From positions 75,874 to 139,873 of the forward strand of contig NZ_LQBL01000005.1 of NCBI RefSeq assembly GCF_001483745.1: a stretch of DNA of 64,000 bases, in the 5' to 3' direction. The position numbers and the translations under genes are program-made. This document shows, one piece after another, positions 1 through 64,000 of the stretch (positions within the stretch are counted from its first letter, which is position 1; each line of letters starts with the position of its first letter). Source of the stretch: Serinicoccus chungangensis. GTDB lineage: Bacteria > Actinomycetota > Actinomycetes > Actinomycetales > Dermatophilaceae. The notes beneath the pieces were generated by a model. It made no database searches. It was not told the DNA's origin and saw only the letters and a program-made list of their open reading frames with translations.

Positions 1-147
1 CGCCGCGGCGGCCAGCGGCAGGTCGCAGGCCGCCGCGAGGCTGGGGGCGTCGCCGCGGGCGTGCAGCAGGGCGGCCCCGGCCAGCACCGGGGACGCGCCG
101 GCCAGGGCCTCCCAGAGTGCGAGCGTGGTGGCCGTCGACGTGGTCAC
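1..147 (-). CDS. Hypothetical CIS-operon protein, 5' part only (cut by window edge)
   Basis: A leftward reading frame opens with a GTG at 147-145 that overlaps the tube gene's TGA in a GTGA junction, and it stays open to the window edge (49 codons). The visible part begins with a Thr-rich tip (TTSTATT), continues as LALWEALAGASPVLAGAAL and is then Ala-rich. The coupled start after the tube gene argues for a real third gene in the sheath-tube operon. I do not recognise the family and too little is visible to assign a role. It could be another tail component, or the start of a longer tube-associated protein. Confidence 0.55.
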   Translation of the reverse strand, partial: MTTSTATTLALWEALAGASPVLAGAALLHARGDAPSLAAACDLPLAAAA

Positions 148-665
148 GGCTCGGTGAAGGTCGGCTCGGTCGGCTCCGTGACGGCGTAGTCGCGCTCCCA
201 GCCCTCGTTCTCGAGCTTGATTGAGGAGATCGCCACCCCGTTGCCGTTGGCGTCCAGCTCGGGCAGCGGCTGGTACTCTGAGACCCAGCAGCGGAAGACC
301 TTGTAGGAGATGACGACCTGGCCGGCCTCGTTGTAGACCTCGATGATGAGGTCCTTGCGGAAGTCGGCCAAGGAGATCTCCGTGCCCAGGCCCGAGCCGA
401 AGTTCCACACCTTGTTGGCCCACTGCTCGAAGTCCTGGTCGTGGGTCACGCCCCGCTCCAGGGTGATCGCCTCGTACTCGCTGCGGCCGGGCGACTTGCG
501 GCTGCTCGACGGGTCACCCCCTTCGCGATGCTTGACCACCTCGGTGGTGCGCTTCAGCGCACCCACCTTGCTGACCCCGGCGACGTACCGGCCGTCCCAC
601 TTCACCCGGAACTTGAAGTTCTTGTAGGGGTCGAATCGGGTCGCGTTGACCGAGAACTCAGCCAT
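144..665 (-). CDS. CIS inner tube protein (T4 gp19 / Pvc1 family)
   Basis: This 173-residue protein matches the size and pattern of the phage-T4 gp19-like tail tube family, whose hexamers stack into the inner tube pushed out when the sheath contracts. The N-terminus reads FDPYKNFKFRVKWDGRYVAG, followed by a KVGALKRTTEVV stretch and the family's HREGGDPSSSRKSPG turn. The centre has EAITLERGVTHDQDF-W and the end has YKVFRCWVSEYQPLPELDA, all usual tube-family landmarks. The start is the ATG at 665, preceded by TAGGAGG at normal spacing. It lies 8 bases after the sheath gene and is translationally coupled to the partial gene beyond it. Only one tube paralogue is visible here; others may lie to the left. 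Confidence 0.93.
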   Translation of the reverse strand: MAEFSVNATRFDPYKNFKFRVKWDGRYVAGVSKVGALKRTTEVVKHREGGDPSSSRKSPGRSEYEAITLERGVTHDQDFEQWANKVWNFGSGLGTEISLADFRKDLIIEVYNEAGQVVISYKVFRCWVSEYQPLPELDANGNGVAISSIKLENEGWERDYAVTEPTEPTFTEP

Positions 666-673
666 GGTTCCTC

Positions 674-2206
674 CTAGGACGCCGCGCTGGCGGTCTGTTG
701 CTGGATCGAGATGATGACGAACTCGGCCGGCTTCAGCGGCGCGAAGCCCACCTCGATGTTCACGATGCCGCGGTCGATGTCGTACTGCGTGGTGGTCTGG
801 GAGTCGCAGCGCACGCTGTAGGCCTCCCGGGGGCTGCTGCCCTGGAAGGCCCCCTGCCGGAAGAGATCCTGCATGAAGGCACCCAGCGACAGCCGGATCT
901 GCGCCCACAGCGGCTCGTCGTTGGGCTCGAAGACGACCCACTGGGTGCCGCGGAAGAGACTCTCCTCGAGAAAGAGCGCGAGCCGCCTGACCGGGACGTA
1001 CTTGTACTCGTCGGAGAGCACGTCGGCACCGCGCAAGGTGCGGGCTCCCCAGGCGACCGGACCCGCCCCGCGGAAGCTACGCAGCGCGTTGACGCCGGAC
1101 TGGTTGAGCGGGCCGTTCTCGTGGTCGGTGAGGTTGGTGGCCAGGTCGACGACTCCCGTCAGGCCGGCCTCCAACCCGGCCGGAGCCTTCCAGACGCCCC
1201 GGCTGGCGTCGGTGCGTGCCATCAACCCTGCCACGCCACCGCTGGGGGCGAAGGTGTCGATGCTGCCGCCGCGCAACGGGTCCGGGCGCCGCACCCGCGG
1301 GAAGTAGATGGCCGCGTTGCGGGCGGCGAGACCGCTCAGCCCCACGCTGCTCGCCCAGGCCGGGGCTGCGCTCGGGGTGAGGGTGCCCGGCGGATCCACC
1401 ACGAGGAAGGCGCGCCGCTGGACGGCATACGCCATCGCCTGGGGCCACACGGTGGCGGGCAGGTCACCGGTGGGGGTCGGCGGTGGGATGACGATGAGGT
1501 TGACGAGGTCCGCGTGGTCGAGCGCGAAGAGGCCGCGCTTGGCGGCGGCGAATCCGGCCCCGACGTAGTCGTCGGCGTCGAGCGCGCCTCCGTCGGAGCC
1601 CTCGTCGGCGACGGCCACCGTGGTCGTGCCGGTCCCGGGGCGAGCGGCGGGCAGTACCCCGTCGACCGCGACGAGCAGCGAGGACTCCAGCACCCGGTCC
1701 AGACGCCGCGGACCGTCCACGACCGTCACGTTGCGATAGGTCTCGGTGGCGACCCCGTCGGTCACGGACAGGGTGAAGATGTCGCCGCCGCTCACCCCGC
1801 CGCCCTGGCCGGAGGCGATGTCATCGGCGTCGGCGGCGCTCGGGTGCTCGATCGTCACCGCGAGGTCGTTGCCCCAGGCGCCCGGGCCGGTGGCCTCCAG
1901 CGTGATACCACCGACCGACAGGCGCGCGGTGTCGGCGTCGAGATGCGCGACCCGGACCACCACCGCCTGACCGCCGCCGCCGAGGAAGAAGTCACGCACG
2001 GCATACCCCAGGCCACTCTCCCGCCAGAGCCCCCCGAAGTGGCGCTCGAAGTCCCCGACGCTGCCGATCGCGAGCGGGGTGTCGACGGGACCACGGGCGG
2101 CCGAGCCGACGAACGCGGTGATCGAGGTCGCGACGCCGGTGACGGTGCGGCTCCCGCTCGGCACCTCACTGATGTAGACACCTGGATAGGTCGGGGTGAT
2201 GGTCAT
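674..2206 (-). CDS. CIS contractile tail sheath protein
   Basis: This 510-residue protein has the sheath hallmark PGVYISEVPSGSRTVTGVATS at residues 8-28, then TAFVGSAARGP and a Gly-rich strand FFLGGGGQAVVVRV. The C-terminus has DIDRGIVNIEVGFAPLKPAEF, the strand that augments neighbouring subunits in contractile sheaths. The sheath surrounds the tube and drives it forward on contraction. Start ATG 2206 follows an AAGGAGTCC ribosome site. It is the first gene of the leftward operon and has its own three-box promoter just upstream (2241-2283). The length is typical of eCIS and phage sheaths, and nothing looks truncated. Confidence 0.96.
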   Translation of the reverse strand: MTITPTYPGVYISEVPSGSRTVTGVATSITAFVGSAARGPVDTPLAIGSVGDFERHFGGLWRESGLGYAVRDFFLGGGGQAVVVRVAHLDADTARLSVGGITLEATGPGAWGNDLAVTIEHPSAADADDIASGQGGGVSGGDIFTLSVTDGVATETYRNVTVVDGPRRLDRVLESSLLVAVDGVLPAARPGTGTTTVAVADEGSDGGALDADDYVGAGFAAAKRGLFALDHADLVNLIVIPPPTPTGDLPATVWPQAMAYAVQRRAFLVVDPPGTLTPSAAPAWASSVGLSGLAARNAAIYFPRVRRPDPLRGGSIDTFAPSGGVAGLMARTDASRGVWKAPAGLEAGLTGVVDLATNLTDHENGPLNQSGVNALRSFRGAGPVAWGARTLRGADVLSDEYKYVPVRRLALFLEESLFRGTQWVVFEPNDEPLWAQIRLSLGAFMQDLFRQGAFQGSSPREAYSVRCDSQTTTQYDIDRGIVNIEVGFAPLKPAEFVIISIQQQTASAAS

Positions 2207-2240
2207 GGCAGGACTCCTTCGCCGGGCGCAGTCCTCTCGG

Positions 2241-2283
2241 ACGATGGACCGGGCCCGTCACCGGGGCGTCACTGCCGTGTCAC
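2241..2283 (-). promoter_or_regulatory. SARP-type promoter of the sheath operon
   Basis: Read leftward, the site has three heptamers GTGACAC, GTGACGC and GTGACGG separated by 4-bp spacers, so the GTGAC cores start every 11 bp (plus-strand GTCAC at 2279, 2268 and 2257). Eight bases after the last heptamer is CATCGT (2246-2241), a plausible -10. This matches the known SARP layout of direct heptamer repeats on one DNA face ending 8 bp before the -10. The predicted transcript would start about 30 bases before the sheath ATG. Identity of the binding protein is inferred. Confidence 0.8.
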
Positions 2284-2323
2284 CGTCGGCGACGTGCGGA
2301 CGTGCGACCGCCAGCGCTGCGGC

Positions 2324-2366
2324 GTGACGCGCCGGTGATGGACCGGTGACGCGCGGCTCGGATCGT
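2324..2366 (+). promoter_or_regulatory. SARP-type promoter of the small unknown gene at 2416
   Basis: Rightward heptamers GTGACGC (2324), GTGATGG (2335) and GTGACGC (2346) repeat every 11 bp. Eight bases after the last is GATCGT (2361-2366), matching the -10 position of the sheath promoter. The middle box departs from GTGAC by one base. The array is back-to-back with the sheath array, so this 125-bp space is a divergent, probably co-regulated promoter pair. Confidence 0.77.
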
Positions 2367-2415
2367 CGAGGTCACGAGAGCCCGGACCCACCGGGCCCGC
2401 GCGAAGGAGACGGCG

Positions 2416-2811
2416 ATGGTGACTTTGTCCTTGTCAGCGACGGTGAGTGTGGCCGATGGCCCGATGCTCCCGCTCGGGACCGACCTGGAGGCCGACTCCT
2501 ACGTCGTGGCCGACCTGACCCTCGGTGCGGCCGGCTCCGGGTCGGAGTCGCAGGAGGCGGCGTTGCTGCCCGCCGGGGGGACGATGACGCTGCTGGCCAT
2601 CCGGGCCACGACGCAGGCCGGGCTCGCGACCGTCACCGTCACCCCCAGCAACGGAGGCACCGACGGCGACGACCTCACCGTCGACGGCGTCCTGGTCGTG
2701 GCCAACGGTGGGGTCCTCGAGGCGCTGGTGGCCGGCGGGCCCCGGACCGTGACGATCGAGAACACCGAGGCCACCGAGGCCACGGTGAGCGTGCTCGCCA
2801 CGCTGGACTGA
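2416..2811 (+). CDS. Unknown small protein in the CIS locus, SARP-box controlled
   Basis: This is a 131-residue acidic protein rich in Thr, Val, Ala and Gly, with short alternating beta-type segments (for example TMTLLAIRATTQAGLATVTV and RTVTIENTEATEATVSVLAT). It has no Cys, no membrane segment and no clear signal peptide. The start ATG is preceded by GAAGGAG. I do not recognise the family. It is divergent from the sheath gene and has its own copy of the three-box promoter, so it is likely expressed with the injection system. The all-beta look would suit a structural or decoration subunit, or a cargo protein; the sequence alone does not decide. It converges on the SARP gene. Confidence 0.75.
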   Translation: MVTLSLSATVSVADGPMLPLGTDLEADSYVVADLTLGAAGSGSESQEAALLPAGGTMTLLAIRATTQAGLATVTVTPSNGGTDGDDLTVDGVLVVANGGVLEALVAGGPRTVTIENTEATEATVSVLATLD

Positions 2812-2860
2812 GCTCGCTGACGCGTGCCGGGCGCCTGGGCGGTGCGACCGGCGCGGTGCG

Positions 2861-3643
2861 TCACCCGATGCCGGCCAGCTCCCGGTCGGCGAGCGCGCGC
2901 TGCGGCGTCGGCACGGCCTGCTCCACGAGGGTCAGCAGGTCCTGCGAGGGGGTGATGCCGAGCTCGCTCTCCAGCAGCTCACGGCACGCCTCGAAGGCGC
3001 GCCTCGCCTCGGAGACGTTGCCCTCGGCCAGGTGGATCTCGACGACCATCCGGTGCGCGGACTCGCGCAGTTCGTCGGCCTGCAGAGCGGTGAGGGCGAG
3101 ATCGAGGGCTAGCCCGTATCGGCCGAGCCGTGCCAGCCGACGCGCCTCGGCATCCATGACGTGCAGGCGCAGCTGGCGCAGCCGCTCCCGCTCCGGCTCC
3201 AACCACTCGTCGTCCCAGTCCTCGAGCAGCTCGGCGGACAGGGTGCCCTGCTCCCACCCGTCGTCGTCCGGCGGGTCCTGACCGTCCAGCACCAGCCGTG
3301 ACCGCTCGACGAGGCACTCCAGGTCGACCTGGGGCTCGAGGCCGAGGCGCACCGTCCCGTGGTCGCTCAGCACGAGGCCGCCCGCCGCCTGGTTGGTCCG
3401 CCAGATCCCGGTCCGCAGGCTCGCGAGCGCACGGTGCTCGGTCGCCTCGGGCCACAGCATGCCTGCCAGCCGCGACCGCCCGATCCGGCCGCGCACGGCG
3501 AGCATCGCGACCAGCCGCTGGGCACCCGCCGGGAGGGACACGTCCTGGCCCTGCACCCGCAGCGAGAAGGATCCGAGCACGCCGATGCTCACCGTGATGT
3601 CATCGGTAGTCGATCGCCACGTCGGGGGGGTCCGTGTCGTCAC
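2861..3643 (-). CDS. SARP-family transcriptional regulator (OmpR-type wHTH + BTAD)
   Basis: The 260-residue protein has an N-terminal winged helix of the SARP/AfsR type (SIGVLGSFSLRVQGQDVSLP, then AGAQRLVAMLAVRGRIGRSRLAGMLWP; residues about 20-105). A helical bacterial transcriptional activator domain follows (about 110-250, with LHVMDAEARRLARLGRYGLAL and the C-terminal ELGITPSQDLLTL). SARPs activate promoters with direct heptamer repeats at 11-bp steps, exactly what lies upstream of three transcription units here. I prefer GTG 3643, which follows GGAAGGACC, over ATG 3673, which lacks a ribosome site. It sits between the two CIS operons and has no ATPase or TPR domain, so it is a small stand-alone SARP. 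I see no boxes in front of its own start. Confidence 0.9.
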   Translation of the reverse strand: MTTRTPPTWRSTTDDITVSIGVLGSFSLRVQGQDVSLPAGAQRLVAMLAVRGRIGRSRLAGMLWPEATEHRALASLRTGIWRTNQAAGGLVLSDHGTVRLGLEPQVDLECLVERSRLVLDGQDPPDDDGWEQGTLSAELLEDWDDEWLEPERERLRQLRLHVMDAEARRLARLGRYGLALDLALTALQADELRESAHRMVVEIHLAEGNVSEARRAFEACRELLESELGITPSQDLLTLVEQAVPTPQRALADRELAGIG

Positions 3644-3822
3644 CGAGGGTCCTTCCGTATGGCCCTGAGCCATGCTTGTGAGCGACTACCGTGCCACAGG
3701 TGCGTCGTCGTGAACAGGGCGAAGTGGGTTCACCCTTCCGGGTGGTGTCCGCTCAGAGCACTCGCCCGGCCGGGAGATACCTCGGGTCCACCCGTGCCGT
3801 GCCACGCTCCCCGGCACGGCCC

Positions 3823-3865
3823 GTGACGCCTCCGTGACACGGCAGTGACGCCGCCGGCCCAGGGT
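3823..3865 (+). promoter_or_regulatory. SARP-type promoter of the main CIS operon, likely leaderless
   Basis: Heptamers GTGACGC (3823), GTGACAC (3834) and GTGACGC (3845) repeat every 11 bp, and 8 bases later comes CAGGGT (3860-3865). The segment GTGACACGGCAGTGACGCC (19 bases) is identical to the sheath promoter read on the other strand. Only seven bases separate the -10 from ATG 3873, so transcription would begin at or next to the start codon. Confidence 0.82.
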
Positions 3866-3872
3866 GGGCCGC

Positions 3873-4526
3873 ATGAGCACCTTCCCCGGCTCGGCACGCA
3901 CCGTGCCGGGCGCGATCATCGGCGTCGAACCGACGAACCCGCTCGCCCGGATCGTGCTCTTCCAGTACAACCCCGACGAGGTCACCCGTACCGTCATCCC
4001 GCGTGCCGCGCCCAGCGGCGGGTCGGGGGCCTCCAACGCACAACGGCTGTGGGGCAGCCCTTCCGAGACGATCTCGATGACCCTCGACCTGGACGCGACC
4101 GACGGTCTCGAGGTGGGCGACCCGATTGCCGCCACGACGGGCGTCGCCGGACGCCTGGCCAGCCTGGAGATGCTGCTGCACCCGCCGACCGCCACCACCA
4201 TCGCCAACACGGCCTTGCTGGCCGCGGGGACCATCGAGATCCTGCCGCCCGACGGCCCGCTCACCGTGCTCGTCCTGGGCCCCACCAAGATCGTGCCCGT
4301 CACGGTCACCAGCCTCACCATCCGGGAGCAGGCATACTCCCCGGCCCTGTCCCCGCTGCGGGCCAGCGTCGATGTCGACCTCTCCGTGCTCACCGCGAGC
4401 GACCTGTCACCCACGGATGCGGGCTTCGCGCTGTCGATCGCCCACCAGGTGGTCAAGGAGAGCCTCGCCTCGGTCAACGCCGTCGCCTCCGCCGGCGCCG
4501 CTGCCTCCGTCTCGATCGGCGGCTGA
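3873..4526 (+). CDS. CIS tube-cap/baseplate protein, Pvc7/Afp7 N-terminal (CIS_tube) family
   Basis: The 217-residue protein carries the family signature IVLFQYNPDEVTRTV at residues 29-43, followed by SPSETISMTLDLDATDG and a mid-protein LLHPP segment. It ends in the conserved strand pair VTVTSLTIREQAYSPALSPLRASVDVDLSVL. These proteins link the last tube ring to the spike complex in eCIS and T4-like baseplates. In Pvc7 this domain is fused to LysM; here the LysM-like part is the separate next gene, two bases on. I chose ATG 3873 because an upstream in-frame GTG (3864) lies inside the predicted -10. It is the first gene of a ten-gene operon. Confidence 0.85.
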   Translation: MSTFPGSARTVPGAIIGVEPTNPLARIVLFQYNPDEVTRTVIPRAAPSGGSGASNAQRLWGSPSETISMTLDLDATDGLEVGDPIAATTGVAGRLASLEMLLHPPTATTIANTALLAAGTIEILPPDGPLTVLVLGPTKIVPVTVTSLTIREQAYSPALSPLRASVDVDLSVLTASDLSPTDAGFALSIAHQVVKESLASVNAVASAGAAASVSIGG

Positions 4527-4527
4527 G

Positions 4528-4833
4528 ATGGGGCGCTACGACCACGTCCCCCAGGCCGAGCTGGAGGTCACCCAGGCCGACGGCACCCGCCGGCGGGTGC
4601 GGTACTACCGCCGCCGTCAGCTGCCCGACCCGCGCGACCTGACCACCCTGGCCACCCACACCGTCGCTCCCCGGGACCGGCTCGACCTGGTCAGCCACGC
4701 CTACACCGCAGATGCGCTCGGCGGCTGGCGGCTGGCCGACGCCAACGCCGCACTCGACCCCGACGACCTCGTGGGCGACGAGGCCGTCGGCACAGACCTG
4801 CGGATCCCCACGCCGGGGGTGGGTGGCGTATGA
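4528..4833 (+). CDS. LysM-like baseplate protein
   Basis: This 101-residue protein has an N-terminal strand region (AELEVTQADGTRRRVRYYRRR) and a LysM-like segment: THTVAPRDRLDLVSHAYTADALGGWRLADANAALDPDDLV, then a terminal RIPTPG that matches the usual LysM ending -lxIP. In CIS baseplates such domains sit at the hub periphery rather than binding peptidoglycan. It starts two bases after the preceding stop and overlaps the hub gene by ATGA, which supports coupling. The pairing with the previous gene equals a split Pvc7/Afp7. Confidence 0.82.
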   Translation: MGRYDHVPQAELEVTQADGTRRRVRYYRRRQLPDPRDLTTLATHTVAPRDRLDLVSHAYTADALGGWRLADANAALDPDDLVGDEAVGTDLRIPTPGVGGV

Positions 4834-5975
4834 GCGCTCTCGGCACCCGCCTCACCATCCTCGCCGGTCCCAGCATCCCGATGCCGCTGACCCCTGACCT
4901 GACCGCCCGGGTGCGGGATGTGACGGTCACCGAGTCCGACGAAGGACGCTCCGCCTTCACCATCACCCTCGACGCCGGACGCAGCGGGCCACTGGCGGCG
5001 CTGGACACGCCGGTGCTGGGACGCACGCCCTTGCGGGCCAACAACCGGGTCGTGCTCATGGTGACTCTGGGCGTGGTCCCGCACGTGCTCATGGACGGGA
5101 TCGTCACCGAGACGGAGTACGTCCCCGGGAGTGCGCAGACGCAGGCCAGCGTGCGCATCACCGGGCAGGACCTGTCGCTGCTGCTCGACCGGCACGAGGT
5201 GTCTGCCGAGCACGTCGGGCTCACCGACCACCTCCAGGTGCTGGCCATCGCTGCCCGGTATGCCGCGGAGGGACTCATCCCCTCCGTGATCCCGCCCCCG
5301 GTGAGCGAACCGCCACTGCCGATCGAGCGCACACCCACCCAGCAGGGCACCGACTGGGCGCACCTCCACCAGCTCGCCGCGGCGAACGGCTTCGTCTGCT
5401 ACGTCGATCCCGGCCCGGTGCCGGGTGTCAGCACGCTCTACTGGGGCCCACCGGTCCGCGCCGGCGCACCGCAGAAGGCGCTGTCGGTCGACCTCGGGCC
5501 GGACACCACGGTCATCGGTTCACCGACGTTCCGGGAGGACGTGCTCGGCCCGGAGGTGGTCGACGGCGAGGTGCAGGACCCGCGCACCGGTGCGGTCATC
5601 CCGGTGCGGACCTTCGCGGTCACGCGCCCTCCGCTGGCCGCGATGCCGGTCTGGGCCGTGCACGCCCCGTCGGTCCGCACCCGCGCCTACCGAGACACCG
5701 GCATCAGCGCCGTGACCGCCCTCGCGAACGCCCAGGCCCGCACGGACGCGGCGATGAACTGCGTGACCGGCACCGGTCGACTGGACGGTGCCGTCTATGG
5801 CGCGGTGCTCCGTCCGCGCGGGCTCGTCGGGATGCGCGGTGCGGGCTGGTCGCACGACGGCCTGTGGTATGTCCAGCAGGTCGTGCACCAGCTGAGCCCG
5901 GGCAGATACACCGCCGACTTCACGCTGGGCCGCGAGGGCTACGGCTCGACCGTCCCGGTGGTGAAGGTCTCATGA
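4830..5975 (+). CDS. CIS hub protein (gpD / VgrG N-terminal-like)
   Basis: The 381-residue protein resembles phage late control gene D proteins and the N-terminal half of VgrG/Pvc8, which form the trimeric hub under the tube. Visible landmarks are LTARVRDVTVTESDEGRSAF (residues 24-43), a strand-rich first barrel with DGIVTETEYVPG, ASVRITGQDLSLLLDRHE, and the TQQGTDWAHLHQLAAANGFV helix that precedes the second barrel. The C-terminus has YVQQVVHQLSPGRYTADFTLGREG, the usual gpD ending. It overlaps its neighbours by ATGA at both ends. The OB-fold spike that VgrG would carry is the next gene. Confidence 0.9.
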   Translation: MSALGTRLTILAGPSIPMPLTPDLTARVRDVTVTESDEGRSAFTITLDAGRSGPLAALDTPVLGRTPLRANNRVVLMVTLGVVPHVLMDGIVTETEYVPGSAQTQASVRITGQDLSLLLDRHEVSAEHVGLTDHLQVLAIAARYAAEGLIPSVIPPPVSEPPLPIERTPTQQGTDWAHLHQLAAANGFVCYVDPGPVPGVSTLYWGPPVRAGAPQKALSVDLGPDTTVIGSPTFREDVLGPEVVDGEVQDPRTGAVIPVRTFAVTRPPLAAMPVWAVHAPSVRTRAYRDTGISAVTALANAQARTDAAMNCVTGTGRLDGAVYGAVLRPRGLVGMRGAGWSHDGLWYVQQVVHQLSPGRYTADFTLGREGYGSTVPVVKVS

Positions 5976-6463
5976 GCGGGTCAGGGTTCTACGGGAAGTA
6001 CCGCGGCACCGTCGAGAGCTCCCTCGATCCGCTCGGCCAGGGCCGGGTGCAGGTGAAGTGCCCGGCCGTGCTGGGCGACGGGACGATGAGCTGGGCCATG
6101 CCCTGCGTGCCCTACGCCGGTGACGGGGTGGGCCTGTTCATGGTGCCTCCCAACGGCACCAACGTGTGGGTCGAGTTCGAGGGCGGCGACCCCGACAAAC
6201 CGATCCTGGGCGGGTGCTTCTGGGGTGTCGCGCAGGCACCTGCGGTGCCCCCGGTCGAGCGGATGAAGGTGCTGAAGACCGACACCGCCACCATCGAGAT
6301 CAACGACCTCGTGGGGATGCTGACCATCACGGCGAGCACCCCGCTCGGCGACGCCACCATCGAGGCCGGCCCGGCTGGCCTGACGATCAGCCTGGGCACC
6401 CAGCAGATCGCTCTCGGACCACTGTCGGTATCGGTCAACAACGGCGCCCTGGAGGTGATGTGA
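5972..6463 (+). CDS. CIS spike protein (gpV / VgrG OB-fold, Phage_base_V)
   Basis: The 163-residue protein begins with the baseplate-V OB-fold: FYGKYRGTVESSLDPLGQGRV (residues 6-26), QVKCPAV, and VPPNGTNVWVEFEGGDPDKP, then ILGGCFWG. The rest is a short repeated beta segment (ATIEINDLVGMLTITAS, ATIEAGPAGLTISLG) typical of a trimeric beta-prism needle. It pierces or caps the target end of the tube. ATG 5972 overlaps the hub stop by four bases, and the stop overlaps the PAAR gene start as TGATG. No enzymatic domain is attached. Confidence 0.92.
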   Translation: MSGSGFYGKYRGTVESSLDPLGQGRVQVKCPAVLGDGTMSWAMPCVPYAGDGVGLFMVPPNGTNVWVEFEGGDPDKPILGGCFWGVAQAPAVPPVERMKVLKTDTATIEINDLVGMLTITASTPLGDATIEAGPAGLTISLGTQQIALGPLSVSVNNGALEVM

Positions 6464-6780
6464 TGCCAGGCTTCCTGCTCACGCAGACCGCCAGCGTCGC
6501 CTGCGCGCACCAGGGCCGGGGGACCCCGACCACCGTGAACCCGCGGGTGAAGCTCGGCGGCACGGCCAGCATCCAGCAGGTGACGCCGTACGCCGTCGCC
6601 GGATGCCCCTACCTGCCGGCGAGCGGAGGCCCGTGCGTCACCGGGCTGTGGACCACCGGCACCACCCGCGTCACCAGCATGGGGATGCCCCTGGCAATCA
6701 TGGCCGCCCCCGGCACCTGCGCGCCGACCGGCGTGCCGCTGCTCGCCACGGCGACCCAGACCCGGGTGCGGGCGACATGA
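6463..6780 (+). CDS. PAAR-like spike tip protein
   Basis: This 105-residue protein has the PAAR-like layout of short strands and conserved Cys and Gly: residues 1-16 (MPGFLLTQTA to CAHQG), GGTASIQQVTPYAVAGCPY, GGPCVTGLWTTGTTRVTSMG, and the end CAPTGVPLLATATQTRVRA. Such proteins form the sharp cone on the spike, often around a metal ion, and can carry effectors. The Cys residues near positions 14, 47, 59 and 86 might serve as ligands, which is inference. It is coupled at both ends (TGATG before, ATGA after). No toxin extension is present. Confidence 0.85.
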   Translation: MPGFLLTQTASVACAHQGRGTPTTVNPRVKLGGTASIQQVTPYAVAGCPYLPASGGPCVTGLWTTGTTRVTSMGMPLAIMAAPGTCAPTGVPLLATATQTRVRAT

Positions 6781-7178
6781 CCACCTCACCACAGCGGGCC
6801 TACGCCCCACGGCACCTGGCCTTCCCGCTCCGACTGGACGGGCGGGGCCGCACCGCCCGGGCCGACGACGAGCAGTACCTGCGCGGGCTGGTCGAGCAGG
6901 TCCTCTTCACCCAGCCCGGCGAGCGCATCAACCGCCCCACCTTCGGCAGCGGGGTGGCCGGTCTGGTCTTCGCTCCCTCCGGGGACTCCCTCGCGGACTC
7001 GACGCAGGCCCTGGTGCAGGGGGCCCTGCAGCAGTGGCTGGGAGACCTCATCGCGGTCGAGCGCGTGAGCGTCACGGCCGACGAGGGCCGGCTGGACGTC
7101 ACCGTGGTCTACCGGCCGTTGCACCGCATGGCCGATCAACCACGCTCGATGCAGGTCAGCGGAGGTGTCGGCGGATGA
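6777..7178 (+). CDS. Baseplate wedge protein, gp25/gpW-like
   Basis: The 133-residue protein matches the gp25-like lysozyme-fold wedge family in size and landmarks: YLRGLVEQVLFTQPGERINR (residues about 35-54), then PTFGSGVAGLVFAPSGDSL, and the C-terminal strand ERVSVTADEGRLDVTVVYRP. In contractile tails this protein nucleates the sheath on the baseplate. It overlaps both neighbours in ATGA form. The conserved EPR-type core is only loosely kept (PGERINRP). Confidence 0.92.
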   Translation: MTTSPQRAYAPRHLAFPLRLDGRGRTARADDEQYLRGLVEQVLFTQPGERINRPTFGSGVAGLVFAPSGDSLADSTQALVQGALQQWLGDLIAVERVSVTADEGRLDVTVVYRPLHRMADQPRSMQVSGGVGG

Positions 7179-9691
7179 CCACTGAACTGCCGCTGCTCGC
7201 CGAGGTGGGCCTGGAGGCCCGTCGCTCGCTGATCCGCGGGCGCACCGACATCGACGGCATCGACCGGGTGGAGGTGCTGTCCAACCACGTCGGACAACCC
7301 GGACACGTCGCGGGGGCGCCTCCGCAGCGGACCCTGGTGGTCCATCTGGTGAACGGCCCGGTGCCGACCGGCTGGGGCACGAGCGAGGTCCGGGTGCTCG
7401 GCGGCGTCCGCGAGGACCCGTCGCTCAACCCGGTCGAGGTGCTCTGGGCGCACGACGCCGTGCGGATCGCTGGGGCCTCGGGCCAGCCGCCGGTGGCCCT
7501 GCCCGAGGTCACCGCCGCCGACCGCGACCTGGTCGCCGCGACCGTCCCCGAGGACCGGCGTGAGGGCGCCTTCGTGCTGCGCACCTCCTCCAGCGGTGAC
7601 TTCTCCACCTACCGCGTGCGGCTCGTGGGCCCCGGCGGCGAGGGCGCCCCCCTCGGCATCGACCTGCCGCTGTCGGTCTCCCCGGTGCGCTTCACCGTGG
7701 ACTGCCCGGCCGACGACGACTGCGCCCTGCCCAGCACGCCGGTCCCGGTCGTCGAGGACCTGCTGCCCGGTGACTACCTCGCTCGCGACTACGAGGCGCT
7801 GCGGGTGCGGCTCCTGGACCGCTTGTCCACGGTGCTCCCGGTGTGGACCGACCGCTCCCCCGCCGACCCCGGGGTCATGATGGTCGAGCTCTTCGCCGCC
7901 GTGGGAGACCGGTTGGCCGGCTGGCAGGATGCCGTCGCCGCCGAGGCATACCTCCCGACGGCGCGCCGGCGCACCTCCGTGCGCCGCCACGCACGACTGC
8001 TCGCCTACCCGATGCACGAGGGCTGCTCGGCGCGGACCTTGCTGTCCTTCGACGTGCCGAGCGCGCTCACCGTCCCCGCCGGGGTCGCGGTGACCGACCT
8101 GCCAGCGGCGGCCGACGTCGTCACCGCCGCCGATGCCGCGGACGTCGGGGGCACCGTCTTCGAGACCGCCGTGGGAGCGACGCTGCACCCCGCCCGCAAC
8201 GCCATACCCCTGCACGCCTGGGGCGACTCGGACCATCGGCTGGAGCCCGGGGCGACCGCCGGGTACGTCGTGACCGCCGTCGGCGTGGACCCCGAGCTGG
8301 CCTCGGGTGACCTGCTGGTGCTCGCCGAGCGCCCGGTCGGCGGTGACGTCTCCCAGGGCGACCCGAACCGGCGCTACCCCGTGCGCCTCACAAGCGACCC
8401 GCTGCGCCACGACGACGTGCTCGAGCCGGGGCTGTGGGTGTGGGAGCTGCGCTGGTCCGTGGCCGACGCGCTCACCGGCCCGCTGCAGGTCACCCTGCCC
8501 GGCGCCGCGCAGCCGGTGGCCGTGGCACTGGGCAACGTCGTGCCCGCCGACGACGGCGCCAGCGTCGCGCGCCAGCCGCTGGTCCCGCCGACGGTGGGCA
8601 TGAGCGCCTACTGGCCCCGGGTCAGTCATCCCACCGTCGCCACCGTCGACCGGGCCTACCCCACCGACGCCCCGGCCGCCGAGCTCCTCCACCCCGACCC
8701 GCGTGCCGCGCTGCCCTGGCTGGAGCTGGACGACGGGCAGCACACCTGGACCCCGAGGCCCGACCTGCTGGCCAGCGGCCGCCTGGACACCCACCTCGTG
8801 GTCGAGCCGGAGCCGGGCGGCGTCGCCAGACTGCGTTTCGGCGACGGCGTGACCGGGCGGCGGCCGGCGGTCGGGACGACCTTCGCGGCGTCCTACCGGC
8901 GCGGCGGCGGGCGGCGTGGCAACCTCGCTGCCGACCGGCTGGTCCGACGCCTCGCGGCCCCGGACGGCACGGATCCCTTCGGGGGTCTGTCGGTGCAGGT
9001 GTGGAACCCGGTCCCCGCGACGGGGGGCACCGACCCCGAACCGATGGAGGACGTGGTGCAGCTCGCACCGGCAGCTTTCCGCACGCAGTTGCGGGCGGTG
9101 ACCTCGCCGGACTACGCGACCGTCGCCGAGCAGCACCCTGGCGTCCAGCGCGCCGTGGCGCGGCGGCGTTGGAGCGGTTCCTGGTTCACCCAGGCCGTCA
9201 CCCTGGACCCGGTCGCCGCGTATGCCGACGACCCGACCGTGGCGCAGGACGTCGCTGCCGCGTTGGAGGTGCGGCGGATGGCGGGGATCGACGTGACGCT
9301 GGAGCGACCGCTCATGGTGGCCCTGAGCATCGCGCTCACCGCCTGCCTGCACCGGGATGCCCCCCACGCCCCGACCGAGGCCGCGCTGCGTCGCGCCTTC
9401 ACCAGCGGCCTGCGCGAGGACGGCAGCCCCGGCTTCTTCCACGTGGACCGGTTCACCTTCGGACAGCAGGTCAGGCTGTCCGACGTCGTGGCGACGGCCA
9501 TGGGGGTGCAGGGGGTCGCCTGGGTCGAGGTGAGCGCGTTCTCGCGGGCCACCGCCACTCCCTCGGCGGCTGCGGACACCCTCGCCGCGGGAGTCATCGA
9601 GGCCGGCCCACGCGAGGTGCTGCGCTGCGACAGCGATCCCAGCAACCCCGAGCACGGGCGGCTCGAGCTGACGGTGCGAGGTGGCACATGA
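7175..9691 (+). CDS. Large J-like baseplate protein (first copy)
   Basis: This 838-residue protein belongs to the putative baseplate assembly proteins found in eCIS, related to gpJ/gp6 wedge subunits. After a family-specific N-terminus comes the conserved block LPGDYLARDYEALRVRLLDR, then WTDRSPADPGVMMVELFAAVGDRLAGWQD and TARRRTSVRRHARLLAYPMHEG (about residues 195-285). The gpJ-like core lies near the end: TQLRAVTSPDYATVAEQHPGVQRAVARRRW and VTLERPLMVALSIALTACLH. The wedge ring it forms transmits the firing signal to the sheath. ATG 7175 overlaps the gp25 stop. It differs clearly from the next gene in sequence but shares the fold pattern. Confidence 0.88.
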   Translation: MTTELPLLAEVGLEARRSLIRGRTDIDGIDRVEVLSNHVGQPGHVAGAPPQRTLVVHLVNGPVPTGWGTSEVRVLGGVREDPSLNPVEVLWAHDAVRIAGASGQPPVALPEVTAADRDLVAATVPEDRREGAFVLRTSSSGDFSTYRVRLVGPGGEGAPLGIDLPLSVSPVRFTVDCPADDDCALPSTPVPVVEDLLPGDYLARDYEALRVRLLDRLSTVLPVWTDRSPADPGVMMVELFAAVGDRLAGWQDAVAAEAYLPTARRRTSVRRHARLLAYPMHEGCSARTLLSFDVPSALTVPAGVAVTDLPAAADVVTAADAADVGGTVFETAVGATLHPARNAIPLHAWGDSDHRLEPGATAGYVVTAVGVDPELASGDLLVLAERPVGGDVSQGDPNRRYPVRLTSDPLRHDDVLEPGLWVWELRWSVADALTGPLQVTLPGAAQPVAVALGNVVPADDGASVARQPLVPPTVGMSAYWPRVSHPTVATVDRAYPTDAPAAELLHPDPRAALPWLELDDGQHTWTPRPDLLASGRLDTHLVVEPEPGGVARLRFGDGVTGRRPAVGTTFAASYRRGGGRRGNLAADRLVRRLAAPDGTDPFGGLSVQVWNPVPATGGTDPEPMEDVVQLAPAAFRTQLRAVTSPDYATVAEQHPGVQRAVARRRWSGSWFTQAVTLDPVAAYADDPTVAQDVAAALEVRRMAGIDVTLERPLMVALSIALTACLHRDAPHAPTEAALRRAFTSGLREDGSPGFFHVDRFTFGQQVRLSDVVATAMGVQGVAWVEVSAFSRATATPSAAADTLAAGVIEAGPREVLRCDSDPSNPEHGRLELTVRGGT

Positions 9692-12183
9692 GCGTGGACG
9701 AGGCGACGACGCCGGACGGCGGCCCACCCGCCGTCACCAACCCCGCAGGGCAGCGCTCGCTGCGGTGGCGGGCCGCTCCCCACGGGCAGGCCCTGGCGCG
9801 AATGCGGGCATACCTCGCAGATCCCGCGCAACCGCTGCCCATCCGGTCGATCGCGCACGACGCGACCACCGACCCGGCCATCGCGCTGCTGGACTCCTGG
9901 GGCGTCGTCACCGACATCGTGTCGTTCTACACCGAGCGGATCGCCCAGGAGGGCTTCCTGCGGACCGCGACCGAGCGGGACTCGGTGCGCCAGCTGGCCC
10001 GCACCCTGGGTTACGAGCTGCGGCCCGGCGTCAGCGCCGAGGTCGAGCTGGTCGTGGAGGTCGAGACGGCTGCCGGGGCGCCCGAGGCGGTCCAGGTGCC
10101 CGAGGGCACCCCGGTGCAGACGATCCCTGCCCCCGGTGAGCTGCCGCAGATCTTCGAGACCTCCGAGCCGCTGGAGGCCCGAGGCGCCTGGAACGCCCTG
10201 TCCGGGGCGGTCTCGGTGCCGCAGGAGATCCCCTACGGCACCGACACGCTGTGGCTGGCGGGCACGACCACCGGCGTGCGGGTGGACGACCACATCCTGG
10301 TGGTGGGCTCCGAACGGCGCGGTGTGACCTCCACCGAGGAGCACTCCGCGGACCACGAGAAGTGGGACGTCCGCCGGGTGGTCGAGGTGACCACGGACCC
10401 GGAGTATGCCGTCGGCTGGACCCGGCTGCAGCTCGACCGCGGCGTGGGGTTTACCAGCGCGCGACCGCTCGTCGCCGAGGACGAGCTCGTCGTCCACCAC
10501 CTGACCCGGCGGTTGAACCTCTTCGGCTGGACCTCCCCGGCCCCCGAGCTGCTGGACGACGACCATGCCGGCCAGTGGGACGACTGGGACATCGACGCGG
10601 CGGAGCGGGTGCTGGAGATCGACGGCGACGTGCCGGAGCTGGCCGTCGGCGGGTGGCTGGTGCTGGACCAGCCGGGGCGCACCGAGTCCTACCAGATCAC
10701 CTCGGTGACCCCGTCCGGTGCCGCGAAGTTCGGCATCGCCGGCAAGGTGACCCGCGTCGGCGTCGACGTCACCCACCACCTGGACGACTTCGACCGGCAC
10801 GAGGCGATCGTGCTGGGCGTGAGCCGCCTGTTGCCCGCGCTCCGACGGCCCGACCTGGAGCTGGTCGGAGCGGCGCACGACGGCACGCCGGGGACGACGC
10901 TGGCCGTGACCTCGACGGAGCCCGCCTTCGAGGCCGACCGATGGGTGCTGGTCGAGGGCATCACCGAGGACGGCACGCGGCAGGTGGAGGCCACCACGGT
11001 GACCGCCGTCAGCACGGCGGCTGCGGGCCCGGCCCACGCGCCGGGCGTCCTGGAGCTCACCGTGGACCCACCGCTGCGCCACCGCTACCACCCGGGGTCG
11101 GTGACGGTCCGCGGCAACGTGGTGCTCGCGACCCACGGCGAGACCGTCGCACAGGCCCTCGGCAGCGGGGACGGCCGTGTCGAGTTCCCCACGGTGACGC
11201 TGCGTCGCGCACCGCTGACCCACGTCCGCAGCACGACCGACCCGACCGGAGCCACTCCGGAGCTGACCGTACGGGTCGAGGGTGTCGCCTGGTCGCCGGT
11301 GGAGTCGCTGCTGGAGGCCGGGCGCTCGGACCAGGCCTACACGAGCCGACAGGCCGAGGACGGCTCGACCTCGGTGACCTTCGGCAACGGCACGCACGGT
11401 GCTCGGCTACCCACCGGGGTCGAGAACGTCACCGCGACCTACCGCGTGGGCATCGGCGAGGACGGCGCCGCGGACGCCGGGCAGGTGAGTCTTCCGATGC
11501 GCAAGCCGCGGGGGATCAAGGCGATCAGCAACCTGCTGCCCACCCGCGACTGGGCACCGCCCGAGGGCCTGGACGAGGCCCGCACCAACGCCCCCCAACG
11601 CATCCGCACCCTGGACCGGGTCGTCAGCGTCGAGGACTACGCCGACTTCGCCCGCGGCTACTCCGGGGTGGGCCGTGCGCGCGCCGACCTGGTCTGGACC
11701 GGCCAGGTCGAGGCCGTGGTCCTGACCGTGCTGGACGCCACACTCGCCCCCGCCTCCACGTCACTCGTGGCCGACCTGCGGGACACCATCGACGCGGCAC
11801 GGGAGGAGAGGGCGGTCCGGGTGGTGCTGCCCGGCGACGTCATCGACATCGGCGCGACGCTGAGCATCGAGGTGGACCCGCGGCACGAGGAGGAGACCGT
11901 GCTGGCGGACGTGCGGGCCGCCCTGCTGGCGGCCCACGGCGGTCTAGATCTGGCGCAACCCCTGGCAGCCTCGGCGCTGCTCGTGGTGGCCGCCGAGACC
12001 GCGGGCGTGACGACGGTGACCATGCCGACCCTGACCATGCCGAGCCAGCCCGGGGCCGACCCGGACCTGCTCGTCGCCGCGCCTGCGCGCTGGGCCGGCG
12101 TAGGGCCGGGCGCCGGTGGCCTCGTCGCGGCGCAGGCCCTGGCCCTGCGCGACCACCTGCTGGCCGTGGCGGTGGACCGATGA
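9688..12183 (+). CDS. Large J-like baseplate protein (second copy)
   Basis: This 831-residue protein is a second, divergent baseplate-J-like subunit. The opening block SIAHDATTDPAIALLDSWGVV, ADIVSFYTERIAQEGFL-like helices and RQLARTLGYELRPGVSAEVEL (residues about 55-125) parallel the conserved entry block of the first copy. The C-terminal core has RTLDRVVSVEDYADFARGYSGVGRARADLV and a long strand-helix tail with VVLPGDVIDIGATLSIEVDP. Two unequal J-like proteins in series match Afp11 and Afp12 of known eCIS. It starts within the ATGA of the previous stop. Confidence 0.87.
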   Translation: MSVDEATTPDGGPPAVTNPAGQRSLRWRAAPHGQALARMRAYLADPAQPLPIRSIAHDATTDPAIALLDSWGVVTDIVSFYTERIAQEGFLRTATERDSVRQLARTLGYELRPGVSAEVELVVEVETAAGAPEAVQVPEGTPVQTIPAPGELPQIFETSEPLEARGAWNALSGAVSVPQEIPYGTDTLWLAGTTTGVRVDDHILVVGSERRGVTSTEEHSADHEKWDVRRVVEVTTDPEYAVGWTRLQLDRGVGFTSARPLVAEDELVVHHLTRRLNLFGWTSPAPELLDDDHAGQWDDWDIDAAERVLEIDGDVPELAVGGWLVLDQPGRTESYQITSVTPSGAAKFGIAGKVTRVGVDVTHHLDDFDRHEAIVLGVSRLLPALRRPDLELVGAAHDGTPGTTLAVTSTEPAFEADRWVLVEGITEDGTRQVEATTVTAVSTAAAGPAHAPGVLELTVDPPLRHRYHPGSVTVRGNVVLATHGETVAQALGSGDGRVEFPTVTLRRAPLTHVRSTTDPTGATPELTVRVEGVAWSPVESLLEAGRSDQAYTSRQAEDGSTSVTFGNGTHGARLPTGVENVTATYRVGIGEDGAADAGQVSLPMRKPRGIKAISNLLPTRDWAPPEGLDEARTNAPQRIRTLDRVVSVEDYADFARGYSGVGRARADLVWTGQVEAVVLTVLDATLAPASTSLVADLRDTIDAAREERAVRVVLPGDVIDIGATLSIEVDPRHEEETVLADVRAALLAAHGGLDLAQPLAASALLVVAAETAGVTTVTMPTLTMPSQPGADPDLLVAAPARWAGVGPGAGGLVAAQALALRDHLLAVAVDR

Positions 12184-14342
12184 CCGCCTTCGCCGAGCGC
12201 CGCGCCGACCGGGCGGACTACCTGGCCGCACGCCTGCCGGCCCACGTGCTGGCCCGCGACGAGGAGTCCGGCGGCCTGCTGCGGGCGTTGCTGGAGGCCG
12301 TCGCCGGTGAGCTCGGCGTCGTGGAACGCGACCTGGAGATGCTGTACGACTCCTGGTTCGTGGAGACCTGCCCGGACTGGGCCGTCCCCTACCTGGCCGA
12401 TCTCGTCGGCCTGGTCGGCCTCCCCGACGACCTCGGGGCCGCGAGCGGAGCCGGGGTCAGCCGTCGCACCATCGTCGCCAACACGGTAGCCTACCGGCAG
12501 CGCAAGGGCACCGTCGCCGTGCTGGAGCAGGTCGTCCGGGACGTCACCGGGTGGCCGGCGCGGGCGGTGGAGTTCTACCGGCTGCTCGGCACCACGACGC
12601 ACGTGCGCTACCCCCGACCGGACCGGCCGACCTGGGCGTCGGTGCGGCGCGCGGCCGACGCCGAGACGGAGTCGTCGCCGCTGACCGGGGGCTGGCTGAG
12701 CCAGCACGCGCACACCGCCGAGGTGAGGGCCGTCGAACCCGGGCCCTGGGGCGGTCACGGTCGCTACGGCATACCCCACATCGGGGTAGTGGTCACCCCG
12801 CTGCGGGTCTGGGAAGGTGTGCGACTGCCCGCCCGCGCGGTCGGCGACGAGTGGTTCGCGCACCCGCTCGGATGGGAGGGTCCGCTCTTCGCCCGACCGG
12901 CCGTCGAGGAGGGGATCGAGCACTTGGCCGGTGAGGCCGACCTCGCGGTGCCGGTCCGGCCGCGACGCCTGCTGGCCGCGCTGCAGGCGGCCCGGTCGCT
13001 GGCGCCGGGCGAGCCGCTGCCGCTGGCGGTGCAGGTCGACGGCGTGGAGCTCGATGCCGACCGGATCCGGGTCTGCGGGCTGGAGGACCTGGCCGACGAC
13101 GGCGCCGGGGGCCCGCTCCCGGGGTGGCAGGTGACGGTGGACGCGGTGCGCGGAGTGCTGCACACCGTGCAGGACGGCGTGGCCGGCACCCCCACCGACG
13201 TGGTGGTGGACTGGGGCAGTGGCAGCGTCGCCGATGTCGGCGCCGGCCCCTACGACCGGACCCTGGAGCACGACGCGGCGCTGGCGGCCGACCCCTTCGT
13301 CGGCGACACCGATACCGGCGGCGACACCGTCACCGGACAGCAGCCGGTGCTGGCCGGGTCGGCCGTCGTCGGCACCAGCCCGACCCTGGCTCACGCGGTG
13401 GGCCAGGTGGGCGCCGCCTGGGCGGACCCGGCCGAGCGCGGCGGCACCCACGTCGTCTCCGTGGGCGACAGCGCCCGCTACGTCGAGTCGGTCGGCCTGA
13501 CAATCCCCGCCGAGTCGCGCGCCGTGCTGGTGGCCGCGCACTGGGCCGGTCGACAGACCATCCTCGGTGACATCCTGCCCCCGGTGCCTGGGGTCTACGC
13601 CGCGCAGGGGCTGCGCCCGACGATCTCCGGGGACCTGACCGTGAGCGGCGCGGCAGGGTCGAGCCTGCTGCTCGACGGGCTGATCATCGACGGAGACGTG
13701 ATCGTGCAGCCCGGCGACCTGGGCTCGCTGACCATCAGCCAGTGCACGGTCGCCGGGCAGATCCGGGTCGACGGCAGCCCTGCAGACCCCAACCGCTCGT
13801 GCGTCGTCACGCTCCGCCGCAGCGTCGTCGGTGCGGTGCTCCTGGCCGCCACCGTGCCAGAGCTGCGCCTCGGCGAGAGCGTCGTCCACCCCTCCATCAG
13901 CGGTGGCGGGGCCGCGATCGACGCCCCGGTCGCCCACCTCGACATCGCCGGATCGACCATCCTCGGCGACGTGGGTGCCCGGACGCTGGCCGTGACCTCC
14001 AGCCTGTGCGACGGCGTGGTCGACATCGTCGACCGGCAGGTCGGCTGCGCCCGCTACAGCTATCTCGCACCGGGCAGCCGGACCCCGCGGCGCTACCGCT
14101 GCGTGCCACCGCAGGACGCCGTCGTGGCGCCCACGCCCAGCTACGTCTCGCTCGACCCCGGCTCGCCCTGGTTCGCCAGCCTCGCCCCCGGCGCAGCCGA
14201 GGTGCTGCGTCGGGGAGGCGAGCTCGGGGCGGAGATGGGCGTCCACCACCACCTCCGGCGTCCGGTGCGCCTCGACGCGGCCCGCCGCCTCGTCGAGCCG
14301 TACCTGCCCGCCGGGATGCAGATCGGATTGTTTGGGAGCTGA
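12180..14342 (+). CDS. gpI-like tail protein with C-terminal beta-helix
   Basis: The first part of this 720-residue protein is gpI-like: AARLPAHVLARDEESGGLLRA, VVERDLEMLYDSWFVETCPDWAVPYL and ANTVAYRQRKGTVAVLEQVVRDVTGW (residues about 15-125). GpI proteins sit at the baseplate edge and anchor fibres. The second half is unusual. About residues 480-620 show short repeating strand units such as ISGDLTVSGAAG, SLLLDGLIIDGDVIV, LGSLTISQCTVAGQI and APVAHLDIAGSTILGDV, with the rhythm of a right-handed parallel beta-helix. It then ends with a Cys-containing, Pro-rich tail. The helix could be a fibre base or receptor-binding unit. It overlaps the previous gene and ends two bases before the fibre gene. 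Confidence 0.82.
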   Translation: MTAFAERRADRADYLAARLPAHVLARDEESGGLLRALLEAVAGELGVVERDLEMLYDSWFVETCPDWAVPYLADLVGLVGLPDDLGAASGAGVSRRTIVANTVAYRQRKGTVAVLEQVVRDVTGWPARAVEFYRLLGTTTHVRYPRPDRPTWASVRRAADAETESSPLTGGWLSQHAHTAEVRAVEPGPWGGHGRYGIPHIGVVVTPLRVWEGVRLPARAVGDEWFAHPLGWEGPLFARPAVEEGIEHLAGEADLAVPVRPRRLLAALQAARSLAPGEPLPLAVQVDGVELDADRIRVCGLEDLADDGAGGPLPGWQVTVDAVRGVLHTVQDGVAGTPTDVVVDWGSGSVADVGAGPYDRTLEHDAALAADPFVGDTDTGGDTVTGQQPVLAGSAVVGTSPTLAHAVGQVGAAWADPAERGGTHVVSVGDSARYVESVGLTIPAESRAVLVAAHWAGRQTILGDILPPVPGVYAAQGLRPTISGDLTVSGAAGSSLLLDGLIIDGDVIVQPGDLGSLTISQCTVAGQIRVDGSPADPNRSCVVTLRRSVVGAVLLAATVPELRLGESVVHPSISGGGAAIDAPVAHLDIAGSTILGDVGARTLAVTSSLCDGVVDIVDRQVGCARYSYLAPGSRTPRRYRCVPPQDAVVAPTPSYVSLDPGSPWFASLAPGAAEVLRRGGELGAEMGVHHHLRRPVRLDAARRLVEPYLPAGMQIGLFGS

Positions 14343-14344
14343 CG

Positions 14345-17185
14345 ATGAAGGCTGACCTGTCCCGATGGACCTTCGACCCGACGCACGGCTACCGCTCGGT
14401 GGTCATGCAACAGGGTCGCGTGCTCCTGGACGCCGAGTGGAACGAGCAGGGATCGATCGCGGCCCACCACGACGAGGTGCGCACGGTCGACGTGGTAGGA
14501 CCCGTCGGGGGCCCGCTGCCCACCGACGGCGGTGCAGGGCCGTTCGCCCTGGTCGACGTCGCCGACGGTTCGACCCCGGTCGGGGTGCCGTGGGACCGGC
14601 TGGGGGTGACGCCAGGGCGCTACTACGTCGCCGGCATCCTCGCCGAGTCGACACCCGACCCGGAGAACCCTGCCGGTGCCGGCGCCTGGCCGCTGGCCGA
14701 CCAACCGCACCTGCGCACCATCGGGGCAGGGGTGGCCGCCGACCCGGGGCTCTCGGAGCCCACCGGCGGGGACGGCCGGTGGGCGGCATACCTCGACGTC
14801 TTCGACCGCATGGTGAGCGCCGACGAGGACCCCACGCTGCGGGAGTCCGCGCTCGGCGGCCCGGACACGGCGGTGCGCGAGCAGACGGTGTGGCAGGTGC
14901 GGCTGGAGGCGATCGACGCGGAGGTGTGCTCGCAGGTCGACGCCGGCCCCAGGGTGCCGCGCGAGATGGCGGCCGGGTTGCGCGAGGCCGCACGGGCGGC
15001 GGACCCGTGCGAGATCTCCAGCGGCGGCGGCTACACCCTGCTGGAGAACCAGCTGTACCGGGTGGAGATCATCGAGGCGGGCGCCACACCGAGATATGTC
15101 TGGTCTCGGGAGAACGGCTCCGTGACGGCCGGTCTGCTGGGGATGACCCCCAGCCCCGAGCCCGGCATGGACGCCACGCTCACCGTCGATCGCGTGGGAC
15201 GCGACGAGACCCTCTCGATCCGCGAGGGCGACCTCATCGAGGTGACCTCCGCCGATCGACAGCTGCGCGGACTGCCCGGCTTCCTGGCCACTGCTGGCCC
15301 GGTGGTGGACCTGGTAATGCACGTGGCGTGGTCCGGTGACGCCCCCACGTCGGTGGCGGCCCTGGGCGAGACCCCCGTCGTCCGCCGGTGGGACGGCGGG
15401 CCGCGTGCGCTGTCGACCGCGACCCAGGAGCTGGAGGGCGGGATCACGGTGCGATTCCTGGCCGACGGAGAGCCAGCGGTCGGCGACTACTGGCTGATCC
15501 CGGCGCGGACGGTGCGCCTCGGCTACGGCACACCGGCGAGGCAGGGCACCATCGACTGGCCGAGCGACGGCGGCACCCCTCGGCCCCAGCCACCGGCAGG
15601 GACCGTGCATCACCGCGCACCGCTGGGCATCCTCGAGCGCAGCAGTGGCGCCTGGACGCTGGATGCGGACTGCCGCACGCTCTTCCCTCCCCTGACCGCG
15701 CTGACGAGTATCGACCTGGTCGGAGGCGACGGCCAGGAGGCGATGCCCGGCGACGAGCTGGACGAGCCCGTCCGCGTGGTCGTGCGTCGGGGTGGGGTGC
15801 CGGTCGTGGGCGAGCCGGTGCGCTTCACCGCGTCCGGTGGCGGTGTCACTCCCGGGGGTGGGTCCCCCGTGGTGGTGGCGACGGACACCGAGGGGCTGGC
15901 CCAGGTCCGCTGGACGTTGGACCCCTCCGGGCCCACGACGCAGACCCTCACCGCGCAGCGGCTCGACGACGTCGCCGACGGCGTGGACGTGCCTATCGTC
16001 GTCACCGGGCGGCTGAGCGTGGCCCGTGAGGTCGCCTGGGAGGCGCCGTGCCGAGATCTCGCGGACGCCTCCACCGTGCAGGGCGGACTCGACGGACTCG
16101 CCGGTATGCCGATGGCGCGGCTCCTCGGCGGCGACGGCCAACGGGTGCGACGCCCGGGCGCCGTCGTGCCCGAGCTGGTCCGGATCGTGGTCGACTCACC
16201 CTGCGGACCGGTGGAGGCCACGCTGGAGGTGCGGGGCTCCGCGGGTGCGGTCGTCCAGGCGGTGCCGGACGGCACCACTCCCGCCAGCGGCTCCTTCGGA
16301 CCGTCTGCCGGACAGTCGATCTCCGGCACCGTCGATGCAGCGGGGGTGCTGGCACTGGTCTGGCAGCCAGATCTGACGCCCGGCTCGGACCAGTCGGAAA
16401 GCGACACCCTGCGCATCCTGCTCGACGACCATGCCCCGATCGTCGTTTCCGCGCATCTCGACGTACCGGGCGGCCGGACGGGCGGGTTGCACGTGGAGCG
16501 CATCCGGGTCGGTGGTGAGCTGGACCTGCAGCTGGGCTCGCTGATCAGTCCGCGGCAACTCACCAAGGGCATCGACCTGACGCTGGACGGCGAGGCCGAC
16601 CCGGCCTCCGTCGACGACCTCCCGGTCGGCCGGCTCATCGTCGAGCGGCCCATGGGCGACGATGGCTTCCGGCAGCGCTTCACCATCGATGGCGCCATGT
16701 CCGTCCAGGGACGACGGCTGCGGTGGGCGCCGAGCCGAGAGGCGCAGGCGTTGCTGGGGCAGTGGGAGGAGCAGCTGCAGACCAACCCCGAGCTGGGCGC
16801 GACCGCATGGTTCCAGGTGGACGGCTGGCTCGTGGTCGACCTCGGCAACCCCGAGCAGCACCTGAACGGGCACATCGACGTCAAGGCCGGGGACGGGGGG
16901 CCGGTCATGGTGCTCCCCACCACCGACGAGGTGACGGGCGGGCGGTTCGAGGTGTGGTTCTCGATTGGGCTCCGCCCCAGGATCCCGCCGATTGAGGACT
17001 TCACCGGCCGCACGCTGGGCTTCGTGCGGCGCCGGTCCGAGGCGGCAGGGTGGCGGATCGACGTCGTCGAGGAGGATGCGCCAGGGGTGCGGGGCGGCAC
17101 CGTGCTGGGCACCACCCCGGCCGCCGGGGAGCCCCTGGTGCCCGGTGAGCCCGTGACCGTGCGGGTGGCCCGCGGCGTGAGCTAG
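14345..17185 (+). CDS. Fibre-like CIS protein: DUF6519 + Ig-like + PASTA-type domain
   Basis: This 946-residue protein is the last and longest gene of the operon. The N-terminus (MKADLSRWTFDPTHGYRSV, then QQGRVLLDAEWNEQ) matches the DUF6519 family seen with actinobacterial CIS. About residues 450-555 form a Big_1-type Ig-like domain: DLVGGDGQEAMPGDELDEPV, GVPVVGEPVRFTASGGGVTP, then TDTEGLAQVRWTLDP and a TLTA turn. Residues about 886-946 look like a PASTA domain: FTGRTLGFVRRRSEAAGW, GGTVLGTTPAAGEPLVPGEP, ending VTVRVARG. PASTA domains bind peptidoglycan or beta-lactams, and Big_1 domains form adhesin stalks, so a target-binding fibre is likely. That role is inference. No transmembrane segment is seen. 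Start ATG lies two bases after the previous stop. Confidence 0.85.
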   Translation: MKADLSRWTFDPTHGYRSVVMQQGRVLLDAEWNEQGSIAAHHDEVRTVDVVGPVGGPLPTDGGAGPFALVDVADGSTPVGVPWDRLGVTPGRYYVAGILAESTPDPENPAGAGAWPLADQPHLRTIGAGVAADPGLSEPTGGDGRWAAYLDVFDRMVSADEDPTLRESALGGPDTAVREQTVWQVRLEAIDAEVCSQVDAGPRVPREMAAGLREAARAADPCEISSGGGYTLLENQLYRVEIIEAGATPRYVWSRENGSVTAGLLGMTPSPEPGMDATLTVDRVGRDETLSIREGDLIEVTSADRQLRGLPGFLATAGPVVDLVMHVAWSGDAPTSVAALGETPVVRRWDGGPRALSTATQELEGGITVRFLADGEPAVGDYWLIPARTVRLGYGTPARQGTIDWPSDGGTPRPQPPAGTVHHRAPLGILERSSGAWTLDADCRTLFPPLTALTSIDLVGGDGQEAMPGDELDEPVRVVVRRGGVPVVGEPVRFTASGGGVTPGGGSPVVVATDTEGLAQVRWTLDPSGPTTQTLTAQRLDDVADGVDVPIVVTGRLSVAREVAWEAPCRDLADASTVQGGLDGLAGMPMARLLGGDGQRVRRPGAVVPELVRIVVDSPCGPVEATLEVRGSAGAVVQAVPDGTTPASGSFGPSAGQSISGTVDAAGVLALVWQPDLTPGSDQSESDTLRILLDDHAPIVVSAHLDVPGGRTGGLHVERIRVGGELDLQLGSLISPRQLTKGIDLTLDGEADPASVDDLPVGRLIVERPMGDDGFRQRFTIDGAMSVQGRRLRWAPSREAQALLGQWEEQLQTNPELGATAWFQVDGWLVVDLGNPEQHLNGHIDVKAGDGGPVMVLPTTDEVTGGRFEVWFSIGLRPRIPPIEDFTGRTLGFVRRRSEAAGWRIDVVEEDAPGVRGGTVLGTTPAAGEPLVPGEPVTVRVARGVS

Positions 17186-17503
17186 GCAGCTCCAGGGCGG
17201 GTCCCACGCTGCGTCCATCGTGCGGAGCACGTGGCAGCCCCACCGCGACGACGTCTCCCGGCAGCCGTGACGCCCCGCTGCGGGGGGGACTCACGACATC
17301 GCGCGTCCTGATCGGGCAGGCGCCGGAGTCCGTCGCGTCGCCGCCTCGGCGTCCGGCGCACCCCTGGACACGCGGGGCGGTGTCCCACCGGCCCGGGGCG
17401 GGGCCCTCTCGCACGTCGAGGGCCCGGCCCCGCGCGACTCCTCCCCCGGACGATCGCATCTCGGCGACCGGCGACGCCGGCCGCGACCGGGCACACTGGT
17501 CGC
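17186..17503. other. 318-bp intergenic region after the CIS operon
   Basis: No convincing gene is seen on either strand. The region holds the strong hairpin at 17394-17432 and, just before the next gene, a CACACT hexamer (17492-17497) six bases ahead of ATG 17504, consistent with a leaderless promoter. One isolated GTGACGCC occurs near 17267 without 11-bp partners. Confidence 0.6.
17394..17432 (+). terminator. Strong hairpin, probable end of the CIS operon transcript
   Basis: Arms 17394-17408 and 17418-17432 pair over 14 of 15 positions around a 9-base loop. The stem is almost entirely G-C. There is no T-tract, as is usual for hairpin terminators in high-GC actinomycetes. It lies about 210 bases after the fibre gene stop and 72 bases before the next gene. 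Confidence 0.65.
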
Positions 17504-18211
17504 ATGGTCAGCTTCACCGGCATCCCGCACGCCGCGACCGACTTCTACGCGCGGCTCGAGGAGGACAACACCAAGGAGTTCTGGGCCCGGCACAAGGACG
17601 ACTACGAGGCCCACGTCCGCGGCCCGATGGAGGCGCTGCTCGCCGAGCTGGAGCCGGAGTTCGGCGCGGCCAAGCTCTTCCGGCCGCACCGCGACGTGCG
17701 CTTCGGCCCCGACAAGACCCCCTACAAGACCCACCAGGGTGCCTACGTCGCGGCCGCCGAGTCGACCGGGTGGTACCTGCAGGTCTCGGCCGACGGACTC
17801 ATGCTCGGCGGCGGCGCCTACCGGATGGACCCGGCCCGGCTGCGGTCCTACCGCGCCGCCGTGGACTCCCCGGCCACCGGCCAGCAGCTGTGGCAGCTCG
17901 TCGGGGAGCTGCGCGCGGGTGGGTGGGAGATCGGCGGCGAGCAGGTCAAGACCGCCCCTCGCGGGTGGGACCGCGAGCACGAGCGGATCGAGCTGCTCCG
18001 GCACAAGGCGCTCACCTGTATGACGTGGGTCGAGGACGGCGACGTCGTCACCACCCCGCGCCTCGTTGAGGAGGTGCGGGCCCGCTGGGGGGAGGTCCGG
18101 CCCCTCGTGGAGTGGCTCGCCGCGACCGACCCCGGCCCGGTGGGTGGACAGGGTGCCGACGGCAGCACCACCTTCGACCCGGGGCGGGACGTCGCCGGGG
18201 GCCCGCCGTGA
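17504..18211 (+). CDS. DUF2461 / TIGR02453 family protein
   Basis: The 235-residue protein shows the DUF2461 pattern: FTGIPHAATDFYARLEEDNT (residues 4-23), KEFWARHKDDYEAHV, and the family's central RPHRDVRFGPDKTPYKTHQGA, then GWYLQVSADGLMLGGGAY. Its biochemical role is unknown. The gene overlaps the following ASCH/HhH gene by one base (TGATG), so the two are co-transcribed. No ribosome site is seen, but CACACT six bases upstream of the ATG suggests a leaderless mRNA. The last 30 residues are Gly/Pro-rich and look unstructured. Confidence 0.9.
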   Translation: MVSFTGIPHAATDFYARLEEDNTKEFWARHKDDYEAHVRGPMEALLAELEPEFGAAKLFRPHRDVRFGPDKTPYKTHQGAYVAAAESTGWYLQVSADGLMLGGGAYRMDPARLRSYRAAVDSPATGQQLWQLVGELRAGGWEIGGEQVKTAPRGWDREHERIELLRHKALTCMTWVEDGDVVTTPRLVEEVRARWGEVRPLVEWLAATDPGPVGGQGADGSTTFDPGRDVAGGPP

Positions 18212-18999
18212 TGATCCGCCCGGCCGAGCTCGCGGCCATCCGGGCGGGGGAGGTCGACCTCGCGTTCCGCCGGTGGCACCGTCCGCGGGTGCGGGTCGGC
18301 ACCCGGATGCGCACCTCCGTCGGGCTGGTCGAGGTCACCTCGGTCGAGCCGGTCACCCTGTCCGCGCTGCGGGCGGAGGACGCCCGCCGGGCCGGCGTCG
18401 CCAGCCTGACCGCGCTCAGGGAGGGCCTCGCCGCGCGGCCGGGAGGCACGGCATACCGCGTCGGGCTGAGGTATGCCGGACCCGACCCCCGGACGCAGCT
18501 GCGCGAGCAGGTCCCCGACGCGGCGGAGATCGAGCGCCTCCGCTCCTGGCTGGACCGGCTCGACGCGGCCTCCCCGCACGGCCCGTGGACCCGCGCCACC
18601 CTCGAGCTCATCGACGCCCACCCCGAGGTGCGGGCCCCCGAGCTCGCCGCCCGCCTCGGGAGGGAGACCCCCCCGTGGAAGGCCGACGTCCGCAAGCTCA
18701 AGGAGAAGGGGCTGACCGAGTCGCTGGCGATCGGCTACCGTCTCTCCCCGCGCGGCGAGGCCGTCCTCGACCACGGCGGCCCGCCCCGCAAGCGCGCTCC
18801 GCGGCCGGAGGGGACCCCGCTGCCCCGGGAGATCGGCGCCCCGGCCACCCGAGCGCTCCGCGCGGCCGGGCTGACCAGCCTCGAGGCGGTGGCCGGCCGC
18901 GGCGAGGACGAGCTGAGAGCCCTGCACGGCGTCGGCCCGGTGGCCGTCGAGCGGCTGCGGGACGCGCTGGCCGACCTCGGGCTGGGGTTCCGGGGCTGA
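18211..18999 (+). CDS. ASCH-like, winged-helix and helix-hairpin-helix protein
   Basis: This 262-residue protein has an N-terminal ASCH/PUA-like part (MIRPAELAAIRAGEVDLAFR, RVGTRMRTSVGLVEVTSVEP; residues 1-90). A helical winged-helix-like middle follows (TRATLELIDAHPEVRAPELA, KADVRKLKEKGLTESL; about 125-185). The C-terminus is a helix-hairpin-helix pair (ATRALRAAGLTSLEAVAGRG, ELRALHGVGPVAVERLRDAL; about 210-258). ASCH folds bind RNA and HhH motifs bind DNA, so a nucleic-acid role is likely, but the substrate is unknown. ATG 18211 overlaps the DUF2461 stop. Confidence 0.8.
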   Translation: MIRPAELAAIRAGEVDLAFRRWHRPRVRVGTRMRTSVGLVEVTSVEPVTLSALRAEDARRAGVASLTALREGLAARPGGTAYRVGLRYAGPDPRTQLREQVPDAAEIERLRSWLDRLDAASPHGPWTRATLELIDAHPEVRAPELAARLGRETPPWKADVRKLKEKGLTESLAIGYRLSPRGEAVLDHGGPPRKRAPRPEGTPLPREIGAPATRALRAAGLTSLEAVAGRGEDELRALHGVGPVAVERLRDALADLGLGFRG

Positions 19000-19114
19000 G
19001 CCCGGTCGTCCGGCCGCGTGGAGCGAGGGCAGAGCTCCAGCGGTTGCCGACGGCCGACCTCGGCCTGAGCCGCGGCGGTTCACCCTCCGGGGCGTTCTGC
19101 GGGGGCCTGGCGAT

Positions 19115-19219
19115 GGTCCTCGACGGGTCAGGGAGGGCCTCGAGGGGTCAGGCGAGGGCCCCCGAGGGGTCAGGCCAGGGCCCCGAGGAGTCAGGCGAGG
19201 GCCCCGAGGGGTCAGGGGA
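19115..19219. repeat. 21-bp tandem repeat, about five units
   Basis: Units of the form GGGCCCCGAGGGGTCAGGCGA run from about 19135 to 19219 in four near-copies of 21-22 bp, with a weaker unit before them (about 19115-19134). Differences are single bases. It is non-coding and lies about 60 bases before palindromic element A. Confidence 0.85.
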
Positions 19220-19277
19220 GCCACAGTGCGGGCGGCATACCTCGCGGCGGGTCACTCACGCCACGGCAGCCGCTCGC

Positions 19278-19350
19278 GCACCACGGTGCGGGGACATGTC
19301 CCGCAACCGGGGATATATCCCCGGCAGATGACAATGTCTCCGCAGTGTGC
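19278..19350. repeat. Dispersed palindromic element, copy A
   Basis: The centre CCGGGGATATATCCCCGG (19307-19324) is a perfect 18-bp palindrome. It is flanked by longer imperfect arms: GCACCACGGTGCGGGGACATGTCC on the left and a reversed counterpart GACAATGTCTCCGCAGTGTGC on the right. It lies between convergent genes. Related copies occur at 27431, 28732 and 47101. It could act as a two-way terminator. Confidence 0.75.
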
Positions 19351-19495
19351 GGCCTGTGGGGCTGGCGGGGTTCGTGGGGTTTGGATGATCAGCCTGACCA
19401 GCGCCTCCGCGACGACCAGCCCGCCGACGCCCATCGGCCCGACCAGCGTCCCCGCGACGGCCAGCCCGCCGGCTCCCTCGCCCTCGAGGCGCGGG

Positions 19496-20428
19496 CTACC
19501 CGCGACGGTGCTGGGGCCAGCGGGCCGGGTCGTCCTCGAGGGCGGCCCGGTCCCACCCGCCCAGGTCGGCGGCGGCGGCATACGTGTCCTGCAGGAAACG
19601 CCCGAGCGTGGCGTCGGGGTCCTCCGCGTCGGCGACCACCTCGTACGGCAGCAGGAACTGGCCGAAGTCGGTGCTCCAGAAGGCACCCTCGGGCCCGACC
19701 TCGGCGGCCTCGAAACCGGGGGGCTGGGGGTAGGCGTAGGCGTAGAACGCGCCCTCCTCCCCGCCGCCGGGCCAGAAGCCGCAGCTGCTGAGCTCGCGCG
19801 AGTAGCCCTCCACCATCACCCAGTCGCCGCAGTTGGGCGCGCCGCCCGGGTGCTCGGGCGCCGGGCGGCCGGAGAACCGCGTGCACGCCAGGTCCATGGC
19901 CCCCCAGAAGAAGTGCACCGGGCTCACCTTGCCCACGAAGTGGGACCGGAACTCGCCCAGGACACGGTCGGCCTGCACGAGCTGCTGCCAGAAGAGGTGC
20001 GCGGCCTGCGGGTCGTATGCCGCGTGCTCGTGGTCCTCCGCGAACGGGATGGCGGGGTCCACCTCGTTGGGGGTCGCCTGGATGCGCGGCGTCAGGCCGA
20101 GCCGCTCCAGCGCCGCCAGGGTCTGTGCGTGGAACTGCGCGACCGGCATGGGCTCGAGGGCGAAGGCCTCCTCCTCCCCGGTGCTCAGCCGCATCCGCAG
20201 CCGGTGGGCGACGAGGTCGAGCTCGATGTCGAGCGCCCCCACCGGCGTCGGGACCGTGCCCGTCGTGAGGCCGCGCGGGCTGACGTAGAGGGTGACCTGC
20301 CACCAGTGGTTGAGCAGGGGGGCGTAGGCCATCCGCACCTTGCCGACGATCTGCGTCCACAGGTGGAAGGTGTCGCGGGTGTCGGTCCAGTCGGCCACCC
20401 TCAGGCGTGGCCACGGCTGTCGGCTCAT
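19496..20428 (-). CDS. DUF5996 family protein
   Basis: This 310-residue protein matches the DUF5996 pattern: WPRLRVADWTDTRDTFHLWT (residues 5-24), QIVGKVRMAYAPLLNHWWQV, LYVSPRGLTT, a central FWQQLVQADRVL and SPVHFFWGAMDLACTRFSGR, followed by APEHPGG and a Gly/Phe-rich C-terminus. No catalytic mechanism is known for the family. Several conserved His, Trp and Asp residues suggest an enzyme, but that is inference. Start ATG follows GAAAGGGAGGCTC. It is probably a single-gene unit. Confidence 0.88.
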   Translation of the reverse strand: MSRQPWPRLRVADWTDTRDTFHLWTQIVGKVRMAYAPLLNHWWQVTLYVSPRGLTTGTVPTPVGALDIELDLVAHRLRMRLSTGEEEAFALEPMPVAQFHAQTLAALERLGLTPRIQATPNEVDPAIPFAEDHEHAAYDPQAAHLFWQQLVQADRVLGEFRSHFVGKVSPVHFFWGAMDLACTRFSGRPAPEHPGGAPNCGDWVMVEGYSRELSSCGFWPGGGEEGAFYAYAYPQPPGFEAAEVGPEGAFWSTDFGQFLLPYEVVADAEDPDATLGRFLQDTYAAAADLGGWDRAALEDDPARWPQHRRG

Positions 20429-20498
20429 GAGCCTCCCTTTCCGAGAGGCTCCACGCTAGGGCGACGGCAGCCGCGCTACAAGCGCCGGCAGAGGCTTC

Positions 20499-20981
20499 TC
20501 AGCAGTCCACCGTGCCGGAGCGGTGCTTGGAGGCGGTGAAGGTGCATGTGTCTTGGACGGACCCGCGGCTGTTGCGCAGCGTGGCCTTGTCACCAGGCGT
20601 GTTGTTCCAGACGTAGTTGCCCCGCCCCCAGTAGAGGTGGGTCGAGGTGTTCGTCCCCTTGCCGGTGTGGACCGTGAGGCTCTTGCCCGACTTGAGAGAG
20701 ACGCCCTTCGGAAAGGTGAAGGTGTGGTTCTGCTTGTCCTTCACGGTGTAGCCGGAGAGGCTGACCGTGCTGCGGCCGGTGTTCTTGACCGTGATCTTCT
20801 CGCGGTTGAGGTGGGCGTTGGAGCGGTCGTCCTTGCCTGAGGGGTCCGCCACGAAGGTCGTGAAGCGCAGCCCGGAGGCGGCCTCCACGCTCGGCACGGG
20901 ACCGGCGCCGAGGGCCAGGGTGAGGCCGAGCGCCACCGCGGTGGCGAGGGCGGGGAGCGGACGGGCACGGAGCGCAGGCAC
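20499..20981 (-). CDS. Secreted lamin-tail domain (LTD) protein
   Basis: The 160-residue product starts at GTG 20981 behind a CGGAGG ribosome site. Residues 1-33 form a signal peptide (PALRARPLP, hydrophobic ALATAVALGLTLALGAG, likely cut near VEA/AS). The rest is one lamin-tail-like beta domain: RSNAHLNREKITVKNTGRST, VSLSGYTVKDKQNHTFTFP, GKSLTVHTGKGTNTSTHLYWG and NTPGDKATLRNSRGSVQDTC. Bacterial LTDs occur in secreted nucleases and surface proteins and probably mediate binding. No enzyme domain is attached. Two Cys near the end could form a disulfide. Confidence 0.88.
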   Translation of the reverse strand: MPALRARPLPALATAVALGLTLALGAGPVPSVEAASGLRFTTFVADPSGKDDRSNAHLNREKITVKNTGRSTVSLSGYTVKDKQNHTFTFPKGVSLKSGKSLTVHTGKGTNTSTHLYWGRGNYVWNNTPGDKATLRNSRGSVQDTCTFTASKHRSGTVDC

Positions 20982-21138
20982 GAGGACCTCCGGGACGACG
21001 GTGGGTGGCACCGGAGTCCCGGGCAGCAGAAAGATACCCGACGGTAGCCGGTGACGGCCCCCACCCGCACGGGTGAGGTCGAGGACACCTGGGCGGGTCG
21101 GCTCGCCGACCGGCGGCACAGTTCCTAGAGTCCCTGGA

Positions 21139-21444
21139 ATGACCCAGCGCCACCCGGACGGCTCCGGCGACGACGACCTGGTCCTGCACCTCGGGCGCGA
21201 GGAGCTGGTGGTCCGCCAGCGCTTCGAGACCCTGAGCATCGCCAACGACGTGGCCATCGGCGTGTGGTTCCTCGTCGGCAGCGTCCTCTTCTTCAGCGAG
21301 TCGACCGCGACCGCCGGCACCTGGTTGTTCGTCATCGGCTCGGCCCAGATGCTCGTCCGGCCGGTGATCCGGCTGACCCGCCGCGTCCGCCTGCAGCGCT
21401 ACCGGCCTGGGGGCGCTGGCTCGGAGCACGCCTTCGACTTCTGA
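21139..21444 (+). CDS. YrhK-family small membrane protein
   Basis: The 101-residue protein has an N-terminal soluble stretch (VLHLGREELVVRQRFETLSI) and two membrane segments: NDVAIGVWFLVGSVLFFSE and AGTWLFVIGSAQMLVRPVI, with RLTRRVRLQRYR at the inner face. This is the YrhK-like layout; its function is unknown. TAGAGT (21126-21131) stands seven bases before the ATG with no ribosome site, so the mRNA is probably leaderless. It is divergent from the LTD gene. Confidence 0.85.
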   Translation: MTQRHPDGSGDDDLVLHLGREELVVRQRFETLSIANDVAIGVWFLVGSVLFFSESTATAGTWLFVIGSAQMLVRPVIRLTRRVRLQRYRPGGAGSEHAFDF

Positions 21445-21489
21445 GCCGACCTGCCACGACGGTCGGTCGTCGGTCCCGGCCGCCCGGCC

Positions 21490-23604
21490 TCAGCCGCCGA
21501 GCGCCTCCCAGGCCTCGAGCACCTTGCCCGGGGTGAACGGCAGCTCGCGCAGCCGGACCCCGGTGGCGTCGAAGACCGCGTTGCCGATGGCCGCGGGCAC
21601 GCCCACGATCCCGACCTCGCCGATGCCCTTCGCCCCGGTGGCGCCCATCCACGGGTCCGGCTCGCCGACCCAGCCGACCTCGAGATCGACCACGTCGGCG
21701 TGCGCGGCGATGTGGTAGCCCGCGAGGTCGCCGTTGACCACGTGGCCGAAGCGCGGGTCGCGGTAGGACTCCTCGAAGAGGGCGCCGGAGATGCCCATCG
21801 TCATCCCCCCGATGAGCTGGCTGCGGGCGGTGCGCGGGTTCATGATCCGGCCGCCGTCGAAGTGGCCGTACATCCGGCGCACCCGCACCGCCCCGGAGAC
21901 CTCGCTCACCGCGACCTCGGCGAAGTGCGCGCCGAAGGCCATGCGGGTCACCCCACGCACCCCCTGCGGCATCCGCGTCCGCGCGCGGGCGGTCGCCCCC
22001 TCGGCCGGCTGCTCGCCGTGCTCGGACCGGAAGGCCTGGGCCGCCTCGACGACGGCCGAGCCCCACCCGAAGGTCCCGGTGCTGCCGCCGGCGATGATCG
22101 CCACCGGGGCGTCGGTGGTGCCGATCCGGGCCTCCACCGCGTCCTCCGGCACCCCGAGCGCCTGCGCGGCGATCTGCGCGAGGACGGTCCAGGCCCCGGT
22201 CCCGATGTCGCTGGCCTGCATGCTGACGACGTAGCGCCCCCCGGTGAAGGTGATCCGCGCCAGGCTCGGCCCCATCGACATCTGCGGGAAGCTCGCCGCG
22301 GCGACCCCCTGCCCGATCCACCACTCCCCCTCGCGCCGGCCGCGCCGCTGCTGCTCGAAGCCGAAGACCCGGGCGCCCTCGGTCAGGCACGTCGTGACGT
22401 GCCGGCTGCTCCACGGCCTCCCCGACTCCGGGTCGCTCTCCGGCTCGTTGCGCAGCCGCAGCTGGACGGGGTCGACCCCGGTCGCGTGCGCCAGCTCGTC
22501 CATCGCGGTCTCCAGCGCGAACATGCCGGTGTACTCCCCCGGCGCGCGCATGAACGTCCCCGGGGCGATGTCCAGGTCCTGGGCGCGGTATGCCGTGCGC
22601 CGGGTGGTCGAGGCATACATCGACAGCGAGGGGCCGGCGCTGGGGTCCATCCAGGGGATCACCCGCGACACCGGGGCGAAGACGTCGTGGTCGATCGCGG
22701 TGAGCCGCCCCTCGTCGTCCGCGGCCAGCGCGACCCGCTGCCGGGTCTCGGGGCGGTAGCCGGTCCCGGCGAACATCTGCGGACGGGTGAGCGCGACCTT
22801 GACCGGGTGGCCGGGCAGCAGCTTGGCCGCCATCACCGTGGCCACCGTGTGCGGGTGCGGGACCCCCTTGGTGCCGAACGACCCGCCGACGTAGGGCGAG
22901 ACGACCTCGACCTGCGTCGGCAGCAGCCCGAAGGCCCCGGCGACGACGCCCTGCGGCGCGAGCACCCCCTGGTTGGTGTCCCACAGGGTCAGCCGGGTCG
23001 TGCGCGGGCCGGGGATCCGGCCGGTGCCGCGGTGCCAGAGGGCGGTCACCGCGTGCGGCTCGATGGGGTTGTGGTGGTTGACGGGCGTGGCGTAGGTCCC
23101 CTCCACCCGGTGCCGGGCCCCGGCGAGCGCGCCGTCGACGTCCCCGTCCCGGTGCCGACCGGGGTAGATCGCCATGACCCGTCGCAGCTCGCGCACGTCC
23201 GGACCGTCGGGGTCGGGTCGGGTGGCGGCATCCTCGGGGGCGTAGTCGATGCTCAGCAGCGACGCGGCGTGCCGGGCCGTCGCGAGGCTCTCTGCGACGA
23301 CGGCGGCGACGATCTCCCCGCGGTAGCGCACCCGGGGCCGGCGCAGCACCGTGAGGGTGGGCAGCGTCGGGCCGATGCGCGGGGAGTTCTCGTGGGTCAG
23401 GACCAGCCGCACGCCCGGCACCGCGCGGGCCGCCGCGTCGTCGATGCCGGTGATGCGGCCCCGGGCGATCGTCGCCAGGACCGGCGCGAGGAAGAGCGCC
23501 CCGTCGCCCGCGTGCTCGTCGGCGTAGGGCGCGAGGCCCGCCACCTTGAGGGGCGCGTCGACGCGGACGCGGTCGCGGGCGTCCTGCATGGCCGCCTCGC
23601 TCAT
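21490..23604 (-). CDS. Molybdopterin-binding subunit of a PaoABC-type aldehyde oxidoreductase
   Basis: This 704-residue large subunit of the xanthine oxidase family binds the molybdenum-cytosine-dinucleotide cofactor. It starts with RVRVDAPLKVAGLAPYADEH, and later shows SPYVGGSFGTKGVPHPHTV, APGEYTGMFALETAMDELAH, IGTGAWTVLAQIAAQALG and AGGSTGTFGWGSAVVEAAQA. The catalytic Glu motif GAKGIGEVGIVGVPAAIGNA is near the C-terminus. ATG 23604 overlaps the FAD-subunit stop in an ATGA. Gene order (FeS, FAD, Mo) equals E. coli paoABC, whose enzyme oxidises aromatic and aliphatic aldehydes. The substrate here is unknown. No signal peptide is visible on this subunit, and no PaoD/XdhC-type cofactor chaperone is adjacent. 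Confidence 0.92.
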   Translation of the reverse strand: MSEAAMQDARDRVRVDAPLKVAGLAPYADEHAGDGALFLAPVLATIARGRITGIDDAAARAVPGVRLVLTHENSPRIGPTLPTLTVLRRPRVRYRGEIVAAVVAESLATARHAASLLSIDYAPEDAATRPDPDGPDVRELRRVMAIYPGRHRDGDVDGALAGARHRVEGTYATPVNHHNPIEPHAVTALWHRGTGRIPGPRTTRLTLWDTNQGVLAPQGVVAGAFGLLPTQVEVVSPYVGGSFGTKGVPHPHTVATVMAAKLLPGHPVKVALTRPQMFAGTGYRPETRQRVALAADDEGRLTAIDHDVFAPVSRVIPWMDPSAGPSLSMYASTTRRTAYRAQDLDIAPGTFMRAPGEYTGMFALETAMDELAHATGVDPVQLRLRNEPESDPESGRPWSSRHVTTCLTEGARVFGFEQQRRGRREGEWWIGQGVAAASFPQMSMGPSLARITFTGGRYVVSMQASDIGTGAWTVLAQIAAQALGVPEDAVEARIGTTDAPVAIIAGGSTGTFGWGSAVVEAAQAFRSEHGEQPAEGATARARTRMPQGVRGVTRMAFGAHFAEVAVSEVSGAVRVRRMYGHFDGGRIMNPRTARSQLIGGMTMGISGALFEESYRDPRFGHVVNGDLAGYHIAAHADVVDLEVGWVGEPDPWMGATGAKGIGEVGIVGVPAAIGNAVFDATGVRLRELPFTPGKVLEAWEALGG

Positions 23605-24614
23605 CCGCGCTCCCCCTGCCGGTGGTGGGTGAGCTCCTGCAGCACGGCGGGGACGACGCGCCGCAGCTGGCTCACCTTGTAGCGGTTGTCCTCCCCGGGC
23701 CGGGCCTGCGCCAGCTCGGCGTCGATCGCCGCGACGTACGCCTCGGGCGTCGCCGGTCCGCCCCGCAACGCGTCCTCGGCCCGGTGCGCGCGCCACGGCT
23801 TGTGGGCCACGCCACCGAGGCCGATCCGCACGTCGGCGACGTGGCCGTCCTGCACGTCGAGGGCGGCGGCGACCGAGACGGTGGCGAAGGCGTAGGAGGC
23901 GCGCTCGCGCAGCTTGCGGTAGCGCGAGTGCCGCGCGAAGGGCGGGCCGGCGACCTCGATCGCGGTGATGAGCTCGTTGCGCTCCAGCGTGGTGTCGACG
24001 TCGGGTCGGTCGCCGGGGAGGCGGTGCAGGTCGGCGAAGTCGATGCGCCGCTCGCCGAGCGGACCCTGCGCCACCACGGTGACATCCAGCGCCGCGAGCG
24101 CCACGCAGAGGTCGGAGGGGTGCACGGCGACGCAGGACGGCGAGGCGCCGATGAGCGCGTTGTAGGTGCCGAAACCCTCGATCGCCGAGCAGCCGGAGCC
24201 GGGCTCGCGCTTGTTGCACGGGGTCGAGGCGTCCTGGAAGTAGACGCAGCGGGTGCGCTGCAGCAGGTTGCCGCCCATCGTGGCCATCGACCTCAGCTGG
24301 CCGGAGGCACCGGCCAGCATCGCCGCGCTGACCAGCGGGAACGCGGTCCGTACCAGCGGGTGGGCGGCGACGTCGGAGTTGCGGGCCAGCGCACCGATCC
24401 GCACGCCGCCACCGTCGAGCTCCTCGACCTCGGTGAGGTCGAGGTGGCTGACGTCGATGAGCCGGTCGGTCTCCCGGATGCCCAGGCGCAGGTGGTCGAC
24501 GAGGTTGGTGCCCCCCGCGAGGTATGCCGCCCGCTCACCGTCGGTGGACGCCGAGACGCTGCGGCGCAGGGCGTCGGTGACGCTCGTGGCGCGCTCGTAG
24601 GTGAACGGCCTCAC
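23601..24614 (-). CDS. FAD-binding subunit with [4Fe-4S] insert, PaoB-like
   Basis: The 337-residue subunit has the FAD-domain start RPFTYERATSVTDALRR and the flavin loop AGGTNLVDHLRLGI (about residues 33-46), plus TMGGNLLQRTRC. Directly after that comes CVYFQDASTPCNKREPGSGC and the later SCVAVHPSDL, the four-cysteine insert that holds a [4Fe-4S] cluster in PaoB and 4-hydroxybenzoyl-CoA reductase. This insert is absent from most xanthine dehydrogenase FAD subunits, so the PaoB-like call is firm. GTG 24614 overlaps the FeS-subunit TGA. Confidence 0.92.
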   Translation of the reverse strand: MRPFTYERATSVTDALRRSVSASTDGERAAYLAGGTNLVDHLRLGIRETDRLIDVSHLDLTEVEELDGGGVRIGALARNSDVAAHPLVRTAFPLVSAAMLAGASGQLRSMATMGGNLLQRTRCVYFQDASTPCNKREPGSGCSAIEGFGTYNALIGASPSCVAVHPSDLCVALAALDVTVVAQGPLGERRIDFADLHRLPGDRPDVDTTLERNELITAIEVAGPPFARHSRYRKLRERASYAFATVSVAAALDVQDGHVADVRIGLGGVAHKPWRAHRAEDALRGGPATPEAYVAAIDAELAQARPGEDNRYKVSQLRRVVPAVLQELTHHRQGERG

Positions 24615-25183
24615 GCACGCTCCTCGCCGGTCTGCGCCCGCCCGGATGCGGTGTCGCGGATGGCCGCGACGATGTTGACGTAGGCGCCGCACCGGCACAG
24701 GTTGCCGCTCATGCGCTCCCGGATCTCCTCGTCGGTGAGTTCCACGACCGCGTCGGGGTCGGCCAGCGCGTCCGGGTCGGTGACGTGGCTCGGCATACCG
24801 GCGGCCGCCTCCGCGAGCATCGCCTGCGCCGAGCACACCTGCCCCGGCGTGCAGTAGCCGCACTGCAGCGCGTCGCGGTCGACGAAGGCCTGCTGCAGGT
24901 CGCTGAGGTCGTCCGGGCGCCCGAGCCCCTCCGCCGTCACGACCTCGGCGCCGTCCAGCGAGGCCGTCAGCGACAGGCAGGAGACCACGCGGCGGCCGTC
25001 GACGAGCACGGTGCAGGCGCCGCACTGGCCGTGGTCGCAGCCCTTCTTGACCGAGGTCACCCCCAGGTGGTCGCGCAGCGCGTCCAGCAGGGTCACCCGC
25101 ACGTCGTGGGTGAGCTCCTGCGGCGAGCCGTTGACGACCAGCTTGGTCGAGATCTCGGTGACGCCGGCGGTGTGGTGCATCAC
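24611..25183 (-). CDS. [2Fe-2S] subunit of PaoABC-type aldehyde oxidoreductase
   Basis: The 190-residue protein has both ferredoxin clusters of the xanthine oxidase family. The plant-type site is KKGCDHGQCGACTVLVDGRR with a later VVSCLS, and the C-terminal helical-bundle site is QCGYCTPGQVCSAQ plus NLCRCGAY. It passes electrons from the Mo centre to FAD. PaoA of E. coli carries a Tat signal; none is seen here, so the enzyme is probably cytoplasmic. GTG 25183 and ATG 25180 are both possible starts; the ribosome site (GAGG) is weak for either. Confidence 0.92.
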   Translation of the reverse strand: MMHHTAGVTEISTKLVVNGSPQELTHDVRVTLLDALRDHLGVTSVKKGCDHGQCGACTVLVDGRRVVSCLSLTASLDGAEVVTAEGLGRPDDLSDLQQAFVDRDALQCGYCTPGQVCSAQAMLAEAAAGMPSHVTDPDALADPDAVVELTDEEIRERMSGNLCRCGAYVNIVAAIRDTASGRAQTGEERA

Positions 25184-25196
25184 CTCATCATGCCGC

Positions 25197-25829
25197 TCAG
25201 GGGTGTGGCTCGCGCGTCGAGCCCGTCAGCTCGCCGACCAGGTGCTCGGCCGCGAGCCGGTGCCAGGTGCGCGCGTGCCGGACCAGACCGTGGGTGTCGT
25301 CCAGGTCGGTGCGCACCCGCACGTCCGCCCCCAGCCGGCGCAGCCGGTCGGCGGCGGCGAGGGTGCCCTCGGGCGAGGTCACCTCGTCGCGCGCCCCGTG
25401 CAGCATGAGCACCCGCCCGCCCCGCGGCGGGCGCAGCAGGGCCAGGTCGGCCCGGTCCACCCAGGCGGCGGCGGTGACCACGGTCTCGACCTCCTCGGCG
25501 AGCCGGAGCGCGGTCCGGCCGCCCATGGAGTAGCCGAGCAGACCGGTCGGCAGCGTGGGGTCCTCCTCGCGCAGCCGGCCCAGCGCCCACCGGGCGTCCC
25601 GCAGCGGGGCACCGTCGTTCCACCCGCGCACGGCATACCGCAGGAGGACGACGTCGAGCCGGCGCCGGGCACCCGCCCGGGCGACCGCCGAGGCGAGGAC
25701 CCGGCTGCGCAGGACCGACAGCTGGCGCCAGCTCGTCGGCTCGGTGCCCTGCTGCTGGCCGCCGTGCAGGACGAGCACCCGGGCGACCGGGTCGACGTGC
25801 CGCCGGACGTCGAGGAGGCGGGCGGTCAC
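25197..25829 (-). CDS. Alpha/beta hydrolase (dienelactone-hydrolase-like)
   Basis: The 210-residue protein has the order of an alpha/beta hydrolase: strand and oxyanion loop ARVLVLHGGQQQG (residues about 16-28), the nucleophile elbow GLLGYSMGGRTAL (Ser in G-Y-S-M-G), an acid strand RVLMLHGARDEVTSP and the final His in DDTHGLVRHA. The substrate is unknown. GTG 25829 overlaps the stop of the upstream hemolysin III gene, so the two form an operon. It is shorter than most family members. Confidence 0.87.
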   Translation of the reverse strand: MTARLLDVRRHVDPVARVLVLHGGQQQGTEPTSWRQLSVLRSRVLASAVARAGARRRLDVVLLRYAVRGWNDGAPLRDARWALGRLREEDPTLPTGLLGYSMGGRTALRLAEEVETVVTAAAWVDRADLALLRPPRGGRVLMLHGARDEVTSPEGTLAAADRLRRLGADVRVRTDLDDTHGLVRHARTWHRLAAEHLVGELTGSTREPHP

Positions 25830-26497
25830 AGGACGTAGGCGTACATGAGCAGGAAGTGCAGCGCCGCGGCGATCATGACGAGGAGGTGCCAGATCTCGTG
25901 GAAGCCGAAGACGCCGGGCACCGGGTTGGGCCGCTCGAGGATGAAGATGACGAACCCGACGCTGTAGACCACGCCGCCGGCGGCCATGAGCGCGAGGGCA
26001 CCGAGCGGGAGGGTGAGCCCGGTGAGCACGAGCACGACCGGCATCCACCCGAGGACGATGTAGAGGGTGTTGGTCACCCACTTGGGCAGGTCGGTCCACA
26101 TCGAGCGCGCCGCGATGCCGAGCGCCGCGATGCCCCAGACCGTGCCGAGCACCGCCCAGCCTGCGACCGTGCGTTCCAGGACGAGGACGATCGGCGTCAC
26201 GGTGCCCGCGATGAGGCCGAAGACCGAGGTGTAGTCCAGCGTCCGCAGCAGCTCGTTGACCCGCGGGCCGCGGTCGAGGCCGTGGTGGGCCGTGCTGGCG
26301 ACGAAGAGGGTGACCAGGCAGGCGGCATACACCGACAGCCCGACGATGCGCCACGGGTCCCCCGTCGCGCCCGCCTGCGCGACGAGCAGCGCCGAGCCGA
26401 GGAGCGCGAAGCAGGACCCGACGAGGTGGGAGATCGTGTTGATGCGCTCGTCGGTGACGTGGACGCTGCCGTCGCGGCTGCGGTGGACGGTGTCCAT
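25826..26497 (-). CDS. Hemolysin III / PAQR-family membrane protein
   Basis: The 223-residue protein has seven likely membrane helices and the family's metal-site residues: NTISHLVGSCFALLGSALLV near the start, VASTAHHGLDRG in the first third, and GFHEIWHLLVMIAAALHFL at the end. These His and Asp sites bind zinc in the PAQR family. Bacterial members have been linked to lipid or membrane homeostasis; the hemolysin name is historical. ATG 26497 follows GGAAGG. It is the first gene of a two-gene unit. Confidence 0.93.
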   Translation of the reverse strand: MDTVHRSRDGSVHVTDERINTISHLVGSCFALLGSALLVAQAGATGDPWRIVGLSVYAACLVTLFVASTAHHGLDRGPRVNELLRTLDYTSVFGLIAGTVTPIVLVLERTVAGWAVLGTVWGIAALGIAARSMWTDLPKWVTNTLYIVLGWMPVVLVLTGLTLPLGALALMAAGGVVYSVGFVIFILERPNPVPGVFGFHEIWHLLVMIAAALHFLLMYAYVL

Positions 26498-26633
26498 CAC
26501 TCACCTTCCGAGGGGGTATGCCGTGGGCTCCCCAGGGTAGTCGGGGTGGCGATGACTCCGGGACCGCCCGAGAGTCGGACCCCGTGACCGCCCGTGCCGG
26601 CGAGGAGCAGGGGACGAGGGAAGGGGAGCACCC

Positions 26634-27332
26634 ATGACGACGAGCCTGTCGAGCAGCAGCAGCAAGGCCGACCAGCCCGACGTGGCGCCGCCGGTCGTCG
26701 ACCGTGCGGCGTTCGAGGCCGCCCTGGCCGAGCAGGTCGCCCGGGAGAAGGAGGTCACCCGGCTGAACGACCGGGTCTCGGCCGCGCGGCGGCGGCTGCC
26801 CATGGTGGAGGTGGAGGACTACGCGTTCGACGGGCCGGACGGACCGGTGCGGCTCACCGAGCTCTTCGACGGGCACTACCTGCTGCTCGTGCAGAACGTC
26901 ATGTTCGGGCCGGACTGGGAGGAGGGCTGCCCGAGCTGCACGTGGGCCGTCGACACCCTGCCGGCGCGGATGGAGCGGCTGGAGGAGGAGGGCATCGCCT
27001 TCGCGATGATCTCGCAGGCGCCGGTGGAGAAGCTGGAGCGGTGGCGGACCCGGCGGGGCTGGTCGCACACCTGGGTGTCCTCGGGCGGGACGACCTACCA
27101 CCACGACTGGGGGTGGAACCGCGAGGACGAGGACGGTCAGCCCTACCAGCTCCCCGGGTACTCCTACTACCTGCTGCGCGACGGGGTGCCCTACCTCACC
27201 TACGCGACCACCGCCCGCGGCACCGAGGCCACGCTGCCGGTGGCGCACATCATGGACCGCACGGCATACGGCCGTCAGCAGGACTGGGAGGACAGCCCGC
27301 AGGGCTGGCCGCAGTACCCGACCTACGGCTGA
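26634..27332 (+). CDS. DUF899 thioredoxin-like protein
   Basis: This 232-residue DUF899 protein has the usual VEVEDYAFDGPDGPVRLTELF core followed by HYLLLVQNVMFGPDWEEGCPSC (about residues 80-105), and then WVSSGGTTYHHDWGWNRED and PGYSYYLLRDGVPYLTYATT. The fold is thioredoxin-like. The single C-P-S-C pair fits a CXXC redox site. Substrate unknown. The start is preceded by AAGGGGAG. The C-terminus ends with the family GWPQYPTYG. Confidence 0.9.
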   Translation: MTTSLSSSSSKADQPDVAPPVVDRAAFEAALAEQVAREKEVTRLNDRVSAARRRLPMVEVEDYAFDGPDGPVRLTELFDGHYLLLVQNVMFGPDWEEGCPSCTWAVDTLPARMERLEEEGIAFAMISQAPVEKLERWRTRRGWSHTWVSSGGTTYHHDWGWNREDEDGQPYQLPGYSYYLLRDGVPYLTYATTARGTEATLPVAHIMDRTAYGRQQDWEDSPQGWPQYPTYG

Positions 27333-27697
27333 GGGGCCGGGGGGTCGGCCGAGGGGTGCCGGGCTGCCGGCGGGGGGCGGTCCCTGCCGGGGCCCACCAC
27401 TCCGCCGGCCCTGCCTCACATCTCACTCCCGTCACAAGGTCCCCATCGTGCGGGGATATGTCCAGCAGCACGGGATATTTCCCCGGCGTCCGGACACATC
27501 CCCACATCATGGTGCCTTTGTGGCTGTTGTGACTGGGGTATGCCGCGTCGCCCGCAGTCCGGCGGCCGACGGGGCCACGACGCGTGGGGGTGGCCCGCGG
27601 CGGCCGAGGCGCAGGCGGAGGCCCGCGGCGGGCGATCCGCCGGCGGGGGGCTGGCCGGCGAGCGCGTCCGGAGCGTGGCGGGCGCGCCAGACGTGGC
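27333..27697. other. 365-bp convergent intergenic region
   Basis: No supported gene is seen between the convergent DUF899 and AbiEi/DUF559 genes. The only structure I find is palindromic element B (27431-27533). Confidence 0.6.
27431..27533. repeat. Dispersed palindromic element, copy B
   Basis: The outer ends are exact inverses: GTCACAA (27431-27437) and TTGTGAC (27527-27533). Inside, CCCCATCGTGCGGGGATATGTCC pairs imperfectly with GGACACATCCCCACATCATGG. The core CGGGATATTTCCCCGG resembles the core of copy A. The gene context is convergent. Confidence 0.7.
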
Positions 27698-28630
27698 TCA
27701 GGCCCGGCGCGCGCGGGCCCGGGCGAACGCCGCCGTCAGTCTTTGCTGCACCACGCGCGGGTCCGCGAGATCGGCCCATGTCAGCCGCACGACCTCGTAG
27801 CCCAGCTCCCGCAGCCGGTCCTCACGGAGCTTCTCCTGACGCAGTGCGCCGGGGTCGTCGTACTTGAGCATCCCGTCGAACTCCACGACCACCCCGCGGT
27901 CCCGGTAGAGGAAGTCGACCCGCGCCACGAAGGACCCGTCGCGGTCCACGATCTGCGCCTGCTGCTCGGGCAGCGGCAGACCGAGCGTCAGCAGCAACCA
28001 TCTGGTGCGGGACTCCCCCGCGGACTCGCTGAGCCCCGACGCCAGCTCCACCGTGCGGGCGGCGCGCAGCTGCCCACGGCCGCCGCCCAGGACCGGGAGC
28101 GCACGGTCCAGCCCGGCGCGCGTCGCCCGCCCGTGCCGGAGCGCCGCGTCCGCGCTGACCAGCCCGGACTCCACGCCGAACCGGGCGGCCACCTGCAGCA
28201 CCGCCAGGGCGACCTGCACCGCCTGCCCGATCTCGAGGTCGACGACGAACTCCCTGGGCACCCGCCGGTGCACCACGACGACGGCGTCCTGGGAGCTGCG
28301 CCCACCGTCGGTGCGGCACAGGTGCGCCCGGTCGTCGACCCCGTGCACGCCCAGCCCCTGCGCGGCCAGCGCGCTGTGCAGGCTCAGCGCCACGGCGGCC
28401 CCTGGGCCGAACGCCCGGAGCACCGCCCGGGCCCGCATCTCGTGCCGGTCCCAGGGTGCGGCCGCGCGCCATACCGTCCCCTCGACGAAGGTGCCGCGGC
28501 GCAGGCGCACCAGGACACCGGCGCTCACCAGCGCCTGCGTCTCTCGCGGCCCCACGCCGAGCGCCGCCAGGTCCGCGGTGGCCGCGACGTGGCCCAGGCT
28601 CCCCAGCAGCGTCAGCACCTCCCCCTCCAT
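27698..28630 (-). CDS. AbiEi-like wHTH + DUF559 (endonuclease-fold) protein
   Basis: The 310-residue protein has an N-terminal AbiEi-type winged helix (HVAATADLAALGVGPRETQA, then GVLVRLRRGTFV; residues 14-50) and a middle helical part. The C-terminal DUF559-like domain reads FVARVDFLYRDRGVVVEFDG, then KYDDPGALRQEKLREDRLRE and LGYEVVRLTWADL. The E-F-D-G and preceding V-D are the conserved acidic positions of this very-short-patch-repair-like fold. Such proteins are common in actinomycetes, and DNA cleavage is not proven. No AbiEii toxin partner is adjacent, so a toxin-antitoxin role is doubtful. Confidence 0.83.
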   Translation of the reverse strand: MEGEVLTLLGSLGHVAATADLAALGVGPRETQALVSAGVLVRLRRGTFVEGTVWRAAAPWDRHEMRARAVLRAFGPGAAVALSLHSALAAQGLGVHGVDDRAHLCRTDGGRSSQDAVVVVHRRVPREFVVDLEIGQAVQVALAVLQVAARFGVESGLVSADAALRHGRATRAGLDRALPVLGGGRGQLRAARTVELASGLSESAGESRTRWLLLTLGLPLPEQQAQIVDRDGSFVARVDFLYRDRGVVVEFDGMLKYDDPGALRQEKLREDRLRELGYEVVRLTWADLADPRVVQQRLTAAFARARARRA

Positions 28631-28731
28631 CGCCCCAGGATGCCCGGGTCGGAGGCCGGCCGGCCGCCGTCGTCCACAGGCAGAGACGCGCGGGACCGCG
28701 GGCGCACCTCTCGTGCACCATGCGTCGCGTC

Positions 28732-28818
28732 GGCACCGGAGCGCGGAGATGTCGCGCTGACGCGGAGAGATACCCCTGGCAGATGCACACCTCTCCGCAC
28801 GCTGATGCTCGTGGTGCC
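28732..28818. repeat. Dispersed palindromic element, copy C
   Basis: The left arm GGCACCGGAGCGCGGAGATGTC and right arm CTCTCCGCACGCTGATGCTCGTGGTGCC are imperfect inverses, around a degenerate core with GGAGAGATACCCC. It is weaker than copies A and B, and its right arm has been swept into the 63-bp tandem duplication. Confidence 0.55.
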
Positions 28819-28917
28819 GACGGGACGCGTGGGGCCGCGGGGCGTCACGACACCTCTCCCCACGCTGATGCTCGTGGTGCCGACGGGACGCGTGGGGCCG
28901 CGGGGCCTCACGACACC
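28787..28917. repeat. 63-bp tandem duplication
   Basis: Units 28787-28849 and 28850-28912 differ at only a few bases. Each contains CTGATGCTCGTGGTGCC and GGGACGCGTGGGGCCGCGG. A third unit starts and breaks off. It is non-coding. Confidence 0.85.
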
Positions 28918-28938
28918 TCTCGCGCGGCGCCCGTCATG

Positions 28939-28990
28939 ACACCGCTGGCGCACCCTGCGTCGCGACACCGCTGGCGCACCCTGCGTCGCG
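28939..28990. repeat. 26-bp tandem duplication
   Basis: The unit beginning ACACCGCTGGCGCACCCTGC occurs twice with no difference that I can see. It is non-coding and 20 bases after the 63-bp repeat. Confidence 0.85.
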
Positions 28991-29028
28991 ACGGGCGGGT
29001 ATGCCGCCCCTCTCGCCGTCCTGGTCGC

Positions 29029-29733
29029 TCAGCCCGGCAGCACCCACCGCCCGTCCCACATGCCGTGCTCGGACAGCGGCCGGAAGCGCAGGGTCGTGAA
29101 CTCGCGGTGGAAGTCGCGCCGCTCGCGCTCCCGCATGGCCCGGGCGTGCCGCGCCCCGACCTCGCCGCCGTGCCGGCCGTCCGCCGACGCGTCGCGGCCG
29201 TGGACCATGCCGGTCATCTCGCGGGCGCTGCGCCATACCGAGAAGGTCGAGACGGTGCGCGGCGGGAGGTATGCCGCCAGCGCCAGCGTCGCAGCCGGGT
29301 GGTCGCGGACCTGGCGCTCGACCGGCCGGCCCCAGTGCACGAAGCGCGGCACCTCCGGGATCCGCATCCGGGCCACCGTCACGGCGACCACCGGCTCGGC
29401 CGGGTCCGAGCGCCCGGCGATCTCCGGCAAAGGTCCCAGCCTGCGCACCTGCCCCCACCGGCGCAGGAACTCCAGCCGCACGTGCCACCCGTCGCCGAGC
29501 GTGCGCCCGAGCCGGTCCGTCGCGAGGAAGCGTTCCAGCGCCGCCTCGTCCTCCCAGCGGGCGAAGACGGCCAGGCGGTGCACCTGCAGGCGCTGCGGCG
29601 AGACGACCGGCGCCCCCAGCGTCATCGTCGCCATGACCTCGGCGTGCCGCAGGCCGGGGACGTCCCGCGGGGGTCGGGCGAGGGCCAGCGCACCCACCCT
29701 GGCCGGGACCCGCACGAGGTGGAAGGAGTGCAT
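29029..29733 (-). CDS. Spheroidene-monooxygenase (CrtA)-like protein
   Basis: The 234-residue protein resembles the CrtA-like family: MHSFHLVRVPARVGALALAR at the start, PGLRHAEVMATMTLG, and HRLAVFARWEDEAALERFLA, then WHVRLEFLRRWGQVR. CrtA adds keto groups to carotenoids in phototrophs, but actinobacterial relatives are mostly uncharacterised. No carotenoid genes are nearby. The second half (FSVWRSAREMTGMVHGRDAS and MRERERRDFHREFTTLRFRP) is well formed. The function is therefore open. Confidence 0.65.
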   Translation of the reverse strand: MHSFHLVRVPARVGALALARPPRDVPGLRHAEVMATMTLGAPVVSPQRLQVHRLAVFARWEDEAALERFLATDRLGRTLGDGWHVRLEFLRRWGQVRRLGPLPEIAGRSDPAEPVVAVTVARMRIPEVPRFVHWGRPVERQVRDHPAATLALAAYLPPRTVSTFSVWRSAREMTGMVHGRDASADGRHGGEVGARHARAMRERERRDFHREFTTLRFRPLSEHGMWDGRWVLPG

Positions 29734-29846
29734 GCCGGCGAACCTACGCGACCCGCGGGTCCGAGGGACACGGGGCGGCGGACGCCCGAGGGGACGCCCG
29801 GGCCGTGGCCCTGGCCGTGCCGCTCCGCAGCGGCCATGATGGAGAC

Positions 29847-30269
29847 ATGGATCCGGCCCTGCGCGACATCCTGACCGCCGGCTCGAACGGCGCGCTCACC
29901 ACGATCAAGCGCGACGGTCAGCCGCAGCTCTCGCTGGTGACCTACGTCATCGACCCGGAGGCCTCGCTCGTGCGGGTCTCCACCACCGACGGCCGGGCCA
30001 AGGTCGCCAACCTGCGCCGCGATCCGCGCTCCAGCCTCTTCGTCACCAGCGCGAGCGGGTGGTCGTATGCCGTGGCCCAGGGCACGGTGGAGCTCTCGCC
30101 GACGGCGCGGCACGAGCAGGACGCCACGGTGGAGGAGCTCGTCGCGCTCTACCGCGACGCCCAGGGCGAGCACCCCGACTGGGACGACTACCGCCGGGCC
30201 ATGGTCGCCGACCGGCGCCTCGTCGTCCGGCTCCGGGTGGAGCACGTCTACGGCGTGGCCCAGGGGTAG
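29847..30269 (+). CDS. PPOX-class F420-dependent oxidoreductase
   Basis: This 140-residue split-beta-barrel protein has LRDILTAGSNGALTTIKRDG (residues 5-24), QPQLSLVTYVIDP, VRVSTTDGRAKVANLRRDPR and a C-terminal VVRLRVEHVYG. The pattern fits the F420-binding FDOR-B/PPOX group. The substrate is unknown. CATGAT (29835-29840) lies six bases before the ATG and there is no ribosome site at normal distance, so a leaderless start is likely. Confidence 0.87.
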   Translation: MDPALRDILTAGSNGALTTIKRDGQPQLSLVTYVIDPEASLVRVSTTDGRAKVANLRRDPRSSLFVTSASGWSYAVAQGTVELSPTARHEQDATVEELVALYRDAQGEHPDWDDYRRAMVADRRLVVRLRVEHVYGVAQG

Positions 30270-30349
30270 CGACCCGACCCCGGCCCAGGCCCCGGCTCCC
30301 CTGCCCCGACCCGACCCCGGGCGCGCCGCGCCGGACGGGAGGGACCTGC

Positions 30350-31456
30350 TCAGAGGGACTGCAGGTCGGCCAGCAGCCGGAAGGCCGCCGGGCCCATCTC
30401 CACCTGGGTGAGGAGCACGGCATACCTGCCGGTGTCCGGGTCGACCCAGAAGTCCGTGCCGAGACCGCCGGACCAGCCGAACCGACCGGCGTGCTCGCCG
30501 CCGACCTCGAGGCCCACGCCGTAGCCCCAGCCCGAGCTCTCCCAGAAGCCGGGGAAGAAGCCCTCCGGGTCCTTGGCGGCGGCGGGCACCTGGTCGGTGC
30601 GCAGGGCGACGAGCAGCGCAGGATCGACGACCTGCTCGCCCTCGTGCGCTCCCCCGGCCGCCAGCATCCGCGCGAAGGCGGCGTAGTCCGCGAGGGTCGA
30701 GACCAGTTCGTCGTGGCTGCGCTCGGCTGTGCTTCCCGCGACGTAGTGGCCCGCGCCGGCCGGCTCGACCTGCACGAACCCGCCGTCCTCGAGCCGGCGG
30801 TGTGCCGCGGGGAGACGGTGCGCGTTGGCGGGCGGCACGGCATACCCGGTGTCGGTCATGCCGAGGAGACCCAGGAGGTCGTCGCGCAGGTGCTCGCCGA
30901 GCGGCCGACCGACGACCCGGGAGAGGAGGATCCCGAGGACGCCGAAGGAGTGGTGGTAGCGCCAGGTCCGCCCCGGTTGCGCGACCAGCGGCAGGCCCGC
31001 GAGCGCCGACAGCCACGCATCGGCCGCGAGCGTGACCGGCTCCGGGCCCGCCTCCACACCGGCGTCGGCCATCGCCCGACGCAGCGGCGAGTCGTCCAGG
31101 ATCATCCCGTAGCCGCTCGTGCAGGTGAGCAGGTGCCGCACCGTGATCGCGCCCTCCGCGTCGACGGTGTCGTCCACCGCCGCACCGGGGGCGCGCAGGA
31201 CCCGACGGTCGGCGAGCTCGGGCAGCCAGCGGTCGACGGGGTCGTCCAGTCCGAGGCCGCCGCGCGCGACGAGGCGCAGGGCGGCGACGGCCACCACCGG
31301 CTTGGTCATGGACTGGATGCGGACGACGGCGTCGGTGTCGAGGTCGCCGGCCGCCGCGACCTCCAGCCCGCCCCCGGCGTCGCCGAGCGCGGCCACGATC
31401 CCGGGTGCCGTGCCCTCGCGCACGTGCCGTCGGACGAGGTCGGTCAGGTCGCTCAC
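30350..31456 (-). CDS. Serine hydrolase (class C beta-lactamase / esterase family)
   Basis: This 368-residue serine hydrolase has the S-x-x-K motif in RIQSMTKPVVAVAALRL (about residues 47-63) and a WRYHHSFGVLGILLSR segment where the tyrosine motif is Y-H-H rather than Y-x-N, as seen in EstB-like esterases. The C-terminal FGWSGGLGTDFWVDP stands for the third motif. No signal peptide is visible, so it is probably a cytoplasmic esterase or amidase and not a resistance enzyme. GTG 31456 is chosen because GAGGAG precedes it at normal spacing. Confidence 0.9.
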   Translation of the reverse strand: MSDLTDLVRRHVREGTAPGIVAALGDAGGGLEVAAAGDLDTDAVVRIQSMTKPVVAVAALRLVARGGLGLDDPVDRWLPELADRRVLRAPGAAVDDTVDAEGAITVRHLLTCTSGYGMILDDSPLRRAMADAGVEAGPEPVTLAADAWLSALAGLPLVAQPGRTWRYHHSFGVLGILLSRVVGRPLGEHLRDDLLGLLGMTDTGYAVPPANAHRLPAAHRRLEDGGFVQVEPAGAGHYVAGSTAERSHDELVSTLADYAAFARMLAAGGAHEGEQVVDPALLVALRTDQVPAAAKDPEGFFPGFWESSGWGYGVGLEVGGEHAGRFGWSGGLGTDFWVDPDTGRYAVLLTQVEMGPAAFRLLADLQSL

Positions 31457-31565
31457 GCTGTTCTCCTCACGATGCTCATGCGGGTCGGACCCCGCGGCGC
31501 GCCGTTCCTCATCGCACCGCGAGCACCGGGCCGGCCTCCGCGACGACCGAGTTACACCGTTGTCG

Positions 31566-31597
31566 TTCTCCACACGTTGTGCACCGCCTGTGGACAA
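31566..31597. promoter_or_regulatory. Cluster of three DnaA-box-like 9-mers
   Basis: TTCTCCACA (31566-31574), TTGTGCACC (31577-31585) and, inverted, TTGTCCACA (31589-31597, plus strand TGTGGACAA) are packed in 32 bases. The last equals the actinobacterial consensus. They lie in the 155-bp gap between the serine hydrolase start and the glutaminase stop. No AT-rich unwinding region is seen, so this is not an origin on its own. Confidence 0.5.
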
Positions 31598-31611
31598 CGC
31601 CGAGCGCAGGC

Positions 31612-33408
31612 TCAGCGGGCGCGGACGGCTCCGCGGCGCAGGGCGCGGTCGGCGACCCGGTAGCCGTCCCGGGCGATGGCGCGCCAGACCTGGACCCCGA
31701 TCACCGGGTCCTCGTCGGCGAGCCGGGCCAGGTCCTGCGCCGTGAGCACGAGCAGCTCCAGCTCCTCGACCGCCCGGATCGTCGTCTGCTGCTCGCCGTC
31801 GGTCCCCAGGGCCAGCTCACCGAAGGACGTGCCGGGACCCATGGTCACGAGGGTCACCGACTGACCGTCCGGCCCCGTCCCGAGCGCCTCGGCCCGGCCG
31901 CGCACGATGAGGTGCACCCCGGAGAACGGGCCGCCGGCCTCGAGGACCGTCTCCCCGTCCGGGACCACCCGGCGGGTCATCGCCGCGCGCACCGCCTCGG
32001 CCGCCGACGCCTCGAGGTCCCGCATCAGCGGGTGGTCCTCGACCGGGTCCGGCTCCGGGCGGGGCCCGCAGTGCGCGCGGATGAGCTCGCGCTCGCACCA
32101 CTCGACGGCCGAGGCCAGGTCGGGGAAGATCGGTGACGCGCGCTCGGTCCCCGCGTCCGGGTCGGGGAAGACGCCCGCCGGGTCGACGGCCACCGCCTCT
32201 GACCCGGCCTCCCGCAGCCGGTCCCGCAGCGCCAGCAGGGTCACCCTGCTCACCTGCGCGATCTCGTTGACCTGGGTGAGGTCGAAGACCGCCACCTCGG
32301 GGGCGTCCTCCACGACGGTCCGGGCCACCGACTCGGCACCGGCGAAGAGCAGGTCGCCGTGCAGCTCGTAGACCCGCGCCCGGCCGGCGACCCGGTCGAG
32401 CACCTCGTCGTCGGCCCCCTGCCAGCGGGTCCGCGAGCGCGCGGTCTGCAGCGAGTAGCTGCTGCGCAGGGCGCTGCGCGACCCCCGGCTGACGTGCATG
32501 AGGTGCATCTCCATGTCCCGCGACATCCGCTCGAAGAGCGCCACCCCCCGGGCGCTGTTGCCGTGGGCGTCCAGCCGCGGCGAGAACACCGCGACCCCCA
32601 CCTGACCCGGCAGGACGCCGATGATGCCGCCGCTCACCCCGCTCTTGGCCGGCATGCCGACGGCGCTCACCCAGTCCCCGGCGGCGTCGTACATGCCGCA
32701 CGTCGTCATCACCGAGAGGACGTGCTCCACCAGGTGGGCCTCGAGCAGCTGCCGGCCCGTCCGCGGCTGCCGCCCGCCGTTGGCCAGCGTCGCGGCCATG
32801 AGCGCGAGGTCGCGGGTGTCGACGGCGATGGAGCACTGCCGGACGTACCGCCTCAGCACCTCCTCCGGGTCGTCCTCGAGGATCTCGAACTCCCGGAGCA
32901 TGTGGGCGATGGCGCGGTTGCGGTGCGCCGTGGCCAGCTCGGAGCCGTAGACCCCCTCGTCCACCTCCAGCTCACGCCCGGCGAAGGCGCCGAACCAGTC
33001 CAGGGCCCGCCCGAAGCGGTCGTCCTCGTCGTCCCCCGCGACGAGCGAGGTCGCCGTGATGGCACCCGCGTTGATCATCGGGTTCTTCGGCCGCCCGCTG
33101 CCCGGGGCCAGGCTGATCTCGTTGAAGGCGTCGCCCGAGGGCTCGACGTCGACCTTGCGCGCCACCGTCTCGACGCCCTGGTCGTGCAGCCCGAGGGCAT
33201 ACGTGAAGGGCTTGGAGATCGACTGGATGCTGAAGCGGTGCTCGGCCTGCCCCACCTCGTAGACCTGACCGTCCACGGTCGCGAGGCACAGCGCGAACCG
33301 GTCCGGGTCCGCGGCCGCGAGCTCGGGGATGTAGGCCGCGACCTCACCCCCGGCGGCGCCGCACTGCTCGACGATCTGCTCCAGGTAGTCCTGCACCGGG
33401 TTGCGCAT
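31612..33408 (-). CDS. glsA: Glutaminase fused to STAS and cyclic-nucleotide-binding domains
   Basis: Residues 1-310 are a serine-type glutaminase that would hydrolyse glutamine to glutamate and ammonia: HRFSIQSISKPFTYALGLHD holds the S-x-x-K site, followed by NPMINAGAI, an SELATAHRNRAIAHMLREF stretch and SGVSGGIIGVLPG. About residues 335-430 form a STAS domain (RVYELHGDLLFAGAESVART, VFDLTQVNEIAQVSRVTLL). Residues 475-590 form a cNMP-binding domain (VVPDGETVLEAGGPFSGVHL, VTMGPGTSFGELALG). The PGTSFGELALG loop matches the phosphate-binding cassette but lacks the usual R-T/S-A after it. ATG 33408 follows AGGAGC. Confidence 0.93.
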   Translation of the reverse strand: MRNPVQDYLEQIVEQCGAAGGEVAAYIPELAAADPDRFALCLATVDGQVYEVGQAEHRFSIQSISKPFTYALGLHDQGVETVARKVDVEPSGDAFNEISLAPGSGRPKNPMINAGAITATSLVAGDDEDDRFGRALDWFGAFAGRELEVDEGVYGSELATAHRNRAIAHMLREFEILEDDPEEVLRRYVRQCSIAVDTRDLALMAATLANGGRQPRTGRQLLEAHLVEHVLSVMTTCGMYDAAGDWVSAVGMPAKSGVSGGIIGVLPGQVGVAVFSPRLDAHGNSARGVALFERMSRDMEMHLMHVSRGSRSALRSSYSLQTARSRTRWQGADDEVLDRVAGRARVYELHGDLLFAGAESVARTVVEDAPEVAVFDLTQVNEIAQVSRVTLLALRDRLREAGSEAVAVDPAGVFPDPDAGTERASPIFPDLASAVEWCERELIRAHCGPRPEPDPVEDHPLMRDLEASAAEAVRAAMTRRVVPDGETVLEAGGPFSGVHLIVRGRAEALGTGPDGQSVTLVTMGPGTSFGELALGTDGEQQTTIRAVEELELLVLTAQDLARLADEDPVIGVQVWRAIARDGYRVADRALRRGAVRAR

Positions 33409-33490
33409 CAGGCTGCTCCTCGGGGTCGTGCCGTCGGCACCGAGCCTATGCCTCCGACGCGGCCGCCCCGCAGGTGCCAGGATCGGAGCC

Positions 33491-34654
33491 GTGGACACCG
33501 ACCCTGCCCCCGACACCGACACTGCGACGCGCGCCGCCCTCCGCCGGTATGCCGTGCGCTTCGACTCCGGCGTCCTCGCCGGCCCGGGCGTGGGGTCCGG
33601 GCTGGGGGCGTGGCTGCTGCTCGCGCTCGTGGCCGACCAGGCCGAGCCAGCGGACCGCGCACTCCTCGAGGAGGAGCTCGGGCTCCCGGCGGGCCGGGCG
33701 AGGGCGATGCTGGCCGACCTCCTCGCCGACCCGCACCCGGCGGTGACGACAGCGGTGGCGCGGTGGGCCGACGCCGCGGCGCTCACGGCGGACTTCGCGG
33801 GCTGGTCGGTGCCGGGCGCGGTGGAGGACGGCCCCCTGCCCGACCAGGCCGGCGCCGACCGGTGGGCGGCCGAGCGCACCGGCGGTCTCATCGAGACCTT
33901 CCCGCTGGAGATCACCGAGCTGACCCGGCTGGTGCTGGCCTCCGCGCTGGCCACGCGGATCTCCTGGCGCGCCCCCCTCGAGGAGCTCGAGGACGGTGGC
34001 CTCGGCACCGACGCGGCGACCGCCCGCCACCTGGTGATGCGGACCGCGGCGGCCGGGCCGGTCGGGGTCGTCGCCCCGACGACGACCTCCGGGCTGGCGG
34101 TGGTCAGCGTCGTCGCGGACCCGGCGGTCCCGCGGGAGCAGGTGCTCGCGGCCGCGCACGAGGTGGCGGCGTCCCTGGCGTCGACCCGGCTCCCGGACGC
34201 CGTCGAGGTGGTCGAGGACGGCCACGCCTGGACGGTGAGCGAGCACCGGGAGGTCCGCGCCGCCGTCCACGAGGTCGTCGAGGAGTGGAGCGGGTGGGTG
34301 CCGTCCTGGCGGCTGTCCTCGCAGCACGACCTCGCCGACGCCCCCGGCTTCGCCACCGCGCTGGCGTCCCTGGCGCGCTACGTCCGCCCCGAGGAGCGAC
34401 CCGCCGAGACCGAGGCCCGGCAGGCCGCGGTCGCCGCCTACTCCGCGACCGGCTTCGAGGCGGCCGCCGTGACCGGCATGGGGATCCGGGCCACCGGGAT
34501 GGCGCACGAGCAAGAGGTCCTCGTCCGCCGCATCCACCTGCGGCTGGACCGCCCGCACGCCGTCGTCGCGGTCGCCCTGGACACCGGGCGGGGCGGCGCG
34601 GCCTGGCACGGGATCCCCGTCTTCACCGCCTGGGTGGACCCCGCCGCCGGATGA
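33491..34654 (+). CDS. Serpin-like protein
   Basis: The 387-residue protein follows serpin order. The shutter-like helix and strand region reads GADRWAAERTGGLIETFPLE and LTRLVLASALATRISWRAPL (about residues 125-165), matching serpin 'INxWVxxxTxGxI...LVLVNAIYFKGxW'. The reactive-loop hinge GFEAAAVTGMGI stands near residue 335, and the closing strands read LDRPHAVVAVALDTGRGGAAW and TAWVDPAAG. The P14 position is Phe instead of Thr/Ser, which would be unusual for an inhibitor. No secretion signal is seen. The start is GTG 33491. Function as a protease inhibitor is inferred. Confidence 0.78.
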   Translation: MDTDPAPDTDTATRAALRRYAVRFDSGVLAGPGVGSGLGAWLLLALVADQAEPADRALLEEELGLPAGRARAMLADLLADPHPAVTTAVARWADAAALTADFAGWSVPGAVEDGPLPDQAGADRWAAERTGGLIETFPLEITELTRLVLASALATRISWRAPLEELEDGGLGTDAATARHLVMRTAAAGPVGVVAPTTTSGLAVVSVVADPAVPREQVLAAAHEVAASLASTRLPDAVEVVEDGHAWTVSEHREVRAAVHEVVEEWSGWVPSWRLSSQHDLADAPGFATALASLARYVRPEERPAETEARQAAVAAYSATGFEAAAVTGMGIRATGMAHEQEVLVRRIHLRLDRPHAVVAVALDTGRGGAAWHGIPVFTAWVDPAAG

Positions 34655-34661
34655 CTTGCGG

Positions 34662-36164
34662 CTACATGCTCCCCAGGTGACCGGCGAGCTGCTGGTGGCG
34701 GGCGCGGCTGGCGTCGTTGAGGCCGTCGATCTCGACCGTGGTGCCGTGCGCGGCATACCGACGTTCGATGGCGTCGAGCGCGGCGACCGTCGAGGCGTCC
34801 CAGATGTGCGACTCGGACATGTCGATGACCACGGTCTGCGGGTCGCCGGCGTAGTCGAACTGGTGCACCAGGTCGTTGCTGGAGGCGAAGAAGAGCTCGC
34901 CGACCACGCGGTACCGCGCCACCCCGGGGTCGCCGCTCTCGACCCGCACCACCTGGGTGAAGTGCGCGACCCGGCGGGCGAGGACGACCATGGCGGTCAG
35001 CACCCCGACGACGACGCCGATCGCGAGGTTGTGCGTGGCGACCGTCGTGACGACGGTGGCGAGCATGACGAGGTTCTCGCTCTTGGGCATCCGCCGCAGG
35101 GTCGCGGGGGCGATGGAGTGCCAGTCGAAGGTCGCCACCGAGACCATGATCATCACGGCCACCAGGGCGGCCATGGGGATCGAGGCGACGAGGTCGCCGA
35201 GGGCCACGACGAGGACCAGCAGGAAGACCCCGGCGAGGAAGGTCGAGATGCGGGTGCGGGCGCCGGAGACCCGGACGTTGACCATCGTCTGGCCGATCAT
35301 CGCGCAGCCGCCCATGCCGCCGAAGGCCCCGGTGACGAGGTTGGCGACGCCCTGTCCCCAGCCCTCCCGCGTCTTGTCCGAGCCGGTCTCGGTGATGTCG
35401 TCGACCAGCTTGGCGGTCATGAGCGACTCCATGAGCCCGACGAGGGCCATGGCCAGGGCGTAGGGGCCGATGATCTGCAGCGTCTCCCACGTCAGCGGGA
35501 CGTCGGGGACGAAGAACGAGGGCAGGCTGTCGGGCAGCTGCCCCTCGTCGCCGACGTCGGGCAGCTGCCAGCCGGCGAGCAGCGCCATGCCGGTGATGAG
35601 CACGATCGCGACGAGCGGGGCCGGGACCGCGGTGGTCGCCCGGGGCAGCAGGACCATGACGGCGATCCCCAGCCCGACCAGCGGGTAGACGAGCCACGGG
35701 ACCCCGACGAGGTAGGGGATCTGCGCCATGAAGATGAGGATGGCCAGGGCGTTGACGAAGCCGACCATGACCATGCGGGGGATGAAGCGCATGAGCCGCG
35801 CGACCCCCGCCACCGACAGCACGATCTGCAGCAGGCCCGCCAGCAGCACCGTCGCGATGAGGTAGTCGAGGCCGTGCTGCGCCATCACCGGGGCGATGAC
35901 CAGGGCGATAGCCCCGGTCGCCGCGGAGATCATCGCGCGGCGACCGCCGACCACGGCGATGGTCACCGCCATGGTGAAGGAGGCGAACAGGCCGACCCGG
36001 GGGTCCACGCCCGCGATCACCGAGAAGGAGATGGCCTCGGGGATGAGGGCCAGGGCCACGACGAGGCCGGCCAGGATCTCGGTGCGCAGGCGCGCCGGGG
36101 AGCGCAGCGCGGCGCGGACCGAGTGCGGGTCGGGGGTGCTGGTGGGTGCGGAGGCAGGCAGCAT
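34662..36164 (-). CDS. SulP-family anion transporter with STAS domain
   Basis: The 500-residue protein has the SulP membrane core: AGLVVALALIPEAISFSVIA (residues 33-52), VDPRVGLFASFTMAVTIAVVGG, and GFVNALAILIFMAQIPYLVG, then GGMGGCAMIGQTMVNVRVSG. The C-terminal STAS domain reads YRVVGELFFASSNDLVHQFD and VVIDMSESHIWDASTVAALD. SulP proteins carry sulfate, bicarbonate or dicarboxylates; the substrate cannot be read here. It converges with the serpin gene, seven bases between stops. Confidence 0.93.
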   Translation of the reverse strand: MLPASAPTSTPDPHSVRAALRSPARLRTEILAGLVVALALIPEAISFSVIAGVDPRVGLFASFTMAVTIAVVGGRRAMISAATGAIALVIAPVMAQHGLDYLIATVLLAGLLQIVLSVAGVARLMRFIPRMVMVGFVNALAILIFMAQIPYLVGVPWLVYPLVGLGIAVMVLLPRATTAVPAPLVAIVLITGMALLAGWQLPDVGDEGQLPDSLPSFFVPDVPLTWETLQIIGPYALAMALVGLMESLMTAKLVDDITETGSDKTREGWGQGVANLVTGAFGGMGGCAMIGQTMVNVRVSGARTRISTFLAGVFLLVLVVALGDLVASIPMAALVAVMIMVSVATFDWHSIAPATLRRMPKSENLVMLATVVTTVATHNLAIGVVVGVLTAMVVLARRVAHFTQVVRVESGDPGVARYRVVGELFFASSNDLVHQFDYAGDPQTVVIDMSESHIWDASTVAALDAIERRYAAHGTTVEIDGLNDASRARHQQLAGHLGSM

Positions 36165-36353
36165 GGACAGTGCGAGTCCTCGCAGGATCGTCGGTGGTGT
36201 CAGGAGGTATGCCGCGGCACCGGTCCGGGGGCGGACTCACGGGGCGAGGCGTATCCAGTCTACCGTCGGTCGGGCTTGTCGCGTCGAGGGCGATGAGTCG
36301 GGTGCCGTGCGGATGTCTCACCGTGCAGAGACCCCGGCACAGGACGGACATCC

Positions 36354-37231
36354 ATGACCACGCCCCAGCACAGACCCACCACCCGCACCGTCGGCGAGGG
36401 CGAGGACCTCATCACGTATGACGTGCACGGCGACCTCGCGCAGGCCTCAGCCGACCGACCGGTGCTGCTGGCCGTCGGCTCGCCGATGGACGCCGCGGGT
36501 TTCGCTGCGCTGGCCGAGAGGCTCGACGACCGGCCGGTCGTGACCATGGACCCCCGCGGCGCCGGCCGCAACCCCGCCGGCACCGATCCCCTGGCCCCGG
36601 AGCAGCACGCGGAGGACCTGCACCGCGTCGTCGCGGCGCTGGGGGTCGGCGCGGTCGACGTCTTCGCCAGCAGGGGGGTGCCGTCAATGCGCTGGCGCAC
36701 GCCGCGGCATACCCGGACGAGGTCCGCCGGGTCGTGGCGCACGAGCCCCCGCTGGTGACCTACCTGCCCGACCGCGAGGTGGCGCTGGCCGCCTGCGAGG
36801 AGGTGCGCCGGACCTACGAGCGGGACGGGCACGGCCCGGCGATGGCCCGGTTCATGGCGCTGGTGATGGCCCCGGGCGAGCTGGACGAGAGCTTCCTGGG
36901 CCGACCCGCGCCCGACCCCGCCGCCTTCGGCATACCGCCGGGGGACGACGGGTCGCGCGACGACCCGCTCTTCCGCAACATGCCCGCCTGCAACGCGCTC
37001 GAGCTCGACCCGGACCGGCTGCGCGACCTGGGGGGCCGGGTGGTGCTGGCCGTGGGCGAGGACTCCGGGGACACTCCCGCCGCGCGGGGGGCGCGGTCCG
37101 TGGCGCAGGCCCTCGGCGCAGAGGCGGTGGTCGTGCCGGGCGACCACGGCGGCTTCATGGGCGAGGTCTACGGCCGCCCGGCCGGACGCCCGGACGAGTT
37201 CGCGGCCGCGCTGCGCGAGATCCTCGGCTGA
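36354..37231 (+). pseudogene. Alpha/beta hydrolase broken by a one-base deletion
   Basis: The first frame (36354 to about 36675) encodes a normal N-terminal half with the strand VLLAVGSPMDAAGF, VVTMDPRGAGRNPAG and a run up to VGAVDVFAS. It then leaves frame at the G run 36673-36678. The second frame resumes with GGAVNALAHAAAYPDEVRRV and continues through VVLAVGEDSGDT and the catalytic-His strand VPGDHGGFMGE to 37231. One extra base in AGCAG-GGGGGG would restore the nucleophile elbow FASSGGAV and a 292-residue protein. It is either a real frameshift or an assembly error in the homopolymer. Confidence 0.85.
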
Positions 37232-37237
37232 CCACCC

Positions 37238-37303
37238 TGGTGCAGGAACGGTGCGGCACATCTGTCGTCAGGGCGACGGACGTGCAACACCGTTTCTGCA
37301 CCA
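37238..37303. terminator. Long inverted repeat between convergent genes
   Basis: Arms 37238-37267 and 37274-37303 pair over about 25 of 30 positions with a six-base loop (TCAGGG). The outer 9 bases TGGTGCAG(G/A)AACGGTG are almost perfect. It lies between the stop of the hydrolase (37231) and the stop of the SRPBCC gene (37313), so it fits a two-way terminator. It is unrelated in sequence to elements A-D. Confidence 0.75.
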
Positions 37304-37312
37304 CCGTCGAGG

Positions 37313-37774
37313 TCACCCCTCGAGCACGGCCTTCATCCGCTGCAGCGTGGTCCGCATGCCCTGCTCGTTGGTGCGGCCGCGGGCACGGCCGAGCACGGCC
37401 CAGTAGAGCCGCAGCGGCAGGATCGGCTCGAGCCGGAAGTACTCCGTGACCTCGGTGCCCTCCCCCGACGGTCGCAGCCGGTAGCCCCAGTTGTTGACGA
37501 CGACCTTCCTGGTGCCGACCGAGAACTCGAAGAGCCGTTCCGGCTCGCACCGGGTCACCCGGCAGGCGGACCAGTAGGTCGGCCCCACGCCGTTGCGCAC
37601 CACCTTCCCGGCGAAGGTCGCGCCCACCTCCGGGCCGGTCGAGCCGCCGGTCCACCGACCCGCCACGGTCTCGGGGCTGAACTCCCCGATCCGGGTGACG
37701 TCGCTCACGAGCGACCAGACCTCCCCGGGGGTCGCGTCGATGTGCAGGGTGACCTCTCCGCCGAGCGAGCGCAT
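37313..37774 (-). CDS. SRPBCC-family protein (polyketide cyclase/START-like)
   Basis: The 153-residue protein has the SRPBCC layout: EVTLHIDATPGEVWSLVSDV, TRIGEFSPETVAGRWTGG, GATFAGKVVRNG, then a WGYRLRPSGEGTEVTEYFRL strand and a long C-terminal helix EQGMRTTLQRMKAVLEG. The family binds hydrophobic ligands in a deep pocket. The ligand is unknown. It has its own start at ATG 37774. A second SRPBCC gene of different sequence lies about 1.3 kb upstream. Confidence 0.88.
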   Translation of the reverse strand: MRSLGGEVTLHIDATPGEVWSLVSDVTRIGEFSPETVAGRWTGGSTGPEVGATFAGKVVRNGVGPTYWSACRVTRCEPERLFEFSVGTRKVVVNNWGYRLRPSGEGTEVTEYFRLEPILPLRLYWAVLGRARGRTNEQGMRTTLQRMKAVLEG

Positions 37775-37806
37775 ACCCGCATCATCGCAAAGAGCGACGG
37801 TTCGGC

Positions 37807-39119
37807 TCAGTGCTGCTCGAGCAACTTCAGCCAGATCTCGCTGACGGTCGGGTAGGCGGGCACCGCGTGGCGCAGCACGCTCAGCGGCACCCCACCGACG
37901 ACCGCGACGGTGGCCGCGTGCAGCAGCTCTCCGGCGTGCGGTCCGACGAAGGTCGCGCCGAGGAGGCGATCGTCCTGGACGACGAGCCGGGCCCACCCCG
38001 TGACGTCGTCCCGCTGCAGCGAGGCACCGGCGACGGCCGACATGTCGGCGTCCAGCACCCTGGCGTCGGGCGCCTCCGCGCTGGTGCGCCCCACCCACGC
38101 GACCGGCGGGTCGGTGAAGACCACCTGCGGGACGGGCACCTCGTCGGGCCGTCGTACTTGCCCCAGTGCGTCAGCGGTGCCTCGTCGGAGGCGTCACCGA
38201 CGACCTCCAACCAGTCCGGCAGGTCCTGCGCGGCGAGCCCACCACGCTCCGGCACCTGCACCCCGACGGACTCCAGCCCCAGGTCGCGCAGTGCCGGGCG
38301 ACGGCCGGTGGCGACGAACACCTCGGCATACCTCTCCTCCCCGCCGTCGACGACGAGGGTGACCTCGGTGCCGCGCGGGTGCCCCACCGCGGTGGTGAGC
38401 GGCGGGTCCCGGTATGCCGACCCCACCTCGACCCCGAAGCGCACCGTGATGCCGGCGTCGCGCAGCGAGGTGGCCACGATCTCGGCAGCGGCTTCCTCCG
38501 CGCGGGCCAGCAGCCGGTCGTCCCGGACGAGCATGGTGACCTCGGCGCCGAGGGCCGCGAGCCAGCGGGCGGCCTCGCACGCGACGACACCTCCGCCGAC
38601 GACCGCGATCGTGTCCGGGACCTCGTGGATCGCGGTGGCGTCCCGGCTGGTCCACGGTGCGACGTCCACGTAGACCTCGGGCACCACCGCCTCGCTCCCG
38701 GTCGCGACGACCACGGCACGGCGGGCTCGCAGCACCCGGTCGCCCAGGGTGACCTCGCGTTCTCCGGTGACCCGCCCACGGCCACGCTCCACCGTCAGCC
38801 CTGCCCCATGTGCCCAGTCGACCTGACCCTGATCGTCCCAGTCCGAGGTGAAGGAGTCGCGCCGGGCAAGCAGGGCATCCCGGTCGAGGGAGGGCGTCAC
38901 CAGGCCGCCCAGATGGTCCGCCTGGGCGGCGACGTCGAGCGGGGTGAGCAGGGCCTTGCTCGGCATGCAGGCCCAGTAGGAGCACTCACCGCCGAGCAGC
39001 TCGGCCTCCACCACCGCGACGTCGAGCCCGCTGCGGGCCGCGTAGTCGGCGGCGTTCTCCCCGGCGGGGCCGCCGCCGATGACGATGACGTCGTAGTGGG
39101 TGCTCTCCTGCCGGCTCAT
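37807..39119 (-). pseudogene. Flavin disulfide reductase-type oxidoreductase with internal deletion
   Basis: The intact part begins HYDVIVIGGGPAGENAADYA, then the redox pair in LLGGECSYWACMPSKALL (C-x4-C), the NAD loop AVVGGGVVACEAARWLAALG and FVATGRRPALRDLGL. It is disrupted after LTHWGKYDG. The C-terminal interface domain (VPQVVFTDPPVAWVG, GPHAGELLHAATVA, ending SEIWLKLLEQH) continues in another frame. Family members normally have about 25-30 residues (the interface helix after HWGKY) at this join, so roughly 80 bases are missing near 38140-38155 and the frame is lost. It resembles mycothione/dihydrolipoamide reductases. ATG 39119 overlaps the upstream SRPBCC stop. Confidence 0.83.
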
Positions 39120-39568
39120 ATCGCGCTCTGGACGACCTTGGCGAGCCGGTCCAGGGAGGCCTGCAGCTGGGCTTCGCCGGTCGCTCGGGCCCGCTCCATC
39201 CGGGACTCGTCGGTGAGCTCGGTCCAGTCGTAGGTGTGGGTGACGCGGCTGCCACCTCCCGGGAGCGGCTCGATCTCCCACCGCCACTCGTGTCCGGCCG
39301 GGTCCTTGCCCTCGCTGGCCGGCCGCCAGGCGATGAGACTGCCCTCCTCGAAGGCCACCACGTGGTTGTCGCGGACCTTGCCGTTCGTCACCCGCATGGA
39401 GAAGACGTCGCCGACCGCCCGGACGCGGTCTCCGCGCACGACCTCGGTGAGGTTGTCGTTGCCGTCCCACGCGGGCTGCTGCGCCGGATCGGCGATGAGC
39501 TCGAAGATGGCCTCGGGCGGGGCGGCGATCTCACGGCTGGCGGACACGATCTGCACTTCCTCGGTCAT
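39116..39568 (-). CDS. SRPBCC-family protein
   Basis: The 150-residue protein reads SASREIAAPPEAIFELIADPA, then WDGNDNLTEVVRGDRVRAVG, WRPASEGKDPAGHEWRWEIEP and SRVTHTYDWTELTDES, the usual SRPBCC order of strand, two helices, sheet and C-terminal helix (ASLDRLAKVVQSAI). The ligand is unknown. It overlaps the damaged flavoprotein gene in ATGA form, so both were one operon. Confidence 0.88.
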   Translation of the reverse strand: MTEEVQIVSASREIAAPPEAIFELIADPAQQPAWDGNDNLTEVVRGDRVRAVGDVFSMRVTNGKVRDNHVVAFEEGSLIAWRPASEGKDPAGHEWRWEIEPLPGGGSRVTHTYDWTELTDESRMERARATGEAQLQASLDRLAKVVQSAI

Positions 39569-39639
39569 GGGTCCAGTCAAGCGGTCGGAGGAGAGTGCTG
39601 TCGACCGCAGGATGCCGGGGGGTCGAGGCACCGGTGTGC

Positions 39640-40596
39640 TCACCGGGAACGCGAGCTGCCGGCCGCGGCCCGTCCGACGGGCGGGGTGGCCTCCTGCCGC
39701 TCAGCGGCTCGCCCGCCCCCTGCGGCCATCGTCACGGCGTTGGCGACGACGACCAGCGCCATGCCCACCCACTCGTGCAGCGCGAGCAGCTGACCGAGCA
39801 GCACCAGGCCCACCAGCGCCGCCAGCACCGGGTGGGCGCTCATCGCGACCCCGAAGACCGGCGCGGGGACCCGGCGCAGCACCAGCAGGTCGAGGGAGTA
39901 CGGCACCACGGTGGAGAACACCCCTGCCACCACGGCGAAGCCGAGCGCGGCCGGGGTGAACCGGTCGGTGAGGGCCAGCCAGACGAGCACCGGCAGGTAG
40001 GCCGTCGCCGACACCGCGGTCGCGAGCGCCGTGCCCTGCACCCCGGGCAGCGCGGCACCGACCGAGCGATTGGCGAGGATGTAGCCGCCCCAGCACGCCG
40101 CCGCCGCCAGCCCGAAGGCCACGCCGAGGTAGTCGCTGCTGGGCCCCGGCAGCACGAGGACGTAGACCCCGACCCCCGCGACCGCCGCCAGCGCCAGGTC
40201 GCGCACCGACCTCGACCCGAGCAGGCCCACCGCCAACGGTCCGAGGAACTCCAGGGTCACCGCGAGCCCCAGCCCGATCCGCTCGACCGCGGCGTAGAGC
40301 CCGAGGTTCATCCCGGCGAACATCGCCGCCAGCCAGACCACCCGGGCCCACTGCCCCCGGGTCAGCCGGCGGACGTCCGGCCGGGTGAGCGGCAGCAGCA
40401 CGACGGAGGCCACGAGCTGGCGGACCGCGACCACGCCGGCCGGGCCGATCGCCCCGAAGGCGTGGCTGCCCCACGCGGCGCCCACCTGCGTGCTCGTGGC
40501 CGCGGTGAGCATGAGCACGACGTCACGCGGGCTGGTGCGGCGGGGAGCGGCGGCGTCTGCGGTCCGCGCACGGACGGTGGTCTGGCTCATCGACAT
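39640..40596 (-). CDS. EamA/RhaT-family transporter (DMT exporter)
   Basis: The 318-residue protein has ten predicted membrane segments in two EamA repeats. The first has STQVGAAWGSHAFGAIGPAG and VAVRQLVASVVLLPLTRP. The second has YLGVAFGLAAAACWGGYILA and VVAGVFSTVVPYSLDLLVLR. RhtA-like members export amino acids, and others move drugs or metabolites. It is divergent from an adjacent LysR gene, which probably controls it. Starts ATG 40596 and ATG 40590 are both possible, and neither has a ribosome site. Confidence 0.88.
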   Translation of the reverse strand: MSMSQTTVRARTADAAAPRRTSPRDVVLMLTAATSTQVGAAWGSHAFGAIGPAGVVAVRQLVASVVLLPLTRPDVRRLTRGQWARVVWLAAMFAGMNLGLYAAVERIGLGLAVTLEFLGPLAVGLLGSRSVRDLALAAVAGVGVYVLVLPGPSSDYLGVAFGLAAAACWGGYILANRSVGAALPGVQGTALATAVSATAYLPVLVWLALTDRFTPAALGFAVVAGVFSTVVPYSLDLLVLRRVPAPVFGVAMSAHPVLAALVGLVLLGQLLALHEWVGMALVVVANAVTMAAGGGRAAERQEATPPVGRAAAGSSRSR

Positions 40597-40665
40597 ACCG
40601 CCGAGTCTGGGCGGCGGCGAGGCATACGAAAAATGCACGGCCTGCACGCTGCATACACTGGCCGT
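40597..40665. promoter_or_regulatory. Divergent promoter with LysR-type palindromes
   Basis: The 69-bp gap between the EamA and LysR starts holds ATGCA-N12-TGCAT and CATAC-N7-GTATG inverted repeats. TACACT (40654-40659) stands six bases before the LysR ATG, which suggests a leaderless LysR transcript. The layout fits LysR autoregulation and control of the exporter. Confidence 0.55.
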
Positions 40666-41529
40666 ATGGCTCAGCCCGAGGTCTCCCTGCGCGACCTGCG
40701 CTCCTTCCTCGCCGTCGTCGAGGAGGGCACCTTCACCGACGCCGCCATCGCGCTGGGCACCACCCAGGCGTCGGTCTCCCGGCACGTCGGCGCCCTCGAG
40801 CGCACGCTGGGGATGCGGCTGCTCCAGCGCGGCGGCCGCGTGGTCACCGTGACCACCGCCGGGCGCCGCGTGCTCCGGCACGCACGGGCCAGCGTCGAGG
40901 AGGCGCGGGCCGTGGTCCGGGCCGCGCACGACGAGGGGCGTGAGGTGCGGGTGGGGTATGCCTGGGCGGCGCTCGGCGCGCACACCGCCACCGTGCAGCG
41001 CGAGTGGGCGCGACGGCACCCCGGCTCGGAGCTGACCTTCGTCAACACGACGACGCGGTTCGCCGGGCTCAACGAGGGAACGGTCGACCTGGCCGTGGTC
41101 CGCCGCGACCCGGGGGTCTCCCAGATCGCCACCGCCGCGCTGGGCCGCGAGTCGAGGATGGCGGCGCTGCCCGCCGAGCACGAGCTGGCGGGACGCCGAA
41201 GCCTGCGGATGGACGACTTCGCCGACCGCACGGTCGCGCTGGACACGGCCACCGGCACGACCACGACCGACCTGTGGCACCCGGACCGGGCCCCCGGGTC
41301 GTGGCGCGAGGTACGCGGCACCGACGAGTGGCTGACCGTCATCGCCGCCGGTCGCGCGGTCGGGCTGACCTCGCAGGCGACGGCGGCGCAGTACTCCCGG
41401 CGCGGTGTCGTCTTCCGCCCGGTCCGCGACGCCCCGCCCGTCGAGGTCCTCCTCATCTGGTGGCGCGAGGACCCGCCGAGCGTGCTGGAGGAGCTGCTCG
41501 CCCTGGTGCGGGAGGCCTACGCGGGCTGA
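40666..41529 (+). CDS. LysR-family regulator (likely controls the EamA exporter)
   Basis: The 287-residue protein has an N-terminal LysR helix-turn-helix: LRDLRSFLAVVEEGTFTDAA and ALGTTQASVSRHVGALERTLG, then LLQRGGRVVTVTTAGRRVL. The C-terminal sensor domain has VRVGYAWAALGAHTATV and GLNEGTVDLAVVRRDPG. It sits divergent from the EamA gene with a 69-bp shared promoter. It converges with a second LysR gene, overlapping it by 13 bases. Ligand unknown. Confidence 0.92.
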   Translation: MAQPEVSLRDLRSFLAVVEEGTFTDAAIALGTTQASVSRHVGALERTLGMRLLQRGGRVVTVTTAGRRVLRHARASVEEARAVVRAAHDEGREVRVGYAWAALGAHTATVQREWARRHPGSELTFVNTTTRFAGLNEGTVDLAVVRRDPGVSQIATAALGRESRMAALPAEHELAGRRSLRMDDFADRTVALDTATGTTTTDLWHPDRAPGSWREVRGTDEWLTVIAAGRAVGLTSQATAAQYSRRGVVFRPVRDAPPVEVLLIWWREDPPSVLEELLALVREAYAG

Positions 41530-42455
41530 GCGGCGGACGGGCCCGCGCCGGACCGGCGCCGGGGAGCGGCCACGTCCTCCAGCGCCCGGAGCGCGGCGGC
41601 GACCGAGGGGTGGTCGGCACTGCCCCGTCGGATGCCGGTGCGCAGGTGCCGGGCCGGGGCGGGGTCGCCGTGCAGCGGGACCCGCACGACCGGGTAGGCC
41701 GCGGGGACGTGCGCGAGGCGCGGCACCAGGGCGATGCCCAGGCCGGCACCGACGAGGGCCGCGCCGGTGTCCCACTCGGCGGCGTAGTGCGCGACCGACG
41801 GCGTGAAGCCGGCGCCGGTGCAGGCCGTCTGGAGCAGCTCGTGGTAGGGCCGGCCGGGCCGGTCCATGATCCAGCGCTCGGCCGCCAGGTCCCGCAGGGC
41901 GACCGACTCCTGACCCGCCAGCGGGTGGCCCTCCGGGACGAGCAGGTCGATCGGGTCGTCGAGCAGGTGGCGCTGCTCGAAGCGCGGGTCGGTGCTGGCC
42001 GGCAGCGTGGCGACCGCGACGACGACCGCCACGTCGGCACGTCCGGTGAGCAGCAGCTCGAAGCACTCCTCGGGGTCGGCCTCGACGATCTGCACCTCGC
42101 CGCCGAGCTCGGCGCGCACCCGGGCGGCCACCGGGGGCAGCAGCGCGGAGGCCGCGGTGGAGAAGCCTGCCAGCCGCAGCACGCCACCGCCGGTCTCGGC
42201 CACCCGGGCGACCTCGGCGCGGATCTCCTCCCACCGGGACACCAGCTCGTCGGTGCGGTCCAGCAGCACCCGGGCCGCCGGGCTGAGCCGGACGCCGCGC
42301 CCGTCGTGGACGAGCAGCTCGACCCCGAGCTCGCGGCCCAGGGTCCGCAGCTGCTGGGAGACCGCGGAGGGGGTGTAGCTCAGAGCCTCGGCGGCGCCCG
42401 TGACGGTGCCGCGCTGCGCCACCATCCGCAGCACCTGCAGGCGCCGGTCGATCAT
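41517..42455 (-). CDS. LysR-family regulator (likely controls the betaine operon)
   Basis: The 312-residue protein has the LysR DNA-binding start DRRLQVLRMVAQRGTVTGAA, ALSYTPSAVSQQLRTLGREL and LLVHDGRGVRLSPAARVLL. The sensor domain includes GGVLRLAGFSTAASALLPPV and AALVGAGLGIALVPRLAHV. It is divergent from the demethylase operon (start 42529) and separated by 73 bp with an operator-like palindrome, so it probably senses the operon's substrate or product. Confidence 0.92.
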   Translation of the reverse strand: MIDRRLQVLRMVAQRGTVTGAAEALSYTPSAVSQQLRTLGRELGVELLVHDGRGVRLSPAARVLLDRTDELVSRWEEIRAEVARVAETGGGVLRLAGFSTAASALLPPVAARVRAELGGEVQIVEADPEECFELLLTGRADVAVVVAVATLPASTDPRFEQRHLLDDPIDLLVPEGHPLAGQESVALRDLAAERWIMDRPGRPYHELLQTACTGAGFTPSVAHYAAEWDTGAALVGAGLGIALVPRLAHVPAAYPVVRVPLHGDPAPARHLRTGIRRGSADHPSVAAALRALEDVAAPRRRSGAGPSAAQPA

Positions 42456-42461
42456 GCAGCC

Positions 42462-42483
42462 AGTGTGCACGACACCGTGCACT
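42462..42483. promoter_or_regulatory. Candidate LysR operator before the betaine operon
   Basis: AGTGTGCACGACACCGTGCACT is an imperfect palindrome (AGTG...GCACG / CGTGC...ACT) with two exact GTGCAC words. It lies 7-28 bases upstream of the LysR start and 45-67 bases upstream of the demethylase start, where a divergent LysR site is expected. Confidence 0.5.
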
Positions 42484-42528
42484 TTCCGGCGCTGGTGCGC
42501 ACGACCGCCCGCGCCGCAGACTCGCGGT

Positions 42529-44595
42529 ATGCGCACGCTCGACCCGCTCCTGGACCCCTTCACCATCAAGGGCCTCCGGCTGCGCAACCGGGTCGTCAGC
42601 ACGAGCCACGAACCGGCCTACGCCGAGGGCGGGCTGCCGCGCGAGCGCTACCTCGCCTACCACCTGGAGAAGGCCCGCGGCGGGGTCGGGCTCACCATGA
42701 TCGGCGGCTCGGCGGTCGTCGCCCGCGACAGCCCGCCGGCCTTCGGCAACCTCGAGCTGCACCGCGACGAGATCGTCCCGTGGATGCGCCGCCTCACCGA
42801 CGCGGTCCACGCCGAGGGCGCCGCCGTCATGTGCCAGGTCACCCACCTGGGCCGCCGGACCAGCAACTACACCGCCGACTGGCTCCCCACGGTCTTCCCC
42901 TCGCCGCTGCGCGAGCCGGCGCACCGGGCCTTCCCCAAGGTCGCGGAGGCGTGGGACCTGGACCGGATCGTCGACGACTACGTCAGCGCCGCCCAGCGCT
43001 GCGTCGAGGGTGGCCTCGACGGCATCGAGCTGCAGAGCTACGGGCACCTGCTGGACGCCTTCCTCTCCCCCGCGACCAACCACCGGGACGACGAGTGGGG
43101 CGGCTCCCTGGAGCGCCGGATGGCCTTCCCGCGCCGGGTCGTCCGCGCGGTGCGGGCCGCCCTGGGGCCGGAGCCGGTCCTGGCGATCCGCATGTCCATG
43201 GACGAGGACCGGCCGGACGGGCTGCAGCGGGAGGAGGCGCTCACCGCGCTGCGGGCCTTCACCCAGGACGGCGTCGACCTGCTCAGCGTCATCAAGGGCA
43301 CCATCGAGAGCGACGCGACCCTCGCCCGGGTCATCCCCTCCATGGGCACCCCGTCCGCACCGTTCCTCGACTTCGCCGGGGAGATCCGTCGCGAGGTCGA
43401 CGTGCCCGTCATGCACGCCTCGCGGATCTCCGACGCGGCCACCGCCCGGCACGCCATCCGGGACGGGCTGCTCGACCTCGTCGGGATGACCCGTCCGCAG
43501 ATGGCCGACCCCTACCTCGTGGCCAAGATCGCCAGGGGCGAGGAGGACCGGGTGCGGCCCTGCGTCGGGGCCAACTACTGCCTCGACGCGATCTACGAGT
43601 CCGGTGACGCCAAGTGCCTGCACAACCCCGCGACCGGGCGCGAGCTCACCCTGGCCCACGTCGTCCCCCCGGCCCCGGTACGCCGCCGGGTCGTGGTCGT
43701 CGGCGCCGGCCCGGCCGGGCTCGAGGCCGGCCGGGTGCTCGGCGAGCGCGGCCACGACGTCGTCGTCCTCGAGGCCGACGACCTGCCCGGGGGCCAGGTG
43801 AAGCTGGCGTCCCGCCCGGCCCGCCGGCGCGACCTCGTCGGGGTGGTCGACTGGCGGGTCAGCGAGCTCAAGCACGCCGGGGTCGACCTGCGGCTCGGTG
43901 TCTACGCCGAGGTCGAGACGGTGCTGGCCGAGGAGCCGGACGTCGTCATCGTCGCCACGGGAGGTATGCCGAATCACGAGTTCCTCCTCGAGGGCGCCGG
44001 GCTGGTGCGGGACACGTGGGACGTCATGGCCGGGGAGGTGCGCGCCGGGGGCAGCGTGCTCGTCTACGACGACAACGGCGCCGAGCCGGGGGTGGACGCC
44101 GCCGAGCTGCTCGCCACCCGGGGGGCCCGGGTGGAGTTCGTCACCCCCGAGCGGATGATCGCCCCGCTGGTCGGGGGGATGAACTCCCCCGCCTACCTGC
44201 GGGCCTTCGACGAGCACGGGGTGGCGGTCACCCTCGCCACCCGGCTCGTCGGGGTCACTCGCCACCCCGAGGGGGGCCTGGTGGCGCGGCTGCGCCACGA
44301 CTACTCGGGTGCCGAGGTGGAGCGCCGCGTCGACCAGGTCGTCGTGGAGCACGGCACCCTGCCGCTGGACGACCTCTACCACCAGCTCGTGCCGCTGTCG
44401 GTCAACGCCGGCGCGGTCGACCACGAGGCGCTGCTGGCCGTCCGGCCCCAGCTGGTCGGGGCCGGCGCCTCGGCACCCACCCCGCCCACCGGTCCCGCGC
44501 CGGGCTTCCAGCTCTTCCGCATCGGCGACGCGGTCGCCAGCCGCAACATCCACGCCGCGATCTACGACGCCCTGCGGCTCTGCCTGGCCGTCTGA
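42529..44595 (+). CDS. NADH:flavin oxidoreductase-type N-demethylase (DgcA/StcD-like)
   Basis: This 688-residue protein is an Old-Yellow-Enzyme TIM barrel followed by FAD/NAD domains. The barrel begins DPLLDPFTIKGLRLRNRVV, and shows STSHEPAYAEGGLP, GIELQSYGHLLDAFLSPATN and HRDDEWGGSLERRMAFP. The four-cysteine [4Fe-4S] region is RPCVGANYCLDAIYESGDAKC. The dinucleotide loop RVVVVGAGPAGLEAGRVLGE follows (about residue 385). Close families are dimethylglycine and N-methylproline (stachydrine) demethylases. It leads an operon with a Rieske oxygenase and its reductase, which argues for betaine breakdown. Confidence 0.88.
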   Translation: MRTLDPLLDPFTIKGLRLRNRVVSTSHEPAYAEGGLPRERYLAYHLEKARGGVGLTMIGGSAVVARDSPPAFGNLELHRDEIVPWMRRLTDAVHAEGAAVMCQVTHLGRRTSNYTADWLPTVFPSPLREPAHRAFPKVAEAWDLDRIVDDYVSAAQRCVEGGLDGIELQSYGHLLDAFLSPATNHRDDEWGGSLERRMAFPRRVVRAVRAALGPEPVLAIRMSMDEDRPDGLQREEALTALRAFTQDGVDLLSVIKGTIESDATLARVIPSMGTPSAPFLDFAGEIRREVDVPVMHASRISDAATARHAIRDGLLDLVGMTRPQMADPYLVAKIARGEEDRVRPCVGANYCLDAIYESGDAKCLHNPATGRELTLAHVVPPAPVRRRVVVVGAGPAGLEAGRVLGERGHDVVVLEADDLPGGQVKLASRPARRRDLVGVVDWRVSELKHAGVDLRLGVYAEVETVLAEEPDVVIVATGGMPNHEFLLEGAGLVRDTWDVMAGEVRAGGSVLVYDDNGAEPGVDAAELLATRGARVEFVTPERMIAPLVGGMNSPAYLRAFDEHGVAVTLATRLVGVTRHPEGGLVARLRHDYSGAEVERRVDQVVVEHGTLPLDDLYHQLVPLSVNAGAVDHEALLAVRPQLVGAGASAPTPPTGPAPGFQLFRIGDAVASRNIHAAIYDALRLCLAV

Positions 44596-44619
44596 GCGGC
44601 ATACCCGAAGGAGGACCCC

Positions 44620-45888
44620 ATGACCGCCCTGACCTCCGCCCCCGAGGCCACCGACCTCGCCGGGCTGGTCGCCCGGCGCGTGCCGGGCTTCAGCCTCGAC
44701 GCCCCCTTCTACACCAGCCAGGAGGTCTACGACGCCGACCTGGCGGCGGTGTGGGCCCGGTGCTGGATCTTCGTCGCGACCGAGGCCGAGATCCGTGAGC
44801 CCGGCGACTTCGTCACCGTCGACATCGGCCCGCACTCGGTCATCGTCGTGCGCGACGACGACGAGCAGGTCGGCGCGCTGCGCAACGTCTGCCGGCACCG
44901 CGGCTCGCGGGTGCTCACCGAGCGCTCCGGGTCCGTGGGCAACATCGTCTGCGGCTACCACCGCTGGACCTACGCCACCGACGGCACCCTGCTGCACGCC
45001 GGCGACCAGGCGCCGACCTTCGACCGGTCCTGCTTCGGGCTCCGGAAGGTGCACGTGCGGACCGTGTCCGGGCTGGTCTTCGTCTGCCTCGCCGACGAGC
45101 CCCCGGCCGACGTGGAGGAGCTGGCCGGCACCGTCGCCCCCTACCTCGACCCGCACCAGCCGCTGCGGACCAAGGTCGCCGCGCAGCACGACCTGGTCGA
45201 GCACGCCAACTGGAAGCTGGTGATGGAGAACAACCGGGAGTGCTACCACTGCGAGGGCGGCCACCCCGAGCTGACCTGCACCTTCTTCCCGACCTACGGC
45301 TACGACCGGGACAGGATCCCGGCCCGGCTCATGCCGGCGCACGAGCGCTACCTCGCCGCCGAGGCCGAGCTCGAGGCGGCCTGCCTGGAGCGCGGGATGG
45401 CCTTCGCCGAGGTGGAGGCGCTGGAGGAGGAGCGGGTCTCGGCGTTCCGCGTGCAGCGCGAGGCGCTGGACGGCGCCGGCGAGTCCTACACGCTCGACGG
45501 GACGGTGGCCAGCCGTCGGCTCCTCGCCGACTTCGACACCCCCCGGCTGGGCCGCGCCTCGGTGCACACCCAACCCAACGGGTGGTTCCACTTCCTCTCC
45601 GACCACGTCGTGACCTTCGCGGTGCTGCCCCTGGCGCCGGACCGGACGCTGGTGCGCACCACCTGGCTCGTCCACGAGGACGCGGTCGAGGGAGAGGACT
45701 ACGACCTGGAACGGCTGACCCAGGTGTGGGACCACACCAACGAGGAGGACGGCGAGTTCTGCGCCCGGGCCCAGCAGGGCGTGACCGACCCCGCCTACGT
45801 CCCCGGCCCCTACTCGCCCAGCGAGCGCCAGGTGGAGTCCTTCGTCGCGTGGTACGTCGCGCGGCTGCGCGCGGAGCTGGCCCGATGA
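44620..45888 (+). CDS. Rieske oxygenase, alpha subunit (glycine/proline betaine demethylase-like)
   Basis: This 422-residue oxygenase has a Rieske centre CRHRGSRV...CGYHRWTY (about residues 90-115; ligands C-x-H and C-x2-H) and the iron site with NRECYHCEGGHPEL (about 207-220). The E-C-Y-H-C-E-G-x-H pattern is typical of GbcA and stachydrine demethylase type oxygenases, not of ring-hydroxylating dioxygenases with a beta subunit. It would remove a methyl group as formaldehyde. Start ATG follows GAAGGAGG, and the gene overlaps its reductase in an ATGA. Confidence 0.9.
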   Translation: MTALTSAPEATDLAGLVARRVPGFSLDAPFYTSQEVYDADLAAVWARCWIFVATEAEIREPGDFVTVDIGPHSVIVVRDDDEQVGALRNVCRHRGSRVLTERSGSVGNIVCGYHRWTYATDGTLLHAGDQAPTFDRSCFGLRKVHVRTVSGLVFVCLADEPPADVEELAGTVAPYLDPHQPLRTKVAAQHDLVEHANWKLVMENNRECYHCEGGHPELTCTFFPTYGYDRDRIPARLMPAHERYLAAEAELEAACLERGMAFAEVEALEEERVSAFRVQREALDGAGESYTLDGTVASRRLLADFDTPRLGRASVHTQPNGWFHFLSDHVVTFAVLPLAPDRTLVRTTWLVHEDAVEGEDYDLERLTQVWDHTNEEDGEFCARAQQGVTDPAYVPGPYSPSERQVESFVAWYVARLRAELAR

Positions 45889-46976
45889 CCGAGGTGCTGG
45901 TCCGCGAGACGGGCGCCACGACATACCTCGACCACGTGGACGAGCCGCTGGTGTGCGTCCACGTCGAGCAGGTCACCCACGACGTGCGCAGCATCACCCT
46001 CGCGCTGCCGGGCGGCGCGGCGCTGTCGTTCCGGCCGGGGCAGTACGTCACGGTGACGGCGGACGTGGACGGCCGGGAGACCAGCCGGTGCTACACGATC
46101 GCCTCCTCCCCGCTGCAGGCCGGCACCCTCACGCTCACGGTGAAGCGGCAGGGTCCGGTGTCGACGTGGCTGCACGACCGGCTCGGGGTCGGGGACCGGC
46201 TGCGGGTGAGCGGGCCGATGGGCGTCTTCAGCACCCACGAGCACCCGGCGGCGGCGCACCTGCTGCTCTCCGCCGGCAGCGGCGTCACCCCGCTCATGTC
46301 GATGCTGCGGACCATGGTCGGCACGCCGGGGCCGCACGACGTCGTCTTCGTCCACAGCGCCCGGACCCCGGCCGACATCGTCTTCCGCCGCGAGCTCGAG
46401 GACCTCGCGGCGGCCCTGCCGTGGCTGCGGGTCGCGGTCGTCTGCGAGGGCGACAGCGAGGACGAGGTATGGCGTGGTGCCCGCGGGCGGCTCACCGCCG
46501 GGCTGCTCGCCGAGCTGGCACCCGACGCGGCCGGCCGGGAGGTGTTCACCTGCGGACCGGGGCCCTACATGGACGCCGTGCGCGGCCTGCTGACCGAGCT
46601 CGGCTGCGACCCGGCCCGGTGCCACCAGGAGTCCTTCGTGCTCGACCCGGCCGGCGCGGTGCTGACCGGCGAGGGCGGGGACGGCCGGGGCGGCACCACC
46701 GCGGCCGAGTCGCGGACGCACACCGTCACCCTCACCCGCAGCGGCAGGGAGGTGCCCTGCGCCCCCGGTCAGACGATCCTCGCCGCCGCCGCGCAGGCCG
46801 GCCTCAGCCTGCCGTCCTCCTGCGCCGAGGGGGTCTGCGGGACCTGCAAGAGCCAGCTGCTGGCCGGCAGCGTGGACATGCGGCACGGCGGCGGGATCCG
46901 GCCCCGGGAGATCGCCGCCGACAAGGTTCTGCTGTGCTGCTCCACCCCGCTCGAGGACTGCGTCATCGAGGCCTGA
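45885..46976 (+). CDS. Oxygenase reductase (FAD, NAD and [2Fe-2S]; GbcB-like)
   Basis: This 363-residue reductase has an FAD domain (SFRPGQYVTVTADVDGRETS, RCYTIASSP; residues about 45-75) and an NAD domain (LLLSAGSGVTPLMSMLRTMV, VFTCGPGPYMDAVRGLL). A C-terminal plant-type [2Fe-2S] ferredoxin completes it (LSLPSSCAEGVCGTCKSQLL, then VLLCCSTP). It passes NADH electrons to the Rieske subunit. ATG 45885 lies inside the Rieske stop overlap. It is the last gene of the operon. Confidence 0.93.
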   Translation: MTEVLVRETGATTYLDHVDEPLVCVHVEQVTHDVRSITLALPGGAALSFRPGQYVTVTADVDGRETSRCYTIASSPLQAGTLTLTVKRQGPVSTWLHDRLGVGDRLRVSGPMGVFSTHEHPAAAHLLLSAGSGVTPLMSMLRTMVGTPGPHDVVFVHSARTPADIVFRRELEDLAAALPWLRVAVVCEGDSEDEVWRGARGRLTAGLLAELAPDAAGREVFTCGPGPYMDAVRGLLTELGCDPARCHQESFVLDPAGAVLTGEGGDGRGGTTAAESRTHTVTLTRSGREVPCAPGQTILAAAAQAGLSLPSSCAEGVCGTCKSQLLAGSVDMRHGGGIRPREIAADKVLLCCSTPLEDCVIEA

Positions 46977-47018
46977 GGGCCTGGTCGCTCCTGATGGGGG
47001 CCTGGTCGCTCCTGATGG
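46977..47018. repeat. 21-bp tandem duplication
   Basis: GGGCCTGGTCGCTCCTGATG plus one G occurs twice in direct succession starting at 46977 and 46998, right after the reductase stop. The copies are identical as far as I can see. Confidence 0.85.
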
Positions 47019-47060
47019 GGGCACGTCGTCCGCCAGACCAGCGGCCCGCTCGGCTGCAGC

Positions 47061-47096
47061 CTCACGAACCTCACGGGCCTCACGGGCCTCACGGGC
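47061..47096. repeat. 9-bp tandem repeat, four units
   Basis: CTCACGGGC (first unit CTCACGAAC) is repeated four times directly upstream of palindromic element D. It is non-coding. Confidence 0.85.
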
Positions 47097-47100
47097 CACA

Positions 47101-47180
47101 GGCTGCTGAGAGATGTCCATCCGGTCGCGTTTTTTTCCCGGACGGACGCACATGTCCCCGCAGAGTGCGACGCGTGGTGC
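47101..47180. repeat. Dispersed palindromic element, copy D
   Basis: Inner arms GTCCATCCGG and CCGGACGGAC pair over 9 of 10 bases across a loop holding seven T residues. The outer right arm ACATGTCCCCGCAGAGTGCG mirrors the left arm of copy A. The gene context is convergent (reductase and LLM oxidoreductase). The T-run is striking in such GC-rich DNA. Confidence 0.68.
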
Positions 47181-47275
47181 TTGAGCCACGCACGTGGCGG
47201 GACGACCCGAGCGGGTGGCGGGCTGCAGGTCGGTGAGGTCGAGGTCGCACCCCCACCGCCCCGGCCCGCCCGCCG

Positions 47276-48238
47276 CTAGCCCGACAGCTCGGACAGCCGG
47301 GGGCGCAGCTCGTCGGTGAAGAAGCGCATGAAGCCGTCGACGTCCGGGCCGGCGCTGATGAGGGCGAGCCGGTCGAAGCCCGCGTCGGAGAACTGCCGGG
47401 CCACCTCCAGGTGACGCTCCACGTCAGGGCCGCAGGCGAAGACCTCGCGCATCGAGTCCGGGGTGATGAACTGGGTCGCGGCGTCGAAGTGGGCCGGGTT
47501 GGGCAGCTCGCTGTTGACCCGCCAGCTGCCCAGGCCGAAGCGGAACATGCGGTGCGCGGACTCGGCGGCCGCCTGCTCGTCCGTGGCCCAGGCCAGCGGC
47601 ACCTCGGTGTAGCGCGGCCCGGAGCCACCGGCCTGCTCGAAGGCCTCGATGAGCGAGGCGTCCGGGTCGGTGGTGAAGATGCCGTCACCGAGGTCCGCGG
47701 CGAGCCGCGCCGCCTGCGGGCCGCCGATGGCCACGACGATGTCCGGGAGGGTGTCCGGGAGGTCGAAGACGCGGGCGTCCTCGATGGTGAGGAACTCGCC
47801 GCGGTAGGAGTGGTAGCCGCCCTGCCACAGCAGCCGGATGATCTCCATCGCCTCCCGGAGCAGCTGGTGGCGGTCCCGGACCTCCGGCCAGCCCTGGCCG
47901 ACGACGTGCTCGTTGAGCCGCTCGCCGGAGCCCACGCCCAGCGTGAAGCGACCGTCGGAGAGGATCTGGGTGGTCGCCGCGGCCTGGGCGATGATCGCCG
48001 GGTGGTAGCGGATCGTCGGGCAGGTGACCCCGGTCGCCAGGCCGATGCGCTCGGTCGAGGCGGCGATGGCCGCGAGCACCGACCAGGCGAACGGCGAGTG
48101 CTCGTGCTCGGGCAGCCAGGGGTGGAAGTGGTCGCTGATCTCGACGAAGTCGAAGCCGGCCCGCTCGGCCTCCACGGCCTGGCGGACGAGCTCGGTGGGG
48201 GAGTAGTTCTCGGCGAAGAGCTTGAATCCGATCTGCAT
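47276..48238 (-). CDS. LLM-class F420-dependent oxidoreductase (TIGR03557-like)
   Basis: The 320-residue TIM-barrel protein reads IGFKLFAENYSPTELVRQAV, RAGFDFVEISDHFHPWLPEH and IGLATGVTCPTIRYHPAIIA, followed by TLGVGSGERLNEHVVGQGWP. This matches the F420-dependent G6PD-like group TIGR03557. The GVGSGERLNEH segment is typical of the cofactor phosphate site. The substrate cannot be told. It has a single-gene layout and points toward the betaine operon. Confidence 0.92.
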   Translation of the reverse strand: MQIGFKLFAENYSPTELVRQAVEAERAGFDFVEISDHFHPWLPEHEHSPFAWSVLAAIAASTERIGLATGVTCPTIRYHPAIIAQAAATTQILSDGRFTLGVGSGERLNEHVVGQGWPEVRDRHQLLREAMEIIRLLWQGGYHSYRGEFLTIEDARVFDLPDTLPDIVVAIGGPQAARLAADLGDGIFTTDPDASLIEAFEQAGGSGPRYTEVPLAWATDEQAAAESAHRMFRFGLGSWRVNSELPNPAHFDAATQFITPDSMREVFACGPDVERHLEVARQFSDAGFDRLALISAGPDVDGFMRFFTDELRPRLSELSG

Positions 48239-48373
48239 GTCCTCACCGTAGGAGGCGCCCGCACGCGGCGCGCGGCGTGCCGCCCCGGTCCGCGCACGGG
48301 GGCGGGAACGTGTGGTTGGCTGGCGCGTTGAGCAGGTGACAGGTTCGTGACACCGTCGAGCAGAGGATCCCGA

Positions 48374-48583
48374 ATGCCCTTCCGCAAGATTGCCGCCCTC
48401 GGCGCCGCCGCCGACGCGGCCCGCCGCTTCGCCCGCAAGAACCCCGAGAAGACCAGGTCCTACCTGGACAAGGCTGCCGGCTTCGCCGACCGGCAGACCA
48501 AGGGGAAGTACTCCAGCCAGATCCGCTCCGCCTCCGACAAGGCCAGGAAGGCGGCTCTCGGCGACGACGAGCAGCGCGCGTGA
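48374..48583 (+). CDS. Rv0909/MT0933-like antitoxin family protein
   Basis: The 69-residue basic helical protein (FRKIAALGAAADAARRFARK, then KAAGFADRQTKGKYSSQI and RSASDKARKAAL) matches the MT0933-type antitoxin family. In Mycobacterium tuberculosis the partner toxin is a separate START-like protein. No toxin is seen next to it; instead it overlaps a glutathione peroxidase gene (GTGA). ATG 48374 follows AGAGGA. Confidence 0.78.
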   Translation: MPFRKIAALGAAADAARRFARKNPEKTRSYLDKAAGFADRQTKGKYSSQIRSASDKARKAALGDDEQRA

Positions 48584-49068
48584 GGAGCCTGCACGACTTC
48601 ACCGCCGAGACCCTCGCGGGCGAGCAGCAGGACCTCGGCGCCTACGCCGGGCGGGCGGTGCTCGTGGTCAACACCGCCAGCCGGTGCGGCCTCACCCCGC
48701 AGCTCGCGGGCCTGGAGGAGCTGTATGCCGAGCTGGCCGACGACGGTCTGGTCGTGCTCGGTTTCCCGTGCAACCAGTTCGGCGGCCAGGAGCCCGGCGA
48801 CGCCGAGGAGATCGGGGACTTCTGCCACCGCAACTACGGCGTGAGCTTCCCGATGTTCGCCAAGGTGGAGGTCAACGGCTCCGGTGCGCACCCCCTCTAC
48901 CGGTGGCTCAAGCAGCAGAAGAAGGGGCTGCTGGGACGGCGCATCACCTGGAACTTCACCAAGTTCCTCGTGGGTCCGGACGGCCAGGTGCTGCAGCGCT
49001 ACGCCCCCACCACCCGTCCGGCGACGATCCGCGCGGACCTGGCGAGGATGCTGCCCCTCGTGCCGTGA
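48580..49068 (+). CDS. Glutathione peroxidase-family (thioredoxin-type) peroxidase
   Basis: This 162-residue protein has the GPx order: LVVNTASRCGLTPQLAGLEE (residues about 28-47, peroxidatic Cys), LVVLGFPCNQFGGQEPG (second Cys and Gln) and ITWNFTKFLVGPDG (Trp-Asn). The extra CNQ cysteine means it is probably thioredoxin-dependent, as usual in actinomycetes that lack glutathione. GTG 48580 overlaps the antitoxin-like gene's stop. It lies 120 bases before a catalase, so the area is an oxidative-stress group. Confidence 0.93.
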   Translation: MRSLHDFTAETLAGEQQDLGAYAGRAVLVVNTASRCGLTPQLAGLEELYAELADDGLVVLGFPCNQFGGQEPGDAEEIGDFCHRNYGVSFPMFAKVEVNGSGAHPLYRWLKQQKKGLLGRRITWNFTKFLVGPDGQVLQRYAPTTRPATIRADLARMLPLVP

Positions 49069-49191
49069 CCGCCCTCGGGCCCCCTGGCGGATGAGCGCGC
49101 GGGACGGCGCCGCGGTGGCTAGCGTCGACGGTGTTCGTGCCGCCGGCTGTCGACCTCGCCGGGGCACGCCCCGACGACCGAGGAGATCGAC

Positions 49192-51393
49192 ATGGGCCAC
49201 CACGACGGCGACGCCACCACCCCGACCCCCGCGGCGCACCGGCACCAGCCGGCCGCGCCTTCCTACCCTCCGGCCCCGGAGGTGCCCAGCCCGCCGACCC
49301 CCAGCACCACGGGTCAGGCCGCCGACAACCCGGTCTACACGCCGCGGACGCAGCCGGGGAAGGGCGGTGAGCTGCACCAGCAGCCGGGTCCGGACCAGCA
49401 GGTCCTCACCACCGCCCAGGGCCTGCCGCTCGCGGACGACCAGAACTCCCTGACCGCGGGCGAGCGCGGCCCCACCCTGCTCGAGGACTTCGCGCTGCGC
49501 GAGAAGATCTTCCACTTCGACCACGAGCGCATCCCGGAGCGGGTGGTCCACGCCCGCGGGTACGGCGCCCACGGCACCTTCACCGCGGCCGAGGACCTCT
49601 CCGACCTGACCTGCGCCTCGCTGTTCGCCGAGGCGGGCAAGCAGACGCCGGTCTTCGTCCGGTTCTCCACGGTCGCCGGGAACCTGGGCTCCTTCGACCT
49701 CGCCCGCGACGTGCGCGGGTTCGCGGTGAAGTTCTACACCGACGAGGGCAACTGGGACCTCGTCGGCAACAACATCCCCGTCTTCTTCGTGCAGGACGCG
49801 GTGAAGTTCCCCGACCTCGTGCACGCGGTGAAGGAGGAGCAGGACCGGGGCTGGCCGCAGGCGCAGTCCGCGCACGACACCTTCTGGGACTTCGCCGGGC
49901 TCATGCCGGAGTCCACGCACATGCTGCTGTGGCAGATGTCGGACCGCGCCATCCCCCGATCGTTCCGCTTCATGCAGGGGTTCGGCGTGCACACCTTCCG
50001 GTTCGTCGACGCTGACGGGCGCAGCACCTACGTGAAGTTCCACTGGGTCCCCCGCCAGGGCCTGCAGTCGGTCGTGTGGAACGAGGCGGTGAAGATCAAC
50101 GGCGCGGACCCCGACTTCCACCGCAAGGACCTGTGGCAGGCCATCCAGAACGGTGACCTGCCGGAGTGGGACCTCGCCGTGCAGACCTTCGACGACGAGT
50201 TCGCCGACCGGTTCGAGTTCGACGTCCTGGACGCGACCAAGGTCATCCCCGAGGAGCAGGTGCCCCTGCGGGTCATCGGCACCCTGCGGCTGGAGCGGAC
50301 GGTCGACAACGTCTTCAGCGAGACCGAGCAGGTGGCCTTCTGCACCCAGAACATCGTCCGGGGGATCGACTTCACCAACGACCCGCTGCTGCAGGGCCGC
50401 AACTTCTCCTACCTCGACACCCAGCTCAAGCGGCTCGGCAGCCCCAACTTCACCCAGCTGCCCATCAACGCCCCCCGGTGCCCCGTGGCCCACTTCCAGC
50501 GGGACGGGCACATGCAGACCGGAGCGCAGTCCGGCCGCGCCACCTACGAGCCGAACTCCTTCACCGGGGCGGCGGCCGGTCCGCGCGCGGACGCCGAGCG
50601 GGGCTACCGCAGCGTGGCCCGGCACGAGAGCGGCGACACCCGACGCACCCGACCGGAGTCCTTCGCCGACCACTACTCCCAGGCCGGGCAGTTCTGGCGC
50701 AGCCAGAGCGCGACCGAGCAGCAGCACATCCGGATGGCCTTCGTCTTCGAGCTCTCCAAGTGCGAGATCCCGCAGATCCGTACGCGGGTCGTGGCCAACC
50801 TGCGCAACGTGGACGAGGAGCTCGCCGCCGGTGTGGCCGACGGGCTCGGCATGGAGCTGCCGGACGCGACCGAGGCGCACCAGGCCCCGAGGCACGACCT
50901 GCCCGAGTCCCCGGCCCTGAGCATGACGACGCGGGCACCGGAGAGCTTCGACGGGCGCAAGCTCGGGATCCTCGTGACCGACGGGGTCGAGGCCTCGGTG
51001 CTGGACACGCTCCAGGACACCTTCGAGCAGGGCGGGGCCCTGGTCGAGACCATCGGCCTCAAGGTGGGCGGGGTCACCCTCGCGGACGGCACCCGACGCC
51101 CCGTGGACCACAAGATCGACGGCGCCCCCTCGGTGCTCTTCGACGCGGTAGCCCTGCTGGGCGACGGCACCGGCGCCGAGGAGCTCGCCGGCCACCCGGC
51201 CACGCGGGACTTCGTCTCGGACGCCTTCAGCCACTACAAGGTCATCGGCCACCTGCCCGGCGCCCGGGCGCTGCTCGAGGCCGGCGGCATCGACGGCAGC
51301 CTCGACGAGGCCTGCCACGACCTGGGCAGTGTCGACCCCCAGGAGTTCCTCGTGGCCTGCGGCGCGCTGCGCCACTGGGCCCGCGACGTCTGA
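49192..51393 (+). CDS. katE: Large-subunit monofunctional catalase (HPII type)
   Basis: The 733-residue length and a C-terminal DJ-1/PfpI-like domain ([20 protein letters not shown], after residue about 580) mark the large clade-2 catalase. The core has [20 protein letters not shown] (active His), [40 protein letters not shown] (active Asn), and [19 protein letters not shown] holding the heme-ligand Tyr. It turns hydrogen peroxide into water and oxygen. The first 65 residues are Pro/Thr/His-rich and probably disordered. Confidence 0.97.
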
Positions 51394-51426
51394 CCCGACC
51401 CCGCTCCGTCCACCCCCAGGAGAACC

Positions 51427-52287
51427 ATGACCAGAGCAGACCTGTCCGCACTCCCCGGTCAGCACCAGGACTGGCCGGGCCGGGTCGCCGACCTCGACCC
51501 GCAGCCCGACCACGGCGAGCAGTCGTGGACCGGCCGGGACCGCCTGACCGGTCGGCGGGCGCTCGTCACCGGCGGTGACTCCGGCATCGGTCGCGCGGTC
51601 GCGCTGACCTTCGCCCAGGAGGGCGCGGCCGTCGCGGTGGCCCACCTGCCGCAGGAGCAGGAGGACGCCGAGCGCACGCGCGAGCTGGTCGAGGCGGCCG
51701 GCGGCACCTGTCACCTCTTCGCCGTCGACCTGACCCGGCATGAGGCCAACGAGCAGCTGGCCCGGGACGCCGTGCAGGCCCTCGGCGGGCTCGACGTGCT
51801 GGTGGCGAATGCGGCATACCAGATGACCCACGACCTGCTCGAGGACTTCCCGCCCGAGCAGATCGAGCGGACCTTCGCGACCAACGTCTTCTCGCCGTTC
51901 TGGCTGGTGCGCGAGCTGGCCGAGGAGCTGAGCCCGGGCGGGTCAATCATCGTCACGACCTCGGTCCAGGCCTACTCCCCGTCCGACCACCTGCTCGACT
52001 ACGCCGCCACCAAGGCCGCGCTCAACAACCTCGTCGTCAACATGGCGGCCGAGCTGGGACCACGGGGCATCCGGGTCAACGCCGTCGCCCCCGGCCCGAT
52101 CTGGACCCCGCTCATCCCGGCGACCATGGCCGCCGACAAGGTCGAGGGCTTCGGCTCGGACACCCCGCTGGGTCGGGCCGGGCACCCCGTCGAGGTGGCC
52201 GCGGCCTACGTCTTCCTGGCCTCCGACGAGGCGAGCTACGTCTCCGGCACGGTGCTCGGGGTGACCGGGGGCAAGCCGGTCTTCTGA
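51427..52287 (+). CDS. SDR-family oxidoreductase (YghA/YhdF-like)
   Basis: This 286-residue protein has the SDR cofactor loop ALVTGGDSGIGRAVALTFAQ (about residues 45-64), the VLVANAAYQM (NAAx) strand, and the catalytic YAATKAAL (Tyr-x3-Lys) with Ser in SIIVTTSVQAY before it. The N-terminal 40 residues with DWPGRVADLDPQPDHGEQSW match the YghA-like subgroup often found beside catalases. The substrate is unknown. It lies 33 bases after katE behind an AGGAG and is probably co-transcribed. Confidence 0.93.
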   Translation: MTRADLSALPGQHQDWPGRVADLDPQPDHGEQSWTGRDRLTGRRALVTGGDSGIGRAVALTFAQEGAAVAVAHLPQEQEDAERTRELVEAAGGTCHLFAVDLTRHEANEQLARDAVQALGGLDVLVANAAYQMTHDLLEDFPPEQIERTFATNVFSPFWLVRELAEELSPGGSIIVTTSVQAYSPSDHLLDYAATKAALNNLVVNMAAELGPRGIRVNAVAPGPIWTPLIPATMAADKVEGFGSDTPLGRAGHPVEVAAAYVFLASDEASYVSGTVLGVTGGKPVF

Positions 52288-52392
52288 GGTCGCCCGCACC
52301 GACCACCGCCGGGTCGTGCCCACGCCACGCCTCTCCTGCCGGACCCGCCCGGATGAGAGGCTAGGGCCATCGGACACGGAGGAGGCGCAGCC

Positions 52393-52911
52393 ATGGCGGA
52401 CGGGCTCGACCCAGGTGAGCGCGAGCAGCTGACGTATGCGTTGGACTCGCGCCTCGGGCCTCATCTCGAGGCGGCGACCGCCGCCGTGCGCGACGCCGAG
52501 CGGGCGCTGACCGACGCCCAGGAGCGGCGCGCGGCCGCCGAGCAGGCGGTCGCCCAGGCGGCCTACACCTCCGACCCGCTGCCCTTCATGCGCCAGGGCG
52601 TGGAGGAGGAGGTGGACGGGCTGGCCCGCAAGACCACGGAGAAGAAGCTGCGGACGTCCTACCGGTTCCTGGTCGACCGCGCGGTCGACCTGGCCGCGGC
52701 CGAGGTGCAGCGCTACGGCGACGACCGGGTCGCGGACCGGAAGGAGCGCGAGGAGGGCGTGGAGGCCTGCCGTGAGGCCGAGCGGCGTGCGACGCGAGAC
52801 CTCGGGGCGGCTCAGCAGATGCTCGAGCGCGTGCGCCTCGCCGACCAGGCCGCACGCCGCGGCCTGGACGTCCTGGTCGCCCGGCTCAGCGACCCGCCGC
52901 AGGGCGGCTAG
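52393..52911 (+). CDS. Hypothetical coiled-coil protein
   Basis: The 172-residue protein is almost wholly alpha-helical and charged. It has two coiled-coil stretches (AATAAVRDAERALTDAQERR and DRKEREEGVEACREAERRAT) around a DPLPFMRQGVEEEVDGLARK break. One Cys is present and no membrane segment. I do not recognise the family. It is preceded by a purine-rich ribosome site (GGAGG), and its stop overlaps the stop of the convergent serine hydrolase gene by four bases. Confidence 0.75.
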   Translation: MADGLDPGEREQLTYALDSRLGPHLEAATAAVRDAERALTDAQERRAAAEQAVAQAAYTSDPLPFMRQGVEEEVDGLARKTTEKKLRTSYRFLVDRAVDLAAAEVQRYGDDRVADRKEREEGVEACREAERRATRDLGAAQQMLERVRLADQAARRGLDVLVARLSDPPQGG

Positions 52912-53930
52912 CCAGCCGCGACCAGCAGGTCGGCGAGCTCGCCGATGACGGGCCAGGCTCCCGTGGAGGTGTTGCCGAGGACGCTCAGGGTCGACCCTGT
53001 CCCGGGGTCGTGGGTGGAGCGGAACGACACCCCGGCGTCGCAGCCCTCCATCACCAGCAGGGGTGCGGTGGCGTGCAGCCAGAGACCGGCGGCGTGCCGC
53101 AGCCCCTCGTCGGGGACGTCGTACCGCGGCGTGGTGAGCAGCTCGAGCAGCGGCGGACCCACGATGCGCCCCTGCAGCAAGGCGCCCCAGAAGCGGTGCA
53201 GGTCCGGCGCCGTGCTGACGATGCCACCGTCACCGTTGCCGAGGACGGGCAGGTGCAGGACGTTGGTGCGCAGTCCGGTCGCGTCGAGGTAGCCCCGTGC
53301 CGCGTCCGCGGGCAGCTCGTCGCTGCGCAGGAACCCGGTGCTGCGCAACCCGGCCCGCCCGCAGACCTCCTCCTCGACGAACTGCTGGTAGCCCTGGCCG
53401 CTGCGCCGCTCCACGACCAGCGCCAGCACGACGTAGCCGCCGTTGCAGTAGGCGAAGCGCTCCCCGGGGGCGAAGGCCTGCGGGTAGCCGTCCAGCACGG
53501 ACAGGAAGGCCTCGGCGTCGACGAGGGTGTGGACGGGCACGGGCAGCACGTAGTCGTCGATCTCCCACCCGGCCGACTCGTCCAGGTAGTCACCGATGCC
53601 GGAGGTGTGGCTCAGCAGGTGCAGGGGCGTCACCGCGTCGTCCACGAGCGGCAGGTCCTCGCCCAGCACGCCGCGCACCGGCTCGTCCAGGCGCAGGCGC
53701 CCCTGCTCGACCAGCCGCAGCACCGCGAGAGCGGTGAAGGTCTTGCCGCCGCTGGCGAGGGCGTAGCGGGTGGACCGGGAGTGCGGCACCTGGAACGCGC
53801 GCTCGGCATACCCGAAGGCGCGGGTCACCGGCTCGTGCCCGGGGACGTCGAGGCTGACGAGACCGCTGAAACCGTCCTCCGCGGCGGCTGCTGACAGCGC
53901 CGTGTCGTCGAGACGGGGCATGGTGGTCAT
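52908..53930 (-). CDS. Serine hydrolase (class C beta-lactamase family)
   Basis: The 340-residue protein has the S-x-x-K site in TRYALASGGKTFTALAVLRL (about residues 53-72) and the Y-x-N motif in GERFAYCNGGYVVLALVVE (about 155-173). Near the C-terminus lies a GLWLHATAPLLVMEGCDAGV stretch in place of the H/K-x-G motif. No signal peptide is seen, so an esterase or peptidase role in the cytoplasm is more likely than antibiotic resistance. ATG 53930 follows AGGAGAGC. Confidence 0.92.
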   Translation of the reverse strand: MTTMPRLDDTALSAAAAEDGFSGLVSLDVPGHEPVTRAFGYAERAFQVPHSRSTRYALASGGKTFTALAVLRLVEQGRLRLDEPVRGVLGEDLPLVDDAVTPLHLLSHTSGIGDYLDESAGWEIDDYVLPVPVHTLVDAEAFLSVLDGYPQAFAPGERFAYCNGGYVVLALVVERRSGQGYQQFVEEEVCGRAGLRSTGFLRSDELPADAARGYLDATGLRTNVLHLPVLGNGDGGIVSTAPDLHRFWGALLQGRIVGPPLLELLTTPRYDVPDEGLRHAAGLWLHATAPLLVMEGCDAGVSFRSTHDPGTGSTLSVLGNTSTGAWPVIGELADLLVAAG

Positions 53931-54064
53931 CGCAGCTCTCCTCCTGGTGCGCCTGCGCGCGGGTGCGCGCGGCGCCTCCAGGATGGCCGGGTCCCTGGCC
54001 GATGTCGACGGGTTTGTGGCGCACCCGGGCCCGCCTCGGCGACGCCCGGGCGAGGGCGCGCCGG

Positions 54065-54463
54065 TCAGGCGACGCAGAACTCGTTGCCCTCCGGGTCCTG
54101 CATGACGACGTGACCGAGGATGCTCCGGCCCTCCTCGTCGGCGTAGGCCTCCTCGCGCACGGTGCTGGCGCCGAGCCCCCGCAGCTGCTCGACCTTCGCC
54201 CGGATGAGCGCGGCCCGCACCGGCCAGTCCCACGGCGGCTCGCCCGCGACGCGGATGTCGAGGTGGATCCGGTTCTTCGCGCTCTTGGCCTCGGGCACCC
54301 GCAGCCAGCCGATCGTGGGGCCGACGCCGTCCGGGTCGACGATCGAGGCGGCGTCCGGCTCCTCGAACCCCGGCTCGCGGACGTAGCCCAGCGCCGCGGC
54401 CCAGAAGGTCGCCTGCCGTTGGGGGTCCTGCGCGTCGCAGCCGAGCGTCCAGGGAGTGGCCAT
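54065..54463 (-). CDS. VOC-family protein (glyoxalase/bleomycin-resistance fold)
   Basis: The 132-residue protein has the VOC pattern: WTLGCDAQDPQRQATFWAAA, LGYVREPGFEEPDAASIVDP, and KNRIHLDIRVAGEPPW with the metal-site His, then LGHVVMQDPEGNEFCV with the closing Glu. The family includes lyases and resistance proteins; the substrate is unknown. ATG 54463 is chosen because the match starts there. It is a stand-alone gene. Confidence 0.9.
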   Translation of the reverse strand: MATPWTLGCDAQDPQRQATFWAAALGYVREPGFEEPDAASIVDPDGVGPTIGWLRVPEAKSAKNRIHLDIRVAGEPPWDWPVRAALIRAKVEQLRGLGASTVREEAYADEEGRSILGHVVMQDPEGNEFCVA

Positions 54464-54513
54464 GGCCCGAGCGTAGGACCCCTCGCGGACGTCTCGCGTC
54501 CGCGAGGGCCACG

Positions 54514-55551
54514 TCAGCGCCTCGGGTCGAGGAGGGTGATGCCGGCGACGACCGCGCGGTCGAGGACCGGCAGCAGCTCGGCCGCCTCCTCCAGCCCGAC
54601 GACACGCTCGACGAGCCGCTCGGGCGCCAGCGAGCCCTGCTCGATGAGGGCGAGCATCTCCGGGTAGTCGACGGCCGGCATGCCGTGGCTCCCCAGCAGG
54701 TCCAGCTCCCACCCGATGACCCGCTCCAGGGGCACCCGGGGGTGGCCGACCGCCCCGGGCAGGAGCCCGACCTGGACGTGCCGCCCGCGACGACGCAGGC
54801 CCAGCAGCGCGTCGCTGCACGTCTGCTCGCTGCCGACGGCGTCCACGGAGACGTGGCTGCCCCCACCGGTGAGGTCGTGGACGGCCTCCGGGACGTCGCG
54901 GCCGTCGGCGAGGACGGTGTGCTCGACCCCCAGCCCGGCGGCGACCGCCAGGGCCTGCGGGTTGCGGTCGACCGCGACCACGCGTGCGCCCACCGCCCGG
55001 GCGATCATCGCGACGCTCAGGCCGACCCCGCCGGCGCCGAGGACGCTCACCCACTCCTGCGGCGCCACCTGCGCCCGGGCGACGACGGCTCGGTATGCCG
55101 TGGCGAACCGGCACCCCAGGCTCGCCGCCGTCGTGAGCTCGATGGTGGGGGGCACGGCGACGAGGTTGGTGTCGGCCGCGTGCAGGGCCACCAGCTCGGC
55201 GAACGACCCGTGGTGGGTGAAACCGGGCTGCTGCTGGTCCGGGCACACCTGGGCCTGACCCGAGCGGCACCACGCGCACCGGCCGCACCCGCACACGAAC
55301 GGCACCGTCACGCGGTCACCCGGGCGCCACCGCCGCACCTGACCGCCGACCTCGGTGACGACCCCGGCGAGCTCGTGACCGGGGACGTGCGGGAAGGCGA
55401 TGTCCTCGTGTCCCGCCCAGGCGTGCCAGTCGCTGCGGCACAGCCCGGTCGCGTGGACCTGCACGACCACGCCGTCCGGCGGGGCGACCGGCTCGGCGAT
55501 CTGCTGCACCCGAGGCGTGGAGCGGGCGGCGGACAGGACCATGGCGCGCAT
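54514..55551 (-). CDS. Zinc-dependent alcohol dehydrogenase
   Basis: This 345-residue medium-chain dehydrogenase has the catalytic zinc site ATGLCRSDWHAWAGHEDIAFP and GHELAGVVTEVG, the structural zinc site CGCGRCAWCRSGQAQVC, and the NAD loop WVSVLGAGGVGLSVAMIARA. The D in VVAVDRNPQ suggests NAD rather than NADP. The substrate alcohol is unknown. ATG 55551 gives a normal N-terminus. It is followed closely by the VOC gene in the same direction. Confidence 0.94.
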   Translation of the reverse strand: MRAMVLSAARSTPRVQQIAEPVAPPDGVVVQVHATGLCRSDWHAWAGHEDIAFPHVPGHELAGVVTEVGGQVRRWRPGDRVTVPFVCGCGRCAWCRSGQAQVCPDQQQPGFTHHGSFAELVALHAADTNLVAVPPTIELTTAASLGCRFATAYRAVVARAQVAPQEWVSVLGAGGVGLSVAMIARAVGARVVAVDRNPQALAVAAGLGVEHTVLADGRDVPEAVHDLTGGGSHVSVDAVGSEQTCSDALLGLRRRGRHVQVGLLPGAVGHPRVPLERVIGWELDLLGSHGMPAVDYPEMLALIEQGSLAPERLVERVVGLEEAAELLPVLDRAVVAGITLLDPRR

Positions 55552-55576
55552 CCGGCGAGTCTGCCACCGCGTCGGG

Positions 55577-56572
55577 CTAGGCGTGCAGCCGCGCCAGCCG
55601 GGCCGTGAGGAGCTCCTGACGATGGGCGTTGCCGTGCAGCGCGACGTAGCGCTCGCCGTAGACCGACAGAAGCGAGTCGTCCAGCCGGCGCACCGCACCC
55701 GGGGGGTAGCGGTACCCCATCCGCGCGTCGATCAGCGTGTCGTCGACCCCCCGCAGGACCTCCCTCAGCTCGGCCAGCGAGGTGACGCCGAGCTCCAGCA
55801 GCAGGCCGCTGATCCAGGCGTAGTGGTCGGTGCGCGACCACCCGGCGTCGGCGAACTGGCCGGCGAGGAACGCGGCGAGATCGGTCGCCCCGATCCGGGG
55901 GTCGTCGTCCGGGACGTCGGCCGGGGAGGTCAGCTCCTGCCGGTGCCGGTCCCGGATGGCGGTGAACTGCTGGTCCGCGAGCTCGAGCAGCCCGGCGGCC
56001 AGGGTGAAGCGGCGGTCGAAGTCGTGCGCGTGCTCCTCCGGCACCGAGCCCTTGTAGCGGATGTCGTGCTCGAACTCGGCCCAGGCGTGCTGCAGCACGG
56101 TGCGGATCTGCACGGACGCCGGCCGACCCGCCGGGATGCCGGCCGCCCGGGCGCGCTCGTCGTCGACCGCCACCAGGAGGTGCCGGCTGGCGTAGCCGAA
56201 CCGACCCTCGGCCGCGGTCTCCTGGCCCATGTCGCGGTCGTCGCGGACCTCCAGCTGGGCGTCCAGCAGCTGGGCGACGGCGTCCACGTCGGACTGGACG
56301 TAGGTGACGACCCGCACCCCGATCTGGTCGGTGATGTCGGTCAGCGGCTTCGGGAAGGCCAGCCGTCCCGTACTCGTCCGTCGGGCAGCCTTGCCGGCGA
56401 AGGACTCGACCGTCTTGGTCCGGCCGGTCACCGCCAGGTAGTTGATGCCCGCGTCGTCGAGCAGCTGGGTGACCAGCCCGACATAGGCGTCGGTCGCGGC
56501 GCGCAGGGCCTCGTGCCCCGCGGCATACCGCGACACCGCCCTGCGGATCCGGATCGACTGGTTGCTCGCCAC
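55577..56572 (-). CDS. RelA/SpoT-domain GTP pyrophosphokinase (small alarmone synthetase-like)
   Basis: The 331-residue protein carries a (p)ppGpp synthetase domain: NYLAVTGRTKTVESFAGKAA, PLTDITDQIGVRVVTYVQSD (acidic metal site) and SVQIRTVLQHAWAEFEHDIRYK. It has no HD hydrolase, TGS or ACT domain. A C-terminal helical extension with YAWISGLLLELGVTSLAELR and VDDTLIDARMGYR is larger than in typical RelQ. It probably makes alarmones, but members of this group can also be toxins. ATG 56572 is the first in frame. Confidence 0.9.
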   Translation of the reverse strand: MASNQSIRIRRAVSRYAAGHEALRAATDAYVGLVTQLLDDAGINYLAVTGRTKTVESFAGKAARRTSTGRLAFPKPLTDITDQIGVRVVTYVQSDVDAVAQLLDAQLEVRDDRDMGQETAAEGRFGYASRHLLVAVDDERARAAGIPAGRPASVQIRTVLQHAWAEFEHDIRYKGSVPEEHAHDFDRRFTLAAGLLELADQQFTAIRDRHRQELTSPADVPDDDPRIGATDLAAFLAGQFADAGWSRTDHYAWISGLLLELGVTSLAELREVLRGVDDTLIDARMGYRYPPGAVRRLDDSLLSVYGERYVALHGNAHRQELLTARLARLHA

Positions 56573-56645
56573 GGACCCCAGCCTGCCGTATGCGGGGTAC
56601 GCACGCCCCGGGGTGGGGCGACTCCCCGGTTCGTCGTCGGCGGTC

Positions 56646-57818
56646 TCAGGCAGGACGACCGCGCTCGCGCGCCATGGCCAGGAGTCCCAGGACGGGGCCG
56701 GGCAGGAGCAGCCACGCGACCGCGGCGCCCAGACCGGCGTACGTGGCGGACACCAGCAGGATCGACCCGGCGCTCAGCGCGAAACCGAGGCTGTTCTGGA
56801 TCGCCAGGGCGCTCCCGACGAGGTCCTGCGGGCAGGCCCGCGCACTCAGGGCGGAGAACTGCGGCGAGTCGGTGATGACCGCGACGCCCCAGAGCAGCAG
56901 CGCGGCGAGCACCAGCCAGGACGGTCCGGCGACGAGCAGCGGGTAGGCCGCGCACACCAGGCCGGAGGCCGCGAGCGCGACCACGGCGACGCGCGCGCTG
57001 CCCCAGGTGGCCGACAACCGGCCCCCGACGACGCACCCGAGGGCGCCGGCACCGATGACGGCGAAGGACCACGCCGGGACTCCCCCGTCGGTCGGTGCGT
57101 GGACGTCGGCGACCAGGAGCGGGACGAGGGTCCAGAAGGCGTAGAGCTCCCACATGTGGCCGAAGTAGCCGAGTGCCGCGGAACGGTAGTCGCGGACGGT
57201 GAACGCCCGCAGCACGGCCCCCCAGCGCAGACCGCCGGGCCTGCCCGGAGGCAGGTGCGGCCCGTCCCCGAGGGCGAGGACGAGCGCCGCCGCGCCCAGG
57301 GCGAGGACCGAGGAGGCGAGCATCACCTGCGTCCAGTCGAGGCCGACGCCCACCGCCCGGATCCCGTGCGGGAGCGCCGTCCCGAGCGTGAGCATGCCCA
57401 CCAGCCAGCCCAGGCTCGCGCCGGCCCGGCCGGGATCCCAGGAGACGACCATCTTCATGCCCAGGGGGTAGACCCCGGCCAGCGCCATCCCGGTGACGAA
57501 GCGCCACACCATCCCCTCGGCCGGTCCCGTGGCGAGCAGCGCGAAGCCCGCGTTGGTGAGCGCCGCCACGACGGCGGAGACCGCGAAGACCCGGCTGGCG
57601 CGGAAGCGGTCGGCCAGACCGGACATCGCCATGCCGACGGTGCCGAGCGCGAAGCCCAGCTGCACCGCCAGGGTGAGCCGACCGACCCCGGGCGCGTCCA
57701 GGCCCCACTCGACGCGCAGCCCGTCGGCCGCGCTGTTGGCGCTGAACCACACCGAGGTCCCGAGCAGCATCGCCACGACGATCGTGGCGACGGCACGTCG
57801 GGGGGAGGCGGCCGTCAT
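56646..57818 (-). CDS. MFS transporter
   Basis: The 390-residue protein has about 12 membrane segments in two halves: [40 protein letters not shown] and [20 protein letters not shown] in the first, and [20 protein letters not shown] in the second. The ADRFRASR loop is the MFS cytoplasmic motif. The substrate cannot be read. It is divergent from the GntP operon, whose operator-like repeat lies in the 206-bp gap. Confidence 0.9.
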
Positions 57819-57916
57819 GGGGTGACCCTAGGCGCTCGGCGGTCGGGGCCGAGCGGGTCCACCTCCTGCGCCGGGCTGCCACGTCCCGCCGGCGGCGACC
57901 AGACCTCGACCTCGAT

Positions 57917-57955
57917 CTGCTCAGATCACGCAGCCCAAGTGCTTGATCTGCGCAG
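57917..57955. promoter_or_regulatory. Candidate operator of the four-carbon acid sugar operon
   Basis: CTGCTCAGATC (57917-57927) and GATCTGCGCAG (57945-57955) are inverted copies with one mismatch in 11 and a 17-bp spacer. The site is 70-108 bases ahead of the GntP start. The likely binder is the DeoR-type regulator at the operon's end, which is inference. Confidence 0.6.
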
Positions 57956-58024
57956 GATTGCCTGCCAGACTCGGGCGCACCCGGGACAGCGCCGCCCCGG
58001 GTCCGCGCACCCAGGAGAGTCATC

Positions 58025-59425
58025 GTGGACATTCAGCTGCTGCTCGCGCTCGTCGCGGGCATCGCGACCATCATCGTGCTGGTCCTGCGGACCAGGCTCG
58101 ATGCCTTCATCGCCCTGCTCGTGGCCTGCGTGGTCACCGGGATCCTGGCCGGGCAGGAGCTCACGGGCATCGTGGGGTCCATCACGACCGGCTTCGGCAC
58201 GACCCTCGGCAACATCGGCATCGTCATCGGCCTCGGGGTCGCCATCGGCAAGATCCTCGAGGTCTCCGGCGCGGCCGACGCACTGGCCCGGGCCTTCCTC
58301 AAGGCCTTCGGGCGAGGCCGCGAGGAGTGGGCCCTCGGGTCCGTCGGCTCCCTGGTCTCGATCCCCGTCTTCTGCGACAGCGGCTACGTCATCATGAACC
58401 CGCTCGCGCGGTCCATCGCACGGGTCAAGCGCGGCGGCTACGTCGCCCTGGCGCTGGCCCTGGGCTGCGGTATGACGCTCACGCACCACATGGTCCCGCC
58501 CACACCCGGGCCGTTGGCCGCGACCGGCATCCTGGGCGCCGACCTCGGGCTCGTCATCGTCACCGGGCTCGTCTTCACGGTCATCCTGCTGCCGGTGGTC
58601 GTGGTCTACGCCCGCTGGATCGGCCCCACGCTCGAGGACAAGATCGTGCCCGAGGTCCGCGAGGCCGTCTACCCGCACCTGGCCGCGGTCGGGTCGGACC
58701 GGTCGGGCGGCGGCGCGGGCACCCGCAGCGGGTCCGGCGGCGACGGGCCCGTCGCCGACGGTGACCGCTCGGCGAGCGACCCCGACCCGCAGGGCGAGGT
58801 CCAGACGTACGACCCGGAGACCTACTTCGGCGAGCCCCCGGCCGGCGAGGAGCACCGCCGGGTGGGCGCCCTGCTCGGCTCCCTGCCGCTCGCCATCCCG
58901 CTCGCCCTCATCGTGGCCAACACCGTCACCGCGGCGATCGACCGGAACCAGCAGGGAGCGCTCGCCGGCGACTACGAGGCCAGCGGGTGGACGGCGCCCT
59001 TCGCCTTCATCCTGCTCATCACCGGTGCGGGCGGGGCGTTCGGGCAGGTCCTGCGCGACTCCGGCGTGGGCGACGCCCTCGCCGAGGCCATCGCCTCCAC
59101 CGCGCTCCCGGCCTTCCTGGTGCCCTTCGTCATCGCCACGGTCGTCCGCATCGCCCAGGGGTCCGGCACGGTCGCCATGATCACCGCCGCCTCGGTCACC
59201 GCCCCTCTCGTCGACACCCTGGGGGTGGACCCCGTCGTCGCGGTCCTCGCCTGCACGGCCGGGTCGATGGTCTTCAGCTACTTCAACGACTCCTACTTCT
59301 GGGTCGTCACCCGCTTCACCGGCCTGGAGGGGACGGCCGCCCTCAAGGGCTGGTCCGGCATCACCACCGCGGTCTGGGTGGGGTCGATCCCGCTGCTGTT
59401 CGTGCTCAACCTCATCATGGGCTGA
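58025..59425 (+). CDS. GntP-family permease
   Basis: The 466-residue membrane protein has GntP landmarks: TRLDAFIALLVACVVTGILA, GSITTGFGTTLGNIGIVIGL, GVAIGKILEVSGAADALARA, and the strongly conserved IPVFCDSGYVIMNPLARSIA, plus LTHHMVPPTPGPLAATGILG. GntP carriers bring in gluconate and related sugar acids with protons. Residues about 225-260 are a Gly/Ser/Asp-rich loop longer than usual. Start is GTG 58025 with GAGAGTC upstream. It leads the operon with a kinase and PdxA2, so the cargo is probably a C4 acid. Confidence 0.92.
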   Translation: MDIQLLLALVAGIATIIVLVLRTRLDAFIALLVACVVTGILAGQELTGIVGSITTGFGTTLGNIGIVIGLGVAIGKILEVSGAADALARAFLKAFGRGREEWALGSVGSLVSIPVFCDSGYVIMNPLARSIARVKRGGYVALALALGCGMTLTHHMVPPTPGPLAATGILGADLGLVIVTGLVFTVILLPVVVVYARWIGPTLEDKIVPEVREAVYPHLAAVGSDRSGGGAGTRSGSGGDGPVADGDRSASDPDPQGEVQTYDPETYFGEPPAGEEHRRVGALLGSLPLAIPLALIVANTVTAAIDRNQQGALAGDYEASGWTAPFAFILLITGAGGAFGQVLRDSGVGDALAEAIASTALPAFLVPFVIATVVRIAQGSGTVAMITAASVTAPLVDTLGVDPVVAVLACTAGSMVFSYFNDSYFWVVTRFTGLEGTAALKGWSGITTAVWVGSIPLLFVLNLIMG

Positions 59426-59428
59426 CCG

Positions 59429-60754
59429 GTGACCCGCGTCCTCGTCGTCGCCGACGACCTCACCGGGGCCAACGCCTGCGCCGCGGGCTTCGCCCGAGCC
59501 GGTATGCGCGCGGTCACCCTCGGGCAGACCGACCCCGCCGGCACCGTCGCCGAGTTCCACCCGAGGTTCGACGTGGTCGTCGTCACGACCGAGTCGCGGC
59601 ACGCCCCTCCCGCGCAGGTGCGGGAGCGGGTGCACGAGGTGGTGCGGGCCGGGTGGCCGGTGGACCTGCTCAGCACGCGCATCGACACCACGCTGCGGGG
59701 CAACGTGGGGGTGGCCACCGAGGCGATGCTGACCGTGGCCCGCGAGGTGTCCGACCGGCGGGTGGTGGCTCTGTGCATGCCGGCCCATCCCGACGCCGAC
59801 CGGGTGACGGTCGAGGGCCACCAGCTCCTGCGGGGGATGCGGCTGGAGAGCACCGAGCTGGCGCAGGACCCTCGCGCCCCGGTCGACACCTCGGACGTCG
59901 CCGAGGTGCTGTCGCGCTCGACCGACCTCACCGCCCGCCACCTGCCGCTGCGGCTGGTCACCGGGTCCGAGGACGAGCTGGCCGCCGCGGTCCGCGAGCT
60001 GGTGGACGCGCAGGCCGACGTCATCGTGGCCGACGCCATGACCACCGAGCACCTCGACCGGGTCGCCGGGGCCGCGGCCTCCGCCGGGGACGAGCTGCTG
60101 TGGGTCACGGTGGATCCCGGACCGGGGGCGGTGGCGATGGCCTCCGCGCTGGGTCTGCGGAGCGCGCACGCCGCGGGGCCCCTGCTCGCCGTGTCGGGCT
60201 CGGCCACCGAGCTGACCCGCCGGCAGCTCGCCCGTCTGGTCGCCCAACGCCCCTGTCACGTCGTGCGGCCCCGGACGACGGAGGACTCGGTCGTGCCCGA
60301 CGTCGACGCGACCGTGTCGCTGGTGCTGGAGGCGCTCGAGGCGGCCGAGCCAGGAGCCGTGGTCCTGCTGGCCACGGTGCTGGACGGCAGCGAGGTGCGC
60401 ACCCTCGCGGCCGCGGAGGGCGCCGAGCTGCCCGCCGCGCTGGGACGCGTGACGCGCCGCGTGCTGCAGGAGACACGGGTCGACGGCCTGTACACCACCG
60501 GGGGAGACATCACGGCGGCCGTCCTCGAGGAGCTGGACGGCCAGGGCCTGGAGATCGAGGACGAGGTCGTCCCGCTCGCGGTAGCCGGGGAGATCGTGTC
60601 CGGCCCCTGGGCGGGCCTGCCCATGGTGACCAAGGGAGGGTTGGTCGGCGACGCCGAGACCGCCCTGCTCTGTCTCGACCGGCTGGCCGGGATGGCCAGG
60701 GACCGCCTGCGCTCGGTCCGCACCGCCACCTCGCACGAACGCGCGAGACGATGA
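59429..60754 (+). CDS. Four-carbon acid sugar kinase (DUF1537; DtnK/DenK type)
   Basis: The 441-residue kinase starts VLVVADDLTGANACAAGFAR, the N-domain site of DUF1537 sugar-acid kinases, with DLLSTRIDTTLRGNVGVATE next. The C-terminal nucleotide part has LLAVSGSATELTRRQLARLV and LYTTGGDITAAVLEEL, then VAGEIVSGPWAGLPMVTKGG. Family members phosphorylate D-threonate, D-erythronate or related acids at C4. It lies three bases after the permease, so the two are coupled. The exact acid is not visible. Confidence 0.9.
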   Translation: MTRVLVVADDLTGANACAAGFARAGMRAVTLGQTDPAGTVAEFHPRFDVVVVTTESRHAPPAQVRERVHEVVRAGWPVDLLSTRIDTTLRGNVGVATEAMLTVAREVSDRRVVALCMPAHPDADRVTVEGHQLLRGMRLESTELAQDPRAPVDTSDVAEVLSRSTDLTARHLPLRLVTGSEDELAAAVRELVDAQADVIVADAMTTEHLDRVAGAAASAGDELLWVTVDPGPGAVAMASALGLRSAHAAGPLLAVSGSATELTRRQLARLVAQRPCHVVRPRTTEDSVVPDVDATVSLVLEALEAAEPGAVVLLATVLDGSEVRTLAAAEGAELPAALGRVTRRVLQETRVDGLYTTGGDITAAVLEELDGQGLEIEDEVVPLAVAGEIVSGPWAGLPMVTKGGLVGDAETALLCLDRLAGMARDRLRSVRTATSHERARR

Positions 60755-60815
60755 GACCGACGACCCGGACGACCTTGACGACCCGGCCCCACCGCATACA
60801 AGGAGATGAGTTCGC

Positions 60816-61862
60816 ATGAGCACCACCCCGGTCCTCGCACTGACCGTCGGTGACCCCGTGGGCATCGGCCCGGAGATCACCGCCTCGACCCTGGCCGAGT
60901 TCGCCGGGACACCGGAGCACCACGGGATCGCCGTCGGCGACCGCGTCGCCCTCGAGCGGGCGGTGGAGGTCCTCGGCCTGGGCGTCGAGGTGCGGGTGGT
61001 GTCCGACTGGAGCACCCCGCCTGCCGGGGAGGGTGTCATCGACGTCTTCGACATCGGCGTGCTCGAGGGCGACATGCCGGAGTGGGGATCGGTCGACGGC
61101 AGGGCCGGCCGGGCCGCGATCACCGCCATCGAGGTCGCCACCCGCGCCGCCCTGGACCAGGAGATCTCCGGGATCGTCACCGGCCCGATCAACAAGGAGG
61201 CGATCTGGGCCGCCGGCAGCGAGCACCTGGGCCACACCGAGATGCTCGGGGAGCTCACCGGGGTGACCAAGCAGGACACGATGTTCGTGGTCCGTGACGA
61301 GGCAGAGGGCGCCCACCACCTGCGCATCTTCTTCGCCACGCGGCACCTGTCGCTGCGCAGGGCCCTCGACGCCATCACGCTGGACTCGCAGGTCGACTCC
61401 ATCGTGCGGGCGCACCGGGCCCTGGAGGTCTTCGGGGTCGAGAACCCGCGGCTCGCGACCGCCGCCATCAACCCGCACGGCGGGGAGAACGGCGCCTTCG
61501 GCGACGAGGAGATCGAGATCCTCCGCCCGGCGGTGGCCGCGGTCAAGGAGCGGGGCCTGGAGGTCGCCGGCCCCATCCCCGCCGACTCGGTCTTCCACCA
61601 CGGGCTCACCGGGCGCTACGACGGGGTGCTCTCCCAGTACCACGACCAGGGCCACATCGCCGCCAAGACCTACGACTTCGACGGCACCATCTCGGTCACC
61701 GTCGGGCTGCCCGTGCTGCGCACCTCCGTGGACCACGGCACCGCCTTCGACATCGCCGGCCAGGGCACGGCCGACCACGGCACCATGCGGTCGGCCTACC
61801 TCGCCGCGGTCGACTACGCTCCGTTCGTCGCGGGCATCCGGGAGGAGTACCTCCCCCGCTGA
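60816..61862 (+). CDS. pdxA2: PdxA2-type 4-phosphate sugar-acid dehydrogenase
   Basis: The 348-residue protein is a PdxA relative: LALTVGDPVGIGPEITASTL (residues 7-26), GIVTGPINKEAIWAAG, EHLGHTEMLGELTG, AAINPHGGENGAFGDEE, and the metal-site region SQYHDQGHIAAKTYDFDG and VDHGTAFDIAGQGTADHGTM. Beside a DUF1537 kinase, PdxA2 oxidises and decarboxylates the 4-phospho acid to dihydroxyacetone phosphate, not pyridoxine synthesis. ATG 60816 follows AAGGAGATG. Confidence 0.93.
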   Translation: MSTTPVLALTVGDPVGIGPEITASTLAEFAGTPEHHGIAVGDRVALERAVEVLGLGVEVRVVSDWSTPPAGEGVIDVFDIGVLEGDMPEWGSVDGRAGRAAITAIEVATRAALDQEISGIVTGPINKEAIWAAGSEHLGHTEMLGELTGVTKQDTMFVVRDEAEGAHHLRIFFATRHLSLRRALDAITLDSQVDSIVRAHRALEVFGVENPRLATAAINPHGGENGAFGDEEIEILRPAVAAVKERGLEVAGPIPADSVFHHGLTGRYDGVLSQYHDQGHIAAKTYDFDGTISVTVGLPVLRTSVDHGTAFDIAGQGTADHGTMRSAYLAAVDYAPFVAGIREEYLPR

Positions 61863-61905
61863 CCGGGGTGACGAGCATCGAGGGCCACAGGACGGGGACG
61901 AGGGG

Positions 61906-62688
61906 ATGAGCGAGACCTCCGGGGCCGCGCACCACGGCCGCCGGCAGCGGCTGCGCGAGATCGTGGGTCTCCTGCGGGAGGGTGTCACCCGAGTCGAGGA
62001 CCTGGCGGTGGCCGTCGAGGTGTCCGAGTCGACGGTCCGCCGCGACCTCGCCGCGTTGGAGGCCGAGGGCCACATCGACCGCACCTACGGGGGCGCGCGG
62101 CCGTCCGGGCCCTACCGGGAGACGCGTCTCGGGGAGCGGATGCGCCTCGAGGTCGCGGCCAAGGCGCGCATCGGCGCGGCCGCGGCCGCCTGGGTCGAGG
62201 AGGGGTCGACGATCTTCGTCGACGCCGGGTCGACGTGCTCCCAGCTCGTCGAGCACCTACGGGACCGGCGCGACCTGACGGTCATCACCCGCGGCCTGGA
62301 GATCGGGCTGATGCTGGCCGACAGCCCGGTCCGCGTCCTCGTCGTCGGGGGCGAGGTGTCGCCGTCGAGCCACGGCCTGGCCGGAGCGCTCACGCTCTTC
62401 ACGCTCGAGCGCTTCGCCGTGGACCTCGCCTTCCTGGGCTGCGACGCCGTCCACCCCACCCGGGGGGTGGGCGAGCCGACGCTCGAGGAGGCGGCGACCA
62501 AGGAGGTCGCCGCGCGCCACGCCGGCCGCACCGTCGTGCTTGCCCACGCCGCCAAGCTCGCCGTCGAGGCCGTGCCCGCCTGGGCCCAGCTGCAGCCGGG
62601 CTGGACGCTGGTCACCGACGAGGCCCAGGCGGCGCGACTCGACCCCTTCCGCCACGAGGGCGTGCAGGTGGTGAGCGTGCCGGCGTGA
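61906..62688 (+). CDS. DeoR/GlpR-family repressor of the acid sugar operon
   Basis: The 260-residue protein has a DeoR helix-turn-helix (RLREIVGLLREGVTRVEDLA, VSESTVRRDLAALEAEGHID and the RTYGGA turn, residues 14-60) and a phosphosugar sensor domain with FVDAGSTCSQLVEHLRD, GGEVSPSSHGLAGAL and DLAFLGCDAVHPTRGVG. Its ligand is probably a phosphorylated pathway intermediate. It is the last gene of the operon and ATG 61906 follows GAGGGG. The inverted repeat at 57917 is the candidate target. Confidence 0.92.
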   Translation: MSETSGAAHHGRRQRLREIVGLLREGVTRVEDLAVAVEVSESTVRRDLAALEAEGHIDRTYGGARPSGPYRETRLGERMRLEVAAKARIGAAAAAWVEEGSTIFVDAGSTCSQLVEHLRDRRDLTVITRGLEIGLMLADSPVRVLVVGGEVSPSSHGLAGALTLFTLERFAVDLAFLGCDAVHPTRGVGEPTLEEAATKEVAARHAGRTVVLAHAAKLAVEAVPAWAQLQPGWTLVTDEAQAARLDPFRHEGVQVVSVPA

Positions 62689-62750
62689 GGGGCGGTCCGG
62701 CCGCGGCCTCGGGTCCGGAACGGCACCGAGGCACCCGCGGACCGACGGCC

Positions 62751-64000
62751 TCAGCCCTCCCGGACCGCCCGGAGCACCACGTCGTCCACGTGGTGGGTGG
62801 AGACGGCCCCCGCCGGCCGGGGCCGGGTCTCGACGACCTCCACCCGCCATCCCCCCTCCGCCTCGAGGGCTGCGGCCACCTCCTCGGCCCCGACGTAGGC
62901 GCCGGGGTCGAACATGCGGGTCTGCTCGGCCGGGTCGACCGGCTCCCGCAGGGGGGTGAGGTCGTGGCCCACGACGAGCAGCGTCCCGCCCGGGGCCACG
63001 GCACCCAGCAGGGACCGCAGCCCACGCTGCTCGGGGGTGCGCAGGAACGAGCCGTACTGCAGCGAGACGAGGTCGTAGGCCGCGGGCCGGAAGGCGCCCG
63101 GCGCGTTGACGTCGCGGTGCAGCAGGGTCACCGCGAGCCCGCGTCGCTGCGCCTCGGTACCGAGGTGCTGCAGCGCCGCACCGGAGATGTCGCTCGCGGT
63201 CACGTCCCAGCCCTGCTCGGCCAGCCACAGGGCGTCGCCCCCCTCGCCGGCGCCGACGTCGAGCGCCCGGCCGGGGGGCATACCCCCGACCTCGGCGACC
63301 AGGGTGCCGTTGGGGTTGCCGCTCCACATCCGCTCCCCTGTGCCGTAGCGGGCGTCCCAGTCGCCCTCCTCGCCGGAGGTGCGCTGCCCCGAGCGCAGGT
63401 CCTCGTCGGCCAGGCTGAAGGCGATCATCGCGCCGACCCGGCTCCCGTGGGCGGCCGCGGGCAGCACCTGGAGGGAGGGGTCGGTGAGGTTGCCGGCGGC
63501 ATACACGCCCGGGACCTGGGTCTGACCGGTCATCGGGTCCACCTGCAGCACCTCGCCCAGACCGGTGGGGTGCGCGCTCGCCTCGACGCCCAGCGGGGCC
63601 AACGCGTCGACACGGGCGTGGAAACGGGTGCCGACCAGCACCGCATCGGCGTCGAGCACCGTCCCGTCGACCAGCTCCACACCACTCACCCCGCCGTCCA
63701 CGCCGGTCACGACGCGCCGCACCTCGGTGCGCACGACGGGCACGCCGGCGGCCTCGAGGAGGTCGACGGTCGCCTCGGCACCGGAGTCCCACCCGGTCGC
63801 GTCGTGGAGCACGACCGTCAACCGGTCGGTGAGGTGCCGCAGCACCGCTGTGGGGTGCAGGCCCATCGGATGGGTGACGACCTGGACGAGGCGCTGGTCG
63901 CGCACCTCGTAGCCGTGGCAGAAGGGGCAGTGGATGACGTCCTGCCCCCACCGCTGGGCGACCCCCTCGATGTCAGGGAGCTCGTCGACGATGCCGGTCG
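62751..64000 (-). CDS. Thioredoxin-reductase-like / SAM methyltransferase fusion (N-terminus cut)
   Basis: The frame stays open past the window edge. The visible N-terminal part has VIHCPFCHGYEVRDQRL (C-x2-C redox site), RLTVVLHDATGWDS and VPGVYAAGNLTDPSLQVLPA, typical of a low-molecular-weight thioredoxin-reductase-like flavoprotein. After a short linker (DEDLRSGQRTSGEEGDWD) comes a class I methyltransferase: RALDVGAGEGGDALWLAEQG, WDVTASDISGAALQHLG and YDLVSLQYGSFLR. Domain fusions of this kind are known in actinomycetes under the name bifunctional oxidoreductase/methyltransferase. The substrate is unknown. The missing part is the FAD-binding start. Confidence 0.88.
   Translation of the reverse strand, partial: TGIVDELPDIEGVAQRWGQDVIHCPFCHGYEVRDQRLVQVVTHPMGLHPTAVLRHLTDRLTVVLHDATGWDSGAEATVDLLEAAGVPVVRTEVRRVVTGVDGGVSGVELVDGTVLDADAVLVGTRFHARVDALAPLGVEASAHPTGLGEVLQVDPMTGQTQVPGVYAAGNLTDPSLQVLPAAAHGSRVGAMIAFSLADEDLRSGQRTSGEEGDWDARYGTGERMWSGNPNGTLVAEVGGMPPGRALDVGAGEGGDALWLAEQGWDVTASDISGAALQHLGTEAQRRGLAVTLLHRDVNAPGAFRPAAYDLVSLQYGSFLRTPEQRGLRSLLGAVAPGGTLLVVGHDLTPLREPVDPAEQTRMFDPGAYVGAEEVAAALEAEGGWRVEVVETRPRPAGAVSTHHVDDVVLRAVREG

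Follow-up and report, generated by a model that had tools for sequence, protein, structure and literature searches.

Which regulator switches on the contractile injection system (CIS) of Serinicoccus chungangensis, and do its oppositely oriented gene groups answer to the same signal? The window analysed here (the whole stretch of 64,000 nucleotides, C5:75874-139873 of the 3.56-Mb actinobacterial genome) begins with tube and sheath genes on the minus strand, followed by a small gene on the plus strand, a SARP gene on the minus strand and a baseplate operon on the plus strand from position 3873 (Table 1). A preliminary description of this DNA had proposed that one promoter code is used at three of these units and that the SARP reads it.

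The locus and its three promoters

To the left of the window, the sheath strand continues with genes for a 228-aa protein, a Pvc16_N tail-terminator protein, an AAA ATPase and an eCIS_core protein (locus L065). Because these lie beside the sheath, tube and baseplate genes, the Pfam assignments describe a full eCIS-type cluster. The sheath/tube operon is predicted to extend into this region, and the baseplate genes at 4528..17185 are predicted to form one continuous operon on the basis of gene order and strand. The first baseplate gene likely starts at ATG 3873 rather than at GTG 3864. Neither Pfam nor PHROGs gave a match for its product, and a related gene in another locus (L124:55-705) encodes a protein that matches CIS_tube below the cut-off.

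Table 1. Genes, predicted boxes and -10 words of the injection-system locus (window positions).
Feature	Position	Strand	Basis
Tube gene, gp19-like	144..662	-	Pfam
Sheath gene, first of a sheath/tube operon running out of the window	674..2206	-	Pfam
Sheath promoter, -10 word CATCGT, 8 bp past last box	2241..2246 (read 2246-2241)	-	sequence
Sheath promoter, three predicted boxes: GTGACAC, GTGACGC, GTGACGG; 5' ends 2283/2272/2261	2255..2283	-	sequence, script
Small-gene promoter, three predicted boxes: GTGACGC 2324, GTGATGG 2335, GTGACGC 2346	2324..2352	+	sequence, script
Small-gene promoter, -10 word GATCGT, 8 bp past last box	2361..2366	+	sequence
Small CIS-linked protein gene, 131 aa, divergent from sheath	2416..2811	+	family comparison
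SARP gene, winged-helix N-terminal + BTAD, 270 aa	2861..3673	-	Pfam BTAD, AfsR profile match, model
Baseplate promoter, three predicted SARP boxes: GTGACGC 3823, GTGACAC 3834, GTGACGC 3845	3823..3851	+	sequence, script
Baseplate promoter, -10 word CAGGGT, 8 bp past last box, 7 nt ahead of ATG 3873	3860..3865	+	sequence
First baseplate-operon gene, probably CIS_tube-like	3873..4526	+	relative's below-cut-off match
Remaining baseplate operon: base_V, baseplate J, Tail_P2_I and DUF6519 genes	4528..17185	+	Pfam

Both reading of the sequence and a script reproduced the GTGAC-type triples with 11-bp steps, an 8-bp gap and a six-base word that had been described for the three units. The shared layout is confirmed: each of the three CIS promoters has three GTGAC/T boxes at exact 11-bp steps, then 8 bp, then a -10 word of the form NANNNT. 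The plus-strand box positions stand as first given, and the minus-strand positions 2279/2268/2257 prove to be the low ends of GTCAC words, the 5' ends of the boxes being 2283/2272/2261. The -10 consensus first offered, [CG]A[TG][CG]GT, is too narrow, and NANNNT is the form that holds across relatives. The identity noted between two promoters on opposite strands is exactly 19 nt long. It joins the sheath and baseplate promoters with the register shifted by one box, such that boxes 1-2 of the former coincide with boxes 2-3 of the latter.

An uncultured Serinicoccus has a SARP 89% identical to this one, in which BTAD (PF03704, E=1.9e-14, residues 148-250) is the only Pfam domain called. A profile built from 12 SARP relatives matches both domains of S. 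coelicolor AfsR (8hvr; E=3.3e-16, positions 9-238), and the best fold match of a structural model (pLDDT 86) is AfsR in its RNA polymerase complexes. This profile match, together with the strands and helices of the model at residues 28-110, identifies an OmpR-type winged helix at the N-terminus. On a tree of the relatives, the CIS-linked SARPs need four changes when set against eight box-bearing rows without a CIS (52 rows being unlabelled), so that they are not demonstrated to be one clade. A link to bldA through TTA codons was considered and rejected, as the window SARP gene has no TTA codon and, among 11 Streptomyces rows, a TTA falls inside the matched gene only in L101 and upstream of the match in two others (L104 and L112).

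The repeat word, its spacing and its rarity

The code was examined in 79 loci taken by SARP similarity, the best 80 of at least 515 relatives having been retained. These loci are related and were counted without phylogenetic correction, so the locus counts below are not independent of one another. Counting GTGAC pairs on the same strand gives 102 at 11 bp and 34 at 22 bp; the other distances from 7 to 38 bp that are not multiples of three give 2-11, and multiples of three 7-34. When all 5-mers were ranked at distances of 10, 11, 12 and 22 bp, TGACG and GTGAC at 11 bp came out on top, with 104 and 102 pairs where about 5 would be expected. Three-box matches followed by any -10 number 73, in 43 loci, at a step of 11 bp, and 2-24 at steps of 7-10 and 12-17 bp.

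Once the step of 11 bp, the gap of 8 bp and NANNNT are all required, GTGAC gives 31 matches in 26 of the 79 loci. By comparison, 59 letter permutations of the core give a mean of 0.25 matches and at most 13, the maximum likely being that of TGACG, which picks up the same sites one base on. A gap of 8 bp accounts for these 31 matches, a gap of 9 bp for 11, and every other gap from 0 to 16 bp for 0-3. Direct repeats at 11 or 22 bp with an 8-bp gap place these sites among SARP promoters, for which the accessible text of PMC10936776 gives the rule that repeats are spaced by 11 or 22 bp and that 8 bp separate the last, 3' repeat from the -10; sites of three heptamers are known for several SARPs (PMC10972967, available part). 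A site at this strict threshold is absent from the stretch examined in 53 of the 79 SARP loci, and some SARP relatives may therefore read other words.

The -10 word was also sought in 32 sites from 12 CIS clusters that had been selected on their boxes only, overlapping registers included. Of the 32 sites, 27 have an A at +16 (background 0.135) and 23 have a T at +20 (background 0.133), and no other position downstream of the last box approaches these two. Nearly every box has G or A as its sixth base, giving the word GTGACR.

In a GC-rich genome such repeats might arise by chance or as an artefact of coding repeats. The three-base coding rhythm does raise the pair counts at 6, 9, 15 and 27 bp (up to 34), but neither 11 nor 22 is a multiple of three, and both exceed the other non-multiples between 7 and 38 bp; likewise, the permuted cores average 0.25 matches where GTGAC yields 31. 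The step, gap and permuted-core controls refute the coding-repeat artefact, and we give an origin of this kind practically no credence.

Within the window, GTGAY triples with up to two mismatches number four (three of them exact), with 0.76 expected, and 2 of 100 shuffled windows reach four. The whole genome contains five exact triples, three of which are the promoters described here, and none of the reversed pattern. GTGAY-11-GTGAY was found at 32 places, 30 of which were read, and among these NANNNT stands 8 bp after the box pair only at the same three promoters. The genome-wide scan that had been suggested as a way to find more regulon members thus yields no further full layout among the 30 pairs of this genome, and the additional members came from relatives (see below). 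Many matches at unrelated genes had been named as evidence that would weigh against the regulon; the matches elsewhere amount to two triples, L004 (G000:C28:27069-27095) and L005 (G000:C29:14560-14586, before a gene), and both are excluded from the regulon because NANNNT is missing at 8 bp.

Each of these two triples has features of its own. L004 is a GTGACC triple about 84 bp ahead of a lipoprotein-like gene. L005 is of a GTGACCT type with GATC spacers that occurs in two Serinicoccus-like genomes, the other instance being G297:C5:295560-295586, and it is possibly the site of another regulator.

Sheath promoters with and without a SARP nearby

Do the boxes follow the SARP or the sheath gene? 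The 200 bp ahead of sheath genes were scored in 18 genomes reached via SARP/CIS loci. Thirty sheath loci were fetched (L202-L231), from which 16 orthologous and 10 paralogous sheaths were counted. The uncounted loci are L228 (another part of the L217 gene), L219 and L229 (distant sheaths, linked to a SARP, in G312 and G314, whose matches begin only at residue 217) and L230 (no match).

Orthologous sheaths (one per genome in 16 genomes, best segment 53-91% identical) have boxes in 15 of 16 promoters, scoring 13-15 of 15, and NANNNT follows at 8 bp in 13 of 16. The exception, L216, scores 11, and its sheath gene looks leaderless; in L214 and L215 the last T of the -10 word is missing. None of the ten paralogous sheaths (33-39% identical) has boxes, their scores being 8-10. 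The comparison of upstream regions in related actinomycetes, which had been proposed as a check, therefore bears out the code at the orthologous sheaths. In eight genomes (two Humibacillus, two Cellulomonas, Cellulosimicrobium, Isoptericola and two Streptomyces) SARP and sheath stand at opposite ends of the cluster, 20-23 kb apart, yet the sheath promoter keeps its boxes.

An unselected survey covered 396 genomes of the phylum, 30 of which, including that of S. chungangensis, have a sheath at E 1e-60; one sheath per genome was scored and four second sheaths were left out. Only one of the 29 other sheath promoters has boxes (L288, 14/15, with TAGCGT), and the remaining 28 score at most 11. Its genome, G403, is the sole survey genome with a strong SARP match seen close to the sheath, at 3.6 kb. 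The box-less sheaths of G021 and G535 have weaker SARP matches at distances of 12 and 24 kb, in long frames of 847-1118 aa (E 1e-16 to 1e-18). Several survey genomes are fragmented, and where the SARP is on a different contig (for example G359, G596 and G435) its distance from the sheath cannot be stated. The paralogous sheaths and the survey together rule out a general CIS promoter motif.

Sites at orthologous genes and at fixed distances are what descent alone could produce, and the GTGACR repeats might in that case be a promoter feature inherited with the sheath and baseplate lineage and unrelated to the SARP. Eight survey sheaths are 50-59% identical to that of the window, and among these close relatives the one near a SARP scores 14/15 with TAGCGT, whereas the other seven score 8-11. 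Sites are also found at non-CIS genes beside SARP relatives. Given both observations, we regard inheritance without the SARP as very improbable.

Across the 18 genomes (about 129 Mb), 19 of 36 GTGAY triples fall within the CIS/SARP cluster, and the reversed control gives one match. Against such a coupling, another scan found the GTGAC triple away from the SARP match in 8 of 13 triple-bearing genomes; in G044, G017, G145 and G032 GTGAC triples occur only beside a SARP match. Three genomes of one genus (G049, G093 and G163) have GTGACC-type triples at 5, 6 and 1 places, none of them beside a SARP match, and these could belong to another regulon or be repeats.

In the 12 clusters or cluster parts that were scanned, the code is found in front of the sheath gene, the first baseplate gene and the small gene divergent from the sheath. 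Extra matches were found in G311 (before a gene and before an eCIS_core-like gene), and further registers in G304 and G307. Ahead of one sheath gene, GTGAC/GTGGC boxes follow one another about six times at 11-bp steps (L048 6896-6962), where three are usual. The small gene, listed in the preliminary description as an unknown member of the regulon, belongs to a CIS-linked family that is present in the window and in 7 of the 16 orthologous sheath loci; loci with a member include L093, L203, L204 and L209-L212. All six promoters of this family that were read have at least two boxes, and five have NANNNT. Its product in the window matched nothing in Pfam or PHROGs, and a structural model based on two sequences was poor (pLDDT 44) and was discarded.

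The ATPase and effectors had been suggested as further targets, and in relatives boxes do occur at both. A Nonomuraea AAA ATPase gene has boxes with TAGCAT. The eCIS_core gene of Cellulomonas sp. Leaf395, which encodes a CdiA_C-type end, has three boxes (13/15) and GACGCT, with the ATG 7 nt on, and the eCIS_core-like gene of G311 (Streptosporangiaceae) has two boxes, 8 bp and CATCGT. In S. chungangensis the ATPase and eCIS_core genes follow the sheath gene downstream, in its orientation. For some SARPs of this branch that have no CIS in the stretch examined, boxes lie ahead of astacin, subtilase and other genes. Two such cases are an astacin gene (L036 4420-5556, minus strand; the same gene in L110) and a divergent subtilase pair (L044 7013-10263), both with GTGAC boxes beside a SARP relative and with no CIS found in the stretch.

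The regulator itself might still be another OmpR-type winged-helix protein, for example a PhoP-like response regulator, with the SARP incidental or upstream. PHO boxes are 11-nt direct repeats read by PhoP, and the boxes of the window share this 11-bp step. In favour of such a reader, no boxes point to the start of the SARP gene itself, an observation on which autoregulation of the SARP was also rejected, and AfsR and PhoP are reported, in the accessible part of PMC10972967, to have common target repeats at afsS. A PhoP-like reader fits less well with boxes that track the SARP, both in the orthologous and paralogous sheaths (15/16 against 0/10) and in the survey (1/29, with its SARP 3.6 kb off), and that also occur near some members of this SARP branch for which the stretch examined contains no CIS. 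We consider such a reader improbable and the window SARP the far better candidate.

The proposed regulon and its relation to known systems

The baseplate and sheath promoters differ in what follows the -10. Twelve loci have a baseplate gene adjoining the SARP (L111 and L136, with this gene downstream of the sheath, and L124 fall outside this set). In all 12 the first box precedes the baseplate ATG by 49-50 nt, and 6-7 nt separate the end of the -10 place from that ATG; ten of them have NANNNT, whereas L106 and L107 have boxes without it. No ribosome-site word was found in 11 of the 12 promoters, and in L101 such a word is the -10 itself. Transcripts usually start 6-8 nt after the -10, so that the baseplate ATG would lie at or within 1-2 bases of +1, and the mRNA of SARP-adjacent baseplate genes is probably leaderless. 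L124 has boxes and an ATG 22 nt past the -10, and is therefore not leaderless. At most sheath promoters a leader that includes a ribosome site would fit, but not at that of L216.

The SARP layout, the SARP gene and a three-unit CIS regulon, as originally suggested, are supported by the core, step and gap controls, by the -10 signal in sites selected on boxes only, by the sheath comparison and by the coupling of boxes and SARP in the survey. Very probably, judging from sequence comparison, the window SARP reads the GTGACR boxes and activates the sheath, baseplate and small-gene units together. The 270-aa protein (2861-3673) would bind the boxes as protomers lined up along one helix face, in keeping with the 11-bp steps, cover the -35 place and bring RNA polymerase to the -10 word that follows after 8 bp. 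The sheath/tube/ATPase/eCIS_core operon, the baseplate operon and the small CIS-linked gene would thereby be co-activated. The baseplate mRNA would begin at or within 1-2 bases of the ATG and probably be read without a leader, and the sheath mRNA would carry a ribosome site in a leader of about 27 nt. Two translation modes may in this way be served by a single promoter code, and we infer that leaderless reading of the baseplate and leader-borne reading of the sheath could set the few-to-many ratio of parts.

A wider role for this SARP branch, which is spread across many actinobacterial families, seems to us possible rather than probable. It might be a dedicated activator of delivery and lytic machinery instead of antibiotics, using one GTGACR code for whole injection systems (sheath and baseplate, in some lineages also for the ATPase and an eCIS_core effector) and for protease genes without a CIS nearby, with leaders setting the ratio of parts.

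Regulators known for CIS are, in the sources available to us, those of a few Streptomyces systems (SlpR with bldA) and BTAD candidates, for which no binding sites are given there. The accessible text of Geller et al. 2021 (PMC8213781) lists BTAD and GerE as eCIS 'shell' domains and names BTAD as a likely regulator, a view repeated in the available part of a review (PMC12961389), and a network analysis in S. clavuligerus linked a SARP gene to phage-tail genes (PMC13102240, available part). These eCIS-linked BTAD/SARP genes show the same association with CIS as the window SARP; as far as PMC8213781 and PMC13102240 are accessible, they offer association only, whereas here there are cis sites, target promoters and conservation. 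A SARP site at a CIS promoter did not appear in the literature searched, which included accessible parts of PMC13170358 and PMC8584621 and left preprints and most subscription papers outside.

Other Streptomyces CIS depend on LuxR-type SlpR/SCO4263, bldA and SigE, according to the portions available of PMC8505568, PMC10020575, PMC10286715 and PMC13277306. In these accounts SlpR/SCO4263 (S. lividans and S. coelicolor; bldA-dependent) is likewise a cluster-specific regulator of an actinobacterial CIS, but it belongs to the LuxR type rather than the SARP family. The paralogous sheaths tested here lack the GTGACR code, and the window SARP lacks TTA.

The closest parallel in mechanism lies in antibiotic clusters. 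To the extent that the sources are accessible, antibiotic SARP promoters (AfsR/afsS, DnrI, ActII-ORF4 and PimR) resemble those of the window in their 11-bp direct repeats, 8 bp to the -10 and, sometimes, three heptamers, and the SARPs of these clusters likewise combine a winged helix with BTAD (PMC10936776, PMC10972967). Their targets are biosynthesis genes, whereas those predicted here are injection-system operons. The repeat word here is GTGACR, and 'GTGAC' is absent from the available text of the SARP review PMC10972967; in one SARP paper checked, 'GTGACG' is present in a primer. The window baseplate promoter abuts its start codon, unlike the antibiotic SARP promoters compared.

The SARP promoter mechanism is thus known, and the CIS targets and the GTGACR word are apparently new, which would extend SARPs beyond antibiotic clusters. 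A cis code of fixed form, paired with a named cognate regulator, provides an exact promoter map and a predictable regulon in many genera, and makes the control of the machine, that is, when and why an injection system is built, directly testable. Paired promoters under one activator would also allow leaderless and leader-borne translation to be compared.
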